Source of the DNA: Duganella sp. Leaf126
GTDB lineage: Bacteria > Pseudomonadota > Gammaproteobacteria > Burkholderiales > Burkholderiaceae_D
Assembly (NCBI RefSeq): GCF_001423125.1
Contig: NZ_LMNW01000001.1
Location: 775,808 to 839,807 of the forward strand
DNA length: 64,000 nucleotides
Direction of reading: 5' to 3'
The stretch's first letter is position 1. Each line of letters starts with the position of its first letter. Shown here piece after piece: positions 1 through 64,000 of this stretch. The notes below the pieces were generated by a model, which worked only from the letters and a program-made list of their open reading frames with translations, had not been told where the DNA came from and searched no databases. Both the position numbers and the translations under genes were made by a program.

Positions 1-122
1 CCGAATTTCTTCGACAGAACGGTTGCGATTGCAGCGGTCAGGGTGGTTTTGCCGTGGTCGACGTGACCGATGGTGCCTACGTTGACGTGCGGTTTAGTCC
101 GCTCGAACTTTTCTTTTGCCAT
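1..122 (-). CDS. tuf: Elongation factor Tu, N-terminal fragment
   Basis: Only the first 40 or so codons lie in the window. The gene starts at the ATG read leftward from 122 and continues beyond position 1. The translation begins [20 protein letters not shown] and runs into the P-loop [13 protein letters not shown], which is diagnostic of EF-Tu. EF-Tu is the GTPase that delivers aminoacyl-tRNA to the ribosome. It sits 69 bp downstream of fusA on the same strand, the usual last position of the str operon. Identity is secure even from the fragment. Whether this is one of two tuf copies, as is common in betaproteobacteria, cannot be seen here. Confidence 0.97.
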
Positions 123-191
123 TTTGAATCATCCTTAAAACATTGTTTGAAATATGCGGCCCGGTGATCGACCGGACCGCAATGACACTAA

Positions 192-2297
192 TTACTTGGC
201 TTTCGCGGTAACGATCGCGTCGATCACGTGCTTAGGCGCTTCCGAGTAGTGCTTGAATTCCATCGTGTAGGTTGCACGGCCTTGCGTTGCGGAACGCAGG
301 GTGGTCGAGTAACCGAACATTTCCGACAGTGGCACTTCGGCTTTGATGATCTTGCCACCGCCGCCTGGGATTTCGTCCATGCCCTGCACCATACCGCGGC
401 GGGACGACAGGTCGCCCATCACGGTACCGGCGTAGTCTTCCGGCGTTTCCACTTCCACAGCCATCATCGGCTCCAGGATGACTGGCGATGCTTTGCGGCA
501 GCCTTCCTTGAATGCCATCGAAGCGGCCATCTGGAACGCGTTTTCGTTCGAGTCCACGTCGTGGTACGAACCGAAGAACAGCGTGACCTTGACGTCCACC
601 ACGGGGTAACCCGCCAGCACGCCGGTGTTCAGGGTGCCGCGCACGCCTTTTTCCACCGCAGGGATGTACTCGCGTGGCACGGTGCCGCCCTTGATGGCGT
701 CAACGAACTCGAAGCCCTTGCCTGGCTCTTGCGGTTCGATCTTCAGCACCACGTGACCGTACTGACCACGACCACCGGATTGCTTGACGAACTTGCCTTC
801 CGATTCTTCGCAGGTCTTGCGGATCGTTTCGCGGTAAGCCACTTGTGGCTTGCCGACGGTCGCTTCCACGCCGAATTCGCGCTTCATGCGGTCAACGATA
901 ATTTCCAGGTGCAGCTCGCCCATACCACCGATGATGGTCTGGCCCGATTCTTCATCGGTCTTCACGCGGAACGACGGATCTTCCTGTGCCAGGCGGTTCA
1001 GCGCCAGGCCCATTTTTTCCTGGTCGGCCTTGGTTTTTGGTTCCACGGCCTGCTGGATCACCGGCTCAGGGAAGACCATTTTTTCCAGGGTGATGATCGA
1101 GGTCGGATCGCACAGGGTTTCACCAGTGGTCACGTCTTTCAGGCCCACGGCAGCGGCGATGTCGCCGGCGCGCACTTCCTTGATCTCTTCGCGCTGGTTG
1201 GCGTGCATCTGCAGAATACGGCCCAGACGCTCTTTACGACCTTTAACCGAGTTGTACACGGTATCGCCGGCATTGACCACGCCCGAATACACGCGGAAGA
1301 AGGCCAGCTGGCCGACGAACGGGTCGGTCATGATCTTGAATGCCAGCGCCGAGAACTTCTCGTCGTCCGATGCTTTACGGGTGACTGGTGCTTCGTCTTC
1401 GTCGGTACCGCCCACGGCAGCGATGTCCACCGGCGATGGCAGGTATTCGATGACCGCGTCCAGCATGGCCTGCACGCCCTTGTTCTTGAAGGCGGTGCCG
1501 CACAGCATAGGAACGATTTCCGAGGCGATGGTACGGGTACGCAGTGCCTGCTTGATCTCGGCTTCCGACAGGTCGCCTTCTTCCAGGTACTTGTTCATCA
1601 GGTCTTCGGTCGCTTCAGCAGCGGCTTCAACCATCTTCTCGCGCCACTCGGCAGCCGAATCGGCCAGCTCGGCAGGGATATCGACGTAGTCGAACTTCAT
1701 GCCTTGCGAAGCGTCGTCCCACAGGATCGCTTTCATCTTGACCAGGTCGATCACGCCCTTGAAGTTGTCTTCAGCGCCGATCGGAATCTGGATCAGGACC
1801 GGGTTCGCCTTCAGGCGGGCGCGCATCTGCTCGTACACCTTGAAGAAGTTGGCGCCGGTACGGTCCATCTTGTTGACGAAGGCCAAACGTGGCACTTTGT
1901 ACTTGTTAGCCTGACGCCACACGGTTTCCGACTGTGGCTGCACGCCGCCGACTGCGCAGTAAACCATGCAGGCGCCGTCGAGCACGCGCATCGAGCGCTC
2001 AACTTCGATGGTGAAGTCGACGTGGCCCGGGGTGTCGATGATGTTGATGTGGTGCTCAGGGAAGTTGTTGGCCATACCCTTCCAGAAGCAGGTCGTCGCT
2101 GCCGAGGTAATGGTAATGCCGCGCTCTTGTTCCTGCTCCATCCAGTCCATGGTGGCGGCGCCATCGTGAACTTCACCGATCTTGTGGTTCACGCCCGTGT
2201 AGAACAGAACGCGCTCGGTGGTAGTGGTCTTACCTGCATCGATGTGAGCGGAGATACCGATGTTGCGGTAGCGCTCGATGGGGGTCTTGCGGGCCAT
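192..2297 (-). CDS. fusA: Elongation factor G
   Basis: This 701-residue translational GTPase drives ribosome translocation and, with RRF, ribosome recycling. The N-terminal G domain shows the P-loop [12 protein letters not shown], the DTPGHVDF switch-II motif and the NKMD guanine-specificity motif. The length and C-terminal domains fit bacterial EF-G. The start [20 protein letters not shown] matches the conserved family N-terminus. It lies between rpsG and tuf in the conserved str operon and is probably co-transcribed from the promoter near 3571-3599. The 114-bp gap before it holds an AT-rich palindrome. No key residue is missing. Confidence 0.98.
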
Positions 2298-2335
2298 AAT
2301 TAATCCTAAATCTTTTAATGGACAAAACCGAGCAC

Positions 2336-2356
2336 CATTTTTTGTGACAAAAAATG
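2336..2356. promoter_or_regulatory. AT-rich perfect palindrome between rpsG and fusA
   Basis: Two 10-base arms, CATTTTTTGT and ACAAAAAATG, flank a single base. In RNA this could form a weak A-U hairpin upstream of fusA. It has no GC stem followed by a T-run, so it is not a standard terminator. A role in mRNA processing or attenuation is only a guess. Confidence 0.35.
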
Positions 2357-2411
2357 AGCCCGGCCTCGAACAACAGATAACAACCAGACCACAGTGGCCC
2401 GGTCGATTTTA

Positions 2412-2882
2412 TTAGAAGCGGAAGTGCGAGAACGCCTTGTTCGCTTCTGCCATACGGTGCACTTCATCACGCTTTTTCATCGCACCGCCGCGGCCTTCAG
2501 CCGCTTCCATCAGCTCACCGCCGAGGCGTTGTGGCATGGATTTTTCGCTGCGCTTGTTCGCAGCTTCACGCAGCCAACGCATCGACAGCGCCATGCGACG
2601 GACTGGGCGTACTTCAACCGGCACCTGGTAGTTTGCACCACCGACGCGACGGGATTTTACTTCAACCAGCGGCTTGGCGTTGTTGATTGCGGTGGCGAAC
2701 ACTTCCAGCGGGTCTTTGCCCGACTTGGCAGCGATGTGCTCGAAGGCACCGTAGATGATGTTTTCTGCGACCGATTTTTTACCGGACAGCATCAGAACGT
2801 TCACGAATTTGGCGACATCCGTGTTACCGAATTTTGGATCCGGCAGGATTTCGCGCTTGGGTACTTCACGACGACGTGGCAT
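2412..2882 (-). CDS. rpsG: 30S ribosomal protein S7
   Basis: This 156-residue primary 16S rRNA-binding protein nucleates assembly of the small-subunit head. The start was set at [20 protein letters not shown], the universal S7 N-terminus. An in-frame ATG five codons upstream (MKGID extension) is rejected because no S7 begins that way. The conserved segments [26 protein letters not shown] and [10 protein letters not shown] are present. It lies in the str operon between rpsL and fusA. In E. coli S7 represses its operon by binding the rpsL-rpsG spacer. The 149-nt spacer here contains a hairpin that could serve the same purpose. Confidence 0.98.
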
Positions 2883-2965
2883 ATCAATTCCTTTCAATCT
2901 TCAGTTGAGGTGCGCAGATATGGGATTCGCACTCTCGCGGAGGGTCATCATAACCATCCACTTAC

Positions 2966-2983
2966 TCGACCATTTCCGGTCGA
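2966..2983 (-). promoter_or_regulatory. Hairpin in rpsL-rpsG spacer, candidate S7 autoregulatory element
   Basis: The 149-nt spacer contains TCGACC and GGTCGA arms around a six-base loop. In E. coli the equivalent spacer carries the S7 translational operator. Position is the main argument. The sequence was not aligned to the known S7 site. Confidence 0.35.
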
Positions 2984-3031
2984 TTACATTCACTTAGCTA
3001 GTTGCCACTGAGCGAAAACTTTTAATGCAGA

Positions 3032-3412
3032 TTACTTCTTGGCCTTGGCACGCTTGGTACCGTATTTCGAGCGAGCTTGCTTACGGTCTTTGACGCCCTG
3101 GGTATCGAGTGCACCGCGAACCATGTGGTAACGCACACCTGGCAAGTCTTTGACACGGCCGCCGCGCAGCAGGACAACGCTGTGCTCTTGCAGGTTGTGG
3201 CCTTCACCGCCGATGTACGAAATGACTTCGAAACCGTTGGTCAGACGCACCTTGGCGACTTTACGCAAAGCCGAGTTAGGCTTCTTAGGAGTGGTGGTGT
3301 ACACACGGGTGCAAACACCGCGCTTTTGCGGGCTGTTTTCCAGCGCCGGCGATTTGCTTTTCACGGTCAGGGCGACGCGTGGATTGCGAATCAGTTGATT
3401 GATGGTTGGCAT
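3032..3412 (-). CDS. rpsL: 30S ribosomal protein S12
   Basis: This 126-residue decoding-centre protein is the first gene of the str operon. The conserved blocks [38 protein letters not shown] and [11 protein letters not shown] are all visible. The lysines at the two classic streptomycin-resistance positions (TPKKPNS and GRVKDLPG) are both retained, so the protein is expected to be the streptomycin-sensitive form. The start [12 protein letters not shown] is the family N-terminus. It is 149 bp upstream of rpsG and about 160 bp downstream of the operon promoter. Confidence 0.98.
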
Positions 3413-3570
3413 CGTTCTAAACCCAACTTAATAACAACGTGGACAACCCGGACGAAGTCCGGGGACGAATCTCAGTCTCGATCGAGCGGACGCTGCAAGC
3501 GCGCAAAGCCGGCCTCAGGAACCAGCCAAAAACAGCGTATACGATGCGCACACTAAATAGAGAACTCGAA

Positions 3571-3599
3571 AGTGTAGGGTAATTGACCTGAACAGTCAA
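3571..3599 (-). promoter_or_regulatory. Sigma-70 promoter of the str operon
   Basis: Read on the minus strand there is TTGACT, a 17-bp spacer, then TACACT. The pair lies about 160 bp upstream of rpsL. The match to -35/-10 consensus and ideal spacing make it the obvious operon promoter. The rest of the 332-bp gap (3413-3744) holds the rpsL leader and a short GTGC/GCAC hairpin near 3617. I found no convincing promoter for the rightward gene at 3745. Confidence 0.7.
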
Positions 3600-3744
3600 C
3601 ATAAATGGCAGAAAGATGTGCTAGCGGCACACATGAAAATTGCCAGAATACAATCATAAAAGCCGCCCGCGCCGGCCGGAAACGCCTGATAATAGCGGAC
3701 TCTCCCATTCACCGCTGTCCTGACCGCCGTTCCCGTTGCCTCCC

Positions 3745-5451
3745 ATGCGATCCGTGTTGCGCTTCCCTCCCCTGTTCGTGCTCGGCAGCTACCTGCTGCT
3801 GTCGCTGGTGCCCTGCGTGCCGCTCTTGCTGGGCCGGCCGGCGCCCGGGCTGGACGCCATCCTCGGCGTCGAGGTGCTGCTGTGGGTGGTGGCGTGGGGC
3901 GTGTTCCAGCGCCCGGCCTGGTTCCACTGGCTGCTGCTGCCCGCCGTGCTGGCACTGCCGACCGAGCTGTACCTGTTCATGTACTACGGCCAGGGCATTT
4001 CCACGCACCACCTCGGCATCATCGCCGAAAGCAGCCCGATGGAAGCGATGGAGTTTCTCGGAAACAAGATCTGGCTGATGGCAGGCGTGCTGGTGGCCAT
4101 GCTGGCCTGGTGGACCGCGATCTTCCTGGCAGCGCGGCGCAGCCCGGCACTGGCCTGGCGCGGCAAGACCCGCTGGCTGGTCGTGCCGGCAATCGCCGCG
4201 CTGGCCGTGCTGGGCTGGCCCACCCCGACGCCGATGTTCCAGCAGGCGCCGTTCAGCTTCAATAACTTTGCCAACTCCTGGCCGTTCGGCCTGCTCGCGC
4301 GCGGCGTCGATTTTTACAACGAGCGCCGCTACCTGGCCGCACTCGGCGAGCGCAGCAGGAACTTCACGTTCCGGGCCCGCCAGGCCGCGCCCGACAAGGA
4401 ACCGGAAGTGGTGGTCATGGTGATCGGCGAATCGTCGCGGTACGACCGCTGGGGCATCAACGGCTACGCGCGCGCCACCACCCCGCTGCTGGCCCAGGAA
4501 CCCAACCTGGTGTCGCTGACCGACATGATCACGTCCGTCTCGGCCACGCGGTTGTCGGTACCGGTGCTGGTTTCGCGCAAGCCGGCAACGCAGAGCCTGA
4601 AGGCCGGCTTCTCGGAAAAATCGTTCCTGACCGCCTACAAGGAAGCAGGCTTCAAGACCTGGTGGTTGTCGAACCAGATCTCGTTCGGCGAGTTCGACAC
4701 GCCGGTGTCGGTGTTCGCCAAGGAGGCGGACGTGATCCAGTTCATGAACCTGGGCAGTTTCAACAACCGCTCCAACCTCGACCAGATCCTGCTCGGGCCG
4801 CTGCAGCAGGCGATGCACGATCCGTCGCCGAAAAAGCTGATCGTGCTGCACACGCTGGGCAACCACTGGAATTACAGCGAGCGCTACCCCAAAGAGTTCG
4901 ACCAGTGGCAGCCGTCGCTGTTCGGCGTGGACAAGCCGGAACACACGAATGTCAAGATCAAGACCGAGCTCAATAACAGCTACGACAACGCGATCCTGTA
5001 CACCGACTGGTTCCTGGCCCAGGTGATCGGCCAGCTCAGGCAGAGCGGCCAGCGCACGGCGATGATGTATGTGGCCGACCACGGCCAGGTGCTTTATGAC
5101 GGCAGCTGCCAGATCGCCTTCCACGGCCATAACACGCAGTACGACTTCCACGTGCCGGCGCTGGTGTGGTATTCGGACCAGTACCAGTCGCGCTACCCGG
5201 ACAAGATCCAGCAACTGAAACGCCTGCGCAAGGCCAGGCTGGCCACCGAAAACGTGTTCCACAGCCTGCTCGACCTCGGCGACATCGCCTATCCCGACCA
5301 GCACCTCGAGTGGAGCTTCCTGAGCCGGCAATTCAAGCCGCACACGCGCTACGTGGACAGCTACGGCTGGGCCCACTACGACAATGCCACCTTCAAGGGC
5401 GATTGCCGCGAGGTGATCGACAAGGGCACGCCGCTCAAGCGCGAGAAATAA
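3745..5451 (+). CDS. Phosphoethanolamine transferase / sulfatase-family inner-membrane enzyme
   Basis: The 568-residue protein has an N-terminal membrane domain (hydrophobic stretches at about 8-30, 42-80, 108-130 and 143-158) and a periplasmic alkaline-phosphatase-like domain. The domain has metal-site motifs VIGESSRYDRWGINGYARAT (Glu229) and ADHGQVLYDG. The nucleophile region ITSVSATRLSVP (Thr268 or a nearby Ser/Thr) precedes a histidine-rich FHGHNTQYDFH segment. This is the EptA/CptA architecture that moves phosphoethanolamine from phosphatidylethanolamine to lipid A, core sugar or glucan. The acceptor is not evident. ATG at 3745 is preferred to the TTG three codons earlier. It is monocistronic and converges on the epimerase gene at 5518. 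Confidence 0.82.
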   Translation: MRSVLRFPPLFVLGSYLLLSLVPCVPLLLGRPAPGLDAILGVEVLLWVVAWGVFQRPAWFHWLLLPAVLALPTELYLFMYYGQGISTHHLGIIAESSPMEAMEFLGNKIWLMAGVLVAMLAWWTAIFLAARRSPALAWRGKTRWLVVPAIAALAVLGWPTPTPMFQQAPFSFNNFANSWPFGLLARGVDFYNERRYLAALGERSRNFTFRARQAAPDKEPEVVVMVIGESSRYDRWGINGYARATTPLLAQEPNLVSLTDMITSVSATRLSVPVLVSRKPATQSLKAGFSEKSFLTAYKEAGFKTWWLSNQISFGEFDTPVSVFAKEADVIQFMNLGSFNNRSNLDQILLGPLQQAMHDPSPKKLIVLHTLGNHWNYSERYPKEFDQWQPSLFGVDKPEHTNVKIKTELNNSYDNAILYTDWFLAQVIGQLRQSGQRTAMMYVADHGQVLYDGSCQIAFHGHNTQYDFHVPALVWYSDQYQSRYPDKIQQLKRLRKARLATENVFHSLLDLGDIAYPDQHLEWSFLSRQFKPHTRYVDSYGWAHYDNATFKGDCREVIDKGTPLKREK

Positions 5452-5517
5452 CTGTCGCGATAACCGGGCCATCATGACTGCGACCGTCCGCCTGCGCCAT
5501 GCCGGACCGGCCTCCCC

Positions 5518-6489
5518 TCAGACCAGGCTCTCGAGCGCCGGTTTCAGTTGCGGGTAGCGGAAGGCAAAGCCGCTGGCGAGCAAACGCTGCGGCGCCACCC
5601 GCTGCCCTTCAAGCAGCAGGTCGGCCTGTTCACCGAGCGCCACGCGCATCGGCCAGCCCGGCGTCGGCAAACCATACGGGCGATGCAGCACATGCGCCGC
5701 CACCTTGCTGAACTGCGCCTGGGTCAAGCTTTCCGGCGCCGTGAAGTTATAGCTGCCACCCTCGCCGGTGCGACACAGGTGTGCCATGCCGCCGATCACG
5801 TCCTCGACATGGATCCACGACTGCCACTGGCGTCCGCCACCGAGCGGTCCGCCCAGGCCCAGCTTGATTGGCAACAGCAACATCGGCAGCGCGCCCTGGC
5901 GGCCCAGCACCAGGCCGAAGCGCATGCAGGCCACCGTCACGCCGTGGGCAGCGGCGCGCCGGGCCGCCTCCTCCCACTCGCGGCACAGGTCGGACATGAA
6001 CACCGGCTGCGGCGGCGCCGTTTCGGTCAGCACCGTGTCGTCGCCTTGCGGCTGCACGCCGTAGTAACCGATGGCCGACCCGGACAACATCAGCGCCGGC
6101 TTGTGCTCGGCGCGGGCGATCCACGCCACCAGCTGGTCGGTCAGCGCCACCCGGCTCGCGCGCAATGCGGCCCGCCGCGCCGCCGTCCAGCGCCAGCCCA
6201 GGATGCGCGCCCCGGCCAGGTTGATCACCACGTCGATGCGGCGCAATGGCGGCAGCTGGTCCATGCTGCTGACGCAATCGACGCTGGCCGCGCCGTCCAC
6301 CGATGGCTGGCCGAACAAGGACTGTGCCTTGCCGGGGTCGCGCGTGAGTACCGTCACCTGCTGGCCATCACGCAGTAAGGCGCGCACCAGTTGCTGGCCG
6401 ATGAAGCCGGTGGCCCCGGTGACCAGGAAGTTGCGCTGGCCGCTGCCAAAGCTCGGGGTGGCCGCCATCGGCGGCGCTGCGTCGTTCAT
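5518..6489 (-). CDS. TIGR01777-family NAD(P)-dependent epimerase (YfcH-like)
   Basis: This 323-residue SDR protein has the Rossmann motif VTGATGFIGQQLVRALL near residues 23-39 and a family-typical C-terminal DUF1731-like region (FRYPQLKPALESLV). The family resembles nucleoside-sugar epimerases but the substrate is unknown. SGSAIGYYG and SWIHVEDVIGGMAHL are recognisable YfcH-type blocks. It is the last gene of a four-gene minus-strand operon. Its ATG overlaps the stop of the upstream regulator gene by four bases (ATGA), implying translational coupling. It is likely controlled by the palindrome-flanked promoter near 9660. Confidence 0.85.
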   Translation of the reverse strand: MNDAAPPMAATPSFGSGQRNFLVTGATGFIGQQLVRALLRDGQQVTVLTRDPGKAQSLFGQPSVDGAASVDCVSSMDQLPPLRRIDVVINLAGARILGWRWTAARRAALRASRVALTDQLVAWIARAEHKPALMLSGSAIGYYGVQPQGDDTVLTETAPPQPVFMSDLCREWEEAARRAAAHGVTVACMRFGLVLGRQGALPMLLLPIKLGLGGPLGGGRQWQSWIHVEDVIGGMAHLCRTGEGGSYNFTAPESLTQAQFSKVAAHVLHRPYGLPTPGWPMRVALGEQADLLLEGQRVAPQRLLASGFAFRYPQLKPALESLV

Positions 6490-7040
6490 AACCGTCCTTT
6501 GTTGTTATCCGCTTTATTGGTTCCGACCAGCCGCGCCAGCTTGCTTCCCATGGTCAGCATGCGCTGCAGCGTGGCCGGGGGCAGGTGCCTGGTGTCGCCG
6601 TAGGCGGCGGTGAGCATTTCCAGGAAGTCGAGCACCTGGTCCATCTTGACCTTGGTGGCCGGCTCCAGGGCGGGATCGTTTTCCGCTTCCTGCGCGCACT
6701 CGCGCAGCACGCTGAGCGTGGGGTCGATTTCGCGCTTCTTGCGCTCCTCGACGATCACGCGGAAAATTTCCCAGACGTCCTGCAAGGCCAGGAAGTGGTC
6801 GCGGCGGTCGCCGGCCAGGTGAGTGACGCGCACCAGCCCCCAGCTTTGCAGTTCCTTCAGGCTGTTGCTGACATTGGAGCGGGCCACGGTGAGGGTCTCG
6901 GCGATTTCCTCGGCGTGCAGCGGGCGGTTGACCAGGAACAGCAGCGCGTGGATTTGCGCCACGGTGCGGTTGACACCCCAGCGGGTGCCCATCTCGCCCC
7001 AGTGCAGGATGTATTTTTGGATGGTCGGTGCGAGGGTCAT
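6486..7040 (-). CDS. GbsR/MarR-family transcriptional regulator
   Basis: The 184-residue protein carries a winged-helix DNA-binding domain at about residues 20-95 (RTVAQIHALLFL, HAEEIAETLTVARSNVSNSL, GLVRVTHLAGDRRDHF). It is followed by a helical dimerisation region. This is the COG1510 GbsR-like branch of MarR proteins, whose members often sense small molecules. An AGGA ribosome site lies six bases before the ATG. It is third in an operon with two NAD-dependent epimerases and a DUF2269 membrane protein. The two identical-half palindromes upstream of that operon are good candidates for its own operators, making it a probable autorepressor. The ligand is unknown. Confidence 0.85.
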   Translation of the reverse strand: MTLAPTIQKYILHWGEMGTRWGVNRTVAQIHALLFLVNRPLHAEEIAETLTVARSNVSNSLKELQSWGLVRVTHLAGDRRDHFLALQDVWEIFRVIVEERKKREIDPTLSVLRECAQEAENDPALEPATKVKMDQVLDFLEMLTAAYGDTRHLPPATLQRMLTMGSKLARLVGTNKADNNKGRL

Positions 7041-7081
7041 GCAAGGTCCTTGTGTTCGATAGCATGGTTATAACATGGCGC

Positions 7082-7546
7082 TCACATCGGCTTGTGCACC
7101 ATCAGCCAGTACACCACCATCAGTGCGCCGAAGGCGGGGAAGCCGAGCGCGGTCCAGATCTTTTCGTAGCGCCAGTAACGGGCCGGCAGCGGCTGCAGGT
7201 GGCGCGCCGCCTCGGCTGCCATGTCGCGCATGCGCAACTGCAGCCAGACCACCGGCAGCCAGCACAGGCCGGCCAGCACGTACAGCGCCAGCGACCACAT
7301 GATCCAGCGCGACTGCCACGGATAGCCGGCCAGGTGCACCATCCAGAAGCCCGACAGCGGCTGGATGATGACGGCCGGCGTGGTGAACCACCAGTCGGCG
7401 CGCGCCACCAGCCGCGTGACCACGGCCATGGCCTGCACATTGCCGCTGCGATTGACGAAAAACATGTAGAAGGCGGTACCGAAGCCGGTGCCCACCATCA
7501 GCGTGGCGGACAGGATGTGCAGCACCTTGACGGCAAAATATTCCAT
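7082..7546 (-). CDS. DUF2269-type integral membrane protein
   Basis: The 154-residue protein is almost all membrane, with about four hydrophobic helices (residues 5-25, 48-72, 80-100, 128-148). It starts MEYFAVKVLHILSATLMVG, a hallmark of the DUF2269 family. The ATG at 7546 is preferred over one two codons upstream because AGGAG sits seven bases from it and only one base from the other. It begins two bases after the stop of the SDR-DoxX gene, so the genes are coupled. The function is unknown. Association with a DoxX-like domain and epimerases recurs in proteobacteria, but I cannot name a reaction. Confidence 0.8.
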   Translation of the reverse strand: MEYFAVKVLHILSATLMVGTGFGTAFYMFFVNRSGNVQAMAVVTRLVARADWWFTTPAVIIQPLSGFWMVHLAGYPWQSRWIMWSLALYVLAGLCWLPVVWLQLRMRDMAAEAARHLQPLPARYWRYEKIWTALGFPAFGALMVVYWLMVHKPM

Positions 7547-7548
7547 GA

Positions 7549-9546
7549 TCATTCTCCTGGTTTCGGTGGATGCGGTGGACTGGCGCGCCACATCACCAGC
7601 ATCAGCGCCAGCAGCGGCAGATTCTTGGTCAGCGGTCCGAACGGATGCAGCCAGAAGCCGGGCAGACATACGCTGAGCATGGCGGTGTAGCCGCCGACCA
7701 GCACCAGCTGCGCCGCCCACAGCCAGCGGCGCGGACGCCACAGCAGCAGCGCGCCGATGGCCGCATCGGTCAGACTGGCGGCCAGCAGCATCGGCTCCTG
7801 CAGCGCGGTCGGCACGCCGCACGCGGCCAGCCAGGACCGGCTCTCGGCATGGGGCCAGCCGAACCACGACACCCACGCCGTGATCAGCCACATCAGTGCG
7901 ATGGTAATCGTCAGCAGCGGCGCGCCCCACGACCAGCTTGCCGCAAGCCGATCGGCCGGTCCGGCAAAGCCGGCCGGATCACGTAGAGGCCGGCCCAGCA
8001 GCGACTGCGCGGGCGCCGGGTCGGCCGTGTTGGAACCGTCAACGCTCTGCTCGAGCATCAGCAACGATGCCGGCGTCAAGGCGGCCGACGGTGACAGCGC
8101 AGCCAGGTGCGCCGCCAACCGCGCCACCGGCGACGGCAGCGACCACACCAGCGCAGCGGGCGCCTGCATGCCGCGCCGCAGGTCGCCCAGATAATCGGCC
8201 AGCGTCATCGCGCGCGGACCGACCACGGCCAGTTCGCGCGGCAGCATTTCCGGCGCAACTGGCGTCGCTGTGGCCGCCAGTGGTGCTGGTGCAACCGCCA
8301 TGGGCGACGTGACAGGCTCGGCAGCCATTTCGGATGAATACGGCGTGGGTGACGGCGAGACAGAGATTGCCGGTGAATACAGCGTGGTTGAAGGCGCGAC
8401 AGGAATGGCCAGCATGGCCGGTTCAGCCGGCCCGGCCGATGCGTTCGGCGTGGCGGACGGCGCGATCGGGATCGCCGGCGTGCCCGGTTCGACCAGCGCG
8501 GCGGTTGGGTATGGCGTGGCGAACGGCGAGGCTGGAGTGGTCCGCATCTCAGGGTCAGCCGGCGTGGCCGTCGAGTCCGGCGTGGCGGACGGCGCGACCG
8601 GGATCACCGGCGTGCGCGGTTCAGACAGCGCGGCGGTTGGGTATGGCGTGGCGAACCGAGGGGCTGGGGTGGTCCGCATCTCAGGGGCAGCCGGCGTGGC
8701 CGTCGAGTACGGCTTGGCGGACGGCGCGACTGGGATCGCGGGTGTGGCAAGGTCAACCGGCGTGGCCGTTGAGTACGGCGTCGCTGGCGGCGCGACCGGG
8801 ATCGCGGGCATGGCCGGCTCGGCCGGCGCGGCAGTTGAGGATGACGTAACGACCGGCGAGACTGCGGTGGCCAGCATGGCAAGTTCGGCCGGCGCAGCGA
8901 AGGGAGCCGGGCTGGCAGGAGTCGCCGGTAATCGTGCATCACCCAGCGCAGCCGGGTTGGTCCGCCTGGTCAGCAGGCCCACCACGATGGCGGCCAGGTC
9001 GGCGACGTGCACCGGTTGCACCCGCGCCCGGTGGGCGGCGGGCAGCAGCAACAGCGGCAAGGTGGCCAGCGTGCGGAACAGCATGCTGCTGGCGCCGTTC
9101 TGGCCATATACCAGCGATGGCCGGACCACGGTCGCGTCGATTTGGCGCGCCAGCAGGTCGGTGTCGGCTGCGCCCTTGCTGCGCCAGTAGGCAGTGGCCG
9201 CTTGCGGATGGCTGCCCAGCGCGGACACCTGGATCACGCGAAGCCCCAGCTGCTCGCACGCGGCAAACAGCGCCACCGGCGCCGCCCGGTGCAGCCGGTC
9301 GAAGTCGCCTTGGCACCGTTCGCGGATGATGCCGACGCTGTTGACCACGGCATCGTACCCTTGCAGCAGCGGCAGCCATTGCGCGCTGGCGGCCATGCCG
9401 CCGAAGTCGAGTGCAAGCCAGTCCTGCGGCAGTTCGCCGGCCGGTCGGCGCCGGCTGGCGCCAGCGGCCGATACGCCTGCTGCCCGCAATGCCTGCAACA
9501 CGTGCGAGCCGATCAGTCCCGTGGCGCCAATGACCAGTACCCGCAT
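7549..9546 (-). CDS. NAD(P)-binding SDR protein fused to a DoxX-like membrane domain, with a large repeat insert
   Basis: The 665-residue protein has three parts. Residues 1-200 form an atypical SDR/NmrA-like Rossmann domain with VIGATGLIGSHVLQAL at 5-20. Residues about 200-437 are an Ala/Pro/Thr-rich insert containing eight 22-residue repeats. Residues 438-665 complete the SDR region and end in a DoxX-like bundle of about four helices (SWGAPLLTITIALMWLI, MLLAASLTDAAIGALLLW and others). Fusions of SDR and DoxX-like domains are known and are normally much shorter. The insert roughly accounts for the excess length. It is first in its operon, with GGAGG four bases before the ATG. The substrate is unknown. 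Confidence 0.82.
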   Translation of the reverse strand: MRVLVIGATGLIGSHVLQALRAAGVSAAGASRRRPAGELPQDWLALDFGGMAASAQWLPLLQGYDAVVNSVGIIRERCQGDFDRLHRAAPVALFAACEQLGLRVIQVSALGSHPQAATAYWRSKGAADTDLLARQIDATVVRPSLVYGQNGASSMLFRTLATLPLLLLPAAHRARVQPVHVADLAAIVVGLLTRRTNPAALGDARLPATPASPAPFAAPAELAMLATAVSPVVTSSSTAAPAEPAMPAIPVAPPATPYSTATPVDLATPAIPVAPSAKPYSTATPAAPEMRTTPAPRFATPYPTAALSEPRTPVIPVAPSATPDSTATPADPEMRTTPASPFATPYPTAALVEPGTPAIPIAPSATPNASAGPAEPAMLAIPVAPSTTLYSPAISVSPSPTPYSSEMAAEPVTSPMAVAPAPLAATATPVAPEMLPRELAVVGPRAMTLADYLGDLRRGMQAPAALVWSLPSPVARLAAHLAALSPSAALTPASLLMLEQSVDGSNTADPAPAQSLLGRPLRDPAGFAGPADRLAASWSWGAPLLTITIALMWLITAWVSWFGWPHAESRSWLAACGVPTALQEPMLLAASLTDAAIGALLLWRPRRWLWAAQLVLVGGYTAMLSVCLPGFWLHPFGPLTKNLPLLALMLVMWRASPPHPPKPGE
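8365..8892 (-). repeat. Eight tandem 66-bp in-frame repeats inside the SDR-DoxX gene
   Basis: Residues 219-394 split exactly into eight 22-residue units. One class resembles PAEPAMPAIPVAPSATPYST and a second class resembles PADPEMRTTPASPFATPYPT; the second class alternates with the first in the middle of the array. Units have diverged at individual codons but keep the 66-bp period and the frame. The encoded segment is Pro/Ala/Thr-rich, probably unstructured, and lies between the two halves of the Rossmann/DoxX protein. Confidence 0.85.
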
Positions 9547-9564
9547 GCGACCTCCGTCAGCAAA

Positions 9565-9580
9565 TTCTGTAAAGACAGAA
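9565..9580. promoter_or_regulatory. Operator-like palindrome 1
   Basis: TTCTGT-AAAG-ACAGAA is a perfect six-base inverted repeat with a four-base centre, 19 bp before the start codon at 9546. It shares both half-sites with the palindrome at 9641-9658, 77 bp away centre to centre. Confidence 0.65.
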
Positions 9581-9640
9581 ATCAGCGGTGAAAAAATTGA
9601 CCGACGAATCGGTCCGGGTGCTGAGCGAGAAATGCCTCTG

Positions 9641-9658
9641 TTTCTGTCATTACAGAAA
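9641..9658. promoter_or_regulatory. Operator-like palindrome 2 overlapping the promoter
   Basis: TTTCTGT-CATT-ACAGAAA is a perfect seven-base inverted repeat. It abuts the -10 element at 9658-9663 and covers the expected start of transcription, where a bound repressor would block initiation. The encoded GbsR/MarR regulator three genes down is the natural candidate ligand. Confidence 0.7.
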
Positions 9659-9686
9659 TAATAGAATTCCCCGCCGCCCGTGTCAA
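9658..9686 (-). promoter_or_regulatory. Sigma-70 promoter of the SDR-DoxX operon
   Basis: Minus-strand TTGACA, a 17-bp spacer, and TATTAT form a near-consensus promoter. It lies about 110 bp upstream of the ATG at 9546 and is flanked by two matching palindromes. Confidence 0.75.
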
Positions 9687-9708
9687 GCGCTGTTCGTCGG
9701 GATTCAGG

Positions 9709-11325
9709 TCAGCGCCAGATCCCGTCTGGCCGCGCGCGCCGGCCGGCCGGAACGACGGGCGCCACCGTGCCGCCTGCTTCGACCTTGAAGATGCTCACCG
9801 TCTGCGTCAGTTCGGTGGCCTGGTCTTGCAGCGACTGGGTGGCGGCGGCTGCCTCTTCCACCAGCGCCGCATTTTGCTGGGTCACCTGGTCCATCTGGGC
9901 GATGGCCTGGTTGACCTGGTCGATGCCTTCGCTCTGTTCGCGGCTGGCGACGGCAATTTCGCCGACGATCTGGGTCACCTGGTGGACATTGCCGACCAAG
10001 GTGTTCATGGTGGTGCCGGCCTTCTCCACCAGGTCGGTACCGAGCTCGATTTTCTCGACCGAGGCATCGATCAGCACCTTGATTTCCTTGGCGGCCGAGG
10101 CCGAGCGCTGCGCGAGGTTGCGCACTTCGGACGCCACCACCGCGAAGCCCCGTCCCTGCTCGCCGGCCCGGGCCGCTTCCACTGCCGCGTTCAGGGCCAG
10201 GATATTGGTCTGGAACGCGATCCCGTCGATCACGCCGGTGATATCGACGATCTTGCGCGACGCATCGTTGATGTCGTTCATGGTGGACACCACCTGCTGC
10301 ATCACTTCGCCGCCATGGGCAGCCGTGCCCGATGCCTGTTCCACCAGGCCGCGCGCATGCTGGGCGTTTTCCGAGTTCTGCTTGACGGTGCTGGTCAGTT
10401 CCTCGATCGAGGCGGCGGTTTCTTCGAGCGAGCTGGCCTGGGTTTCAGTACGCGACGACAATTCCATATTGCCCGATGCCAGCTCGCGCGCGCCGCGGTC
10501 GATCATCTCGGCGCCGCCGCGCACGCGCGACACGGTCTGCAGCAGATCGCCCTGCATGCGCGCGATCGCCTGCAGCAGGCGCGCGATTTCGTTCTCCCCG
10601 TGCTCGTCGATGCGGGCGGTCAGGTCGCCGCGGGCCACCTGGTCGAGCAGCACCACGGCGCGTTCGAGCGGATGCAATACCACCGACTTGAGCAGCAGAT
10701 GCGCGCCCACCACCAGTGCCAGCGCACCCAGCAGACCGAAGCCCACCAGCCATTTGACCAGCGCGTAAGCGCTCTGGCGCTCGGCCGTCAGGCACGTCAT
10801 CTGCGCGTCGCTGAGCTGCTGGTATTTGTCCAGCTGCGCCGAAAACGCCGCGCCGGTCGGCGTCAATTCCTTGACGTTGATGGCGGCATACGCTTCGGCG
10901 TCGCTGTTGGCCAGCGCGCCGATCGCGCGGTCCAGTACTGCCGACTGCGCACGGCCGGCGTCGATCAGCGATTTTTTCAGCGCCGCATCTTCGCCCGGAT
11001 AGCTGGCCGCCTTGTCGTACTTGTCGATGAAGTCGAGTCCGCGCACATACGACTTCTTGGCGGATGCCAGCGCCGACGCAAGATCGGCCGGCGCGCCGCC
11101 CGCCTTGACGACCGTGTAGGCGCGCGTCATCGCCGAGCGGGTGCGGGTGGTGTCCTTGTAGGCATCGTTGATGGCCATGACCTGCATGCTGGCCTGGTAC
11201 ATGGTGGACATCGCATCGTTGGCTTGGCGCAGCGCATGAACGCCGAGGCCGGCGCCGGCCAGCAGCATCGCGGCAAACACCAGCAAAACGCCCATCAGAC
11301 TCGCGCGCACGGTCACATTCTTCAT
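9709..11325 (-). CDS. Methyl-accepting chemotaxis protein
   Basis: This 538-residue transmembrane chemoreceptor has a first membrane helix at about residues 8-30, a periplasmic four-helix-bundle sensor at about 31-185, a second helix at about 187-208 and a HAMP domain. The cytoplasmic signalling domain carries the hairpin-tip motif IDGIAFQTNILALNAAVEAA with GRGFAVVASEVRNLAQRSA. These residues dock CheA and CheW. No C-terminal CheR-tethering pentapeptide is seen. The start MKNVTVRASLMGVLL was chosen because a GGGAG site lies five bases upstream. No che genes adjoin it; the nearest is cheB at 46138. The ligand is unknown. Confidence 0.93.
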   Translation of the reverse strand: MKNVTVRASLMGVLLVFAAMLLAGAGLGVHALRQANDAMSTMYQASMQVMAINDAYKDTTRTRSAMTRAYTVVKAGGAPADLASALASAKKSYVRGLDFIDKYDKAASYPGEDAALKKSLIDAGRAQSAVLDRAIGALANSDAEAYAAINVKELTPTGAAFSAQLDKYQQLSDAQMTCLTAERQSAYALVKWLVGFGLLGALALVVGAHLLLKSVVLHPLERAVVLLDQVARGDLTARIDEHGENEIARLLQAIARMQGDLLQTVSRVRGGAEMIDRGARELASGNMELSSRTETQASSLEETAASIEELTSTVKQNSENAQHARGLVEQASGTAAHGGEVMQQVVSTMNDINDASRKIVDITGVIDGIAFQTNILALNAAVEAARAGEQGRGFAVVASEVRNLAQRSASAAKEIKVLIDASVEKIELGTDLVEKAGTTMNTLVGNVHQVTQIVGEIAVASREQSEGIDQVNQAIAQMDQVTQQNAALVEEAAAATQSLQDQATELTQTVSIFKVEAGGTVAPVVPAGRRARPDGIWR

Positions 11326-11354
11326 TTCCACTCCCACCTTGATCATCGTTGTAA

Positions 11355-11370
11355 ATTGCCGAATGGCAAT
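11355..11370. promoter_or_regulatory. Inverted repeat upstream of the chemoreceptor gene
   Basis: ATTGCC-GAAT-GGCAAT is a perfect six-base inverted repeat 29 bp before the chemoreceptor ATG. It may be an operator or a leader hairpin. No cognate regulator is suggested by the context. Confidence 0.35.
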
Positions 11371-11444
11371 AGTGTGAAGCCCGAATATACCAATGAATTG
11401 ACATTTGGTGGTTGAAATCGGCGCATGCAAACAGGTCGGCGTAG

Positions 11445-13058
11445 TTAATCGAGTACAGCCGCGTCCGCCGGCGGGGTGGTCAGATAGTAGTCGGCCAGCA
11501 TGTCGTACACGCGCCCAGCCTTGGCGGCCAGCATGCCATCGGCATCGATGGCCGCCAGCAGCGCGAGACCATTGGTGTGCCGCAGCACGCCCGGCGCCAC
11601 CTGCAGCATGCCCGCAACGCGGGCCACGCACAGCGGCGCCAGCCGCTGCGCCAGCAATGGCGCCAGAATCAGGTTGTGCGACGACACCAGCACGCAGCCG
11701 GCCCTGGCCAGCGTGTCGAGCACGGCCGCCGAGGCCGAGACCGACTCCAGGTGATTGGTGCCCCGGAAAATCTCGTCGATCAGAAACACCGCCGGCCCGC
11801 GCCGCGCGAGCGCCAGCAGCTCGCCTGCACGGCGCACCTCGGCCAGGTACAGGCTCTCGCCGCCCTCGAGCGCATCCTCGTTCTGCATGCTGGCATGGAC
11901 GGGCACGTCGGGCGTGACGGCAGCGCTGGCGTAGCAGAAGCCGAAGGCGCGCGCAGTGACCAGGTTCAGGCCGACCGTGCGCAGCAAGGTGCTCTTGCCG
12001 ATGCCGTTCTGGCCCGACAGGAAGGCGCCGCGGCCATCGTCGCCCACCCGCAGCGACAGCGGCGTCGGCGCATCGAGCAGCGGATGGACCGCGTGCTCGA
12101 ACGCGAAGCGAACGCCGGCACCAGTGCAGTCCACGGCGCCATCCGCTGGGGCCGCATGGCGGGTGGACCAGCAATAACGGGGCGTGGCCGCCAGGTGGCG
12201 CGCCAGCGCCAGGTCGGCTTCCACTGCCGCCACGCGCGTAAAACTCGTGCGCAGCAGCGGCAGGCGCGCCGCGACCACTGCGCGTGTGGCAAAGTAATGG
12301 CGTACATTGCGCAGCAACACCCAGTCGCCATACTCGCTCAGTCCGGGAATCGCGGTCAGCGGCATCAGCCACAAGCGGCGATTGAGCTTGCTGGCCGCAG
12401 CGGCGTCGGCGCGCAGCGGCGCCGCCACGGTATCCTGCTCGAGGCCAGCCAACAGCACGTGGGCGCGCAACATCAGGGCGATGGCGCCAAGCTGGCGCTG
12501 CCAGTCGGCGACAGCTTGGTGGAAACGCATCTGGACCGCCATCAGCGCCAGCCACAGCCCCAGCACCACGCCCCACAGCAGCATCGACCCGGTCAGCAGC
12601 GCCAGCACGATCGCTGCCATGAACGACAGCGGCAGCGCGCCCAGCAAGGGCACCCAGCGCGGCGCCGCTGCCAGCGCCGGGCCGAACAGGGTCACGCTGA
12701 CTTCGCTGTCGGCCTGGCGCAAGCCGGCGCACGCCGCCTGCAGGCACGCCCGCGCAGCGTCATCGGCAACGAGCATCCGCAAGCGTTCCGTGCACGCCGC
12801 CAGCCCGCTGTCGGCGCGGGCCTGCAAGCGCCGGTACAGTTCCTGCCGGCCGAAGATGCTGGTGCCGGGCGCCAGGCGCTCGCTGTATTGCGCCAACATC
12901 AAATCGTTCCAGGTCTGGTCATCGACCACGCCCGCCGCGCCGTGCACCATGCGCTGGTACAGCGCCACGTCGCTGGCGACAAACGGATAATCGACCACCG
13001 GCGCCGGGGCCGGAACCGCTGAACGGCAGACGCTGACAAGGCGGGCAAGGACGGACAT
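11445..13058 (-). CDS. Membrane-anchored MutS-family ATPase
   Basis: The 537-residue protein has the MutS ATPase domain at its C-terminus. Walker A is FLSGQNGIGKSTLLRTVGLN, Walker B is VFLIDEIFRGTNHLES, and the D-loop and H-loop region reads CVLVSSHNLIL. It lacks the mismatch-reading domains of MutS (usual length about 850). Instead it has two hydrophobic helices near residues 125-175 (LPLSFMAAIVLALL, LLWGVVLGLWLALMAV). Such transmembrane MutS-like proteins are widespread and uncharacterised. A role in mismatch repair is unlikely given the missing domains. It stands alone, divergent from the GH74 gene. Confidence 0.82.
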   Translation of the reverse strand: MSVLARLVSVCRSAVPAPAPVVDYPFVASDVALYQRMVHGAAGVVDDQTWNDLMLAQYSERLAPGTSIFGRQELYRRLQARADSGLAACTERLRMLVADDAARACLQAACAGLRQADSEVSVTLFGPALAAAPRWVPLLGALPLSFMAAIVLALLTGSMLLWGVVLGLWLALMAVQMRFHQAVADWQRQLGAIALMLRAHVLLAGLEQDTVAAPLRADAAAASKLNRRLWLMPLTAIPGLSEYGDWVLLRNVRHYFATRAVVAARLPLLRTSFTRVAAVEADLALARHLAATPRYCWSTRHAAPADGAVDCTGAGVRFAFEHAVHPLLDAPTPLSLRVGDDGRGAFLSGQNGIGKSTLLRTVGLNLVTARAFGFCYASAAVTPDVPVHASMQNEDALEGGESLYLAEVRRAGELLALARRGPAVFLIDEIFRGTNHLESVSASAAVLDTLARAGCVLVSSHNLILAPLLAQRLAPLCVARVAGMLQVAPGVLRHTNGLALLAAIDADGMLAAKAGRVYDMLADYYLTTPPADAAVLD

Positions 13059-13204
13059 GGCATGCTCAAAAGTTTCGAATGAGCATCAAGTGGGCATGCT
13101 TACAAGAATATCAAGGCGCCCCCGGATATTCAGCCCGCTGCGGACACCGGCCGGGACAGCACCGCACCGAAAATCTTGCGCAGGCGCGCCGCGACCACCG
13201 CATG

Positions 13205-13232
13205 TTGACATTGCCATTCATTTAATTAGTAT
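13205..13232 (+). promoter_or_regulatory. Candidate sigma-70 promoter of the GH74 gene
   Basis: TTGACA, a 16-bp spacer and TAGTAT lie about 97 bp upstream of the ATG at 13329, inside the 270-bp divergent spacer with the MutS-like gene. The -35 is perfect and the -10 matches four of six. Confidence 0.5.
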
Positions 13233-13328
13233 GCAGGAACGACGCGCCCGTGCTGACGATGCCAGGCGATTCTCGGGGAGCGTCCGGAGACCAGGACCAC
13301 AACTTCTACAACCACGGGAGCAGACACG

Positions 13329-15485
13329 ATGGGCGGAATCATGATGACAACGGCAAGGACAAAAGCGGCAGCGATGCTGGTGACAGCAGCGCTGGCCGGG
13401 ACGGCAGGAACGGCGACGGCCTACACCTGGGACAGCGTGGCCATCGGCGGCGGTGGTTTCGTTTCGGCGGTGATCCCTGCCAAGTCCGAGCGCGGCGTGG
13501 TCTATGCGCGCACCGATGTCGGCGGCGCCTACCGCTGGGATAACAGCAAAGCCCGCTGGGTGGCGCTGCTGGACTGGGTCAACGAAGACCAGGTGGGCCT
13601 GCAAGGCGTCGATGCCCTGGCAGTCGATCCGAAGAATGCCGCCCGCGTGACGATGTTGGCAGGCACCAGCTACTTCAATGACGGCAAGACGGCCATCCTG
13701 CGCTCCACCGATTATGGCAAGACCTTCACGGTGACGGACGTCTCGGCACAATTCAAGACCCACGGCAACGGCATGGGCCGGCAAAACGGCGAACGCCTCG
13801 TGCACGATCCCAGCTCGAGCAACGTGATGTATGTCGGCACCCGCTACAACGGCTTGTTCAAGAGCACCGACTACGGCGCGACCTGGGCCCGCATGACCGC
13901 GCTCAACGTAACGACCACGCCCAATGGCGTCGGCATCAGCTTTGTGGTGCCCGACCCGCGCAGCGTGGCCAACGGCGTCGCCCAGCGTTTGCTGGTCGGG
14001 GTCTCGCGCTTCGGTTCGGCCGGTCCCAATCTGTACCTGAGCACCAATGCCGGCGCCTCGTTTGCCGCCGTCGCCAGTTCGCCTGCGGGCCTGATGCCGC
14101 AACGCGCCGTGTATGACGGCGCCGGCAATTATTTCATCACCTACGGTAACGGCGCCGGTCCGTCAGGCAATGGCGCCTCGGAGCCGATGGACCAGGGCCA
14201 GATCGCCAGATACAGCATCGCTGCCGGCACCCTCAGCAACGTTACGCCAGCCGGCGTCAATCGCGCATTCAGCGGCATCAGCGTGGCGGCCAACAATCCG
14301 TCGCGTCTGGTGGCTTCGACCATCAACACCTATCTGCAGCAGGGCGATGCCTGGGGCGACCGGATCTTCGTGTCCAGCGACGGCGGCGCCACCTGGACCG
14401 ACGTCATTGCCCGCGGGTTCGCGCGCGACGCCAACGGTGTCTCGTGGATCGCGGGCCAGGCGATCCACTGGGCCGGGTCGATCGCGTTCGATCCGTTCGA
14501 CAGCAGCGCGGTCTGGGTCAGCTCCGGCAATGGCATCTTCAAGACCGCCAACATCGATCTGGCCACGACCACCTGGAAATTCGACGTCAAGGGACTCGAG
14601 GAAACCGTACCGCGCAATATGGTCAGCCTGACAGGTGGTCCGCTGCTGTCGGTCATCAGCGACTACGACGGCTTCCGCCATACCGATCCTTCCCAGTACG
14701 CGCCCATCCATACGCCCCGCATCGGCACCACCACCGGCCTGGCCGTTGCGGCAGCCAACGACTGGGGCGTGGTACGGGTGGGCGGCGACGATACGCCGGC
14801 CATGTATTACAGCTGGGATCGGGGCGCAAGCTGGATCAAGACCAGTGTCAACGGCAAAAACGGGCAGGTAGCGCTGTCCGCCAACGCCGGGGTTCTGCTG
14901 CACAGCCCGGAGAACCTGGCCACCACCTACCGCTCGACCAATATGGGCGGCAGCTGGACGGCGGTCAGCGGCCTCAACGGCGCCGGTCTGCGTCCGGTCG
15001 CCGACCCGGTCAATGCCAGCAAGTTCTACGTGTATGCGAACGGCACGATCATGGTCAGCACCGACGGCGGCATGTCGTTCGCCGCGCGTGCCACCTTGCC
15101 GGCCAACAGTACCGGCTTGATTCGTGCCGTGCCCGGTCGCGAAGGCGACATCTGGGTACCGCTGCGCGCCAATGGCCTGCGCCGCTCGACCGATTCCGGC
15201 GCGACCTTTGCCACCATCGGCACGGTCAGCGATTGCCGCGCCATCGGTTTCGGCAAGGCCGCCGCCAACGCCAGCTATCCCACCATCTTCATCTGGGGCA
15301 CGGTCGGCGGCGTACGCGGCCTGTTCCGCTCCACCGATACCGGCGCCAGCTGGACACGCATCAACGACGACAGCCACCAGTTCGGCGGCCCCGGCAACGG
15401 TGAGTTCGTGCTCGGCGATATGAACACCTTTGGCGTGGTCTACATGAGCACTGTCGGCCGCGGGATCGTCATCGGCAAGCCTTAA
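13329..15485 (+). CDS. Secreted GH74-family xyloglucanase-like glycosidase
   Basis: The 718-residue protein has a signal peptide (residues 1-31, ending ALAGTAGTATA) and a twin beta-propeller body rich in Asp-box motifs such as STDYGKTF, SSDGGATW, STDGGMSF and STDTGASW. The catalytic base/acid pair of GH74 is recognisable as the Asp of RTDVGGAYRW (Asp63) and the Asp of VADPVNASKFYVY (about 559). GH74 enzymes cleave the beta-1,4-glucan backbone of xyloglucan, usually endo-acting. No carbohydrate-binding module or dockerin follows the propellers. GGGAG lies eight bases before the ATG. No other xyloglucan gene is nearby, so it probably works as a lone secreted enzyme. Confidence 0.88.
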   Translation: MGGIMMTTARTKAAAMLVTAALAGTAGTATAYTWDSVAIGGGGFVSAVIPAKSERGVVYARTDVGGAYRWDNSKARWVALLDWVNEDQVGLQGVDALAVDPKNAARVTMLAGTSYFNDGKTAILRSTDYGKTFTVTDVSAQFKTHGNGMGRQNGERLVHDPSSSNVMYVGTRYNGLFKSTDYGATWARMTALNVTTTPNGVGISFVVPDPRSVANGVAQRLLVGVSRFGSAGPNLYLSTNAGASFAAVASSPAGLMPQRAVYDGAGNYFITYGNGAGPSGNGASEPMDQGQIARYSIAAGTLSNVTPAGVNRAFSGISVAANNPSRLVASTINTYLQQGDAWGDRIFVSSDGGATWTDVIARGFARDANGVSWIAGQAIHWAGSIAFDPFDSSAVWVSSGNGIFKTANIDLATTTWKFDVKGLEETVPRNMVSLTGGPLLSVISDYDGFRHTDPSQYAPIHTPRIGTTTGLAVAAANDWGVVRVGGDDTPAMYYSWDRGASWIKTSVNGKNGQVALSANAGVLLHSPENLATTYRSTNMGGSWTAVSGLNGAGLRPVADPVNASKFYVYANGTIMVSTDGGMSFAARATLPANSTGLIRAVPGREGDIWVPLRANGLRRSTDSGATFATIGTVSDCRAIGFGKAAANASYPTIFIWGTVGGVRGLFRSTDTGASWTRINDDSHQFGGPGNGEFVLGDMNTFGVVYMSTVGRGIVIGKP

Positions 15486-15496
15486 CAGCGCAGACC

Positions 15497-15579
15497 GGTG
15501 TCCGCCGCGCGATGCCTGCCCCGGACACCGCGGGCGGACACCGGCGGACACGATCGGACACGCGCGGACAGCGGACACC
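15497..15579 (+). repeat. Helically phased GGACAC repeats, candidate activator-binding array
   Basis: GGACAC-type hexamers begin at 15523, 15536, 15546, 15556, 15566 (GGACAG) and 15573. An opposite-strand copy (GGTGTCC) lies at 15497. The middle copies are exactly 10 bp apart, so they face one side of the helix. The array ends 37 bp upstream of a sigma-54 promoter that serves an operon ending in an NtrC-family activator. That is where enhancer sites would be expected. Confidence 0.65.
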
Positions 15580-15615
15580 TGCGCCGCGATCCCTTTCCAA
15601 TCAAGCACTTAGCAG

Positions 15616-15632
15616 CTGGCATGGATACTGCA
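15616..15632 (+). promoter_or_regulatory. Sigma-54 (-24/-12) promoter of the ABC exporter operon
   Basis: CTGGCATGGATACTGCA matches the sigma-54 consensus YTGGCACGRNNNTTGCW at 13 of the 14 defined positions by relaxed reading, with mismatches at one C/T and one T/C. GG at 15618 and GC at 15630 are 12 bp apart, the invariant spacing. It lies 34 bp before the adaptor ATG and downstream of the GGACAC array. Confidence 0.75.
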
Positions 15633-15665
15633 TAAAGAGAGCCATTCACTCTTTCCGTACATGCC

Positions 15666-16934
15666 ATGATCCGAGACACTTCGCACCAGGACGCCGTCAT
15701 CACCGCCCCCAAGGGGCAGCACGCCCGGCGCCGCCTGGCCATCGCCGCCGGCGCGGTGCTGCTGCTGGCGGGCGCCTATTACCTGGTCCACACCTGGCGC
15801 GACACCGGCCACTCGGTCTCGCTGGCGCGCCTGCGCATTGCCGAGGTGGGCCGGGGCACGCTGGTGCGCGACGCGGCCGTCAACGGCCGCATCGTTGCGG
15901 CCGTCAGCCCCACGCTGTACGCCACCTCGGCTGCCACCGTCACGCTCAAGGTGGCGGCCGGCGACACCGTGAAAAAGAACGACGTGCTGGCGGTGCTCGA
16001 ATCGCCGGATCTGGCCGACGCCCTCAAGCGCGAACAGTCGGCCTATGCCCAGATCGAGGCCGACGTGGCCCGCCAGCGCATCCTGGCGCGCAAGCAGCAG
16101 CTGCTGGCGCGGCGCGACGCCGACACCGCCGAGATCGAGCGCCTGTCGGCGCAGCGCACGCTCGAACGCTACAACGCCGTCGCCAATGACGGCATCGTCG
16201 CCAAGATCGACTACCAGAAAGCCAAGGATGCGCTCAATTCGGCCGAGATCCGCGCCCGCCACGCGGGCCAGGCCGCCGAACTCGAAGGCGACAACGTGGC
16301 GCTGGAACTGCAATCGAAACTCAAGCAGCTCGACCAGCAGCGCATGATCCTGTCGAACGCCCAGCGCCGCGTGGACGAGCTGACCGTGCGCGCGCCGGTC
16401 GATGGTTTCATCGGCACGCTGTCGGTGGCCAACCGCAGCGTGGTGCCGCTCAACACGCCGCTGATGACGCTGGTCGATCTGTCGAAGCTGGAAGTGGAAC
16501 TCGAAGTGCCGGAGACCTATGTGGCCGACATGGGCCTGGGCATGCGCGCCGAGGTCGATTACGGCACCGGCAACGCCAGCGGCAAGCTGTCGGCGCTGTC
16601 GCCCGAGGTGGTCAAGAACCAGGTGCTGGCGCGCGTGCGCTTCGACGGCAAGCAGCCGCCCGGCCTGCGCCAGAACCAGCGCGTGACCGCGCGCCTGCTG
16701 ATCGACGAAAAGCCCAATGCGCTGATCGTGCCGCGCGGCCCGTTCGTCGAATCCGAAGGCGGCCGCTATGCCTACGTGGTGCGCGACGGCGTGGCCGTGC
16801 GCACGCCGATCCGCCTCGGCGCCACCAGCGTGACGGCCGTGGAAATCCTCGACGGCCTGAAAGCGGGCGACAAGGTCGTCGTCGCCGGCAGCGAAACGTT
16901 CGAGAACGCTGCCCGCGTCTCCCTCAACAATTAA
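15666..16934 (+). CDS. HlyD/MacA-family periplasmic adaptor subunit
   Basis: The 422-residue membrane-fusion protein has an N-terminal anchor (about residues 25-42, LAIAAGAVLLLAGAYYL). A lipoyl-like half-motif (VTLKVAAGDTVKKNDVLAVL), a long coiled-coil hairpin (about 115-240, rich in Glu/Gln/Arg) and the second lipoyl half (VRAPVDGFIGTLSV) follow. Beta-barrel and membrane-proximal domains complete it. Such adaptors link an inner-membrane pump to a TolC channel. It is first in a four-gene ABC exporter operon ending in two regulatory genes. No outer-membrane channel gene is present. Transcription probably starts at the sigma-54 promoter just upstream. The exported substrate is unknown. Confidence 0.88.
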   Translation: MIRDTSHQDAVITAPKGQHARRRLAIAAGAVLLLAGAYYLVHTWRDTGHSVSLARLRIAEVGRGTLVRDAAVNGRIVAAVSPTLYATSAATVTLKVAAGDTVKKNDVLAVLESPDLADALKREQSAYAQIEADVARQRILARKQQLLARRDADTAEIERLSAQRTLERYNAVANDGIVAKIDYQKAKDALNSAEIRARHAGQAAELEGDNVALELQSKLKQLDQQRMILSNAQRRVDELTVRAPVDGFIGTLSVANRSVVPLNTPLMTLVDLSKLEVELEVPETYVADMGLGMRAEVDYGTGNASGKLSALSPEVVKNQVLARVRFDGKQPPGLRQNQRVTARLLIDEKPNALIVPRGPFVESEGGRYAYVVRDGVAVRTPIRLGATSVTAVEILDGLKAGDKVVVAGSETFENAARVSLNN

Positions 16935-16978
16935 CTCCAATTAATTCAACCAACGACTCCACCATCGAGAGGCCCACC

Positions 16979-17692
16979 ATGCTGCGCATGCGCAACCTGA
17001 GCAAGATCTACCGCACCCACATGATCGAAACCCACGCGCTGCGCGGCTTCGAGATCCACGTCGAGCAGGGCGAATTCGTCACCGTCACCGGCCCGTCCGG
17101 CTCGGGCAAGACCAGTTTTCTGAACATCGCCGGCCTGCTTGAAGAATTCACCGACGGCGAATACATCCTCGACGGCGTCAACGTCAAGGGCATGGACGAC
17201 AACGCCCGCTCGCGCCTGCGCAACGAAAAACTCGGCTTCATTTTCCAGGGCTTTAACCTGATTCCGGACCTGTCGCTGTTCGACAATGTCGATGTGCCGC
17301 TGCGCTACCGCGGCTTCAACCGCGCCGAGCGCCGCGAGCGCATCGAAGAATCGCTGGCCAAGGTCGGCCTGGCCGCGCGCATGCAGCATTACCCGGCCGA
17401 GCTGTCGGGCGGCCAGCAGCAGCGGGTGGCCATCGCCCGCGCGCTGGCCGGCTCGCCCAAGCTGCTGCTTGCCGACGAACCGACCGGCAACCTCGACACG
17501 CAGATGGCGCGCGGCGTGATGGAGCTGCTCGAAGACATCAACGCCCAGGGCACGACCATCCTGATGGTGACCCACGATCCGGAACTGGCCGGGCGCACGC
17601 GGCGCAATGTCCACATCATCGACGGCCAGGTCTCGGACCTGGTGCAACACAGCCCGTCGCTGGCGCGGGCGCCCCACCCCGCCACGGCCTGA
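16979..17692 (+). CDS. MacB/LolD-type ABC transporter ATP-binding protein
   Basis: The 237-residue ATPase has Walker A GPSGSGKTSFLN, signature LSGGQQQRVAIARALAG and Walker B LLLADEPTGNLDT. The downstream switch histidine is in MVTHDPELAG. The GNLD motif after Walker B is typical of the MacB/LolD/FtsE group that powers mechanotransmission exporters. An AGAGG site lies six bases before the ATG. It follows the adaptor gene by 44 bp and precedes two FtsX-type permeases, so ATPase and permease functions are split between genes. In MacB itself they are fused. Confidence 0.95.
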   Translation: MLRMRNLSKIYRTHMIETHALRGFEIHVEQGEFVTVTGPSGSGKTSFLNIAGLLEEFTDGEYILDGVNVKGMDDNARSRLRNEKLGFIFQGFNLIPDLSLFDNVDVPLRYRGFNRAERRERIEESLAKVGLAARMQHYPAELSGGQQQRVAIARALAGSPKLLLADEPTGNLDTQMARGVMELLEDINAQGTTILMVTHDPELAGRTRRNVHIIDGQVSDLVQHSPSLARAPHPATA

Positions 17693-17701
17693 GGAGCGCC
17701 C

Positions 17702-19024
17702 ATGTTCAACTATTACTTCAAGCTGGGCCTGCGCAGCCTGCGCCGCAACCGCGCACTGACCGCGCTGATGATCCTGACCCTGGCCGTGGGCGTGGCCGCC
17801 AGCGTCTCCACCGTCACCATCCTGCACGCGATGTCGGGCGATCCGCTGCCGCACAAGAGCGACCGCCTGTTCGCACCGGTGATCGACATCCTGCCCCTGC
17901 AGGGTTACGTGCCGGGGAACAAGCCGGAGTTTCCGCAATTGCAGCTCAGCTACATCGATGCGCGCAACTTCATGGCCAGCAAGGTCGGCGTGCGCCGCAC
18001 GGTCATGTACGGCGTGGCCGGCCCGGTGGAACCGGCGCGCAAGGATGTCGGTGCTTTCTACGCCCAGGGCATGGCGCCGACCCGCGATTTTTTCGCCATG
18101 TTCGAAGCGCCGTTCCTGTACGGCGAGCCGTGGCGCGATGCCGATGACGCCAGCGGCGCCGACGTGATCGTGCTCAGCCAGGCCTTGTCGGAAAAACTGG
18201 TCGGCACCGGCAACCCGGTCGGCCAGCGCGTGACGGTGCTGGGCCGGCCCTACCTGGTCACCGGCGTGCTGGCCACGTGGAAGATGGTGCCACGTCCGTA
18301 TCACATCATCGGCAGCAAGGGCGCGTTTGCTGCCGAGGACGAATTCTTCATCCCGTTTGCCAGCGCGATCCGCCACGAGACCGAACACGATGGCGCCATG
18401 AGCTGCAATGGCGACAACAATTCGCCCGGTTACCAGGGCATGCTCAAGTCGGGCTGTACCTGGCTGCAGTTCTGGTTCGAGATGGCCGGCAGCAGCGAGC
18501 GCAGCCAGCTGCAGCAGTACCTGGACGCCTATGCCGACGAACAACGCAAGCTCGGGCGCATGGTGCGCCATGCGCCGAACCGGCTGTACGACCTCAACGA
18601 GTGGATGAGCTTGCTGGAAGTGGTGGACAACGACAACCGGCTGGCGGCCTGGCTGGCGTTCGGCTTCCTGCTGCTGTGCCTGGTCAACACGATCGGCCTG
18701 CTGCTGGCGAAATTCTCGGTACGCGCTGCCGAGGTCGGCATCCGCCGCGCGCTGGGCGCTACCCGGGGCGCCATCTTCAGCCAGTTCCTGATCGAGACGG
18801 GCGTGATCGGCCTGGCCGGCGGCGTACTGGGCCTGCTGTTGGCGTTCGGCGCGCTGGCCGTGGTCAGCCGGCAGTCGGAGCAGCTCGGCATCGTGGCGCA
18901 CATGGACGTGCCGATGCTGCTGCTGACGTTTGCCATGGCGGTCACCGCCGCCCTGCTGGCCGGCCTGCTGCCGACCTGGCGCGCCTGCCAGGTCACGCCG
19001 GCGATCCAGCTCAAGTCCCAGTGA
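17702..19024 (+). CDS. FtsX/MacB-type ABC permease, first subunit
   Basis: The 440-residue protein has the MacB layout of one N-terminal helix (about 20-42, ALMILTLAVGVAASVS), a large periplasmic domain and three C-terminal helices (about 313-335, 360-390, 405-428). The FtsX motif EVGIRRALGATRGAIFSQFL precedes the third helix. A GGAG site lies just before the ATG, nine bases after the ATPase stop. With the next gene it should form a heterodimeric permease. The periplasmic domain is the part expected to contact the adaptor. Confidence 0.9.
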   Translation: MFNYYFKLGLRSLRRNRALTALMILTLAVGVAASVSTVTILHAMSGDPLPHKSDRLFAPVIDILPLQGYVPGNKPEFPQLQLSYIDARNFMASKVGVRRTVMYGVAGPVEPARKDVGAFYAQGMAPTRDFFAMFEAPFLYGEPWRDADDASGADVIVLSQALSEKLVGTGNPVGQRVTVLGRPYLVTGVLATWKMVPRPYHIIGSKGAFAAEDEFFIPFASAIRHETEHDGAMSCNGDNNSPGYQGMLKSGCTWLQFWFEMAGSSERSQLQQYLDAYADEQRKLGRMVRHAPNRLYDLNEWMSLLEVVDNDNRLAAWLAFGFLLLCLVNTIGLLLAKFSVRAAEVGIRRALGATRGAIFSQFLIETGVIGLAGGVLGLLLAFGALAVVSRQSEQLGIVAHMDVPMLLLTFAMAVTAALLAGLLPTWRACQVTPAIQLKSQ

Positions 19025-19061
19025 CCCCGGTCGCGCTCCTTTTACCTATATGAGGTCCCGC

Positions 19062-20300
19062 ATGGAAATCCGTCCCATCCTGTCGGCGCTGATGCGCAGC
19101 AAAACCGGCGCCGTCCTGGTGGCGGTGCAGGTCGCGATCAGTCTGGCCATCCTGGCCAACGCCCTGTACATCGTCAACCAGCGCCAGGCCGTGGCCGCGC
19201 GGCCCACCGGCGTGGCAGCCGAAAACGACATCTTCTATGTCAGCATCCAGAATCCGGAGCGCGGCAGCCACGAGCGCCAGCTGGCCGAGCAGCGGCGCCA
19301 GGCCGCCTTGCTGCGCGCGCTGCCGGGCGTGCTGTCGGTGGCGCAAACGTCGCAGGCGGTGCTGTCGCGCTCGGGCAACTTCAGCAGTGTCTATCTGAAA
19401 CCGAATCAGCCCACGCCCAGCGCCGAAGTGGCCACGTATTACACGCCCGATTCGCTGGTCAAGACCTATGGCTTGCAACTGGTCGAAGGGCGCGACTTCC
19501 GCCCCGACGAGGTGCCCGATATTAACGAGGATACCGACGACAGTTCGCCCAAGGTCGTGATCGTCACCCGGGCGGCAGCGCAGCAGATATGGCCCGGCGC
19601 CACCAGCTTTGTCGGCAAGACCCTGTATCGCGGCAACGGCGCCGGCGACCCTGCATTGCAGGTGGTCGGCATCGTCGAGCGCTTACAGACCCAGGCGGGC
19701 CAGGTCAAGCCGCGCGGCGAATACTCGGTGTTGCTGCCGGCGCGCCTGACCGGCGGACGCAACCAGCTGCTGTACGCGGTCCGGGCCGAGCCCGGGCAGC
19801 GCAACCGCCTGATGCAGGAAGCCGAACAGGCGATCCGCAAGGCCAGCACCGACCGCCTGCTGGTGCAGATCGATACGCTCGAACAGCACCGCGAGCACCG
19901 CTACCGCGCCGATCAGGGCCTGTCCTGGATGCTGATCGCGGTGTCGGCGCTGCTGCTGCTGGTCACGGCCAGCGGTATCGTCGGCATCGCCAGCCTGTGG
20001 GTCACGCAGCGGAAAAAACAGATCGGCGTGCGGCGCGCGCTCGGCGCCCGGCGCCGCGACATCCTGCGTTATTTCGTCACCGAGAATGTGATGATCACGA
20101 GCCTGGGCGTGGCGGCCGGTGCCCTGCTGGCGCTGGGGCTGAACCAGCTGCTGGTGAGCCAGCTGGAAATGGCGCGCCTGCCGCCGGTCTACCTGCTGGG
20201 CGGGGCTGCAGTGTTCTGGCTGCTGGGTGTGGCGGCCGTGTATGGCCCGGCCTGGCGCGCGGCCAGCATCTCGCCGGCCATTGCCACCCGCAGCACATGA
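19062..20300 (+). CDS. FtsX/MacB-type ABC permease, second subunit
   Basis: The 412-residue protein is a second MacB-like permease with an N-terminal helix (VAVQVAISLAILANALYIV), a periplasmic domain and three C-terminal helices. The conserved FtsX block KKQIGVRRALGARRRDILRY is present. The start at 19062 (MEIRPILSALMRSK) is fixed by GAGG six bases upstream. Longer in-frame extensions overlap the previous permease and are rejected. It begins 37 bp after the first permease gene. The two are only distantly alike, so heterodimerisation is likely. Confidence 0.88.
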   Translation: MEIRPILSALMRSKTGAVLVAVQVAISLAILANALYIVNQRQAVAARPTGVAAENDIFYVSIQNPERGSHERQLAEQRRQAALLRALPGVLSVAQTSQAVLSRSGNFSSVYLKPNQPTPSAEVATYYTPDSLVKTYGLQLVEGRDFRPDEVPDINEDTDDSSPKVVIVTRAAAQQIWPGATSFVGKTLYRGNGAGDPALQVVGIVERLQTQAGQVKPRGEYSVLLPARLTGGRNQLLYAVRAEPGQRNRLMQEAEQAIRKASTDRLLVQIDTLEQHREHRYRADQGLSWMLIAVSALLLLVTASGIVGIASLWVTQRKKQIGVRRALGARRRDILRYFVTENVMITSLGVAAGALLALGLNQLLVSQLEMARLPPVYLLGGAAVFWLLGVAAVYGPAWRAASISPAIATRST

Positions 20301-20338
20301 CCGGCCACGGGACGGGACGGCAATGTTATGCTCATGGC

Positions 20339-21723
<1,385 letters not shown>

Positions 21724-21724
<1 letters not shown>

Positions 21725-23625
21725 TGTCCGCGCCAATGACGCCACCACCGGAGCCGTCCCCGGACGCGGTGCCGACCGGTGCTGAACCGGCCGCCACACC
21801 GCCGACCGGCGCCGGGCCGACAGTCACGCGCCCTGCAGGCATGCACCCGACAGGCTTGCACCCCACAGGCTTGCACCCCACAGGCTTGCGCCCGACAGGC
21901 TTGCGCCTGTCGCTCCTGACCCGCTGGACCGCGCTGGTCGCCACCCTGGTCACGGTCGGCATCGTGATCGCCCAGGGCTTGAGTTACCTGCTGCCAGGGC
22001 GGCTGGTGCTGGTGCTGGCGCTGTGCCTGCTGTGCGTGCTGCCGCTGGCCATCATCACCATCCGCGCCCAGCTCCAGCACATGTTGTCGCTGTTCCGCGC
22101 CCTGACCGGCACCGTCACCAGCTACCAGGACGGCGATTTTTCGTTTTCGCTGCACTGGCCGCAGAACGACGAGCTGAGCGACCTGGTCGCTGCCCACAAT
22201 GCCCTGGGCGACGTGCTGCGCCAGCAACGCCTGGCGCTGGTGCAACGCGAGTTACTGCTCGACACCATGGTACAAAACACGCCGGTGGCGATGCTGCTGA
22301 TCAGCCAGGCCCGCGCCGGCAGTGATCGCGATCATGGCCCAGCGAGCCCGGCCGGCGACAAGGCAGCGGGCGCCGATGCCAGCAGCAAAGGAACGGGCGC
22401 TGGCACCAGCGGCGAGGGAACGGGTGGCGATGCCCATGGCAAGGAAACGGGCGACGGTACCAGCGGTAAAGGAGCAGGCGCCGATACCAGCGGTAAGGGC
22501 GCGGGTGCCGGTACCAGCGGCGAGAGAGCACGTGCCGATGCCAGCGGCAAGGGAACAGGCGACGAAACCAGCGGCAAAGGCGCAGGCAACGATACCAGCG
22601 GTGGGGGAGCAGGCGCCGATACCAGCGGTGGGGAAGCAGGCGCCGATACCAGCGGTGGGGAAGCAGGCGCCGATACCAGCGGTGGGGAAGCAGGCGCCGA
22701 TACCAGCGGTGGGGAAGCAGGCGCCGCCGCCAGCGGCGCGGTGGTGTACGCCAATGTGGCCGCCCGCCAGCTGCTGAACCAGGGCCGCAAGCTCGAAGGC
22801 CAGCGCCTCGATACCATCCTGGCGCGGGTGTCGCCGGCGCTGGCCGAAGCGCTGGCGCGCGGCGGCGACGGCCTGTTTACCACGGGAGCGGCCGGCGACG
22901 AGGAAGATGTGTACCACCTGGCGCGGCGCAGCTTCCAGCTCAACGGGCGCCGCCACGAACTGCTGCTGCTGCGCCAGCTGACCATGGAACTGCGGCGCCA
23001 GGAAGTGCAGACCTGGAAAAAAGTCATCCGCGTGATCAGCCACGAGCTGAACAATTCGCTGGCGCCGCTGACCTCGCTGGCCCACTCCGGGGCCGAGCTG
23101 GTACGGCGCGGCCAGACCGAGCGCCTGCCGCACATCCTCGCTACCATCGAAGAACGCACGCGTCATCTCGAGACCTTCATCCTCGGTTATGCGCGCTTTG
23201 CCAAGCTGCCCGCGCCGCGCCTTGCAATGCAGCATTGGGCGCCGTTTCTGGCAGCGCTGGGCGAGCAAATCGCGTTTCGCGTGCTGGCGCCGCTACCATC
23301 GGAACCGTGCGCTTTCGATCCGGCCCAGCTCGAACAAGCGCTGCTCAACCTGATCCGGAATGCCCATGAATCCGGTTCACCGGCGGACCAAGTGACGCTC
23401 GAAGTGCGGCGCCAGCAGAACGTGGTGCGCATCGACGTGCGCGACCGCGGCCCCGGCATGAGCGACACGGTGCTCACCAATGCGCTGGTGCCCTTCTATT
23501 CGACCAAGCGCAGCGGCACCGGACTGGGGCTGGCGCTGGCGCGCGAAATCATCGAAGCGCACGGCGGACGCATTACATTGAGCAATCGCGAGGGGGGTGG
23601 ACTGATGGTTACCCTGATGCTCTAG
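21724..23625 (+). CDS. NtrB/NtrY-like sensor histidine kinase with repeat-interrupted PAS domain
   Basis: The 633-residue kinase has an N-terminal Pro-rich tail with PTGLH repeats (about 38-60), two membrane helices (about 66-88 and 92-114) and a HAMP-like region. A PAS domain opens at TMVQNTPVAMLLIS (181-194) and resumes at GAVVYANVAARQLLN (338-352). The phospho-acceptor is His440 in VISHELNNSLAPL. The ATPase shows DRGPGMSD and STKRSGTGLGLALAREI. Residues about 196-337 are a Gly/Ala/Thr/Ser repeat insert inside the PAS fold. It is the cognate kinase of the upstream sigma-54 regulator by overlap of the genes. Confidence 0.9.
22375..22731 (+). repeat. Thirteen tandem 27-bp repeats inside the histidine kinase PAS domain
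   Basis: The nine-residue unit follows SGGEAGADT or SGKGAGADT. Early units are diverged and the last four are almost identical at the DNA level, which suggests recent expansion at the 3-prime end. The frame is kept throughout. The encoded Gly/Ser/Thr-rich stretch sits between the first and second strands of the PAS domain. Confidence 0.85.
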
Positions 23626-23777
23626 TGTCTGTTACACGCAACATGGTAGAAACGAACCCAACAATAAAATTTTAAAATTTGCGCAACGGAAATTAATAAA
23701 TAGTAATTTTTGTGCACTGCGCCCGGGACGATAAAAAAAAGCTATCAAAGTAAAGAAATGCATACTTAAATATAAAA

Positions 23778-23806
23778 TTGACATGCAACAGAGCGCATCG
23801 TAAGTT
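23778..23806 (+). promoter_or_regulatory. Candidate promoter of the PEP-CTERM gene
   Basis: TTGACA, a 17-bp spacer and TAAGTT lie about 68 bp before the ATG. The region 23626-23870 is strikingly AT-rich compared with its surroundings and holds nothing else that I can name. Confidence 0.5.
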
Positions 23807-23873
23807 GACGTGTAGTTTGCGTTTTCTTAAATTTTTCCTCGGGTCCTTACGACGTTACTAAGCGGAGTCATAT

Positions 23874-24404
23874 ATGAAATTAAAATTTATCGCCCTGGCA
23901 GCCATGCTGGCCGGTTCCATCGCGACTGGCGCCCACGCCGGTACGATTAACGGCGTCACCACGCCTGATATCGAGCTGAAGCAAAACAGCAGTAATCCAA
24001 ACTACTGGACTGCCAGCTTCGGCAACGTGCCGGTCAACGGCGCCGAAGGCAACTTCAGCGACGTGTTCACCTTCACCCCTGTCCTGACCAGCCCATCGAT
24101 GGCCAGCGGCGCATTCGTCAACTTCAAGCTGTTCGGCTTCGGCGACCTGAACTCGGTGACCGCCACGCTCAACGGCAAGTCGTTCACCGCTTCGGCCTCG
24201 CAGCCTTACCTGTTCACGCTCGATCCAGTCATGCTGGGCGCAGGTCCGCTGACGCTGACCATCAGCGGCATCGTGTCGTCGGCTGGCGGTTCGTACGGCG
24301 GCAACCTGAACGTGCTGGCTGTGCCGGAACCAGAAACCTACGGCATGATGCTCGGTGGCCTGGGTCTGCTGGGCTTCATGGCCCGTCGCCGCAAGAAAAA
24401 CTAA
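23874..24404 (+). CDS. PEP-CTERM sorting-domain exported protein
   Basis: The 176-residue protein has a signal peptide (LKFIALAAMLAGSIATGAHA, about residues 2-23) and a short beta-rich body. A textbook PEP-CTERM tail follows: VPEPETYGMMLGGLGLLG, then FMARRRKKN. The tail is recognised by exosortase, which removes it and directs the protein to the exopolysaccharide/cell surface pathway. The body carries FxxP-like spacing (NVPVNGAEGNFSDVFTF) common in such proteins. GGAG lies six bases before the ATG. No exosortase or exopolysaccharide gene is in the window, so the machinery is elsewhere. A strong terminator follows. Confidence 0.9.
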   Translation: MKLKFIALAAMLAGSIATGAHAGTINGVTTPDIELKQNSSNPNYWTASFGNVPVNGAEGNFSDVFTFTPVLTSPSMASGAFVNFKLFGFGDLNSVTATLNGKSFTASASQPYLFTLDPVMLGAGPLTLTISGIVSSAGGSYGGNLNVLAVPEPETYGMMLGGLGLLGFMARRRKKN

Positions 24405-24424
24405 GACTCCGCGCACCACACCCG

Positions 24425-24451
24425 AAAAGACGCTCCGGCGTCTTTTTTTTT
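24425..24451 (+). terminator. Rho-independent terminator after the PEP-CTERM gene
   Basis: AAAAGACGC and GCGTCTTTT form a nine-pair stem around TCCG and run straight into a T tract ending at 24451, about 20 bp after the stop codon. Confidence 0.9.
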
Positions 24452-24481
24452 GGCCGCCGCCTGCCGCCCGCTGCCGGTACA

Positions 24482-25255
24482 ATGTCGGCCATGTCCTCTT
24501 CGCCCACCCGCTTCGACCTGCCCGGCCACCCGCCCGCCACCATCACCGAATACCAGGGCGTACGCAGCCTGCACCTGGGCACCTCGTGGGTGCAGGGCGC
24601 GATGCGCATCGCCAAGCCCGATAACATCGAGCTCGAGTACGTGCAGATGATGATGATGTGGCTGCTCTTCATCGACCAGCCGCGCCACATCGTGCAACTG
24701 GGGCTGGGCAGCGCTGCGCTGACCAAGTTCAGCTACCGGCGCTTTCCGAAGGCGCGCGTGACGGTGGCCGAACTGAACCCCAACGTGATCGCCATGTGCC
24801 GCGCACAGTTCGGCTTGCCGTCCAACGACGCGCGCCTCGACGTGCGCGAAATGAATGCGCTGGATTTCGTGCTCGATGCCGCCAACCACGGCACGGTCGA
24901 TGTGCTGCAGGTGGACCTGTACGACGAGCAAGCGCGCGGACCGGTGCTGGACACGCCCGAGTTCTACCAGGGCTGTTACGACACGCTGGCCGACGGCGGC
25001 GTGATGACCACCAATGTGTTCGGCGACTTTTCGAACTACGACAAGAACCTGCAGGCCATGGAACTGGTGTTCGACGCGGTGGTCTGGCTGCCCGAAGTGC
25101 ACGACGCCAATATCGTCGTGATCGCCTTCAAGCAGGCGCCGGTGATCGATTTTTCGGTGCTGTACGAGCGCGCGGGCCACATCAAAAAAACCCTGAACTT
25201 GCCGGCCAAGACCTGGGTCAACGGCTTGAAGGGCTGGATGCTGGACCAGCAGTAG
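24482..25255 (+). CDS. Spermidine-synthase-like methyltransferase-fold protein
   Basis: The 257-residue protein has the Rossmann fold of the SpeE family. The nucleotide motif is IVQLGLGSAALTKFSYR (about 64-80), followed by VAELNPNVIAMCR and the acidic LQVDLYDEQA. Family proteins of this branch are often annotated as polyamine aminopropyltransferases but lack proof, and I do not see a full substrate-binding signature. A start at 24491 (MSSSPTRFDL) is equally possible; neither ATG has a good ribosome site. It is a single gene between a terminator and the TonB-dependent receptor. SpeE-like without SpeD nearby means a non-canonical role is open. Confidence 0.72.
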   Translation: MSAMSSSPTRFDLPGHPPATITEYQGVRSLHLGTSWVQGAMRIAKPDNIELEYVQMMMMWLLFIDQPRHIVQLGLGSAALTKFSYRRFPKARVTVAELNPNVIAMCRAQFGLPSNDARLDVREMNALDFVLDAANHGTVDVLQVDLYDEQARGPVLDTPEFYQGCYDTLADGGVMTTNVFGDFSNYDKNLQAMELVFDAVVWLPEVHDANIVVIAFKQAPVIDFSVLYERAGHIKKTLNLPAKTWVNGLKGWMLDQQ

Positions 25256-25449
25256 CGTCCGCCAGCGATGCGGACACGCCACACTTCGCAGCGCCCGCCG
25301 CTGCACGCATGACTGGCGCCAGCCCAGCTTACGGCACATTGGGCGACTAGGCACGCAATATCGGCATGCCGAGGTGATAAGTATTTATTCTGCAACGTTG
25401 TCAGCCTTCTGCGTAGAAAGCCCGATTGCTGTCGGGCGTGCCTCCGACT

Positions 25450-25495
25450 AGTATTTTTCGACCGGCCGGCACCCTCGGTCCACGATAAAAATACT
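25450..25495 (+). promoter_or_regulatory. Long leader hairpin before the TonB-dependent receptor
   Basis: AGTATTTTT (25450-25458) pairs perfectly with AAAAATACT (25487-25495), and an inner GACCG/CGGTC pair strengthens it. The right arm ends immediately before the GGAAAGAG ribosome site, so folding could affect translation. A second hairpin (GCCCGA/TCGGGC, 25420-25437) lies just upstream. No known riboswitch was recognised. Confidence 0.45.
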
Positions 25496-25506
25496 GGAAA
25501 GAGACC

Positions 25507-28014
25507 ATGACAAGCGCACCCCAGTTCAACCGCTTCAGCCCCTGCAGCCCCCTCACCCCCTTCAACCACTTCAATAATCTGACGCGCCAGCGTTCTGCCC
25601 GATTCCTGCTCAAGGTCATCCCCGCCGCCCTCGCCCTGCTCGCTGCCGGCGCCGCCGGCGCCCAGTCGGCTGCCGAAGAGCAGGCCAACAAGGAACAAAC
25701 CGTGGTCGTGCTGGGTTCGCGATCGGTGGCCAAGACCGCGCTCGACACCTCGTCCCCGGTCGGCCTGATCAGCCTGAAAGACATGCAGACCGCCGGCCCG
25801 CTGGAACTGGGCAAGCTGCTGCAGACGCTGGACCCGTCGTTCAACTTTTCCAGCACCTTCATCAGCGACGGCACCGACAGCATCCGTCCGGCCACCCTGC
25901 GCTCGCTGGGACCGGACCAGGTGCTGGTGCTGGTCAACGGCAAGCGCCGCCACCAGCAGGCGCTGGTCAACGTCCAGCAAAGCGTGGGGCGCGGTTCGGC
26001 CGGTACCGACATCAACGCCATTCCGCTGGCGGCCATCCACCACATCGAGGTGCTGCGCGACGGCGCTGCCGCCCAATACGGTTCCGATGCGATTGCCGGC
26101 GTGATCAACATCGTGCTCAAGTCGCAGGTCAAGGAGACCTCGCTGAGCGGCACCTACGGCACCACGTCCGAGGGCGACGGCGACCTGTACTCGGCCAGCG
26201 CCAACACCGGCGTGGCGCTGGGCCAGGACGGCGGTTACCTGAACCTGACGGCCGAAGCCCGCAAGCGCGGCGAGACCAACCGCGCCGGCGTGGACAGCCT
26301 GCGCGTCGATCCGCCGCGCGTCACGCAGCACATCGGCGACAGCAATACGCGCGACCTGTACTTCTGGTGGAATGCCGCGCTGCCGGTGGACAAGGTCAGC
26401 GAGTTCTATGCGTTCGGCGGCGTCTCCAAGCGCAAGGGCGATTCGTTCGGCTTCTTCCGCTCGGCCGGCGACGACCGCACCGTGCCGGCCGTGTCGCCGG
26501 ACGGCTTCCTGCCCGCCATCCATACCGACATCAAGGACGCCTCGTTCGCCTTCGGCTACCGGCGCGAGCTGGGCAACGACTGGAAGGCCGACATCAGCAT
26601 CAACCACGGCGCCAGCGAACTGGCCTTCCACGAATCGGACAGCATCAACACCAGCTATTGGTACGAACCGAAACCGGGCGGTGGCATCTATGCCGAATCG
26701 CCGCGCGAGGCCGACACCGGCACCCTGAAGTTCAACCAGACCACCTTCAACGCCGACATCAAGGGACCGCTCAGGCTGGGCGAGACCAGCGTGTTCGTGG
26801 CCACCGGCTTCGAGTACCGCCGCGACAACTACCAGATCATCGCCGGCGACCCGGTCTCGTACCAGTACGGCCGCACCAACAACCCGGCCATTCCCATCGT
26901 TGGCCAGAACGGCAACACGGCTGCCTCGGGCATCCAGGGCTTCCCCGGCTACACCCCGGCCACCGCGGTCGACGACGGCCGCCACAACATCGCGCTGTTC
27001 CTCGACGTCGAGCACAAGCCGGCCGACAACGTGACCCTGGCCGGCGCCGTGCGCTACGAAAAATACTCGGACTTCGGCAATACCGTGACCGGCAAGCTCA
27101 GTGCCCGCTGGGACCCGACCAGGACCGTCGGCATCCGCGGCAGCGTCTCGACCGGCTTCCGCGCGCCCAGCGTGCAGCAGGAGTTCTACAGCTCCGTCTC
27201 GACCAACCTCAATAACGGCGTGCTGACCGAAACCCTGACCGCGCGCCAGGGCAGCGCCGTGACCCGGGCCTTCGGCATCGCCCCGCTCAAGGAGGAAACC
27301 TCGCAAAACGCCAGCGCCGGCCTGGTGCTGCGGCCGGCGCCGAATATGTCGCTGACGGTGGACGCCTACCAGATCAAGATCAAGGACCGCATCGTGTTCT
27401 CGAGCGAGATCGCGCCGGAAGCGAACGGCGGCCCGATCGCCGACGTGCTGCGCCCGCTGGGCGTGGGCCAGGCGCAGTTCTTCACCAATGCGGTGGACAC
27501 CCGCACCCGCGGTCTCGACATCGTGGCCGAGCACACGAGCAAGTTCGGCGCCTCGGCACTGGTGCTGTCGGGCCAGCTGGGTTTCAACAAGACCGCGGCC
27601 ACCAAGCGCCATTCGACGTCGTCGGTGCTGAGCGGCGAAACCCTGTTCGACCAGGCGCAGGTGACCCTGCTCGAACGCGGCCAGCCACGCAAGCACCACG
27701 TGGTGGCGGCCGATTTCAGCAACGGCCCCTGGAACCTCAACGCCCGCGCCAACTACTACGGCGAAGTGCAGGCGCAAAGCTTCAGCCCCCTGCACACCTG
27801 GGACGCAAAATGGCTGGTCGATACGTCGGTGCGCTACGCGTTCAGCAAGCGCACTTTCCTCAGCCTGGGCGTCAACAACCTGTTCGACCAGCTGCCATCG
27901 GAATGGACCAACGGCGGCGACTTCCCGAAACTGGGCTTTACGCGCTGCTGGGAGACGTGCCCGTTCGGCGTCAACGGCCGGTCGATGTACGTGCGCGCCG
28001 ATACGGCCTTCTAG
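25507..28014 (+). CDS. TonB-dependent outer-membrane receptor
   Basis: The 835-residue receptor has a long signal region (about 1-55; hydrophobic core VIPAALALLAAGAAGAQSA) and a TonB-box-like TVVVLGSR. The plug domain (about 70-200) reads LRSLGPDQVLVLVNGKRRH and IEVLRDGAAAQYGSDAIAGV. A 22-strand-type barrel follows with TSVRYAFSKRTFLSLGVNNL near the end and the terminal Phe needed for Bam-mediated insertion. It takes up a ligand using TonB energy; the ligand cannot be told. The signal sequence is longer than usual, and a downstream start is possible. No TonB, sigma/anti-sigma pair or hydrolase accompanies it. Confidence 0.93.
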   Translation: MTSAPQFNRFSPCSPLTPFNHFNNLTRQRSARFLLKVIPAALALLAAGAAGAQSAAEEQANKEQTVVVLGSRSVAKTALDTSSPVGLISLKDMQTAGPLELGKLLQTLDPSFNFSSTFISDGTDSIRPATLRSLGPDQVLVLVNGKRRHQQALVNVQQSVGRGSAGTDINAIPLAAIHHIEVLRDGAAAQYGSDAIAGVINIVLKSQVKETSLSGTYGTTSEGDGDLYSASANTGVALGQDGGYLNLTAEARKRGETNRAGVDSLRVDPPRVTQHIGDSNTRDLYFWWNAALPVDKVSEFYAFGGVSKRKGDSFGFFRSAGDDRTVPAVSPDGFLPAIHTDIKDASFAFGYRRELGNDWKADISINHGASELAFHESDSINTSYWYEPKPGGGIYAESPREADTGTLKFNQTTFNADIKGPLRLGETSVFVATGFEYRRDNYQIIAGDPVSYQYGRTNNPAIPIVGQNGNTAASGIQGFPGYTPATAVDDGRHNIALFLDVEHKPADNVTLAGAVRYEKYSDFGNTVTGKLSARWDPTRTVGIRGSVSTGFRAPSVQQEFYSSVSTNLNNGVLTETLTARQGSAVTRAFGIAPLKEETSQNASAGLVLRPAPNMSLTVDAYQIKIKDRIVFSSEIAPEANGGPIADVLRPLGVGQAQFFTNAVDTRTRGLDIVAEHTSKFGASALVLSGQLGFNKTAATKRHSTSSVLSGETLFDQAQVTLLERGQPRKHHVVAADFSNGPWNLNARANYYGEVQAQSFSPLHTWDAKWLVDTSVRYAFSKRTFLSLGVNNLFDQLPSEWTNGGDFPKLGFTRCWETCPFGVNGRSMYVRADTAF

Positions 28015-28045
28015 GAAGTTTCGAGAAAGGCTACCGCGCGTCGCA

Positions 28046-28082
28046 GCCTGGCGCAGCGTACCGGCGTACGCATGCGCCAGGC
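28046..28082. terminator. Bidirectional hairpin between convergent genes
   Basis: GCCTGGCGCA and TGCGCCAGGC pair, and the inner GCGTAC and GTACGC pair, giving about 16 pairs with one bulged base. It sits between the receptor gene and the convergent MocR gene. There is no T tract, so it may act as a bidirectional terminator or mRNA stabiliser. Confidence 0.6.
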
Positions 28083-28100
28083 GAGTCGATCCCGGTTGCG

Positions 28101-29729
28101 CTACGGTTTTCGGGCTTGCTGCGCTGCCTGGCGGCGGGCCGTGTAGGCCGCCAGGTGGATCACCGCCGCCAGCCGCCTGACCAGGTCGTCCATTTCCTGG
28201 GCCGGCACCTGTGCGTAGCCGAGCATCAGTCCCTTCCAGCCCGAGCTGCCATGCGTGTCATGGCGGCTCAGCGCATTGACCACCACGCCCTCGGCCAGCG
28301 CCTGGGCGCCGATGGCCGCATCGTCGAGCGCCTGGTCGCGCAGCCGCAGCGACAAATGCATGCCGGCCGACGCCCCGTGGACGGTCGCCACCGATCCCAG
28401 ATGACGCGCCAGCGCCGCCACCAGCGCATCGCGCCGCTGCCGGTACAGCCGTCGCATGCGCCGCACATGCCGCGCAAACTGGCCGCTGCGCAGGAATTCG
28501 GCCAGCGCCAGCTGCTCGGCCGTGCGTCCGCCCGCATACGACTGCGCGCGCATGGCGGAAAACGCGGGCGCCAGGGCGTGCGGCACCACCACGAAGCCGA
28601 TGCGCAGCCCGGGGAACATGGTCTTGCTGAACGTGCCCAGGTACACCACCGGCGCCTCCGGCGTCAGGCCCTGCATGGCCGACAGCGGTGCGCCGTCGTG
28701 GCGAAATTCGCTGTCGTAGTCGTCCTCGATGATCAACGCGCCGGCGCTGCGCGCAGCCTCGATCAGCGCCAGGCGCCGGCGCAAACTGAGCACGCTGCCC
28801 ACCGGGTACTGGTGCGAGGGCGTGGTATAGACCAGGCGCGGAGGCAGCAGCAGCCAGTCGTCGGCCGTGGGGGCGATGCCGTCGTCATCGACGTCGATGC
28901 CGGAGACGACCAGACCGGCGCCGCGCGCGGCCGCCAGCGCGCCGCCATAGCCGGGATTCTCGAGCCAGATGGTGTCGCCGGCGTCGGCCAGCGCGCGCAG
29001 GCACAGGTCGAGGCCACTCTGGGCGCCATCGGTGATGAAGACCTGGCCGGCCTCGCACACCACGCCGCGCGCGGCGCGCAGGTGGTCGGCAATCGCCGCC
29101 CGCAGTTCCGCTGCGCCGCAAGGATCGCCGTAGTTGAGCTGCTGCGGCGTCAGCGTGCGCCACGCGCGATCCACCAGGCGCCGCCACAAGGCCAGCGGAA
29201 ACTGGTCGAGCGCCGGCACGCCGGGCACGAAGGCGCCCATGCGCTGCGCGGCGCCGTTGAGTTGACGCAGGTTGCGGGCGCGCTGCGACAGGCTGGCGGC
29301 GGACTCCATGGCGGGCGACGGTGCGGCAGCCTGGCTGGCGCCGGAACTGCCAGTCGGGCTGGCGATGCCGCCTGCCATCGATGCGGGGCCGGTGCCGGAA
29401 TCAGTGCCGGTGCCGCTGGCACCGGCCGCGACTGCGCCGGCGGCCGTGCGGGCAGCCGGCGCCGCTGCCATCAGCAGCGCCACCACCGTGCCGCGCCGGT
29501 CGCAGGTGACAAAGCCTTCGCTGGCCAGCTGCTCGTACGCGTACAGGACCGTATTGCGCGCCATGTTCAGTTCTTCCGCCAGCGTGCGCGACGCGGGCAG
29601 GCGCGTGCCGGCGGCCAGCGTACCGTCGCGGATGGCAGCGCGCAGGCTTTCGTGCAGCAGGCGCTGACGCGGCCAGGCGCAGCGCCCGGCCTGGGTTGCA
29701 TACGTCGCGAGCAGCCGGGCAAGGTCCAT
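28101..29729 (-). CDS. MocR/GabR-type regulator (GntR helix-turn-helix plus PLP aminotransferase domain)
   Basis: The 542-residue protein has an N-terminal GntR winged helix (about 15-80; SRTLAEELNMARNTVLYAYE) and a low-complexity linker (about 85-150, Ala/Gly/Ser/Thr-rich). A fold-type-I aminotransferase domain follows, with the PLP lysine in YLGTFSKTMFPGLRIGF and IIEDDYDSEF upstream. MocR proteins use a PLP aldimine as ligand sensor to control adjacent genes, often in vitamin B6 or GABA metabolism. The start at 29729 has GGAG five bases away; an adjacent ATG is too close. It is divergent from a flavin-barrel gene, the typical arrangement with a target. The linker is longer than I expect for the family. 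Confidence 0.9.
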   Translation of the reverse strand: MDLARLLATYATQAGRCAWPRQRLLHESLRAAIRDGTLAAGTRLPASRTLAEELNMARNTVLYAYEQLASEGFVTCDRRGTVVALLMAAAPAARTAAGAVAAGASGTGTDSGTGPASMAGGIASPTGSSGASQAAAPSPAMESAASLSQRARNLRQLNGAAQRMGAFVPGVPALDQFPLALWRRLVDRAWRTLTPQQLNYGDPCGAAELRAAIADHLRAARGVVCEAGQVFITDGAQSGLDLCLRALADAGDTIWLENPGYGGALAAARGAGLVVSGIDVDDDGIAPTADDWLLLPPRLVYTTPSHQYPVGSVLSLRRRLALIEAARSAGALIIEDDYDSEFRHDGAPLSAMQGLTPEAPVVYLGTFSKTMFPGLRIGFVVVPHALAPAFSAMRAQSYAGGRTAEQLALAEFLRSGQFARHVRRMRRLYRQRRDALVAALARHLGSVATVHGASAGMHLSLRLRDQALDDAAIGAQALAEGVVVNALSRHDTHGSSGWKGLMLGYAQVPAQEMDDLVRRLAAVIHLAAYTARRQAAQQARKP

Positions 29730-29754
29730 CATGGCTCCAGAAAAAAACACTTAT

Positions 29755-29776
29755 CTGGACCTTAGTTCAGGGCCAG
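29755..29776. promoter_or_regulatory. Candidate MocR operator in the divergent spacer
   Basis: CTGGACC-TTAGTTCA-GGGCCAG is an inverted repeat with six of seven pairs matching. It overlaps the -35 region of the rightward gene (TTAGTT at 29762, TATAGT at 29785, 17-bp spacer). The site lies between a MocR gene and its divergent neighbour, where such regulators usually bind. Confidence 0.5.
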
Positions 29777-29817
29777 CATCGCATTATAGTCGTCTCTCAC
29801 CCTACCGGATGGAGAAC

Positions 29818-30468
29818 ATGAACGACCCGACCCACGTCCCTGGCGACCGCACCCGCGTGCGCCGTGTCGCCACCAACGCGCACTACGATACCGCCACCCT
29901 GCACGCCATCATCGATGCGGCCTACCTGTGCCACGTCGCCTTTGGCGACAGCCTCGGGGTGCACTGCATTCCGACCGCCTGCTGGCGCGCTGGCGACCAC
30001 CTGTATATCCACGGCTCCAACGGCAGTCGCATGCTCAGGCGCCTGCAGGAAAGCGACGCCTGCGTCACCATCACCCACCTGGATGGCCTGGTGATGGCGC
30101 GCTCGGCCTTCAGCCACTCGATGAACTACCGCTCGGCGATGATCTACGGCCGCTTCGAAGTGGTCAGCGACGCAGCGGCGCAGCGCCAGGCGATGGAACA
30201 GTTCATGGGCCGGCTGCTGCCAGGGCGCCAGGCCGAAGTAAGACCCGGCTCTTACAAGGAATATGCGGCGACGACCGTCATGCGCATCGCGCTCGACGAA
30301 GCGGCCTGCAAGGTACGCAGCGGCGGGCCAAAAGACGACGAGGAAGACCTGTCCTGGCCGGCGTGGGCGGGCGTGCTGCCGCTGGTGCAGACGCGGCTGG
30401 CGCCGGTGGCCGATCCCGCCTGCACCGTCCACGCGCCAGCCCACATCGCGGGCTGGCAGCAGGCCTGA
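29818..30468 (+). CDS. Pyridoxamine 5-phosphate oxidase-family flavin split-barrel protein
   Basis: The 216-residue protein has the FMN-binding split-barrel fold. Blocks include AYLCHVAFGDSLGVHCIPTA, YIHGSNGSRMLRRL, ITHLDGLVMARSAFSHSMNY and SAMIYGRFEVV. Members reduce or bind flavin and act on small oxidised compounds; several are NimA-like. GGAG lies three bases before this ATG; an upstream ATG at 29809 is an alternative. It is divergent from a MocR regulator, which suggests PLP-linked control, perhaps of vitamin B6 metabolism. The gene converges with the large cluster that ends at 30473. Confidence 0.8.
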   Translation: MNDPTHVPGDRTRVRRVATNAHYDTATLHAIIDAAYLCHVAFGDSLGVHCIPTACWRAGDHLYIHGSNGSRMLRRLQESDACVTITHLDGLVMARSAFSHSMNYRSAMIYGRFEVVSDAAAQRQAMEQFMGRLLPGRQAEVRPGSYKEYAATTVMRIALDEAACKVRSGGPKDDEEDLSWPAWAGVLPLVQTRLAPVADPACTVHAPAHIAGWQQA

Positions 30469-30472
30469 GGCC

Positions 30473-32857
30473 TTATGCGACCACCGGGTCGGCAGCCGAC
30501 GGCGGTCGCGGGTGGGCGCGGTGGGCGCGCTGCTCGCGCCACCACAGCGCCAGCAGGCACAGCGCGCACAGCATGGCAAACGGCGCAGCCGGCAGCGAGC
30601 GACTGCCGGCCAGATGGCTGTCGTCGTTGCTGGCGTTGTTGATGGTGCCTTTGCTGGCTTTGTTGATGGCGCCTTCGCTGACCTCGTTGTTAGCGCCTTT
30701 GCTGGCATCGTTGTTAGCGCCTTTGTTAGCGTCGTTGTTGGCGCCTTTGTTAGCGTCGTTGTTGGCGTTATTGTTAGCGTCGTTGTTGGCGTTGTTGATG
30801 TTGCCCCTATTGGCGTATTTGCTGGCGACGTTGTTGATGTCGTTGTTGGCGCTGTTAATGGTACCGCGACTGGCGTCGTTGTTGGCGTAGGTAGCAGCTT
30901 TGCTGGCGCGCCGCGTCGTGCCTGTGCTGCGTGCCGCATAAATTGCCGTCGCCTCACGCCGTAAGCCGCGCTGCCATGCCGGCCAGTCGCCGGGCGCATA
31001 AATGTAGTGGCGCCCGGCAGGCAAGCCGTCGCTGCGGAACGTCAGCCAACCTGCCTGCGGCGCCCACACGGCGGCGCACACGGTGTCGGCCTTGTCGGTG
31101 CGCGCCAGCAGGCGGGCGTCGGCCAGCCCGTCGATGTGCAGCACGGCGCCCGGCCTGGCGCCTTGCGCGCAGATCTCGGTGCGCAAGCCGGGCAGCGGCA
31201 TCGGGTCCGGCAGCACCCAGCCAGCCTTCGCCTCGCCGGCCAGCGCCATCGCATCGAGCGCCGCCTGCCACCACAGCGCAAGCGCGCGTGGCGCACTGAT
31301 CGCGTAGCGGTGCCAGTCCGCCACGCCCAGCCACACCACGCGGCCCTGGCCCAGCGCACGCTGCCACGCCCAGGGACGCGCCTTGCTGTCGCGCGCCAGC
31401 GCGCTCCACGCGCCGCCTGGCGCATCGTCCGGATTGAGCGCCGCCGGCGCCAGGTCCAGTTCCGTGCCGGCCAGCGTGAAGCGACGCACATCCGCCGTCT
31501 CGGTGGCAGGCGACTGTGGCCTTACCGGCAGCGCCAGCTCGCGCTGCCACAGCGCGGCATCGGCCGCATTGCCGCCCAGGACCAGCAGCGGCACGCCACT
31601 GCGCACCTGCGCCAGCAGTGCAGCGCGTGCCGCCGGCGCCAGCCGTTCGACGTGGGCAGCATCGACCACCAGCGCGTTCGGCGCCGTGATCGGCGTGCGC
31701 GCGGTTTCGCTGCGGACCATGGACTTGCCCAGCGCGACCTGCCAGTCGAGCACCGCGCCGCCGTCGGTCAGCACCCGATTGAGCACGCTGGCGTCGAACG
31801 ACGGCGCGTTGAAGCGGCCGATGATGTGCAGCGGTGCCGGCGCCGTCACCTGAACCGGTACCGGCCCTTCGGCAACGACCTTGCCGCCGGCGTCGAGCAC
31901 GCGCGCGCGCAATACCATCGCTTCCACTACCGGCGGCAGCCACTGGACGGATTTTTGCGCCGGATTGCCGACGCCAGCACCTGCATCGGGGGAGTCGGCA
32001 GAAGCTGCATCGGCCGACCTGCCCGGCTTACTTGCGCTGGCGGTAGCGACCGGCCCGGTCACACTGGCCGCTCGCGCGGAGCTGACCGTTTCAATCGTGC
32101 CGGCTGCGCTGGCTGAGCTGACTGATTTGGTCGTGCCGGCTGCGCTGGCTGCGCTGACCGATTCGGTTGCGCTGGCTGCTTTGGCGCTGTGCCTCGGCCC
32201 GATCACGCTGGCCGCTTCGGTGGGGCCGACCATGTTGATCGGGCGGGCTGCGCTGGTTGTACTGGCCGGTCCGGTCATGCTGGCCGCCCTGCCGGGGCGG
32301 ACGTCTTCCATGATGCCGGCCGCACCCGGTACCTGGACGATTTTTTCGGCGCCAGCGGCGGGCGCGGCACGACCTGGGCCGGCAGCACTGGCAGAATCGG
32401 CCAGCAGCTGGCCGTTTTCCGCCAGCAGTTGCAGCCGCCAGTCGCCAGCCGGCTGCGGTTGGCGGACGGTCACCGTCAACATGCGGCCCAGTGCGATGGT
32501 GCGCGGGAAGTCGAGCGCCAGGGTCGGCTGTCCGGTGGGCGTCCAGCGCAGCGGACGGGCCGGCACATCCTGCCACTGGGCGGCGCGCAGGCCGTCGCCG
32601 GCCAGGTCGATGGCAGCGGCATCGGCAATCGCCTGCAGCGGGTCGCCGGCAATCGTGCCGTGGTCGTCGGTGGCGATCGTCACTGCGGCTGCAGGGATCG
32701 CCAGCCGGGCATCGGCTAGGGTCGCGGCCAGCGCCAGTCCCGCCAGCAGCACCAGCGCAGCGTTCAGCCACTGGCGCCGCCCGCCGTACAGCGCGGCGCT
32801 GACCAGGCCGATTACCAGAGCCGCGCCAGCCGGCGCCAGGTGGGTGACCGTGATCAT
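30473..32857 (-). CDS. Large membrane protein with three low-complexity inserts, last gene of the TldD-MoxR cluster
   Basis: The 794-residue protein starts with two membrane helices (about 6-24 and 32-50). It continues with an Ig-like segment, a glutamine-amidotransferase-like region ([33 protein letters not shown]) and a C-terminal helix (APFAMLCALCLLALWW). This matches BatB-like or DUF-type partners of MoxR operons, without a vWA domain. Residues 658-747 are an Asn/Ala/Asp-rich repeat array and about 170-280 an Ser/Ala/Gly-rich array. The ATG at 32857 overlaps the previous stop by four bases; a longer upstream frame is rejected. No catalytic triad was verified. Function is unknown beyond membership of the cluster. 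Confidence 0.72.
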   Translation of the reverse strand: MITVTHLAPAGAALVIGLVSAALYGGRRQWLNAALVLLAGLALAATLADARLAIPAAAVTIATDDHGTIAGDPLQAIADAAAIDLAGDGLRAAQWQDVPARPLRWTPTGQPTLALDFPRTIALGRMLTVTVRQPQPAGDWRLQLLAENGQLLADSASAAGPGRAAPAAGAEKIVQVPGAAGIMEDVRPGRAASMTGPASTTSAARPINMVGPTEAASVIGPRHSAKAASATESVSAASAAGTTKSVSSASAAGTIETVSSARAASVTGPVATASASKPGRSADAASADSPDAGAGVGNPAQKSVQWLPPVVEAMVLRARVLDAGGKVVAEGPVPVQVTAPAPLHIIGRFNAPSFDASVLNRVLTDGGAVLDWQVALGKSMVRSETARTPITAPNALVVDAAHVERLAPAARAALLAQVRSGVPLLVLGGNAADAALWQRELALPVRPQSPATETADVRRFTLAGTELDLAPAALNPDDAPGGAWSALARDSKARPWAWQRALGQGRVVWLGVADWHRYAISAPRALALWWQAALDAMALAGEAKAGWVLPDPMPLPGLRTEICAQGARPGAVLHIDGLADARLLARTDKADTVCAAVWAPQAGWLTFRSDGLPAGRHYIYAPGDWPAWQRGLRREATAIYAARSTGTTRRASKAATYANNDASRGTINSANNDINNVASKYANRGNINNANNDANNNANNDANKGANNDANKGANNDASKGANNEVSEGAINKASKGTINNASNDDSHLAGSRSLPAAPFAMLCALCLLALWWREQRAHRAHPRPPSAADPVVA
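30617..30886 (-). repeat. Asn-rich in-frame repeat array near the C-terminus
   Basis: About 90 residues (658-747) follow an eight-residue, 24-bp unit like ANNDANKG with a four-residue sub-period. Asn codons make this stretch AT-rich in an otherwise GC-rich gene. The array lies just before the final membrane helix, so it would be a soluble extramembrane linker. Confidence 0.8.
32025..32345 (-). repeat. 36-bp repeats in the middle of the same membrane-protein gene
   Basis: Units beginning at 32084, 32120 and 32156 repeat every 36 bp and encode 12-residue Ser/Ala/Gly/Thr/Val blocks such as SAASAAGTTKSV. The flanks are diverged copies (TGPASTTSAARP-like). The array interrupts an Ig-like segment between ADSASAAG and WLPPVVEAMVLRARV. 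Confidence 0.6.
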
Positions 32858-35256
32858 CGTGGCGACTCCGGCGTGGGTAACGGCTGCGGCAGCGCTGATT
32901 GCCGTGGCGATGTCCGAGGTGACGCGGCGGGTGGCTGTGCCGGTTTCGCTTGGACTGGTGGTTGCGCTTGCGCCGGTGGTTGCGCCTGGGCCGGTGGTTG
33001 CGCTTGCGCCGCCGCTTTCGCGCGCGACTGCGCATCCGACGGCGTCTGCGCTGGCAGTTGCGCTGGCAGTTGCGCGTCCGGCTGCGTGGCTCCCTGCGCT
33101 TTTTCGCTCCCACGCCAGGCTTGTGCGAACGGCGCCTGCACGACCGTGCTTGCCTGCACCAGCACCGGTGCATCGGCCAGCGTGCTGCGCAGCCAGGCGC
33201 GTAGCGGAGCGCGGCATGGTATGCAGCCGTCGCGCACATCCTGCAACGCGCGTTGCGCCGCCAGCTTTTGCTCGGGGTCGGCGATGCGCGCGGCGATGGT
33301 GTCATGGGCGGCCTTGCTCCACAGTGCCGGCAGTGCGCCGTCCTGCGCCAGCGCCTGCACCAGGTCGCGCACTTCGGCCGGCACCGTGTCGTCCGGCGCA
33401 CCTTGTTCGCGCTTGTAGCTCATCGCACCCACCATGTCGCCGCTCATGCGCTTCTCCTCCTTGATCGCGGGTGGCACGAAGGCCGTCCGGTGCAGGTACA
33501 CGCGCTCGGCCGCCTGCAGCTCCTTGATGGCGTCGAGCGCCTTGTACTCGGGACCTAACGCCGCCTTGGGCGAGACGGCGCGCAGCGCCTTTTCCGCATC
33601 CCACATGGCGGCCAGCGCGCGTTTTAAAATCGCCTTGGTTTGCGGATCGAAGATGGTGGCGTTGCCTTCCTGGTCGTGGACATGGCCGAAGCGCTGCATG
33701 GCATCCACCTCGCTGCTGGCCGACGGTTTGCCGTGCTGTCCGCCGCCATGACCGTGTCCGTGTTCATCTTCATGCCCGCCTGCTTCGTGCCCGTGCTCGT
33801 CGCCGAACAGGCTAGATTCCTCTCCCAGAAACTGGCCGTAGCGCAGCCGCAGCGCGGCCTGGTCGGTGGCGATCGCCTCGCTGCGCGCGCGCAGGTCCGC
33901 CAGCGCGGGACGCGCCCGCAGGTCGGCCACCAGCTGCTCGGTATCGATGATGACCTGGCGCTGGCTGCGCAGGCTTTCCGGTTTGACCATGGTCGGCAGC
34001 GCGGTGGCGTCCACGCCCGCCGTTTCCGGCGCCGGCAGGCGCAAGGTATAGGTGGGCGACTGCACGGTGTGGGGATGCTCGGGATCGTTGTCGGTGGCGC
34101 GCACGAAGAAATACAGTTCGTCGCCGGGCTCCATGCCCAGCTCCTGCAGCGTCCATTGCTTGTTCCAGCTGCGCTGCCTGGGATCGGCCGACTTGGGCAA
34201 CGGTACTTCGCGGTCGGTGAAGCGCACGTTCTCGCCGCTGCCGCGCGCCAGCGTCATGTGCAGGCTGGCGCGCGCGATCGCGTAATCGTCACGCGCCGTG
34301 ACAGCGATGCGGGCGCTGGTCGCGTCGCCTGCCAGCACGTGGACCGGTTCATTCGGTTCCGTGATGGCGACCTGCGGCGCCTGGTCGGGGATGACGCGGA
34401 TGTTATAGCGCGTCGCGCCGCCGCTGCCCGCTTGTCGGGCACGCCAGAACAGCGGCTCTTGCACACCGCGCGTGGCGCAGTCCTCGGACTGGGACTTGTC
34501 CCCGCTTTCAGTGAGCACCAGCACGGCGCCGTCGCCCAGTTCCACCGCCTGACCGGGTGCAGGACGCGCAGCCATTGCCGTCGACTTGCGCACGCACCAC
34601 TGCACCCGGGCGTACTGCGGCACCGCGATATCGCGCGCCGCCGTTTCAAAGGCTGCCACGCCGGTATAGGCAGGAGGCGTCACGCGCAGGTAGATCTCGC
34701 CGGCGACTGGCGCACTGTTGGCCGTCGCCACGATGCCTGCCGGCGCCACCCCGGGGGCGGATGCTGCCTCGTACCGCCAGGCGGCGCCCGCGAAGGCCAG
34801 CGCCAGCACCACCGGCACGACCAGGGACGGCGCAGCCAGCGGCACGCGGTGGCGCGCAATGGCGCGGTAATCCGCAGCCGTCAGCAGTGCGTCCGCACCG
34901 CCGTGCAAGCGGGCGTGCGCGCTGCCCGCCAGGCGTGCAAGCAGGCGTTGCTGCTGCAGCCGCGCCAGCGGCGTCTTTGCCTGCCCTGCCAGCAGCGCGC
35001 TGCTGTCCTCCAGCGCCGGTATGGCGGCGTCCAGCCATGTGCTCCAGCAGCGTGCGATGCGACGCCGCCAGCGCCAGCCATCGCCCAGCATCCCGAGCGC
35101 CCAGGCGACCATCGCTGCCAGCATCCAGGCGCGCCCTGACGGCAGCAGCGCGGCCGCCGCCACCAGCGGCACCAGGGCAGCAAGCCAGCATGGCGCACGA
35201 CGGCGCAGCACGGCGGCCCACAGCCGCCGGCGCAGGACATCAGACGCGTCGGACAT
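32854..35256 (-). CDS. Large coiled-coil membrane protein (DUF4175-like) of the MoxR cluster
   Basis: The 800-residue protein has two to three N-terminal membrane segments (about 20-60, 145-165) and an Ig-like beta domain (IYLRVTPPAYTGVAAFETAA). A beta/helical body (VRATDNDPEHPHTVQSPTYT) leads into a long helical coiled-coil part. A His-rich stretch (DEHGHEAGGHEDEHGHGHGG, about 490-515) could bind metal. The C-terminus is a Gln/Pro repeat tail. It resembles DUF4175 proteins that neighbour MoxR/DUF58 genes. The assignment is by architecture only. It overlaps the BatA-like gene by 17 bases and the next gene by four, so the set is one transcription unit. Confidence 0.65.
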   Translation of the reverse strand: MSDASDVLRRRLWAAVLRRRAPCWLAALVPLVAAAALLPSGRAWMLAAMVAWALGMLGDGWRWRRRIARCWSTWLDAAIPALEDSSALLAGQAKTPLARLQQQRLLARLAGSAHARLHGGADALLTAADYRAIARHRVPLAAPSLVVPVVLALAFAGAAWRYEAASAPGVAPAGIVATANSAPVAGEIYLRVTPPAYTGVAAFETAARDIAVPQYARVQWCVRKSTAMAARPAPGQAVELGDGAVLVLTESGDKSQSEDCATRGVQEPLFWRARQAGSGGATRYNIRVIPDQAPQVAITEPNEPVHVLAGDATSARIAVTARDDYAIARASLHMTLARGSGENVRFTDREVPLPKSADPRQRSWNKQWTLQELGMEPGDELYFFVRATDNDPEHPHTVQSPTYTLRLPAPETAGVDATALPTMVKPESLRSQRQVIIDTEQLVADLRARPALADLRARSEAIATDQAALRLRYGQFLGEESSLFGDEHGHEAGGHEDEHGHGHGGGQHGKPSASSEVDAMQRFGHVHDQEGNATIFDPQTKAILKRALAAMWDAEKALRAVSPKAALGPEYKALDAIKELQAAERVYLHRTAFVPPAIKEEKRMSGDMVGAMSYKREQGAPDDTVPAEVRDLVQALAQDGALPALWSKAAHDTIAARIADPEQKLAAQRALQDVRDGCIPCRAPLRAWLRSTLADAPVLVQASTVVQAPFAQAWRGSEKAQGATQPDAQLPAQLPAQTPSDAQSRAKAAAQAQPPAQAQPPAQAQPPVQAKPAQPPAASPRTSPRQSALPQPLPTPESPR
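32935..33010 (-). repeat. 18-bp Gln/Pro repeats at the end of the coiled-coil protein gene
   Basis: Three to four copies of a six-residue AQAQPP unit close to the C-terminus (AQAQPPAQAQPPAQAQPP). Such repeats are prone to copy-number change, and the encoded tail is likely disordered. Confidence 0.65.
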
Positions 35257-36418
35257 GGGTCATGATCCGTTCCAGTAAAAACAGGCCCATCACGAGCAGG
35301 GCAATCCAGTGGGTAGGACCGGCATCGGGCAGCACAGTGGCAACCGGGGCCGCGGCAAACCGGTGCGACGGCGCCGGATAGGCGGGCGCCGGCGCGGGGT
35401 CCAGCAGGCGCCAGGCCTCGAACAGCGCGCGCGCCGTGGCGGCATCCTGCGGCGGAAACGCGGGCGACGTCCACAGGCGGCCGCGCGGACTGTCGGCATA
35501 TCGGAATGCGATGCCGTTGACGGTGATGGCGGCGGCATGCGCCATCTCCGGCCAGCGCTCATCGCTGCCGCCGCCGCTGAAGCCCGCCAGCCACCAGTGC
35601 GGCGCGCGCCAGGCGGCGGGCGGCGCCGGTGCCGATGCCGAATCTACCGACGCAGCGCGCGCATCGGGCGCGCTGGCGCCGTCCCAGACGATCAATGCCG
35701 TGTCGGGCCGGGGCGCATTGGCGAGCAGGTAGCGTCGCTTGCCGCCGCCGCCCTGGTCGAACGCGGTAAACAACGCGCGCCAGGCCGGTGCCCGCGCGGA
35801 CGACGCCGCCAGCACGACCGGGTAGGTGGCAGGTATAGCGGTGGGCATAGCAACGGCGCCAGCCGATGCGGCAACGGCAGGATGGGCGGTAGCGGGTAGC
35901 GTACCGGCTGCAGGGGCTGCCGCAGCAGGTTCGGCATGTACCCGCAGTTCCACCGCGTGGTCGAACTGCGGCGCCCGCGCCGGCATGGCGATCCGGCCTT
36001 CGCGCGCCAAAATCAGCACGCGGGCATGGGCGCGCCAGTCACGTTCGTGGCGGCGCAGCCAGGCCAGTGCATCGGGCGGCAGCGCGATGCGGCGCGCGCC
36101 GGTCATGCCGGCATCGGCGATCTGGCGCGTGGTCCACGCCGGATCGGCGTCGGCATCGACCAGCACCGTATCGCCGCGCCACGGGAACACGACGGCAGCC
36201 AGCAACGCGATCAGCGCCACCAGCAGCAGGCAGCGCAGCAGCAGTAAGAGGCGGTCGCGCCACTGCCACACGCGCAGTTGTTCGGGCGCGGCAGCGGGCA
36301 GAAAGCGCGCGGTGGCCAGCGGCCGGGCATCGATGCGCTGACGTTTCTGACGGTGCCACCAGATCGGCAGCAACAGCACTGGCAGCGCCAGCCACCACCA
36401 GGGGTAGAGACTGGTCAT
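35240..36418 (-). CDS. BatA-like membrane protein of the MoxR cluster
   Basis: The 392-residue protein starts with the BatA N-terminal double-helix module (MTSLYPWWWLALPVLLLPIW, then LLLLLRCLLLVALIALLAAV) with the basic stretch between. BatA proteins normally carry a vWA domain; no MIDAS motif (DxSxS) is evident here. A C-terminal helix (WIALLVMGLFLLERIM) follows a region with AGRPAP-type low complexity (about 170-210). It is translationally coupled to the DUF58 gene by an ATGA overlap at 36415-36418. It likely assembles with the MoxR and DUF58 products in the inner membrane. Confidence 0.72.
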   Translation of the reverse strand: MTSLYPWWWLALPVLLLPIWWHRQKRQRIDARPLATARFLPAAAPEQLRVWQWRDRLLLLLRCLLLVALIALLAAVVFPWRGDTVLVDADADPAWTTRQIADAGMTGARRIALPPDALAWLRRHERDWRAHARVLILAREGRIAMPARAPQFDHAVELRVHAEPAAAAPAAGTLPATAHPAVAASAGAVAMPTAIPATYPVVLAASSARAPAWRALFTAFDQGGGGKRRYLLANAPRPDTALIVWDGASAPDARAASVDSASAPAPPAAWRAPHWWLAGFSGGGSDERWPEMAHAAAITVNGIAFRYADSPRGRLWTSPAFPPQDAATARALFEAWRLLDPAPAPAYPAPSHRFAAAPVATVLPDAGPTHWIALLVMGLFLLERIMTHVRRV

Positions 36419-37335
36419 CGTGCGCGCGCTCCGGCCCGTTGCAACTGAGGCTGCAGCCAGCGCCGCAGCACATCGGTCAGCGGCTGTTCGATGCAGGCTT
36501 CGTGGTGGACGATGTCGTGCTGGCGGCAACTGCCGGCGATCGCCGCGAAGTGCGCGCTGCTGCGCGCCAGGTAGGCCGCACGGTCGGCCTGACCGAAGCG
36601 GTGCAGGCCGGCCTGCTGTTCGGGATCGCGGTAGGCCGTGCCGGTGGCAAAGCTGGCCTCGGCCTCGGCATGGGTGCGTACCGTCAGCAGGCGCACGTCG
36701 TGGCGCAGCTTGCGCAAGCGCAGCAGCGCCTCGGGGAGCGGCGCCAGCCCGGAGGCTCCGTGCCAGTCCAGGCCATCGGTGACGGCCAGCACCAGCCCGG
36801 GCGCACGCGCGAAGTGCAGGCACGATTTGACGCTCTCTGCGCTCGGCAGTACGCCATCGGGGCGCGCCGCTGCCAGTTGCGCCAGCACGCGCTGCAAGTG
36901 ACGCGGTCCGCGATCTGCCGGCGTCAACGCCACCTTGCCGCCGCTGAAAACGGCCAGGCCGAACGCATCGCCCTGGCGCTGGGCAATGGCGGCCATGCAG
37001 GCCAGCGCGGTGCGTGCGAACCACAATTTATCGACACCTTCGAGCTCGCGGCTCGGTTCCGCCATCGAGGCCGTGGCGTCGAGCCACAGCCAGGTGGCAA
37101 CGTGGCTGTCGCGTTCGGCCTCGCGCACGAAGTAGCGGTCGGCGCGCGCCAGCAGCTTCCAGTCCACGCGCCGCCACTCGTCGCCGGGGGCATAGGCGCG
37201 GTACTCGGAAAACTCGACGCCGGCGCCGCGTTCGCGGCCCGCATGGATGCCGTGACCGAGACCGGCCAGCACGTGGCGGATCACCAGCGCGAGGTCGCGC
37301 GTGGCGGCCAGCATGGCATTGGGCGACTGATTCAT
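36415..37335 (-). CDS. DUF58 domain protein (vWA-like, MoxR-associated)
   Basis: The 306-residue protein has the DUF58 signature EFSEYRAYAPGDEWRRVDWK and RADRYFVREAERD, followed by a vWA-like fold with LWLDATASMAEPS. These proteins nearly always accompany MoxR AAA+ ATPases and are thought to work as adaptor or substrate proteins. It is soluble; I see no membrane helix. It lies 11 bp after the MoxR gene and overlaps the BatA-like gene by four bases. Its presence with MoxR and BatA-like proteins marks a MoxR-type operon. Confidence 0.9.
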   Translation of the reverse strand: MNQSPNAMLAATRDLALVIRHVLAGLGHGIHAGRERGAGVEFSEYRAYAPGDEWRRVDWKLLARADRYFVREAERDSHVATWLWLDATASMAEPSRELEGVDKLWFARTALACMAAIAQRQGDAFGLAVFSGGKVALTPADRGPRHLQRVLAQLAAARPDGVLPSAESVKSCLHFARAPGLVLAVTDGLDWHGASGLAPLPEALLRLRKLRHDVRLLTVRTHAEAEASFATGTAYRDPEQQAGLHRFGQADRAAYLARSSAHFAAIAGSCRQHDIVHHEACIEQPLTDVLRRWLQPQLQRAGARAR

Positions 37336-37346
37336 CGAGTGCGCGG

Positions 37347-38354
37347 TCAGTCGGGACGGATATGCTCGCGCAGCGCCAGCAGGATGTCGGCAATCGCCAC
37401 ACCGTCGGCTTCGGCCTCGAAATTGCGGATCACGCGATGCGCCAGCACCGGCAGCAGCATGGCGCCGATGTCTTCGCGCGTGACGGCCAGCCGGTCGTGC
37501 ATCAGCGCCCGCGCCTTGGCCGCCAGCACCAGGGCCTGGCCGGCACGCGGACCGGCGCCCCAGCCCACGTGCTGCTTCACGGCCGGCACCGTGGTCAGCG
37601 CCGGCCGGGTGGCGCGCACCAGCCGCGTGGCGTACGCCAGCAGGTGGTCGCCGATGTCGATGTCGCGCACCAGTTGCTGCAGGCGCAGCAGCGTGGCCAC
37701 GTCCAGCACCGGCTCGGCGTCGTGCAGGCCGGCGTTGGTGGTGGCGGCCACCATGCGGATCTCTTCTTCCTCGGTCGGATAGACCACGTCGATGCGCAGC
37801 AGGAAGCGGTCGAGCTGCGCCTCGGGCAGCGGATAGGTGCCGGCCTGCTCGATCGGATTTTGCGTGGCCAGCACGAAGAAAGGCTTGGGCAGCGCATGGG
37901 TCTGGCCGGCGAAGGTGACGCTACGCTCCTGCATCGCTTCGAGCAGCGCCGACTGGGTTTTCGGCGGCGCACGGTTGATTTCGTCGGCCAGCAGCACCTG
38001 GGTGAACACGGGGCCCGGCTGGAAGCGGAACGAGCGCTGGCGCGTGGCCTGGTCTTCTTCGAGGATCTCGGTGCCGACGATATCGGACGGCATCAGGTCG
38101 GGCGTGAATTGCACGCGGTGGAACGCCATGTCGGTCGCCTGCGACAGCGACTTGACCAGCAGCGTCTTGCCCAGTCCCGGTACGCCTTCCACCAGCGCGT
38201 GGCCGCCGGCCAGCAGGCAGATGATGAGCGAGTCGATCACGTTTTCCTGGCCGATGATCACCTGCGACATGCTGCGCCTGAGCGCGGCCACCGCAGCGCT
38301 CAGGGCGCCGATTTCAGTCTCGTTCCAGGCGATAGCGCCTGCCGCATCCTTCAT
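37347..38354 (-). CDS. MoxR-family AAA+ ATPase
   Basis: The 335-residue ATPase has Walker A GVPGLGKT (57-64) and Walker B/DExx VLLADEINRAPPKTQSALLE. The sensor-1 region is FFVLATQNPIEQAGTYPLPE with arginine finger EAQLDRFLLR. The lid domain follows. MoxR ATPases are chaperone-like motors that activate or assemble partner proteins, often with metal centres. The start codon directly abuts the DUF4159 stop. Context suggests that it acts on TldD/TldE or the Bat-like proteins of the same cluster, which is an inference. Confidence 0.93.
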   Translation of the reverse strand: MKDAAGAIAWNETEIGALSAAVAALRRSMSQVIIGQENVIDSLIICLLAGGHALVEGVPGLGKTLLVKSLSQATDMAFHRVQFTPDLMPSDIVGTEILEEDQATRQRSFRFQPGPVFTQVLLADEINRAPPKTQSALLEAMQERSVTFAGQTHALPKPFFVLATQNPIEQAGTYPLPEAQLDRFLLRIDVVYPTEEEEIRMVAATTNAGLHDAEPVLDVATLLRLQQLVRDIDIGDHLLAYATRLVRATRPALTTVPAVKQHVGWGAGPRAGQALVLAAKARALMHDRLAVTREDIGAMLLPVLAHRVIRNFEAEADGVAIADILLALREHIRPD

Positions 38355-38972
38355 TTAAGCTCCCAACGCGTATTGAATGATATTGACCGCAAAGCGGGTG
38401 TTGTCGATGGCCAGAAAACGCTTGTTACGAAAGTCGTAGTCCCACTCGCAGCCGTAGTCCTTGTTGCTGTATAAAAGGCGCACCCGCCCGTTCACTTCCA
38501 CCGCCTTCAGGTAGTCGTGCACCAGGTCGTCGCCCCAGCCATTGAGCTCGACGCCGGTGGTGGGCGGGCCCTCGAACTTGAAAAAGCTCGAATACAGCGC
38601 GTGGTTGTTCGGGATTTTCTGCAAGGCGCGCTTGCCGAAGATGGCGGCGATCTCGGATTCGAACGACTTGGCGAACAGGCCGTCGATGTCGTGGTTGCAG
38701 TCGTCCACGAAGACGAAGCCGCCGCCCCTGACATAGCGCTCGAGGTTCTTGCGCTCGGCCGGCGTGAACTGCACCAGCTTGTGACCGGCGAAATAGCAGA
38801 ACGGCGCCTCCAGCATCTTGGGGTCGGACAGGGCCACGATGCGCTCCACCGGATCGACGCGCAGGGTCGTGTATTCGACCAGCGAATTGAGCACGTTGCT
38901 GGGCATGCGCACATCGACATCCCAGTCGCCCGACTCGTAGGTCAGGCGGGTGAAGTAGAAATCCCAGGCCAC
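38355..38972 (-). CDS. DUF4159 protein
   Basis: The 205-residue protein has a DUF4159 core of Rossmann-like character: APFCYFAGHKLVQFTPAERK, VRGGGFVFVDDCNHDIDGLF and NKRFLAIDNTRFAVNIIQYA. It resembles glutamine-amidotransferase-like folds. The start is GTG, with GGAGG eight bases upstream. No signal peptide is present; many DUF4159 proteins do have one, so the N-terminus may be shortened or this is a cytoplasmic form. It lies 18 bp after the TldE-B gene and abuts moxR. Function unknown; a sensor or partner role is inferred. Confidence 0.82.
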   Translation of the reverse strand: MAWDFYFTRLTYESGDWDVDVRMPSNVLNSLVEYTTLRVDPVERIVALSDPKMLEAPFCYFAGHKLVQFTPAERKNLERYVRGGGFVFVDDCNHDIDGLFAKSFESEIAAIFGKRALQKIPNNHALYSSFFKFEGPPTTGVELNGWGDDLVHDYLKAVEVNGRVRLLYSNKDYGCEWDYDFRNKRFLAIDNTRFAVNIIQYALGA

Positions 38973-38990
38973 CCTGTCCGCCTCCCGCCG

Positions 38991-40328
38991 CTACACCGCG
39001 TCCGACAGCGACGTGAAGTTGAAGTCGCGCACCTTCATCGGCGGGATCATCATCTGGAAGCGCACCTCGTCGCCGCCGATCACCACCGGTTTGCCCAGTT
39101 CCTCGATATTGTTCAGCATCGATACCGGGCTCTCGTTGAAGCGGAAGTTCTTGATCGGGTGCTTGATCTTGCCGTTCTCGATGTAGAAGGTGCCGTCGCG
39201 CGTGAGGCCGGTGAGCAGCAGCGACTGCGGATCGACCATGCGGATGTACCAGGTGCGCGTGACCAGCACACCCTTCTTGGTCGAGGCGATCAGTTCCTCG
39301 GTGGACTTGCCGCCGCCGGCCATGATCATGTTGCCGTGGCGGCCGATGGCGCGCTTGCCCTGCTTCCCGGCCCAGTAAGGCGTGTAGTCGAGCGAGGCGA
39401 TCCTGCCGCCCTTGATCACATCGGTGCGCTCGCGCGCCAGCATCGAGGCATTGTCCCAGCCCAGCACCGGCACATCCGGGTTCCAGGGATCGGCCCACAG
39501 GTTGACCTGTTTGTCGAACAGTTTTTCACCGAGGCGGTTGCCGCCGCCTTTTTTTGACAGGAAGCTGCGGCCTTCGTCGGCCTGGCGCGCGTCGAACGCG
39601 CCGAACATGCGGCCGATGATTTCGGAGGTGGCGGCCGGCTCCAGGATCACCGTGTAGCGGCCCGGCTCGATGGCCTTGGCATGGACCGAAGTGAGCGCCT
39701 TGTCGATGGCGATCTCGGACGCTTCACGCGCGTCGAAGCGGGCCGCGTCGTTGGCCGAGCGGGTCACCCAGCCCGAACCGAGGCCGTCCTCGGTGCGCGT
39801 GGTGACCGTAAAACCGAGATTGGTCAGGGTCTGGTAGCCGAACACGCCGTTCGAATTGGCTACCGTCTCGAAGCCGGTGGTGTCGCTGAAAAAGCCGGCG
39901 GCGATCAGCCCCTTCTTGCGCGCCAGCCCAATGCTGGTGGCGGCCACCTCGGCGCGGTACTCGGGGTCGATGGCGGCAGTCGCGGCGCTGTACGTGACCG
40001 ACGCCTTGTATACCTGCCCCTTCACGGCCGGCACGAACTCGGGATTTTCCGGCGCCAGGCGCGCCACTTCCTCGGCGCGGCGCACGGCCTTTTCCAGCGA
40101 TTTGTCATCGAACTCGTTGACCGACGCCGTTCCCTGGCGCTTGCCGAAGGCCACGCTCACGGTGAGCTGGGTGTTTTGCACCAGGCCGGCGGTGGACACG
40201 CTGTTGCGCGCGTAGCGCACGTTGCCGCGCTGGCTGCCGGAAATCTGCACCCGGCACTCGTCCGCTTTCGACAGCGCCATCACCTTGTCGCACACGTGTT
40301 TTGCTTCGTCCTGCGTGAGCATCTTCAT
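38991..40328 (-). CDS. TldE/PmbA-family protein, copy B
   Basis: The 445-residue protein is the TldE-type partner, lacking the zinc-binding HExxxH, with family blocks [55 protein letters not shown] and [20 protein letters not shown]. TldE forms a heterodimer with TldD that trims peptides, as in microcin B17 and CcdA processing. It has no signal peptide. It starts two bases after the stop of TldD-B. A close paralogue of the same length (copy A) is at 42000. A stretch of about 150 bp near 39140-39290 is almost identical to copy A. Confidence 0.92.
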
Positions 40329-40330
40329 GT

Positions 40331-41968
40331 TTATCCTATCTTGCGTGCGGTGTTGATCACATTGATACCGTTGAAGCGCGTGGTGGGCGAACCGTGCGAC
40401 ACCGCGCTGACCTGGCTCGGCTGACCCTTGCCATCGAAGAAGGAGCCGCCCATGCGCCAGTCGCGCGCATCACACAGCGCCGTGCAGGCATTCCAGAATT
40501 CCTGGGTATTGGACTGGTAGGCCACGTCCTCGAGCTGCTGGCCGATCTTGCCGTTCTTGATCTCGAAATACAGCTGGCCGCCGAACTGGAAGTTGTAGCG
40601 CTGCTGATCGATCGAGAACGAGCCGCGGCCGAGAATGTAGATGCCCTTCTTGACATCCTTGACCATCTCGTCGGGCGTGAGCTGCCTGGTACCGGCCTGC
40701 AGCGAGACATTGGGCATGCGCTGGAACTGCACGCTGCTCCAGCTATCCGCGTACGAGCAGCCCTGGGATGCCTTCTCGCCGATCACGTGGGCCTGGTCGC
40801 GCGTGGCTTGGTAGTTGACCAGGATGCCGTCCTTGATGATGTCCCAGCGCTTGGCCGGCACACCCTCGTCGTCGTAACCGACGCAGCCCAGCGATGCGGC
40901 CGTGGTGCGGTCGGCAACAAAATTGACGATGCTGGACCCGTAGTTGAATCGTTTGCTCTGCCACTTGTCGAGCGTGGCAAAGCTGGTACCGGCGTAGTTG
41001 GCCTCGTAGCCGAGCACGCGGTCCAGTTCCGTGGCGTGGCCCACCGACTCGTGGATGGTCAAAAACAGGTGCTCGGGCGAGAGCACCAGGTCGTATTTGC
41101 CCGGCTCCACCGACTTGGCGCCGAGTTTTTCGCGCGCCTGGCGGCCCGCAGCGCGGGCGTCCTCGATCAGGTCGTAGGCGCCGTGGTACAAGGTGGTCAC
41201 GCCGCCGGCCGCCCTGACCTTGTGCTCGGGGCGCGCGTCGAAGAACTCATAGCCCATGGCGACCGGCGACGACAGGCCGTCACGGGTACGGAAGCGGTTG
41301 CTGGCCTTGTCCACGGCAGTGGCGGTAAACGGCGACCACAGGCGGTGCATGTCCTGGTCGATGTAGGCGCCGTCGGTGGAGGCAAAATATTTTTGCTGGT
41401 TGACCTGGAACAGGTTGGCCTGCATGAAGTTGGCGCCGGCATCGAGCCCGGCCTTGTTGGCGGCAATCAGCAGTTCGGCCTTTTCCCGGATCGGCACGGC
41501 GCGCCAGTCCTTTTTGAACGGCGTGGCCCACGCCACCTCGCCCACGCCTTTGACCGGCGCCAGCTCCACCGGCGCCGTTTGCAGTTTGCCGTTGGCGCGG
41601 GCGATCGCCACCGCCTGCCGCGCCGCCTCGGCCACCGCATCGGGCGTCATCACATTGGTCGAGCAAAAGCCGTAGGCGCCGCCGGCGATCACGCGCACCC
41701 CGACGCCGGACGACTCGGTGTTGACGATGTCTTCGACGTTGAGGTCGCGCGTGGTGATGAACTGGTTCAGGTAACGGCCGATGCGCACGTCGCAGTAACT
41801 GGCGCCGGCCCTGGTGGCCGCATCGAGCGCGATATCGGCCAGCGATTTCTTGAACTGCACCGCCATCGGGTTGAGCAGCTCGTCGGCTGCGATCGCGTGT
41901 CCGAACACGGGAATCAGCAAGCTGCCGCCGGCGGCAGCGCCTACCTTTAAGAATGAACGTCGTTCCAC
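40331..41968 (-). CDS. TldD-family zinc metalloprotease, copy B, Tat-exported
   Basis: The 545-residue protein has the metal motif HExxxH at residues 306-311 (HESVGH) with ELDRVLGYEANYAGTSFATL after it. The start is GTG (VERRSFLKVGAAAGG) with CGGAG five bases upstream. Starting there gives a signal with RRSFLK, a match to the Tat consensus RRxFLK, and a hydrophobic core ending HAIA. Longer in-frame extensions are implausible. It resembles copy A without gaps through at least residue 311. TldD proteases normally act in the cytoplasm, so export is the unusual point. Partner TldE-B begins two bases downstream. Confidence 0.92.
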   Translation of the reverse strand: MERRSFLKVGAAAGGSLLIPVFGHAIAADELLNPMAVQFKKSLADIALDAATRAGASYCDVRIGRYLNQFITTRDLNVEDIVNTESSGVGVRVIAGGAYGFCSTNVMTPDAVAEAARQAVAIARANGKLQTAPVELAPVKGVGEVAWATPFKKDWRAVPIREKAELLIAANKAGLDAGANFMQANLFQVNQQKYFASTDGAYIDQDMHRLWSPFTATAVDKASNRFRTRDGLSSPVAMGYEFFDARPEHKVRAAGGVTTLYHGAYDLIEDARAAGRQAREKLGAKSVEPGKYDLVLSPEHLFLTIHESVGHATELDRVLGYEANYAGTSFATLDKWQSKRFNYGSSIVNFVADRTTAASLGCVGYDDEGVPAKRWDIIKDGILVNYQATRDQAHVIGEKASQGCSYADSWSSVQFQRMPNVSLQAGTRQLTPDEMVKDVKKGIYILGRGSFSIDQQRYNFQFGGQLYFEIKNGKIGQQLEDVAYQSNTQEFWNACTALCDARDWRMGGSFFDGKGQPSQVSAVSHGSPTTRFNGINVINTARKIG

Positions 41969-41999
41969 TGATACTCCGATAAGCTGACGGTCGCCCGCC

Positions 42000-43337
42000 C
42001 TACACCGCGTCCGACAGGGACGTGAAATTGAAGTCGCGCACGCGCATGGCCGGCACCAGCAGCTGGTATGTCGATTCGTCGCCCGACAGGATCTCCGGCC
42101 GGCCCAGTTCATCGATATTGTTCAACATCGTCACCGGGCTTTCGTTGAAGCGGAAGTTCTTGATCGGATGCTTGATCTTGCCGTTCTCGATGTAGAAGGT
42201 GCCGTCGCGCGTGAGGCCGGTGAGCAGCACCGACTGCGGATCGACCATGCGGATATACCAGGTGCGCGTGACCAGCACGCCCTTCTTGGTATTGGCGATC
42301 AGCTCCTGGGTGGACTTGTCGGTACCGGCCATGATGATGTTGCCGGGCGCACCTACGGCGCGCTTGCCCTGCTTCCTGGCCCAGTACTGCGAATAATTGA
42401 GCGCGTCGATACGGCCGTTCTTGATCAGGTCCTGGCGCTCCCGCGCCAGCAGCGAACCGCCGTCCCACGGCAGCACGGCCACCTTGGCGTCCCACGGATC
42501 GCTCCACACATTGACCTGTTCATCGAACAGCTTTTCGCCGTGACGATTGCCGCCGCCCTTTTTCGACAGGAAGCTGCGGCCCTCGTCGGCCTCGCGTGCG
42601 CCGAAGGCGTTGAACATATAGGCCAGGATGTCGGACGTGGCGGCCGGCTCCAGCACCACCGTGTAGCGCCCCGGTTCCAGCGCCTTGGCCTCCACCGAGC
42701 GCAACGCCTTTTCGATGGCGACGTCGGACGCTTCGCGCGCATCGAACCTGGCCGCATCGCCCACGCTGCGCTTGGCCCAGCCGGAGCCGCGCCCGTCTTC
42801 GGTGCGCACCGTGAGGGTGAAGTCCAGGCCCGTGTCGCGCTGGTAGCCGAAGATGCCGTTGGAGTTGGCCACGGCCGAGAAGCTGGCGCTGTCGGTAAAG
42901 AAGCCGGCAGCCACCAGCTTGTTCTTGCGGCTGTTCTCGATGCTGTAGGCCGCCACCTGGGCGCGGAATTCGGGGTCGATGTCGGCGGTCTTCTGGAAGA
43001 AGGTCTCGCTGGCCTTGTACTGCTGCTTCGATGGCGTGGGCATGAATTCCGGGTTGTCCGGCGCCAGCCGCGCCAGCTCCTCGGCGCGCCGCACGGCACG
43101 CTCGATGGCCTTGTCGTCGAGTTCATTGACGGTGGCGACGCCCTGCTTCTTGCCAAAGGCAACCGAGATCGCCAGCTCGGTGTTTTCCACCAGCCCTGCG
43201 GTGGACACGGCATTGCGGGCGTACCGGATATTGCCATAGCGGCCGCCGTTCAGGTTCACTTCGCACTGGTCGGCGCTGGTCAACGACAGCACTTTGTCGC
43301 AGATGCGCTTGGCGTCGTCCTGGTTCAGGTTTTTCAT
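42000..43337 (-). CDS. TldE/PmbA-family protein, copy A
   Basis: The 445-residue protein matches copy B in length and shares blocks [35 protein letters not shown] and [20 protein letters not shown]. It lacks the HExxxH motif, as expected for TldE, and lacks a signal peptide. It starts 16 bp after TldD-A and ends 31 bp before TldD-B. With TldD-A it should form a heterodimeric peptidase. The two pairs arose by tandem duplication, and the conserved tract shared with copy B hints at later gene conversion. Confidence 0.92.
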
Positions 43338-43353
43338 CGATCAGTCTCCAGGC

Positions 43354-44991
43354 TCAGGATATTTTGCGGGCGGTGTTGATGACGTTGATGCCGTTAAAGC
43401 GCGTGGTGCTGGCGCCGTGCGACACCACCGACACCTGCGAGGGCTGGCCTTTGCCGTCGAAGAAGGAGCCGCCCATGCGCCAGTCACGCTCGTCGCACAT
43501 GGCGGTGCAGGCATTCCAGAATTCCTGGGTATTGGACTGGTACGCCACGTCTTCGAGCATCTGGCCGATCTTGCCGTTCTTGATCTCGTAGAACAGCTGG
43601 CCGCCGAACTGGAAGTTGTAGCGCTGCTGGTCGATCGAGAACGAGCCGTCGCCGACGATGTAGATGCCCTTCTTGACATCCTTGACCATCTCGTCCGGGG
43701 TGAGCTGCTTTTTACCTGCCTGCAGCGAGACATTGGGCATGCGCTGGAACTGCACGCTGCTCCAGTTATCGGCGTACGAACAGCCGTGCGATGCCTTCTC
43801 GCCGATGATGGCCGCCTGGTCGCGCGTGGCCTGGTAGTTGACCAGGATGCCGTCCTTGATGATGTCCCAGCGCTTGCACGGCACCCCCTCGTCGTCGTAG
43901 CCGACATTGGCCAGCGAGCCGGGCGTGGTCTTGTCGGCAACGATGTTGACCAGGTCGGAGCCGTACTTGAATTGTTTGGTCTTCCATTTGTCGAGCGTGG
44001 CGAAGCTGGTGCCGGCGTAATTGGCTTCGTAGCCGAGCACGCGATCGAGCTCGGTCGGGTGGCCCACCGATTCGTGGATGGTCAGCCACAGGTGCTCGGG
44101 CGAGAGCACCAGGTCGTATTTACCCGGCTCCACCGACTTGGCGGCCAGCTTTTGCCTGGCCTGTTTGCCGGCCGCGCGCGCATCTTCGATCAGGTCATAG
44201 GACTTGGTGTACAGCGTGGTCACGCCGCCGGCCGCCTTGACCTTGTGCTCGGGGCGCGCGTCCAGGTACTCGTAGCCCATGCCCACCGGCGCCGACAGGC
44301 CCTGGCGCGTGCGGAACTTGTTGCTCTTCTGGTCCACGGCAGTGGCGTACACGGGCATCCACAGGCGGTGGATGTCCTGGTCGATGTACGAGCCGTCGGT
44401 GGAGGCGAAGTATTTTTGCTGGTTCACCTGGAACAGCATCGACTGCATGAAGCTGGCGCCGCCGTCCATGCCGGCCTTGTTGGCGGTGATCAGCAGCTCG
44501 GCCTTTTCCTTGATCGGCACCGTGCGCCAGTCCTTGACGATCGGCGTGGCCCAGGCCACCTCGCCCAGGCTTTTCACCGGCGCCAGCACCACCGGCTCGG
44601 TCTGCAGCTTGGCGTTGGCGCGGGCGATCGCCACGGCCTGGCGCGCAGCACCTGCCACGCCGTCGGGCGTCATGTCGCTGGTGGCGGCAAAGCCGTAGGC
44701 GCCGCCGGCGATCACGCGCACGCCCACGCCGGCCGATTCGGTGTTGACCACGTTGTCCACATTGAGGTCGCGGGTGGTGATGAACTGGTTCAGGTAGCGG
44801 CCCACGCGCACGTCGCAGTAACTGGCGCCGGCCTGGGTGGCCGCCGTCATCGCGGTATCGGCCAGCATTTTCTTGAACTGCAGGGCGACCGGATTGAGCA
44901 GCTCTTCGGCCGCGATGGCGCGGCCGAAGGCGGGCAGCAACATCGTGCCCAGCGCCAGACTACCGATATTAAGGAATGCACGTCGTTCCAT
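43354..44991 (-). CDS. TldD-family zinc metalloprotease, copy A, Tat-exported
   Basis: The 545-residue protein has HESVGH (306-311) as zinc/catalytic motif and the same downstream ELDRVLGYEANYAGTSF. The N-terminus MERRAFLNIGSLALGTMLLP has RRAFLN, a twin-arginine motif, with core ending GRAIA. ATG at 44991 is preferred to the ATG one codon earlier because GGAG is five bases from it. It is first in the ten-gene cluster. No convincing promoter was found in the 281-bp spacer upstream. No peptide-precursor gene could be recognised beside it. Function as an exported peptidase is inferred. Confidence 0.92.
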   Translation of the reverse strand: MERRAFLNIGSLALGTMLLPAFGRAIAAEELLNPVALQFKKMLADTAMTAATQAGASYCDVRVGRYLNQFITTRDLNVDNVVNTESAGVGVRVIAGGAYGFAATSDMTPDGVAGAARQAVAIARANAKLQTEPVVLAPVKSLGEVAWATPIVKDWRTVPIKEKAELLITANKAGMDGGASFMQSMLFQVNQQKYFASTDGSYIDQDIHRLWMPVYATAVDQKSNKFRTRQGLSAPVGMGYEYLDARPEHKVKAAGGVTTLYTKSYDLIEDARAAGKQARQKLAAKSVEPGKYDLVLSPEHLWLTIHESVGHPTELDRVLGYEANYAGTSFATLDKWKTKQFKYGSDLVNIVADKTTPGSLANVGYDDEGVPCKRWDIIKDGILVNYQATRDQAAIIGEKASHGCSYADNWSSVQFQRMPNVSLQAGKKQLTPDEMVKDVKKGIYIVGDGSFSIDQQRYNFQFGGQLFYEIKNGKIGQMLEDVAYQSNTQEFWNACTAMCDERDWRMGGSFFDGKGQPSQVSVVSHGASTTRFNGINVINTARKIS

Positions 44992-45194
44992 CATCTCTCC
45001 AGATAAGGCGGGAACGTCGAAAACCTGCCGCGCGTGTCGCCGCGGTCTCCGATGTCCCCGGTGATTCGGGCCAGCCGCCTGGGCAGCAGAAAGACAATAT
45101 TAGCGCCTGCTTAACAATCGGGATAGCAATATGTATTCCCGCTACCACAGCGATACACTGCGTTACACACCAATAGTAGACAGCGGCGATTCAC

Positions 45195-45223
45195 TTGACC
45201 TGCGCGCTGTCCTCGCCCATGAT
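45195..45223 (+). promoter_or_regulatory. Candidate promoter of the exported methyltransferase gene
   Basis: TTGACC, a 17-bp spacer and CATGAT end 53 bp before the ATG. The -10 matches four of six. The spacer 44992-45275 is shared with the divergent TldD cluster, for which no promoter stood out. Confidence 0.4.
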
Positions 45224-45275
45224 CGCGCAGGGCGGCCGTACGGCGTCGCCATCGCAAACCCTCAGGAGACCGAGT

Positions 45276-46094
45276 ATGAAGAAATACCTCGTGGCCGCTC
45301 TGGCCTGCACCACGCTGTTCGCCGCCGGCGGTGTCTCGGCGCAGACGGAAGACGCGAAACTCAAGGCTGCCATCGGCGCCAGTTCGCGCACGCCCGCCAA
45401 CGTGCAGCGCGACGCCAGCCGCCATCCTTACGAGACGCTGACCTTCTTCGGCATCCGCCCGAACATGACGGTGGTGGAGCTGGCGCCCGGCGCCGGCTGG
45501 TACACCGAGATCCTGGCGCCGTACCTGCGCGACAACGGCAAGCTGATCGCCGCCGGCAACGACCTGGCCTCGCCCAACGAGCGCGAACGCAAGGCTGCCG
45601 AGCGTTTCATGGAACGCCTCAACGCCAATCCGGCCGTCTACAACAAGGTGGCGCTGGGCGTGTTTTCGCCGCCGCGCAAATACGAATTCGCACCGAATAA
45701 CAGCGTCGACATGGTGCTCACCTTCCGCAACATCCACAACTGGATACCGACCGGCCCGGACAACCTCAAGCTGCTGTTCGCCAGCGTGTACGACAGCCTG
45801 AAACCGGGCGGCGTGTTCGGCGTGGTCGAGCACCGCCTGCCGGCCGCCAAGACCCAGGATGCCACCGCCAGCACCGGCTACATGCACGAGCAGTACGTGA
45901 TCAAGCTGGCCGAAGCAGCAGGCTTCAAGCTGGCCGCCAAGTCCGAGATCAACGCCAATCCGAAGGACACGGCCGACCACAAGGGCGGCGTGTGGGCGCT
46001 GCCGCCGACCTACGCCAACAAGGACGAGGGCCGGGCCAAGTACCAGGCCATCGGCGAGAGCGACCGCATGACGCTCAAGTTCGTCAAGCCGTAA
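45276..46094 (+). CDS. Exported SAM-dependent methyltransferase-like protein
   Basis: The 272-residue protein carries a clear signal peptide (MKKYLVAALACTTLFAAGGV, cut after SAQ), fixed by AGGAG seven bases before the ATG. After it comes a class I methyltransferase fold with motif I VVELAPGAGWYTEILAPYL, then VLTFRNIHNW and LKPGGVFGVVEHRLP. It matches the COG4798-type predicted methyltransferases. A SAM enzyme in the periplasm is odd, since SAM is made in the cytoplasm; the signal may direct a protein that no longer uses SAM. It is a single gene with a hairpin after it. Confidence 0.82.
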   Translation: MKKYLVAALACTTLFAAGGVSAQTEDAKLKAAIGASSRTPANVQRDASRHPYETLTFFGIRPNMTVVELAPGAGWYTEILAPYLRDNGKLIAAGNDLASPNERERKAAERFMERLNANPAVYNKVALGVFSPPRKYEFAPNNSVDMVLTFRNIHNWIPTGPDNLKLLFASVYDSLKPGGVFGVVEHRLPAAKTQDATASTGYMHEQYVIKLAEAAGFKLAAKSEINANPKDTADHKGGVWALPPTYANKDEGRAKYQAIGESDRMTLKFVKP

Positions 46095-46102
46095 GTTTTA
46101 AA

Positions 46103-46148
46103 CCGCCTTCGGCGGAGAGTGACGCGACAAGCCCGGCTCAGCCGGGCT
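46103..46148. terminator. Two hairpins between convergent genes
   Basis: CCGCC-TTC-GGCGG at 46103-46115 and AGCCCGGC-TCA-GCCGGGCT at 46130-46148 lie between the methyltransferase and cheB stops; the second overlaps the end of cheB. Neither has a T run on either strand, so termination is likely but not certain. Confidence 0.45.
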
Positions 46149-47244
46149 GCTGCATGATCTCGCGATGAATCGCTGTCAGCGGCACTGATTTCTCCACCGC
46201 CCCGCGCTTGACCGCCTCCTTCGGCATGCCGTAGACCACGCACGAGGCTTCGTCCTGCGCCAGCGTGCGGGCGCCGGCGTTGAGCATTTCCAGCAACCCC
46301 GCCGCGCCATCGTCGCCCATCCCGGTCATGATCACGCCCAGCGCATTGGCGCCGGCTGCACGCGCGGCAGAGCGGAACAGCACGTCCACCGACGGCCGGT
46401 GGCGATTGACCAGCGGGCCATCGACCACCTCGACAAAGTACTGCACGCCGGTGCGGCGCAGCAGCAGGTGTTTGTCGCCGGGCGCGATCAGCACCTGGCC
46501 CCGTACCACGCGGTCATTGTGGACCGCTTCCTTCACGCGCACCTGGCACACGCTGTCGAGACGCGCGGCAAAGGCGGCGGTGAATTTTTCGGGCATGTGC
46601 TGCACCACCACGATGCCGGGCGCCGTGTCCGGCAACGCGACCAGGACTTCTTCCAGCGCCTGGGTGCCGCCGGTGGAGGCACCGATCGCCACCACGCGTT
46701 CGGTGGTGGCGGTCACCGGCCGCAGGTCGCCCAGCGACAGCACGGCGTCGGCGCTGAGTTTTTCCGGCACCGGCGCCAGTCCGGCAGCCGGCGCCGCCGC
46801 TGCGGCCGGCGCGCGCGGCGCGTGATACGCGGGTTTGACCACGTGGGCGCCAGCAGCGGCGCGCACGGCCGCCACCAGTTCGTCATCGCTGTCCTGCGGC
46901 AGCTGCCTGAGATCCGCGCGCGGCTTGGTGACCACCGCCACGGCGCCGGCGGTGAGCGCCTCCATCGACGTCTGTGCGCCCCGGTCGGTGAGCGTGGCGC
47001 AGACCACGACCGGCGTGGGCCGCTCGGCCATGATACGGCGCAGGAAGGCCAGGCCGTCCATCCTCGGCATGTCCACATCGAGCACGATGACGTCCGGCCA
47101 CTGCATCTTCATGCGTTCGCTGGCCAGCAGCGGGTTGGCGACCGCATAGGTGACGGTGATGCCGGACGCAGCGTTGAGCAGACCGCTCAGCACCTGCCGC
47201 ACCACGGCCGAATCGTCCACGATCATGACCTTGATGGGATCCAT
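46138..47244 (-). CDS. cheB: Chemotaxis protein-glutamate methylesterase CheB
   Basis: The 368-residue enzyme has a receiver domain (Asp56 in [13 protein letters not shown]) and a methylesterase domain with triad Ser190 ([14 protein letters not shown]), His216 (VVQHMPEKF) and Asp312 (GMGDDGAAG). It removes methyl groups or deamidates chemoreceptor glutamines after phosphorylation by CheA. A variable Ala/Pro linker joins the two domains (about 140-160). There is no adjacent cheR, cheA or cheW, so it may serve a separate cluster, and the chemoreceptor at 9709 is far away. It is divergent from a Crp/Fnr gene. Confidence 0.95.
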
Positions 47245-47368
47245 GGCGTTTTATCCTTGTGATTGAGCGACAGCGCCGGCGGGCGCGCCTGCATGTGGTG
47301 AAATTGTACCGCCTCGGCGCACTGTGCGGACAGCTGTCGATCTATGCCTGGACGCAACAAAATTTACC

Positions 47369-47383
47369 TTTTCGACTCGAAAA
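47369..47383. promoter_or_regulatory. Palindrome between -35 and -10 upstream of the Crp/Fnr gene
   Basis: TTTTCGA-C-TCGAAAA is a perfect seven-base inverted repeat. It lies between a weak -35 (TTACCT, 47364) and a -10 (TATACA, 47387) in front of the regulator ATG at 47430. Such placement fits repression or autoregulation. Confidence 0.45.
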
Positions 47384-47429
47384 CCGTATACACTTGGGAC
47401 AAGTTTTTCAGCCATCCACTCACTGGAAT

Positions 47430-48053
47430 ATGAACCAGGCATTCCTCGCCCACCGGGCAAAATACCGGCAAGTCCTTTCCGAGCGATTTCGCGTTTCCCC
47501 TGACATGTACGACGAAGTCTCGCACCTGATGGCGCCGCAGGCCAGGCATGTCAGCGTGCGCAAGGGGGAGTACCTGCAGCGCAGCGGCGAGCTGGCGCAA
47601 TACATCCACTGGCTGCACAGCGGCGTGGCGCGGGTCGGTTACGCGCCCGGCAACGGCAGCGAAGTCACGCTGTACTTCCGCACCGACGGCCAGATGGCCG
47701 TCTCGCACGACGACATCCTGCGCGCCCAGAGCCAGGAACCGGCGCACAACTTCGTGGTGGCGGAAACAGCGGTGCAGACCTACCGCTTCGAGCTGCAGGC
47801 GCTGTGGGCGCTGACCGCGCAGCACGCCGTGCTGCGCGACTACTACATCAAGGTGTCCGAGCGCGGCATCATGGACCAGAGCCGGCGCCTGTACCTGAGC
47901 GTCTGCCCGGCGCAGAGCCGGCTCGAAGCATTCCGCATCGATTACCCGGGCCTCGAACAGCGCATTTCGCAAAAGGTGGTGGCGTCGTTCCTCGGCATCA
48001 CGCCGCAATACATGTCGCAGCTGCTGAAGCAGGACGCCGCCCTGCCCCGCTAG
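47430..48053 (+). CDS. Crp/Fnr-family transcriptional regulator
   Basis: The 207-residue protein has a cyclic-nucleotide-like beta barrel (about 15-120; SVRKGEYLQRSGELAQYIHW, SGVARVGYAP) and a C-terminal helix-turn-helix that reads KVVASFLGITPQYMSQLL. No cysteine cluster for an iron-sulfur centre is seen, so it is not Fnr-like in sensing. The C-terminal DNA-binding domain is shorter than in Crp, and the regulator belongs to the Crp/Fnr branch often found alone. The upstream longer frame is rejected; MNQAFLAHRAKYR follows a modest ribosome site. It converges with the serine hydrolase gene three bases away. The target is unknown. Confidence 0.82.
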   Translation: MNQAFLAHRAKYRQVLSERFRVSPDMYDEVSHLMAPQARHVSVRKGEYLQRSGELAQYIHWLHSGVARVGYAPGNGSEVTLYFRTDGQMAVSHDDILRAQSQEPAHNFVVAETAVQTYRFELQALWALTAQHAVLRDYYIKVSERGIMDQSRRLYLSVCPAQSRLEAFRIDYPGLEQRISQKVVASFLGITPQYMSQLLKQDAALPR

Positions 48054-48056
48054 CGC

Positions 48057-49682
48057 TTACTTCTTCGCTTTCGGCACGAACAGCAAATCCTGGAAGTCGT
48101 AGCTGAAATCGGTCTCGGTCGATATCGGCGCCATCTTCATGCGCTCGATGCTGCCGTCCGGGTTCAGCGAGAACGTCACGTAGGCGTCGGCATTGAAGTT
48201 GCGCTCCTTCCAGCGCACGATGAAGGTGTCATGCTGGAAGTGCTCGAGCTCTCCCGTCAGGTCCGGCGTGCGCGAGAAGCGCATGATGCGTTTGCCGTTT
48301 TCCTCGCCGATGCTCGCCACGCCATACCACGCATCCTCGTACTCGCCGTCGTAGGCTGCCAGCGGCAGCGACGGCTGCGACTGCGCCGCACGGGCCGTCG
48401 TCGCCTTGGCCTGGCGCTGTGCTTCCTCCTGGTGCGACGCCGCTTCCTGGTCCGCATACAGCTTGATCCAGTCGCTGGCCGGCACGTTCAGGTACTGATC
48501 CAGGATGCGCCAGTACAGCGCCGCCATGACCGGGCCGTTTTCAGCGTTGGTCAGGATCGCGATGCCGAGTTTTTCCTCGGGCACCATCATCACCGTGGAA
48601 TAAAAGCCCTGCAGCGCACCGCCGTGCATCACCAGCTTGCGGCCCTTGTAGTCGCGCAGCGAGAAGCCGAGACCATAGGCGGCGAAGTTGGGCTTGGTGG
48701 CCGCCAGCGCCGGTTTGGGGTCGCGGATACGCATCGGCGTCTGCTCGCTCCACAGCTCGGCGATCTGCTTGGCGCTGACCAGCTGCTTGCCGTCCGGGCT
48801 CCGGCCGTCGTTCATCAACGTGTTCATCCAGCGCGCCAGGTCTTCGGCATTGGTGTCGATGCCCACCGCCCCCACCGCGTTCGGCACCGGCATCGGTTTC
48901 ACCACGGCCGCCTTGCCGTCGATCTTGCTGTGCGGCGCGGCGTGGTTGTCGGTCGCCAGCATCGCTTCCACGCTGGTCCTGGTGCCGGTCATGCCCAGCG
49001 GCGCCAGGATGCGGTCATGGATCGACTGGCCCCAGGTCTTGCCGTCCTTTTCGGCGATGATCTTGCCGGCCACGATGTAGAGCAGGTTGTCGTAGGCGTA
49101 GCTGTTGCGGAAGCTGGTGGCGGGCTTGATGTAACGGAGCTTGGCAATGATCTCGTCGGTCGAGAAGGCGGTGCTGGGCCACCACAGCAGGTCGCCCGCG
49201 CCCAGCCCCAGGCCGCTGCGGTGCGTGAGCAGGTCGCGGATGGTCATCACGCCGGTCACGTAGGAGTCGTACATCTGGAACCCTGGCAGGTGCATGCTGA
49301 CCGGGTCATCCCATTTGAGCTTGCCCTCGTCCACCAGCATGGCCAGCGCAGCGGCCGTAAAGCCCTTGGAGTTGGACGCCACCTCGAACAGCGTCTTGCC
49401 GTCCACCGGTGCCGGGTCGCCCAGCTTGCGCACGCCATACCCCCTGGTGGTCACCACCTTGCCATCCTTGACGATGGCGATCGCGATGCCGGGCACGTCG
49501 AAGGTCTTCAGGGCCAGCCTGACGTCGGCGTCGAGGTTGTAGGCAGGGACCGGCGCAGCGGCGGTGGCAGCAGTGGTGGCAATGGTGGCAGCGGCGACGG
49601 CGGGGACGGCCTGGGCGCCGGCGCCGAGCGGTACCAGCGCCAGCGCGATGGCGCTGGCGGTCAACAGACGGGCAATGTTCAT
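48057..49682 (-). CDS. Beta-lactamase-related serine hydrolase, exported
   Basis: The 541-residue protein has a signal peptide (about 1-24), the SxxK motif at 103-106 (SNSK) and YxN at 197-199 (YDN), typical of class C beta-lactamase-like and DD-peptidase enzymes. A C-terminal DUF3471-like beta domain follows (about 410-541; VASIGEENGKRIMRF). These proteins hydrolyse esters or peptides rather than beta-lactams in most cases. An Ala-rich stretch (about 28-46) follows the signal. It begins four bases after the M1 peptidase stop and is probably co-transcribed with it. The pairing suggests periplasmic peptide turnover. Confidence 0.87.
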   Translation of the reverse strand: MNIARLLTASAIALALVPLGAGAQAVPAVAAATIATTAATAAAPVPAYNLDADVRLALKTFDVPGIAIAIVKDGKVVTTRGYGVRKLGDPAPVDGKTLFEVASNSKGFTAAALAMLVDEGKLKWDDPVSMHLPGFQMYDSYVTGVMTIRDLLTHRSGLGLGAGDLLWWPSTAFSTDEIIAKLRYIKPATSFRNSYAYDNLLYIVAGKIIAEKDGKTWGQSIHDRILAPLGMTGTRTSVEAMLATDNHAAPHSKIDGKAAVVKPMPVPNAVGAVGIDTNAEDLARWMNTLMNDGRSPDGKQLVSAKQIAELWSEQTPMRIRDPKPALAATKPNFAAYGLGFSLRDYKGRKLVMHGGALQGFYSTVMMVPEEKLGIAILTNAENGPVMAALYWRILDQYLNVPASDWIKLYADQEAASHQEEAQRQAKATTARAAQSQPSLPLAAYDGEYEDAWYGVASIGEENGKRIMRFSRTPDLTGELEHFQHDTFIVRWKERNFNADAYVTFSLNPDGSIERMKMAPISTETDFSYDFQDLLFVPKAKK

Positions 49683-49686
49683 GGGC

Positions 49687-51537
49687 TTATTTCTTGAATT
49701 GTTTATCGACCGATGCCTGCGTCACCGGATGGTAATGGTCGCGCGCCTTGGCATACACGCTGCGCGCCCATGCGGCTTGCGCCGGCTGCTTCAACAGCGC
49801 CGTGTACAGCGGCACCACGAACTTCTGGCGTCCCACGCTCATCAGGAATTTCTCGAGCGGCGCGCGCACGTCGTAGCCGGCGTTGATCGACGCCAGGTAG
49901 AAACGGAAGGCGATTTCGTTGTTGCCGCTGGTCGCCAGGCCGAAGGTCTGGTCGAGATCCTTCAGCTGGGCGGCGGTGGCCTTGCCGTTGATGTCGTTCA
50001 GGAAGTGCATCCACTCGAGCGCGACCCAGCTCTTGCCGTTCAGATCAGCGGTGGGCAGTTCGCCGTGCAGCCACTTGGTGCGCTGTTCGTCCAGCGCGGC
50101 CAGGCGCGGCGAAGCGGCGCGCACGGCATTGGCCGGAATGCCGGCGCCGTACAGCCATTCGTCGAGCTCCACCTGCGCCATGTATTCGGGATGGGCGTCG
50201 AGCAGGTTCTTTTTCAGGTAGTCCACGAATTCGTCGGTGGTGGCCGACTTGAACGCGTGCGAGTCGAACCAGCCGCGCAGGAAGGTGTCGAACGCTTCGC
50301 GTCCGGCGCGCTGCTCGAGCGTGCGCAGGAACCAGGCGCCTTTCGGGTAGATCAGGCCGAGGTCCGAGTAGGCCGACGGATCGACGTCCGGACCGCGCGT
50401 GGCCAGCGCCTGCCGGGCGGGCGGGATGGCGGGCAGCGACGCCAGCGCCTCTTCCTGCTCCACTTGCAGGTTCATCTCGGCGATCTCGGGACCGTAGATC
50501 TTCTCGACGATGCGGGTGGTGACGTAGGTGGTAAAGCCCTCGTTGAGCCACATATACTTCCACGAGGCGTTGGTCACCAGGTTGCCGGACCACGAGTGCG
50601 CCAGTTCGTGCGCGATCAGATCGACCAGGCTCTTGTCGCCGGCGATCATGGTCGGGGTGACGAAGGTCAGGCGCGGATTTTCCATGCCGCCGATCGGAAA
50701 CGACGGCGGCAGCACCAGCATGTCGTAACGCTCCCACCGGTACGGACCGTACAGGCTCTCGGCCGCCTCGATCATCTTCTCGGTATCTTCCAGTTCGCGC
50801 GCCGCCGCGTCGATGCGGGCCGGTTCGGCATACACGGCCGAGCGCGGGCCGACCTTGCGCACATCGATCTCGCCGATCGCAATGGCCAGCAGATACGACG
50901 GAATCGGCTGCGGCATCCTGAATTTCCAGCCGCCCTTGCCGGTGGCGTTGAGGTCATTGTCGGCGCTCATCACAACGCGCAGGCCGGCCGGCGCATCGAT
51001 GCGGGCGCTGTACGTGAAGCGCACCGCAGGCGTATCCTGCACCGGCGCCCACGAACGGGCATTGATGTCCTGCGACTGGCTGAACATGAAAGGCCGCTTG
51101 CCCGACATGGTCTGCGCCGGCGACATCCATTGCAGCGCGGCGGCCGACGGCGCGGTGCGGTAATACACGCGCACCTTCTGCGGCTGGAACGGCAGCGCGA
51201 TGCGCAGGGCGCGGCCCTTTTGCAGATCGAACTTGTCGAGCATGTAGGAGGCCGACGTCCAGCGGCCGTTCGGATTGAGGATCTGCACGCGCGAGATATT
51301 GAGCTCTTTGGTGTCGAGCACCAGGGTGCGCGAGGTCTTGTCGATCCAGTTCAGCGTCAGTTCGGCATAGCCGGACAGGGTCTTGCGGCCGAAGTCGGCC
51401 TTCAGGTCCAGATACAGGTCGCTGGTGCGCACCTGGTCGTAGCGGGCATAGCTCAGGGGATCGGCGTGGGCAGCGCTCACGCCCAGCGACATCAGTGCAG
51501 ACAGCACGAACGCGGACAAGGTCTTCTTGATTTGCAT
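49687..51537 (-). CDS. M1-family zinc aminopeptidase, exported
   Basis: The 616-residue enzyme has a signal peptide (about 1-25, ending SAAHA). The substrate-binding GGMEN motif is at 283-287 and the zinc site is HELAH at 310-314 with Glu333 in LNEGFTTY. This is the leukotriene-A4-hydrolase-like, gluzincin M1 arrangement. It removes N-terminal residues from peptides in the periplasm. It is first of a two-gene unit with the serine hydrolase. The ATG at 51537 fits the signal. It is divergent from the manganese riboswitch leader, and the 312-bp spacer holds that riboswitch and no other gene. Confidence 0.92.
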   Translation of the reverse strand: MQIKKTLSAFVLSALMSLGVSAAHADPLSYARYDQVRTSDLYLDLKADFGRKTLSGYAELTLNWIDKTSRTLVLDTKELNISRVQILNPNGRWTSASYMLDKFDLQKGRALRIALPFQPQKVRVYYRTAPSAAALQWMSPAQTMSGKRPFMFSQSQDINARSWAPVQDTPAVRFTYSARIDAPAGLRVVMSADNDLNATGKGGWKFRMPQPIPSYLLAIAIGEIDVRKVGPRSAVYAEPARIDAAARELEDTEKMIEAAESLYGPYRWERYDMLVLPPSFPIGGMENPRLTFVTPTMIAGDKSLVDLIAHELAHSWSGNLVTNASWKYMWLNEGFTTYVTTRIVEKIYGPEIAEMNLQVEQEEALASLPAIPPARQALATRGPDVDPSAYSDLGLIYPKGAWFLRTLEQRAGREAFDTFLRGWFDSHAFKSATTDEFVDYLKKNLLDAHPEYMAQVELDEWLYGAGIPANAVRAASPRLAALDEQRTKWLHGELPTADLNGKSWVALEWMHFLNDINGKATAAQLKDLDQTFGLATSGNNEIAFRFYLASINAGYDVRAPLEKFLMSVGRQKFVVPLYTALLKQPAQAAWARSVYAKARDHYHPVTQASVDKQFKK

Positions 51538-51649
51538 GGTGATCTTTTCAAAGTAAGGGGCCTGTTGGCATCAAGCGCGGAGCAGAATAGCATAGCCATG
51601 TATCGCCAATGTGTACAGCGACGGTTTCCGCTGCAACGGCTGTGCTATG

Positions 51650-51765
51650 ATGTCGGCCGTAAGTGGGGAGTAGTCGGCTTGCGCCGCCCTGGCGCAGGAA
51701 TTTGCATCAACATCATCGGTCCGCAGACCGTGGTGCAAATGGTTGAAAAACTTGACGAGACCATG
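51650..51765 (+). ncRNA. yybP-ykoY manganese riboswitch
   Basis: The leader of the GDT1-family gene shows the two conserved halves of this aptamer. GGGGAGTAG lies at 51665-51673 and GACGAGACC at 51754-51762. Between them lie the hairpins TGCGCC/GGCGCA (51681-51696 region) and a longer TTTGCA/TGCAAA arm. The class senses Mn2+ and usually precedes Mn exporters. The remainder up to 51849 would be the expression platform. Edges are approximate. Confidence 0.87.
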
Positions 51766-51849
51766 ATCGAAGCGCGGCCATCGTGGGCCGGGGACGCGCT
51801 TTGGATCATAGGTTCTTATCGGCCGGCCCGCGCATCTCACTGTTCATCA

Positions 51850-52425
51850 ATGGAAGCATTCCTCATCTCCACAGGCATTGTCGCGCTGGCAGAAATCGGC
51901 GACAAAACCCAGCTGCTCGCTTTCGTCCTGGCCGCAAAATTCCGCCGTCCCGTTCCCATCGTCGCCGCCATCTTCGTCGCCACCCTGGCCAACCATGCGT
52001 TTGCCGCCGCCATCGGCACCTGGATCACCAGCCTGCTCGGGCCCGACGTGCTGCGCTGGGTGCTGGGCGCATCGTTCATCGCGATGGCCGTCTGGACGCT
52101 CGTGCCCGACAAGCTCGACGAGGAGGACACCAAGTTCGCGCGCTACGGCGTCTTCATGACCACCCTGATCGCCTTTTTCATGGCAGAGATGGGCGACAAG
52201 ACGCAGGTCGCCACCGTGGCCCTGGCCGCGCGCTACCACAGCCTGCTGGCGGTCGTCGCCGGTACCACGCTGGGCATGATGCTGGCCAATGTACCGGCCG
52301 TGTACCTGGGCGACCGCATCGCCCACCGCATCTCGCTCAAGCTGGTGCACGGTGTGGCGGCGGTGATCTTTGCGGTACTCGGTGTGGCCACCTTGCTCGG
52401 CGCGGGAGCGGGCCTGACGCGATAA
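51850..52425 (+). CDS. GDT1/UPF0016-family manganese (cation) transporter
   Basis: The 191-residue protein has two copies of the signature E-x-G-D-K-T: EIGDKTQLLAF near residue 14 and EMGDKTQVATVALAA near residue 112. About six membrane helices surround them. The family (TMEM165/Gdt1, MneA) exports Mn2+ and sometimes Ca2+. The upstream riboswitch fits a Mn-induced exporter. It is monocistronic and ends at a strong hairpin. MEAFLISTGIVALAEIGDKT is a standard N-terminus; upstream in-frame extensions run through the riboswitch and are rejected. Confidence 0.92.
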   Translation: MEAFLISTGIVALAEIGDKTQLLAFVLAAKFRRPVPIVAAIFVATLANHAFAAAIGTWITSLLGPDVLRWVLGASFIAMAVWTLVPDKLDEEDTKFARYGVFMTTLIAFFMAEMGDKTQVATVALAARYHSLLAVVAGTTLGMMLANVPAVYLGDRIAHRISLKLVHGVAAVIFAVLGVATLLGAGAGLTR

Positions 52426-52434
52426 GTAGGTGCT

Positions 52435-52465
52435 GCCAGCCTGCCGCGCGCTGCGGCAGGCTGGC
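52435..52465. terminator. Perfect 13-bp hairpin between convergent genes
   Basis: GCCAGCCTGCCGC and GCGGCAGGCTGGC form a perfect 13-pair stem with a five-base loop between the GDT1 and glucan synthase stops. It should serve both strands, though no T tract follows. Confidence 0.75.
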
Positions 52466-52477
52466 GCCGCGGACGTC

Positions 52478-55400
52478 TTACGACGCGGCGGCCGGCGCTT
52501 CCACTGCCGCCGCCGCAGCCGGCAAGGCCGGCAGCAGCAGCTGCACCTGGTGCGTCTGGCCAGTGTCGTCCAGCGCCAGGACATTGCCTTCGCGCGTGAC
52601 GCCATCGACGGTGAGCGTGGCCGCCTGCCCCGGTGCGGCGCGCGCCACGCGGATCACGTAGGTACTGCTGGCATGGCGGTAGGTCAGCGTGAACCCGTTC
52701 CACTCGGCCGGCATGCGTGGCGCCAGCGTCAGTTCGTGCGCGCCGCGCGTGACGCCCAGCAGCGACTCCACGATCAGGCGGTACATCCAGCCCGACGAGC
52801 CGGTGTACCAGCTCCAGCCGCCGCGCCCCACGTGCGGCGCCACCGCGTACACGTCGGCCGTCACCACGTAAGGCTCCACCTTGTAGGTCGAGACGTTCTC
52901 GGCGTCCGCGCCGTGCATGACCGGGTTGATCATGCGCGCCAGTTCCCAGGCGCGCTCGGTGTTGCCGAGGCGCGCAAAGGCCATCGCGGTCCAGATGGCG
53001 GCGTGGGTGTACTGGCCGCCGTTTTCGCGCACGCCCGGCACGTAGCCGCGGATATAACCGGGATTCGGGCCGGCCTTGTCGAATGGCGGATCGAGCAGCT
53101 GGATGATGCCGGAATCCCTGCGCACCAGCCGCTGATTGACCTGTTCCATGGCGCCGCGCACCCGTACCGGGTTGGCCACGCCGGACAGCACGCCCCAGCT
53201 CTGCGAAATCGAATCGATCTGGCATTCCTCGTTGCTGTGCGAGCCGAGCGGCGTGCCGTCGTCGAAGTAGGCGCGGCGATACCATTCGCCGTCCCACGCA
53301 TGCTGTTCGACGTTGGCGGCCAGCTTGACCGACTGCTCGCGGCATTCCTGCGCAAAGGCGTCGTCGTCCTTCATCTCCGCCACCTCGGCAAAGCGCTGCA
53401 GCACCTCGCACAGGAAGAAGGCCAGCCACACGCTTTCGCCCTTGCCATGCTCGCCCACCTTGTCCATGCCGTCGTTCCAGTCGCAGGAGCCGATCAGCGG
53501 CAGGCCGTGCTCCCCGAAGCGCAGGCCGTGGCGGATGGCCCGCACACAGTGTTCATACAGGGTGCCGCTCTGGCCGGAGCGCCCCGGCAGGTCGTAATAG
53601 GATTCCTCTTCCGGCTTGAGCAGGCGCCCTTCGATGAACGGCAGATTCTCTTCCAGGATGCTCAGGTCGCCCGTGCTCGACACGTAGCGCCACACGCCCA
53701 GCGGCAGCCACAGATAGTCGTCCGAGCACTTGGTGCGCACGCCGCGGTCGGACGGCGGGTGCCACCAGTGCTGCACGTCGCCTTCCACGAACTGGTGGGC
53801 GGCGCACAGCATCAGCTGGTCGCGCAGCAGCTGCGGCCTGGTGTGGATGGTGGCCATCGCATCCTGCAGCTGGTCGCGGAAGCCGAAGGCGCCGCCGGAC
53901 TGGTAATAACCGCTGCGCGCCCAGATGCGGCAGGCGATGGTCTGGTACATCAGCCAGCCGTTGGCGATGACGTCGAGCGCCGGTTCCGGCGTCTCGATGT
54001 GCACCGCGCCCAGCGTCTGTTCCCAGTGCGCGTGCACGGCGGCCAGCGCCTCGTGCGCAGCGTCGACGCTGCGGTGCCTCTGCACCATGCTACTGGCGTC
54101 GGCATTGCGGCGGCCTGCCACGCCAAGCACGAACACGATCTCGCGTTCCTGGCCCGGCAGCAGTTCGAGCGGCGCCTGGATGGCGGCGCAGGCGTCCAGC
54201 CCCGCCCCCACCTTGCCGGACAGGCGCGCGCGGCGCATGGCCACGGGCGCCGCCAGCGAGCCGTTACGGCCCAGGAACTCGGTGCGGTCGGCGGTGACCG
54301 TGCGCAGCGCGGCGTCGCAGTTGAAGAACGCCAGGCGGCCGGTGAAGTCGGTGTTGTACTGGTTGCGGGCGAACAGCGCGCCGCTCACCGGATCGAGCTC
54401 GGTCAGGATGTGCATGCCGGACTTGGAGCGCATGTCGCCCAGCACCCATTCCACGTAGCCGGTCACGGACAGCTTGCGCTCCACCGGCGAATCGTTGCGC
54501 ACCTTGATGACGGTGTACTTGATCGGCGCATCGGTGGCGACGAACGTGGTCATCTCGGTGGCGATGCCCGATTCGGTGTGCTCGAACACGCTGTAGCCGA
54601 AGCCGTGGCGCGTGGTGTAGTCGCCGGTGCCGCGCGCCGGCAGCGCCGACGGCGACCAGAATTCACCGGTGCTGTCGTCGCGCAGGTAGAACGCTTCGCC
54701 GCTGGCGTCGCTGACCGGGTCGTTATGCCACGGCGTGAGACGGAACTCGTGCGCATTCTCGTGCCAGGTGTAGGCCTGGCCGCTTTCCGAAATCACGGTG
54801 CCGAAGCCGGCGTTGGCCAGCACGTTGGACCATGGCGCCGGCGTGCGCTGGTCTTCGCCGGTGGTGATCACGTATTCGCGGCCATCTTCCGAGAAGCCGC
54901 CGATGCCGTTTTCCAGCTGCAGCACGCGCTTGGCGCGCGGCGCTGCCACTACGTCGCTGCCGGCGGCGTCGTCGCTGCGGTCCTCGCTGCGTGCATCATT
55001 GCGATGGTCGGTTGCCAGCGGCGGCATGCGCAGCAGCGGCGGACCGGGACGCTTGATCTGTTCGGCCAGCGTGCCGCGGCTGTCGCTGATGATCACGCGC
55101 GCCACCGTTTGCAGCAGGATGCGGTCCTCGGTGGCGATCTGGTCGCCCATGCGTACGAAGATGCCGCCCGGACGGTCGATGGCCTGGGCGTCGATGCCCG
55201 AAGCGATCAGGCCCATGATCTGGTCGTGCAGCAGCTGGCGGTAACCGGACTGGTCTTCGTGCCAGATCACCAGGTCCACCACCAGGCCTTTCAGGCGCCA
55301 GTAGGCGTGCGCCTGCACCATCTGGCGCACCAGTTCGATGTTGGACGAGTCCTTGATCTGCAACAGCACGATCGGCAGGTCGCCCGAGATTGCATAGGCC

Positions 55401-58400
55401 CACAGGCCGGACTGGCCGCGGTGGTTTTTCACCAGCGTGGTGGCGTCGGCGCGCAGCGCGGCGTTCGGGTAGATCACCGAGCCGGCCAGGCGGCCGTAGA
55501 GCTGGGCGTCGGCTTCGGTGGCGTTGAGCTGGCGCAGCACGACCTGGCTGTGGGTCCACGCCAGTTCGAACACCCGGTCGGCCAGATGACGGTCGTGGTA
55601 CTTGTCGATCAGTTGCAGCGCGGCGTCGCGCTGCTCGGTCATGCCGGTCACCATGTCCACGGTGGCGGTCTGGTCGGGCTTCAAGGTGATGGTGCAACGG
55701 ATCGCCACCACCGGATCGAGTACCGAGCCCTGGCTGCCGGACAGCAGGCCGTCGGCCAGCAGCGCCTGCGGCGCGGCAGCGGTATTGCCCCGGCCGATGA
55801 AGCGCGAGCGGTCGGTCTCGTACGACATGCTGCCCACAGCCGCGTCGTGCACGGCCATCGTGTGCATCATGTACGGCATCGCTTCGTTGCCGCCGCGCGG
55901 ACGGCGCGTGCACAGGATCGCGTGTTCAGCGGACAGGATTTCAGTCTGCACGAACAGCTTGCTGAACGCCGGATGGGCGGCATCGGCGGCCGCCGGCGCC
56001 ATCACCACTTCGGCAAAGCTGGTCACCTCGATGGTGCGGGTGCGATCCGAGTTGTTGGTGATGCGGGTGCGGCGCAGTTCGATATCGTCCTCGGGCGAGA
56101 CCACGATTTCCGTGTACAGGTCGATGCCGTTGTCGGCGCGGCGGAATTCGGCGCGGCCTTCCGAGAAGATCACCTCGTGGTGGCGCGGCTCCACCAGCGT
56201 GGGCTGGTACGTGGTGGACCAGAACTCGCCGTCGTCCACGTCGCGCACGTAGCAGAACATGCCCCAGTTGTCGCGCGTGCTGTCTTCGCGCCAGCGGGTC
56301 ACCGACTGGTCCTTCCAGCGGCTGTAGCTGCCGCCGGCATTGGTCACCATCACGTGGTAGCGGCCATTGGAGAGCAGCTGGGTCTCGGGCACCGGGGTGC
56401 TGTGGGCCGTCATCACGCGCAGCGGCATGCCGGCGTCCGGCGCCGTGGTGCGGATCGCCGCCGATTCCACCGAGGTGGAATGGAAGGCGCCCATCTGCGG
56501 GCTGCGCTCCTGCAGCACCAGCAGCGTCGATTGCAGCAGCGGGTCGGATTCGAAGCGGCGCTGCATCGGGCGATCGTGCAGCAGGTAGCTGAGGGCCAGG
56601 AAGCCCATGCCCTGGTGGTGGACCATGAACGAGCGCACCACGGCGTGGCTGACGCCGCGCGGCAGACGCGTCGGCGTGTAATCGACCGCCTCGAAGAAGC
56701 CGTAGCGGCCCATGAAGCCCAGGCCGGCCATTTTCTGCAGATTCTGGCACGACGCTTCCGGCTGGACCATCAGGCCCATCATGCTGGCATACGGCGCGAT
56801 CACGAGGTCGTCGCCGAGGCCGCGCTTGAGGCCCAGGCCCGGCACGCCGAACGCGCGGTACTGGTAATTGAGGTTGGCGTCGGTGGTGTTGTAGCCCGAC
56901 TCCGAAATCCCCCACGGGACGTTATGCTGCTTGCCGTACGCGATCTGGGCGTCGATCACCGAGTGATAGGTCTGGTCGAGCAGCGTGCTCTCGTACGTGG
57001 GCATGACCAGCAGCGGCATCAGGTATTCGAACATCGAGCCGCTCCAGGACAGCAGCACCGGCTTGCCGCCGACGATGCACAGCTGGCGACCGAGCGCGAA
57101 CCAGTGGTCCTGCGGCAGCTGGCCCTGGGCAATCGCGACGAAGCTAGCCAGGCGCACTTCGGAAGCGAGCAGGTCGTAGTAACTGGCGTCGAGACGGCGC
57201 TCGCTGACGTTGTAGCCGATCGCCAGCAGGTTGGTGGTCGGGTTGTACAGGAAGCCGTATTCCATCTGCGCGAATGCATTGCTGCGCTGGGCCAGTTCGG
57301 CCAGCTGGCGCATGCGCTCGTGGGCCGCAGCGCCGCCCTGCTCCAGGAACGGCGCCATCTGCTGGCGGCGCTCCACTTCGGCCGGGGCCAGGTCGGTGAC
57401 GGGAATCGCGGCGCCGGCATTGGCCAGCGCTGCCAGTTCGCGCAGCGTCGGTACGCGCAGCAGCTTGGTATCGAGCACGGTGTCGGCAGGCAGCTTGACC
57501 CACGGCGTGAACAGGGTCAGCTCTTCGAGTGCGGCGTGCGCCTGCTGCGCCAGCGCGGCACTCCACATCACGACATCGGGATCGACATGGCGGGCGGCCA
57601 GGGCCTGCAGCGCGTCGGCAGCCTGCACCACGCGCGTGAGCCATGCGTACAGCTGCTGCAGGTGGCTGGCGTCGGGCCGCGCCGCCAGCACTTCCTGGAC
57701 CGCCAGCAGTTCCGGCGCGCCGGCGACGGCCACGGGTACAGCGTCGGCCGCATCGGCTGCCGCAGCATCGGCTGCCGCAGCATCGGTCGTCGCGGCGGTA
57801 GCAGCAGTTGCTGCAGTTGCTGCAGTAGTTGCGGCAGCAGCGGCGGCAGCGCCGCTGTCTCCTGCTTCCAGCGTTTCTTCCAGCACGCGCAAGGTCGTCA
57901 GCAGGCCATCGACGTATTGCGGACCGACCACCGGCTGGTCGTACATGCCGGTCAGGCCAGGTTGCAGCGTGAGCAGGTGGCCGGCCAGGTTGCCGCTGTC
58001 CACGGTGGAGATGTACACCGGATGCAAAGGCCGCAGCGACTGCGTGTCGTACCAGTTGTAGAAGTGGCCGAGGTGGCGTTCCAGCTGGTCCATCGTGTCG
58101 AGCGTGGCGCCGGTACGGGCCACCAGCTGGGCGCCCGTAATGAAGCCGAAATCGTGGGCGGTCAGGTTGGCCAGCAGCGCCATGCCGATATTGGTCGGCG
58201 AGGTGCGGTGGGCGATGACCTGGTTCGGATGCTCCTGCACGTTATCGGGCGGCAGCCAGTTGTCTTCCGGTCCCACGAAGCGGTCGAAATAGGCCCAGGT
58301 GCGGCGCGCCAGCTTGTTCAGGAATACCTGCTGATCGGTCGCCAGGTCCGCATTGCGGCGCTTGATCGGGCGGCTGATCCAGTCGGCCACCGCCGGCGCC

Positions 58401-61363
58401 ACCAGCCACGCCAGCAGGAACAGCGCGGCCGGCGCCAGGCTGGCGGGACGCCAGGCCAGCAGCATGGCGCCGACCAGCAGTGCGGTCACGGGTGCCGCCC
58501 ACATGGTGATCCAGGTGCTGGTGGTGGAACGGGCCAGCGCGGACGCGCGCCATTGCAGTAGGTGGCGGCGCGAGACATACATGCGGAACAGGCTGCGCAC
58601 GATGGCGTCGAGATTGAAGTACGCCTCGTACGGCAGGAACGTCAGAGTCAGCAGCGCGTGACTGAGCTGGATGCCGACGCTGTTGCCGGTCGTGCGCAGG
58701 TGCTGGTCCCACAGCGTGTCTTTCGGACGGTGCAGCAGGTCGTGCAGCGCGTTCACCAGCGGCGGCAGGAAGATCACCGTGAGCACGGCGCCGGTCCACA
58801 GCCACGGCGCCGGCAGCCAGCGCCAGGCCACGACCAGCGCGATCACCAGCGCCGGCGCCACCAGCGAGCGGCGCAGGTTGTCGAACAGCTTCCAGCGCGA
58901 CAGTAGCGACAGCGGATTCTTCTCGCGGCGGCGTCCCGGGCCCGGCACGCGCGGCAGCAGCCAGCCGAGCAGCTGCCAGTCGCCACGGATCCAGCGGTGG
59001 CGGCGGGCGACGTCGTCGCTGTAGCGGCTCGGATACTCTTCGTACAGCTGGGCGTCGCTCATCAGGCCGGCGCGCACGTACGCGCCTTCGAGCAGATCGT
59101 GACTGAGCACCTGGTTGTCGGGCAGACGGTGGCCGAGTACCTGCTCGAACACGTCCACGTCGTAAATGCCCTTGCCCACGAACGAGCCTTCCAGGAACAC
59201 GTCCTGGTACACGTCGGAGACGGTGCGGGTGTACGGATCGATGCCCGGCTCGCCGCCGCACAGCTTTTCGTAGCGCGAGGCGCTCTTGCTGGGCAGGCTG
59301 ACGGCCACGCGCGGTTGCAAAATGCCGTAGCCATCGACCACGCGGCCCAGCGCCTGGTCCACGCGCGGGCGGTTCAGCGGGTGCATCATGGTCGAGATGA
59401 AATCGCGCGCCGCGTCGCGGGGCAGCTGGGTGTCGGTATCGAGCGTGATCACGTACCGGATGCTTTCCAGGTCGGTGGTGTCGCCGACCACCAGCGAAAA
59501 CTTGTCGCGCGCGCCGCCGCGCAGGTAGCGGTTCATGTCCTGCAGCTTGCCGCGCTTGCGCTCAAAGCCCATCCATACCCCTTCCTGCGGATTCCACAGG
59601 CGGGGCCGGTGCAGCAGCAGGAACGGCGTGGCCGGATCGCCATTGAGGTGCAGCGCGTACTTGCGGTTCAACTGCTCGACCGACGCGCGCAGATGCTCGG
59701 TCAGCGCGGTGTCGCCAGGCAGGGTTTCGGTCGGCGCATCGGCAAAGTCGGTGAGCAGGCAGAAACGCAGGTTCGGATCGCGGTTGGCCAGGAAGCGCAC
59801 TTCCATCTGCTGGCACAGGTCGTCGATGTTTTCGTGGCTGTAGACCAGCGTGGGCACCACCACCAGCGCGCGCGCATCGGCCGGAATGCCGTCCTCGAAG
59901 TCCATGCGCGGCAGCGGCTTGGGCTGGGTGACCTTGGTGGTGATCCAGTTGACCAGGTTGAGGGCCAGCTGGCTGCTGCCGATCAGCGCCAGCACGCCCA
60001 TGGCGAACAGCAGTGCGCCGTGCACGCCGTGGAAGGCCGAGCGTTCCAGCAGCAGCGCGGTGGCGATCACCGACAGCACCACAATGGCGCCCAGGTACGA
60101 CGTCAGCGGCGAGGCGCTGCTGGTGCGCTGTAACGATTCGATCCACGGACGGCGCATGCCGGCCTGCTTTTCCAGCGCCGCCTGGCCGCCGCCGATCAGG
60201 TAGAACCCGACATGGCTGTGCCGCGGGTTGTCGCTGGCGGCATGCGCCTGCGCCAGCTGCAAGGCTTGCTGCGCCACTTCGAGCTCGGTGTGGTCGGAAC
60301 GCTTGGCGATATTTTCGATCACGTGGCGGTAATGGTCGCGGGTGGCGAATTCCATGCGGCCGTACACGCCGGCCGGGTCCTGGCGCAGCGTCTGTTCGAC
60401 CATGCTCATGGTCTCGACGAACTCCTGCCAGTCCATGGTGCCCAGGTAGCGCAGGCTGCCGATGCTGTTGGCGATCGACACCTGGTCTGCAGCCTGCTGC
60501 TGGATCTCGACCTGGATCTGCTGCTCGATGGTCTGGCCGCTGTCGGCCAGGCGGCTGGTGATCCACGACAGCGCCATGGTCAGCGCCGGGCTTTGTCCCT
60601 GCAGGCGGCGCGACAGTTCGGCCACGAAAGCGCTGGTGATCGGCGGATTGGAACGGGCCATGTCCGCCACCTTGAGAATCAAACCACTGGGGTTCTTTTC
60701 GGCTTCCTCGCTCAGCTGGTCGGCCCAGCTGTTGGCCAGGTCGCGCTCGGCGCGGTTGTCCGCCACCCGGGCAGCCACGCGGCGCAGGTTTTCGATCAGC
60801 GCCAGGCGCAGCATGATCGGAATCGCCCACAGCTCGCCCAGCTTGAGCGGCGCCACTTCCTGGTACGCGGCCACGAAGCGCGACAGCGATTCCGGATCGA
60901 CGCGGCCGTCGCCGTGCGAAATGACTTCGAGCGCCAGCTTGTACACGCGCGGGCAACCTGCCGGCGCGCCCCGGGCCAGGCGCGGCAGCTCCTTGCTGTA
61001 GTCCTTGGGCAGGTGGCGGCGCGCGATCCGGATCTGCTCCTCGATCAGGTACAGGTTATCGAGCAGCCACTCGGAGGCCGGCGTGATCTGGCGACCGTCC
61101 TTGATGGCGGCCGTCAGCTCGTCGCAGGTGGTGCCGATCACGGCGGCGTTCTCGGTCAGGCGCGCCAGCAGCTGGTCGCCGCCGCCGCGCTGGCTCAGTT
61201 CATGGTGCGCTGCGAGCGAACGGCCGTGGGCGGCCATCTGCGCCGCGCTGAACAGCTCGGCCCGTAAGGGTAAATCCTCGTCTTGTTCGGAGACCATCGA
61301 GGCCGTGTTCGATTCGCGAAAGCCGAGCGACATCTCGGGCAGCAGGGGACTGGACTTGTTCAA
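52478..61363 (-). CDS. ndvB: Cyclic beta-1,2-glucan synthase (NdvB/ChvB-like)
   Basis: At about 2,961 residues this is a giant inner-membrane synthase. The first membrane helices (about 420-480) lead to a GT84 catalytic segment with TLDTDTQLPRDAARDF (about 640). Two helical blocks (about 830-990) follow. A glycoamylase-like domain (about 1540-1560, LGFMGRYGFFEAVDYTP) and GH94 phosphorylase-type domains follow, with the Asp of CDWNDGMDKVGEHGKGES (about 2627). It makes cyclic beta-1,2-glucans for osmotic balance. The start is the TTG at 61363 with GAGG six bases upstream; ATGs at 61333 and 61297 lack ribosome sites. Residues about 1168-1209 are an Ala/Thr repeat insert. Confidence 0.9.
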   Translation of the reverse strand: MNKSSPLLPEMSLGFRESNTASMVSEQDEDLPLRAELFSAAQMAAHGRSLAAHHELSQRGGGDQLLARLTENAAVIGTTCDELTAAIKDGRQITPASEWLLDNLYLIEEQIRIARRHLPKDYSKELPRLARGAPAGCPRVYKLALEVISHGDGRVDPESLSRFVAAYQEVAPLKLGELWAIPIMLRLALIENLRRVAARVADNRAERDLANSWADQLSEEAEKNPSGLILKVADMARSNPPITSAFVAELSRRLQGQSPALTMALSWITSRLADSGQTIEQQIQVEIQQQAADQVSIANSIGSLRYLGTMDWQEFVETMSMVEQTLRQDPAGVYGRMEFATRDHYRHVIENIAKRSDHTELEVAQQALQLAQAHAASDNPRHSHVGFYLIGGGQAALEKQAGMRRPWIESLQRTSSASPLTSYLGAIVVLSVIATALLLERSAFHGVHGALLFAMGVLALIGSSQLALNLVNWITTKVTQPKPLPRMDFEDGIPADARALVVVPTLVYSHENIDDLCQQMEVRFLANRDPNLRFCLLTDFADAPTETLPGDTALTEHLRASVEQLNRKYALHLNGDPATPFLLLHRPRLWNPQEGVWMGFERKRGKLQDMNRYLRGGARDKFSLVVGDTTDLESIRYVITLDTDTQLPRDAARDFISTMMHPLNRPRVDQALGRVVDGYGILQPRVAVSLPSKSASRYEKLCGGEPGIDPYTRTVSDVYQDVFLEGSFVGKGIYDVDVFEQVLGHRLPDNQVLSHDLLEGAYVRAGLMSDAQLYEEYPSRYSDDVARRHRWIRGDWQLLGWLLPRVPGPGRRREKNPLSLLSRWKLFDNLRRSLVAPALVIALVVAWRWLPAPWLWTGAVLTVIFLPPLVNALHDLLHRPKDTLWDQHLRTTGNSVGIQLSHALLTLTFLPYEAYFNLDAIVRSLFRMYVSRRHLLQWRASALARSTTSTWITMWAAPVTALLVGAMLLAWRPASLAPAALFLLAWLVAPAVADWISRPIKRRNADLATDQQVFLNKLARRTWAYFDRFVGPEDNWLPPDNVQEHPNQVIAHRTSPTNIGMALLANLTAHDFGFITGAQLVARTGATLDTMDQLERHLGHFYNWYDTQSLRPLHPVYISTVDSGNLAGHLLTLQPGLTGMYDQPVVGPQYVDGLLTTLRVLEETLEAGDSGAAAAAAATTAATAATAATAATTDAAAADAAAADAADAVPVAVAGAPELLAVQEVLAARPDASHLQQLYAWLTRVVQAADALQALAARHVDPDVVMWSAALAQQAHAALEELTLFTPWVKLPADTVLDTKLLRVPTLRELAALANAGAAIPVTDLAPAEVERRQQMAPFLEQGGAAAHERMRQLAELAQRSNAFAQMEYGFLYNPTTNLLAIGYNVSERRLDASYYDLLASEVRLASFVAIAQGQLPQDHWFALGRQLCIVGGKPVLLSWSGSMFEYLMPLLVMPTYESTLLDQTYHSVIDAQIAYGKQHNVPWGISESGYNTTDANLNYQYRAFGVPGLGLKRGLGDDLVIAPYASMMGLMVQPEASCQNLQKMAGLGFMGRYGFFEAVDYTPTRLPRGVSHAVVRSFMVHHQGMGFLALSYLLHDRPMQRRFESDPLLQSTLLVLQERSPQMGAFHSTSVESAAIRTTAPDAGMPLRVMTAHSTPVPETQLLSNGRYHVMVTNAGGSYSRWKDQSVTRWREDSTRDNWGMFCYVRDVDDGEFWSTTYQPTLVEPRHHEVIFSEGRAEFRRADNGIDLYTEIVVSPEDDIELRRTRITNNSDRTRTIEVTSFAEVVMAPAAADAAHPAFSKLFVQTEILSAEHAILCTRRPRGGNEAMPYMMHTMAVHDAAVGSMSYETDRSRFIGRGNTAAAPQALLADGLLSGSQGSVLDPVVAIRCTITLKPDQTATVDMVTGMTEQRDAALQLIDKYHDRHLADRVFELAWTHSQVVLRQLNATEADAQLYGRLAGSVIYPNAALRADATTLVKNHRGQSGLWAYAISGDLPIVLLQIKDSSNIELVRQMVQAHAYWRLKGLVVDLVIWHEDQSGYRQLLHDQIMGLIASGIDAQAIDRPGGIFVRMGDQIATEDRILLQTVARVIISDSRGTLAEQIKRPGPPLLRMPPLATDHRNDARSEDRSDDAAGSDVVAAPRAKRVLQLENGIGGFSEDGREYVITTGEDQRTPAPWSNVLANAGFGTVISESGQAYTWHENAHEFRLTPWHNDPVSDASGEAFYLRDDSTGEFWSPSALPARGTGDYTTRHGFGYSVFEHTESGIATEMTTFVATDAPIKYTVIKVRNDSPVERKLSVTGYVEWVLGDMRSKSGMHILTELDPVSGALFARNQYNTDFTGRLAFFNCDAALRTVTADRTEFLGRNGSLAAPVAMRRARLSGKVGAGLDACAAIQAPLELLPGQEREIVFVLGVAGRRNADASSMVQRHRSVDAAHEALAAVHAHWEQTLGAVHIETPEPALDVIANGWLMYQTIACRIWARSGYYQSGGAFGFRDQLQDAMATIHTRPQLLRDQLMLCAAHQFVEGDVQHWWHPPSDRGVRTKCSDDYLWLPLGVWRYVSSTGDLSILEENLPFIEGRLLKPEEESYYDLPGRSGQSGTLYEHCVRAIRHGLRFGEHGLPLIGSCDWNDGMDKVGEHGKGESVWLAFFLCEVLQRFAEVAEMKDDDAFAQECREQSVKLAANVEQHAWDGEWYRRAYFDDGTPLGSHSNEECQIDSISQSWGVLSGVANPVRVRGAMEQVNQRLVRRDSGIIQLLDPPFDKAGPNPGYIRGYVPGVRENGGQYTHAAIWTAMAFARLGNTERAWELARMINPVMHGADAENVSTYKVEPYVVTADVYAVAPHVGRGGWSWYTGSSGWMYRLIVESLLGVTRGAHELTLAPRMPAEWNGFTLTYRHASSTYVIRVARAAPGQAATLTVDGVTREGNVLALDDTGQTHQVQLLLPALPAAAAAVEAPAAAS
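57735..57860 (-). repeat. Ala/Thr low-complexity repeats inside the glucan synthase gene
   Basis: About 40 residues consist of AATAATAAT-type and AAAADAAAAD-type runs, built from 9-bp and 15-bp sub-repeats. They sit between the GT84/membrane core and the glycoamylase-like domain. The flanking sequence looks normal for the family, so the run is an insertion in a linker. Confidence 0.65.
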
Positions 61364-61546
61364 CTTAAACCTCGCTTGGACGTGCGCGACAAAACCGCGC
61401 TCTATGCTGCCGGCGCGGTGCTTAATAGGATGTGTGCCAAGCAAGGATATGCTTTGTAACAATTTGCTACTGTGCGCTTGCGTACATAAACGACAAGGGC
61501 CGCTCGCGGCGGCCCTGTTTTTCTCCCTAGCGCTCCCAGGGAGCGA

Positions 61547-63619
61547 TCAGGCGGCGAGCGCCAGTCCCCCGGCCAGGCTGTAACTGCCCGGATGACCGAG
61601 CCGGCGCAGGCACTGCGCCGCCTTCATGCTGCGGTTGCCGCTGCGGCAGACGAACACCAGCGGCTGATGGGTATTGCCCCGCAGCCACAAACTGGCATGC
61701 TCGACCAGGCGGCTCAGCGGCACGCTCTGCACGGCGCGGTTGCCGGTCGCCACGCCTGCCAGCGCCGGGGGAACGGTTGCAGCAAACTCGTAAGGCTCGC
61801 GCACATCGATCAGTACTGCATCGGGATGGCTGTCGAGGAAGGCGGCCAGCGTGCTGCTGTCGAGTTGCAGGTCGGCGGCGACGGCTGCCAGCGGGCCTGC
61901 ACACAGCAGGTTGCGGGCATCGCGCGTGGGGCACAGCAGGGTCTGCCCGGTGGTGAGCGCCGGCAGGGCCAGGTCGCCGTGGGCGGTGAATGCAAACCGC
62001 ACCATGTCGGCCGGCAGGCTGGCGCCGTCCTTGATACCGAGCAGGTAGGCGCGCGCCCCCTCGCCGGCGGTCACCTGCGCCAGGACCTGGCTGCCGATGG
62101 CAATCGCGGCAACTTCGGCGCCGTTGCCCAGCACCAGGCGGTGGGCGGTCAGCGCCGGCCAGCCGTAGCCGTCGGTCGGCGCGGCGGCGTCGAAGTGCGC
62201 GCCCAGCGCGTGCGCCAGCGCGCCGTGATCGGCGTGGGCAGTGGTCGCGACGATGGCCTGCACCCGGTAATTGTGGCCGCGCACGATGGCCGTGATGCGC
62301 GCGGTCTGCGCCGGCAGCGGGTCGATGACGATGCAGCTGCGGCTGGCCGCGTCCAGCACCAGCCAGCTGCACTCGCCTTCTGTGCCCAGCTGCCGCAGGC
62401 CGTCGTCCGGTTCGGCGCTGGGCTGGTCGGCGATCATGCCGGCAGCGCGCAGCGCGGCGCCGCAATGGGCGATGCGCTCGCACGCGGTGGCGATGGTGGC
62501 GTCGTCCACCATGGCGCCGAACGACATGCGGATGGCGCCGGCGCTGCGCCACAGCGGCAAGCCCATGGCGTCGAGCACGTAACTCGGGGCGGCCTTGCTG
62601 GCCGAGCAGGCGCTGCCCGCGCTGACCCGCACGCGCGCCGCGTCGAACACGTCCATCAGTTCGCGGCTCGAGACGCCCGGCACCGCGAAATTGAGGGTGG
62701 TGGGCAGCGACTTGTCGAACGCGTTGTTGAACACCGTACCGGGCAGCGCCGCGCGCAGGGCGTCGGCCAGGCGCGCGCGGTAGCCGTGCAGCTGGGCGTG
62801 GGACGGGAAGGTGTCGCCCCGCTCCAGCGCGGCCAGCACCACGCCCAGCGCGGCGATGCCGGCCATGTTCTCGGTGCCCGAGCGCTGGCCCGTCTCCTGA
62901 CCGCCGCCCATGACCAGCGGCGTGAACGGCGCCCCGGCCCGCACATACAACATGCCGATCCCCTTGGGCGCGTGCAGCTTGTGGCCGGAGAATGGCGCGT
63001 AATCGATGCGGGTGGCGGCCAGGTTCAGTTCCAGCTTGCCCAGCGCCTGCACGCAATCGACCATCCACAATGCGCCCGTGCCGCTGGCGGCGAGGACGCC
63101 AGCAATGCCGTCGAGGTCACTGATCACGCCGGTCTCGTTGTTGGCGGCCATGGTGCAGACCATGGCGGCATCCGGCGCCAGCGTGCGCAAGGCCGCCAGG
63201 TCGTGCCGGCCGTCCGCATCGACCGGCAGCGCGGTCAGGGTCAGGCCGGCGCCGAGCAGGCGGTTCCAGTGCGCCAGCGCTTCCGGTACGGCCTTGTGCT
63301 CGGTGGCGCCGTACACCAGCAACTTGCCGACCGGCTCGCCACGGGCCTGGCGCTCGCGCACCGCCACCAGCGCCGACAGCACGGCCGTCTGGATGCCCTC
63401 GGTGGCGCCGCTGTTGAACATCAGTCGCCCGTCCCCGACGCCCAGCAGGCGCACCGCGCACTGGCGCGCCTGGTCGAGCACGACCTTGGCGCGCAAGCCG
63501 GTGCCGTGGGCACTGCTGGGATTGCCGTAGCGCTGGCCCATGATGTCGGCGGCCGCCAGCGCCGCAGCGGGCAGGACGCAGGTGGTGGCATTGCCATCGA
63601 GGTAGATGTCGTTATTCAT
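61547..63619 (-). CDS. Cysteine desulfurase fused to MBL-like and rhodanese domains
   Basis: The 690-residue fusion starts with a NifS-type cysteine desulfurase (PLP lysine Lys214 in SGHKLHAPKG; persulfide Cys338 in SAGSACSASK). Next is a metallo-beta-lactamase-like region (about 410-555) whose HxHxDH motif reads TAHADH, first His lost. Last is a rhodanese (about 580-690) with Cys658 in CRSGNRSMKAA. The chain ends AGGLALAA, short of the usual end of rhodaneses. A combined sulfur-transfer and persulfide-related role is plausible. The start MNNDIYLDGNAT is preferred over upstream frames. It is divergent from an Lrp/AsnC gene. Not IscS, as isc genes are absent. Confidence 0.85.
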   Translation of the reverse strand: MNNDIYLDGNATTCVLPAAALAAADIMGQRYGNPSSAHGTGLRAKVVLDQARQCAVRLLGVGDGRLMFNSGATEGIQTAVLSALVAVRERQARGEPVGKLLVYGATEHKAVPEALAHWNRLLGAGLTLTALPVDADGRHDLAALRTLAPDAAMVCTMAANNETGVISDLDGIAGVLAASGTGALWMVDCVQALGKLELNLAATRIDYAPFSGHKLHAPKGIGMLYVRAGAPFTPLVMGGGQETGQRSGTENMAGIAALGVVLAALERGDTFPSHAQLHGYRARLADALRAALPGTVFNNAFDKSLPTTLNFAVPGVSSRELMDVFDAARVRVSAGSACSASKAAPSYVLDAMGLPLWRSAGAIRMSFGAMVDDATIATACERIAHCGAALRAAGMIADQPSAEPDDGLRQLGTEGECSWLVLDAASRSCIVIDPLPAQTARITAIVRGHNYRVQAIVATTAHADHGALAHALGAHFDAAAPTDGYGWPALTAHRLVLGNGAEVAAIAIGSQVLAQVTAGEGARAYLLGIKDGASLPADMVRFAFTAHGDLALPALTTGQTLLCPTRDARNLLCAGPLAAVAADLQLDSSTLAAFLDSHPDAVLIDVREPYEFAATVPPALAGVATGNRAVQSVPLSRLVEHASLWLRGNTHQPLVFVCRSGNRSMKAAQCLRRLGHPGSYSLAGGLALAA

Positions 63620-63713
63620 GTAAAAAGGTGCGGGACGGTCGATATGGACTAAACAGTTTATCGAAATTTCCCGAAGAAAATATGCCAAAACTCCTGCATA
63701 ATCACCATCAAAA

Positions 63714-63727
63714 AGCATATTTATGCT
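63714..63727. promoter_or_regulatory. Perfect inverted repeat in the divergent spacer upstream of the Lrp gene
   Basis: AGCATA-TT-TATGCT is a perfect six-base inverted repeat in an AT-rich spacer shared by the fusion gene and the Lrp/AsnC gene. It resembles an Lrp-type site in composition. A half-like ATATGCC occurs about 35 bp leftward. Confidence 0.45.
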
Positions 63728-63778
63728 ACCTGATAAATGGGGGTAGAATGAATCTCCTTTCAGACGGCGGTTAACCCC

Positions 63779-64000
63779 ATGCACTCTCTCGACAAATACG
63801 ATTGCGCCATCCTGGCCGCCCTGCAGATCGACGGCACCCTGTCGGTCGCCGCGCTCAGCGAGAAGGTAGGTCTGTCCAGCACGCCTTGCTGGAAACGCAT
63901 CAAGCGCCTCGAGGACGAGGGCTATATCGAGCGCCGGGTCGCCATCGTCAACCGCCGCAAGGTGGGCTTGCCGGTGACGGTCTACGTCAGCGTGCGCACC
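63779..64000 (+). CDS. Lrp/AsnC-family regulator, N-terminal fragment
   Basis: The first 74 codons are present; the gene continues past the window. The reading starts MHSLDKYDCAILAALQIDGT and shows the AsnC-type helix-turn-helix LSVAALSEKVGLSSTPCWKR followed by RLEDEGYIERRVAIVNRRKV. The C-terminal RAM domain, which binds amino acids, is not in view. It is divergent from the cysteine-desulfurase fusion, which suggests control by a sulfur-containing amino acid such as cysteine, but this is inferred only from gene layout. The ribosome site is weak. Confidence 0.93.
   Translation, partial: MHSLDKYDCAILAALQIDGTLSVAALSEKVGLSSTPCWKRIKRLEDEGYIERRVAIVNRRKVGLPVTVYVSVRT

Follow-up and report, generated by a model that had tools for sequence, protein, structure and literature searches.

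TldD/TldE proteases are widespread and have been studied as trimmers of peptides in the cytoplasm. The E. coli pair, TldD and TldE (PmbA; MEROPS M103; PDB 5NJ5), consists of proteins with three PmbA/TldD domains, of which only TldD carries the HExxxH motif, the adjacent partner being inactive. According to passages of Ghilarov et al. (2017; PMC5810440), the metal of E. coli TldD is held by two His residues and Cys454, the protein needs TldE for activity, and an Asp seems to replace the Cys ligand in some TldD proteins, Gemmatimonas being named; the same passages mention a report of an active TldD homodimer from Sulfolobus, with which the authors' own data disagree. In the available text of this article the terms "periplasm" and "secret-" do not occur, and its passages on export concern microcin. 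An operon of S. maltophilia comprising two TldD genes and genes for MoxR, a membrane protein, a putative protease and three hypothetical proteins appears in a passage of PMC7688217 as uncharacterised, with some genes downregulated in biofilms in all isolates; that passage reads the TldD proteins as gyrase inhibitors and leaves export unmentioned. For the Tat pathway, export of an untagged partner as a hitchhiker is known (a passage of PMC10924467). TldD occurs neither in that article nor in the main text of the Tat-substrate papers PMC12911857 and PMC6085387, the word periplasm is missing from the RiPP protease review PMC10885120, and no paper on an exported TldD was among the matches listed from mostly openly accessible literature, which does not establish its absence from print.

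The window, by which we mean the entire stretch of 64,000 nucleotides from Duganella sp. Leaf126 analysed here, contains a cassette with the order D1-E1-D2-E2 on the minus strand (44994 to 38991), its genes being separated by 16, 31 and 2 bases (Table 1). Open reading frames and Pfam profiles bear out the two tandem TldD-TldE pairs of the initial annotation (38991-44991 there, 38991-44994 here) together with their matched lengths of 545 plus 445 residues, and PmbA/TldD domains 1 to 3 all score above the Pfam cut-off in each of the four proteins. The second ATG of TldD1 (44991) is favoured by its relatives and is more likely to be the start than the first (44994); GGAGAG lies immediately 5' of this ATGATG, and CGGAG precedes the GTG start of TldD2. 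The DUF4159 gene starts 18 bases past TldE2, and the genes for MoxR, DUF58, the BatA-like protein and an 800-aa protein follow, all of them beyond the positions given in the initial annotation. Upstream, a divergent gene (45276-46094, plus strand) encodes what we take to be a SAM-dependent methyltransferase; its Sec-like signal peptide is odd for such an enzyme. At positions 1-4000 of the window the G+C content drops to 0.573, compared with 0.63-0.71 elsewhere.

Table 1. Features of the tldD/tldE cassette and of the genes that follow it (positions in the window)
Feature	Position	Strand	Remarks
TldD1, catalytic subunit	43354..44994	-	546 aa (545 aa from start 44991); HESVGH; Pfam
Tat signal peptide of TldD1, MERRAFLNIGSLALGTMLLPAFGRAIA	44911..44991	-	cleavage placed by eye before AEE
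TldE1, non-catalytic partner	42000..43337	-	445 aa; without HExxxH, without signal peptide
TldD2, second catalytic subunit	40331..41968	-	GTG start, 545 aa; HESVGH; Asp at third-ligand position
Tat signal peptide of TldD2, VERRSFLKVGAAAGGSLLIPVFGHAIA	41888..41968	-	cleavage placed by eye before ADE
TldE2, non-catalytic partner	38991..40328	-	445 aa; without HExxxH, without signal peptide
DUF4159 protein (PF13709)	38355..38972	-	profile match; no signal peptide in window
MoxR-type AAA+ ATPase	37347..38354	-	profile match
DUF58 protein	36415..37335	-	profile match
BatA-like protein	35240..36412	-	one predicted membrane segment; approximate start
800-aa protein	32854..35256	-	two predicted membrane segments near N-terminus
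Possible last operon gene	30473..32860	-	inside 914-aa ORF 30473-33217; approximate start

The window's pairs resemble that of E. coli in their three PmbA/TldD domains, in the restriction of HExxxH to TldD and in the adjacent inactive partner, and by eye residues E315, D317 and K515 around the site in the window's TldD (546-aa numbering) are the equivalents of E. coli Glu270, Asp272 and Lys456. E. coli TldD is distant in sequence (phmmer E 2.5e-14), and, unlike it, the TldD proteins of the window combine a Tat signal with an Asp in place of Cys454 and with an operon that contains DUF4159, MoxR and DUF58.

The twin-arginine N-termini noticed in both TldD proteins by the initial annotation are Tat-type signal peptides, TldD1 beginning with M(M)ERRAFLNIGSLALGTMLLPAFGRAIA-AEE. 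The sequence features of Tat substrates, an RRxphi-phi motif, an uncharged hydrophobic run and a cleavage region, were assessed with a rule of our own, a regular expression on the sequence only (RRx(F/L)(L/I) followed by at least 13 uncharged residues), and with the TatP motif RR.[FGAVML][LITMVF] (as quoted in a passage of PMC6085387), and both find them here. For comparison we assembled 177 TldD proteins of at least 60% identity, hereafter the clade: 158 derive from 79 loci, all near relatives, which represent the best 80 of 164 stretches confirmed in a scan of genome contigs, the remaining 19 being encoded in 12 genome regions (L145-L154, L161, L162), of which L145 belongs to the window's own family. 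The 79 loci consist mostly of close relatives (the best named one, among the best 80 of 164 stretches, is Duganella phyllosphaerae with 96% for TldD1, which suggests a Duganella-like member of the Oxalobacteraceae as source of the window), so the independent weight lies with the 11 regions that do not belong to the window's family; these stand at 64-68% identity, and several of them come from one genus. Our rule matches all 177 clade TldD of these loci and regions, as does the TatP motif with 13-26 uncharged residues after the arginines. With the window's two TldD included, the arginine pair is invariant in 179 of 179 aligned sequences, followed by Phe at position +2 in 178 and Leu in one, and by Leu or Ile at +3 in every case; the small-x-small region at the end of the signal is likewise kept. 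Around these arginines the first 30 residues take 120 distinct forms among the 177 relatives. The comparison of homologues, by which the initial annotation had proposed to judge the twin arginines, hence finds them conserved throughout and not noise.

One could regard the four proteins as ordinary duplicates of canonical TldD/PmbA, with an N-terminal extension that arose by chance, as they share the same three Pfam domains. Our rule, however, passes 51 of 3540 shuffled TldD N-termini (1.4%) and about 19 of some 720 longest ORFs taken as background from 19 of the 79 loci (approximately 2.6%; the raw count was 23 of 724, from which four clade TldD were removed), against 177 of 177 clade TldD, and this conservation refutes the explanation. 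The genome itself offers a further comparison, as it encodes elsewhere a canonical TldD with the motif HEAIGH and a PmbA without HExxxH, and a Tat-type N-terminus is absent from both. Identity between the window's TldD and this canonical TldD amounts to only 27% over residues 272-542. The scores of the two window TldD also fall far under the NCBIfam cut-offs, with 75.3 and 83 bits against 513 for the canonical TldD equivalog (NF008006) and 129.7 and 122.5 bits against 635 for archaeal TldD (NF040952). We consider a chance extension hardly credible, and conservation across the 177 relatives gives good support to the view that the Tat-type signals of the TldD proteins are real and under selection. 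As to the Tat machinery, one TatC scores over the cut-off in the same genome (C35:112077-112715).

The HESVGH motif, placed at residues 306-311 of both TldD proteins by the initial annotation, is found there in 545-residue numbering (from 307 in the 546-aa TldD1), and HExxxH is present in 177 of 177 clade TldD and in none of 166 TldE partners (at least 45% identity). At the position of the third metal ligand, on which the initial annotation is silent, TldD1 has Asp512 (513 in the 546-aa form) in the context FFDGKGQP. All 179 clade members have Asp in this column of the alignment. The remaining 16 rows, which represent 12 distinct genes and include the genome's own canonical TldD, the Actinomycetota sequences L163 and L164, and L155, all have Cys. 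An Asp third ligand is also noted for TldD variants of Gemmatimonas sp. in the passages of Ghilarov et al. (2017; PMC5810440). While M103 is defined with Cys as third ligand and the clade TldD carry Asp, we treat the clade as a variant and not as excluded from M103, because the same passages suggest that Asp can substitute. As far as seen among the sequences compared, the Asp ligand appears peculiar to the operon clade, and the enzymes would presumably retain peptidase activity with it. With a mean pLDDT of 40.5, an AlphaFold model of TldD1 built from 30 close rows was of insufficient quality and was left aside.

Tat-type N-termini also occur on TldD proteins outside the clade. Two more distant relatives (L168 and L169, 45 and 42% identity, from genomes G557 and G696) have them together with a Cys ligand, as does a TldD on a plasmid of Parabacteroides distasonis (P0001, L167:3200-4732, NZ_OY725834.1); three others (L170-L172) have the Cys ligand and no Tat-type N-terminus. 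All three twin-arginine proteins share with the clade an adjacent TldE without a signal and differ from it in keeping Cys. A strict coupling of the Tat signal to Asp is thereby ruled out, and export seems to be earlier than, or separate from, the acquisition of Asp. Tat-type TldD proteins have thus arisen more than once, or early. The Parabacteroides protein is of the canonical type, shows by eye a lipobox-like LLGSC, and its gene adjoins those for an unsignalled TldE and for sulfatase maturation; perhaps it is a Tat lipoprotein form of TldD in Bacteroidota. In L155, L163, L164, L179 (the surroundings of L169), L180 and L181, a blastp search (E 1e-3) found no relative of DUF4159, MoxR or DUF58 next to the pair; the surroundings of L168 (L178) end just past TldE, with the neighbours out of view.

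The clade is patchy and common to more than one class. In the window's genus it is carried by 30 of 37 genomes (E of 0), the other seven having canonical-level matches only; 13 of 398 genomes drawn from the phylum have a match of at least 65% identity. In the window's class four of 369 genomes match at E 1e-60, the same four being present in the phylum draw; two of 289 genomes from another class have a match of at least 65% identity, alongside two more distant Tat-type relatives. We found no match on viral contigs and none of at least 60% identity among 63 plasmid records. An unannotated stretch on a plasmid of Xanthomonas hortorum (L166) matches residues 2-87 of TldD1 only.

None of the 166 TldE partners passes the Tat-like rule. 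As TldE lacks a signal and is needed for activity in E. coli, it would have to be co-exported with TldD. We thus envisage that folding of TldD, metal binding and assembly with TldE all take place in the cytoplasm, and that the twin-arginine signal of TldD would carry the folded heterodimer through the Tat translocon, with TldE as hitchhiker; the signal would then be cleaved at AIA, and the pair would trim unfolded peptides in the periplasm. This export and co-export scheme, with action in the periplasm, is in our judgement the likely one. Of the initial annotation's claim of a periplasmic peptidase, the Tat-type signals stand, conserved as they are in 177 relatives, while action in the periplasm stands as a well-reasoned expectation only, TldE being unsignalled.

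The numbers of the two subunits bear on whether TldE travels along. Two copies of each subunit are present in 72 of the 79 loci (best 80 of 164), L110 has two TldD and three TldE, and in the remaining six a single TldE accompanies two TldD. Among these six, no trace of a second TldE is seen in L050, L089, L093 and L096, where both TldD stay; in L069 it is reduced to the last 48 residues with both TldD kept, and L114 is cut. The 12 regions comprise six with two TldD and one TldE, five with one of each and one with two of each. This variability implies that TldE may be dispensable for some TldD: one TldE may serve two TldD, or some TldD may act without it. TldD might then be exported alone, as a homodimer or a D1/D2 dimer, with TldE staying in the cytoplasm, where it could, for instance, act as a chaperone that helps TldD to fold or proofreads it before handing it over to Tat. 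The missing signal in 166 of 166 TldE, the six regions and four nearer loci with a single TldE, and the Sulfolobus homodimer report, disputed by Ghilarov et al., would agree with this. Against it, the activity of E. coli TldD depends on TldE (passages of PMC5810440, for this and for the homodimer report), none of the 91 clade loci and regions lacks TldE altogether, and the pair was seemingly duplicated as a unit. The latter fits trees of 54 TldD and 47 TldE, sampled from the 12 regions, from 15 of the 79 loci and from outgroups and shown without support values, in which both copies of TldD and of TldE split inside the window's group and TldD-only doublings arise separately elsewhere. We consider export of TldD alone unlikely, though a contender to be reckoned with, and prefer the exported heterodimer.

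All 12 clade regions retrieved show the gene order TldD/TldE-DUF4159-MoxR-DUF58. DUF4159 and MoxR are present in 77 and DUF58 in 76 of the 79 loci (best 80 of 164), those without (L090, L114, L095) being short. The 800-aa protein, for which Pfam and NCBIfam gave no match, has relatives at the same place in 12 of 12 regions; the possible last operon gene has relatives in three of 12. This gene content suggests a link of TldD/TldE to an envelope module of MoxR, DUF58, DUF4159 and membrane proteins, within which the pair would work. From the gene list in the passage of PMC7688217, which fits the D-D-E operon of L152, L161 and L162, the S. maltophilia operon appears to be the same as that of the clade. 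Our literature search found no paper on DUF4159. Its predicted fold (model pLDDT 66.2, middling) strongly matches 4I66 (E 2.7e-11) and weakly matches ThuA-like proteins (E 0.016 and worse). Models of defence systems gave only a weak match of MoxR to a restriction-enzyme model, which we take to reflect its ATPase domain.

Outside the window's family, DUF4159 begins with a signal peptide in each of the 11 regions (three of them near-identical and of the same genus); such peptides are absent in the window, in L145 and in the 77 loci holding DUF4159 (best 80 of 164); one match of the rule, in L099, is by eye upstream sequence and was left out. If the start closest to the domain is chosen, only one of 12 regions shows a signal, which is an artefact; with an explicit rule for upstream starts the count is 11 of 12, the twelfth being L145. 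Five of the signal-like segments contain RR (L149, L152, L153, L161 and L162, three of them near-identical); the other six have a single Arg or Arg-Lys instead. Across L146-L154, L161 and L162 these N-termini vary, with RRxFL at one end and RAxFL/RSxFL at the other, which looks like the decay of a Tat signal into a Sec signal or into no signal.

By eye, MoxR and DUF58 of the window lack a signal and look cytoplasmic. Together with the unsignalled TldE and, in the window's family, DUF4159, this would suit a TldD whose signal is real and yet uncleaved or unused, the enzyme staying at the inner membrane side or in the cytoplasm and acting like the canonical one. The invariant arginines (179 of 179) and the retained small-x-small region speak against an idle signal, as do the DUF4159 signals in other families and the separate canonical pair already present in the genome. 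An unused signal strikes us as quite improbable; export through Tat remains our preferred reading.

In its fullest form our proposal would be that of a dedicated periplasmic TldD/TldE branch, exported folded through Tat with a hitchhiker, in which Cys gave way to Asp after export had evolved and which acts on a peptide as partner of a MoxR/DUF58/DUF4159 envelope machine; for this whole chain we see the arguments as evenly balanced. The substrate role may be the maturation or clearance of envelope peptides, which is a guess. In the plainer reading preferred above, a peptidase so far studied in the cytoplasm probably has a place of work in the envelope as well. If so, a branch of the TldD/TldE family would be placed in the envelope, beyond the trimming of peptides in the cytoplasm. 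The finding would provide a first basis for understanding DUF4159 and why it persists in MoxR/DUF58 operons, and it would correct the printed gyrase reading of what looks like the same operon. It would also provide a natural example of a zinc site in which Asp has replaced Cys, and a possible new Tat hitchhiker pair.
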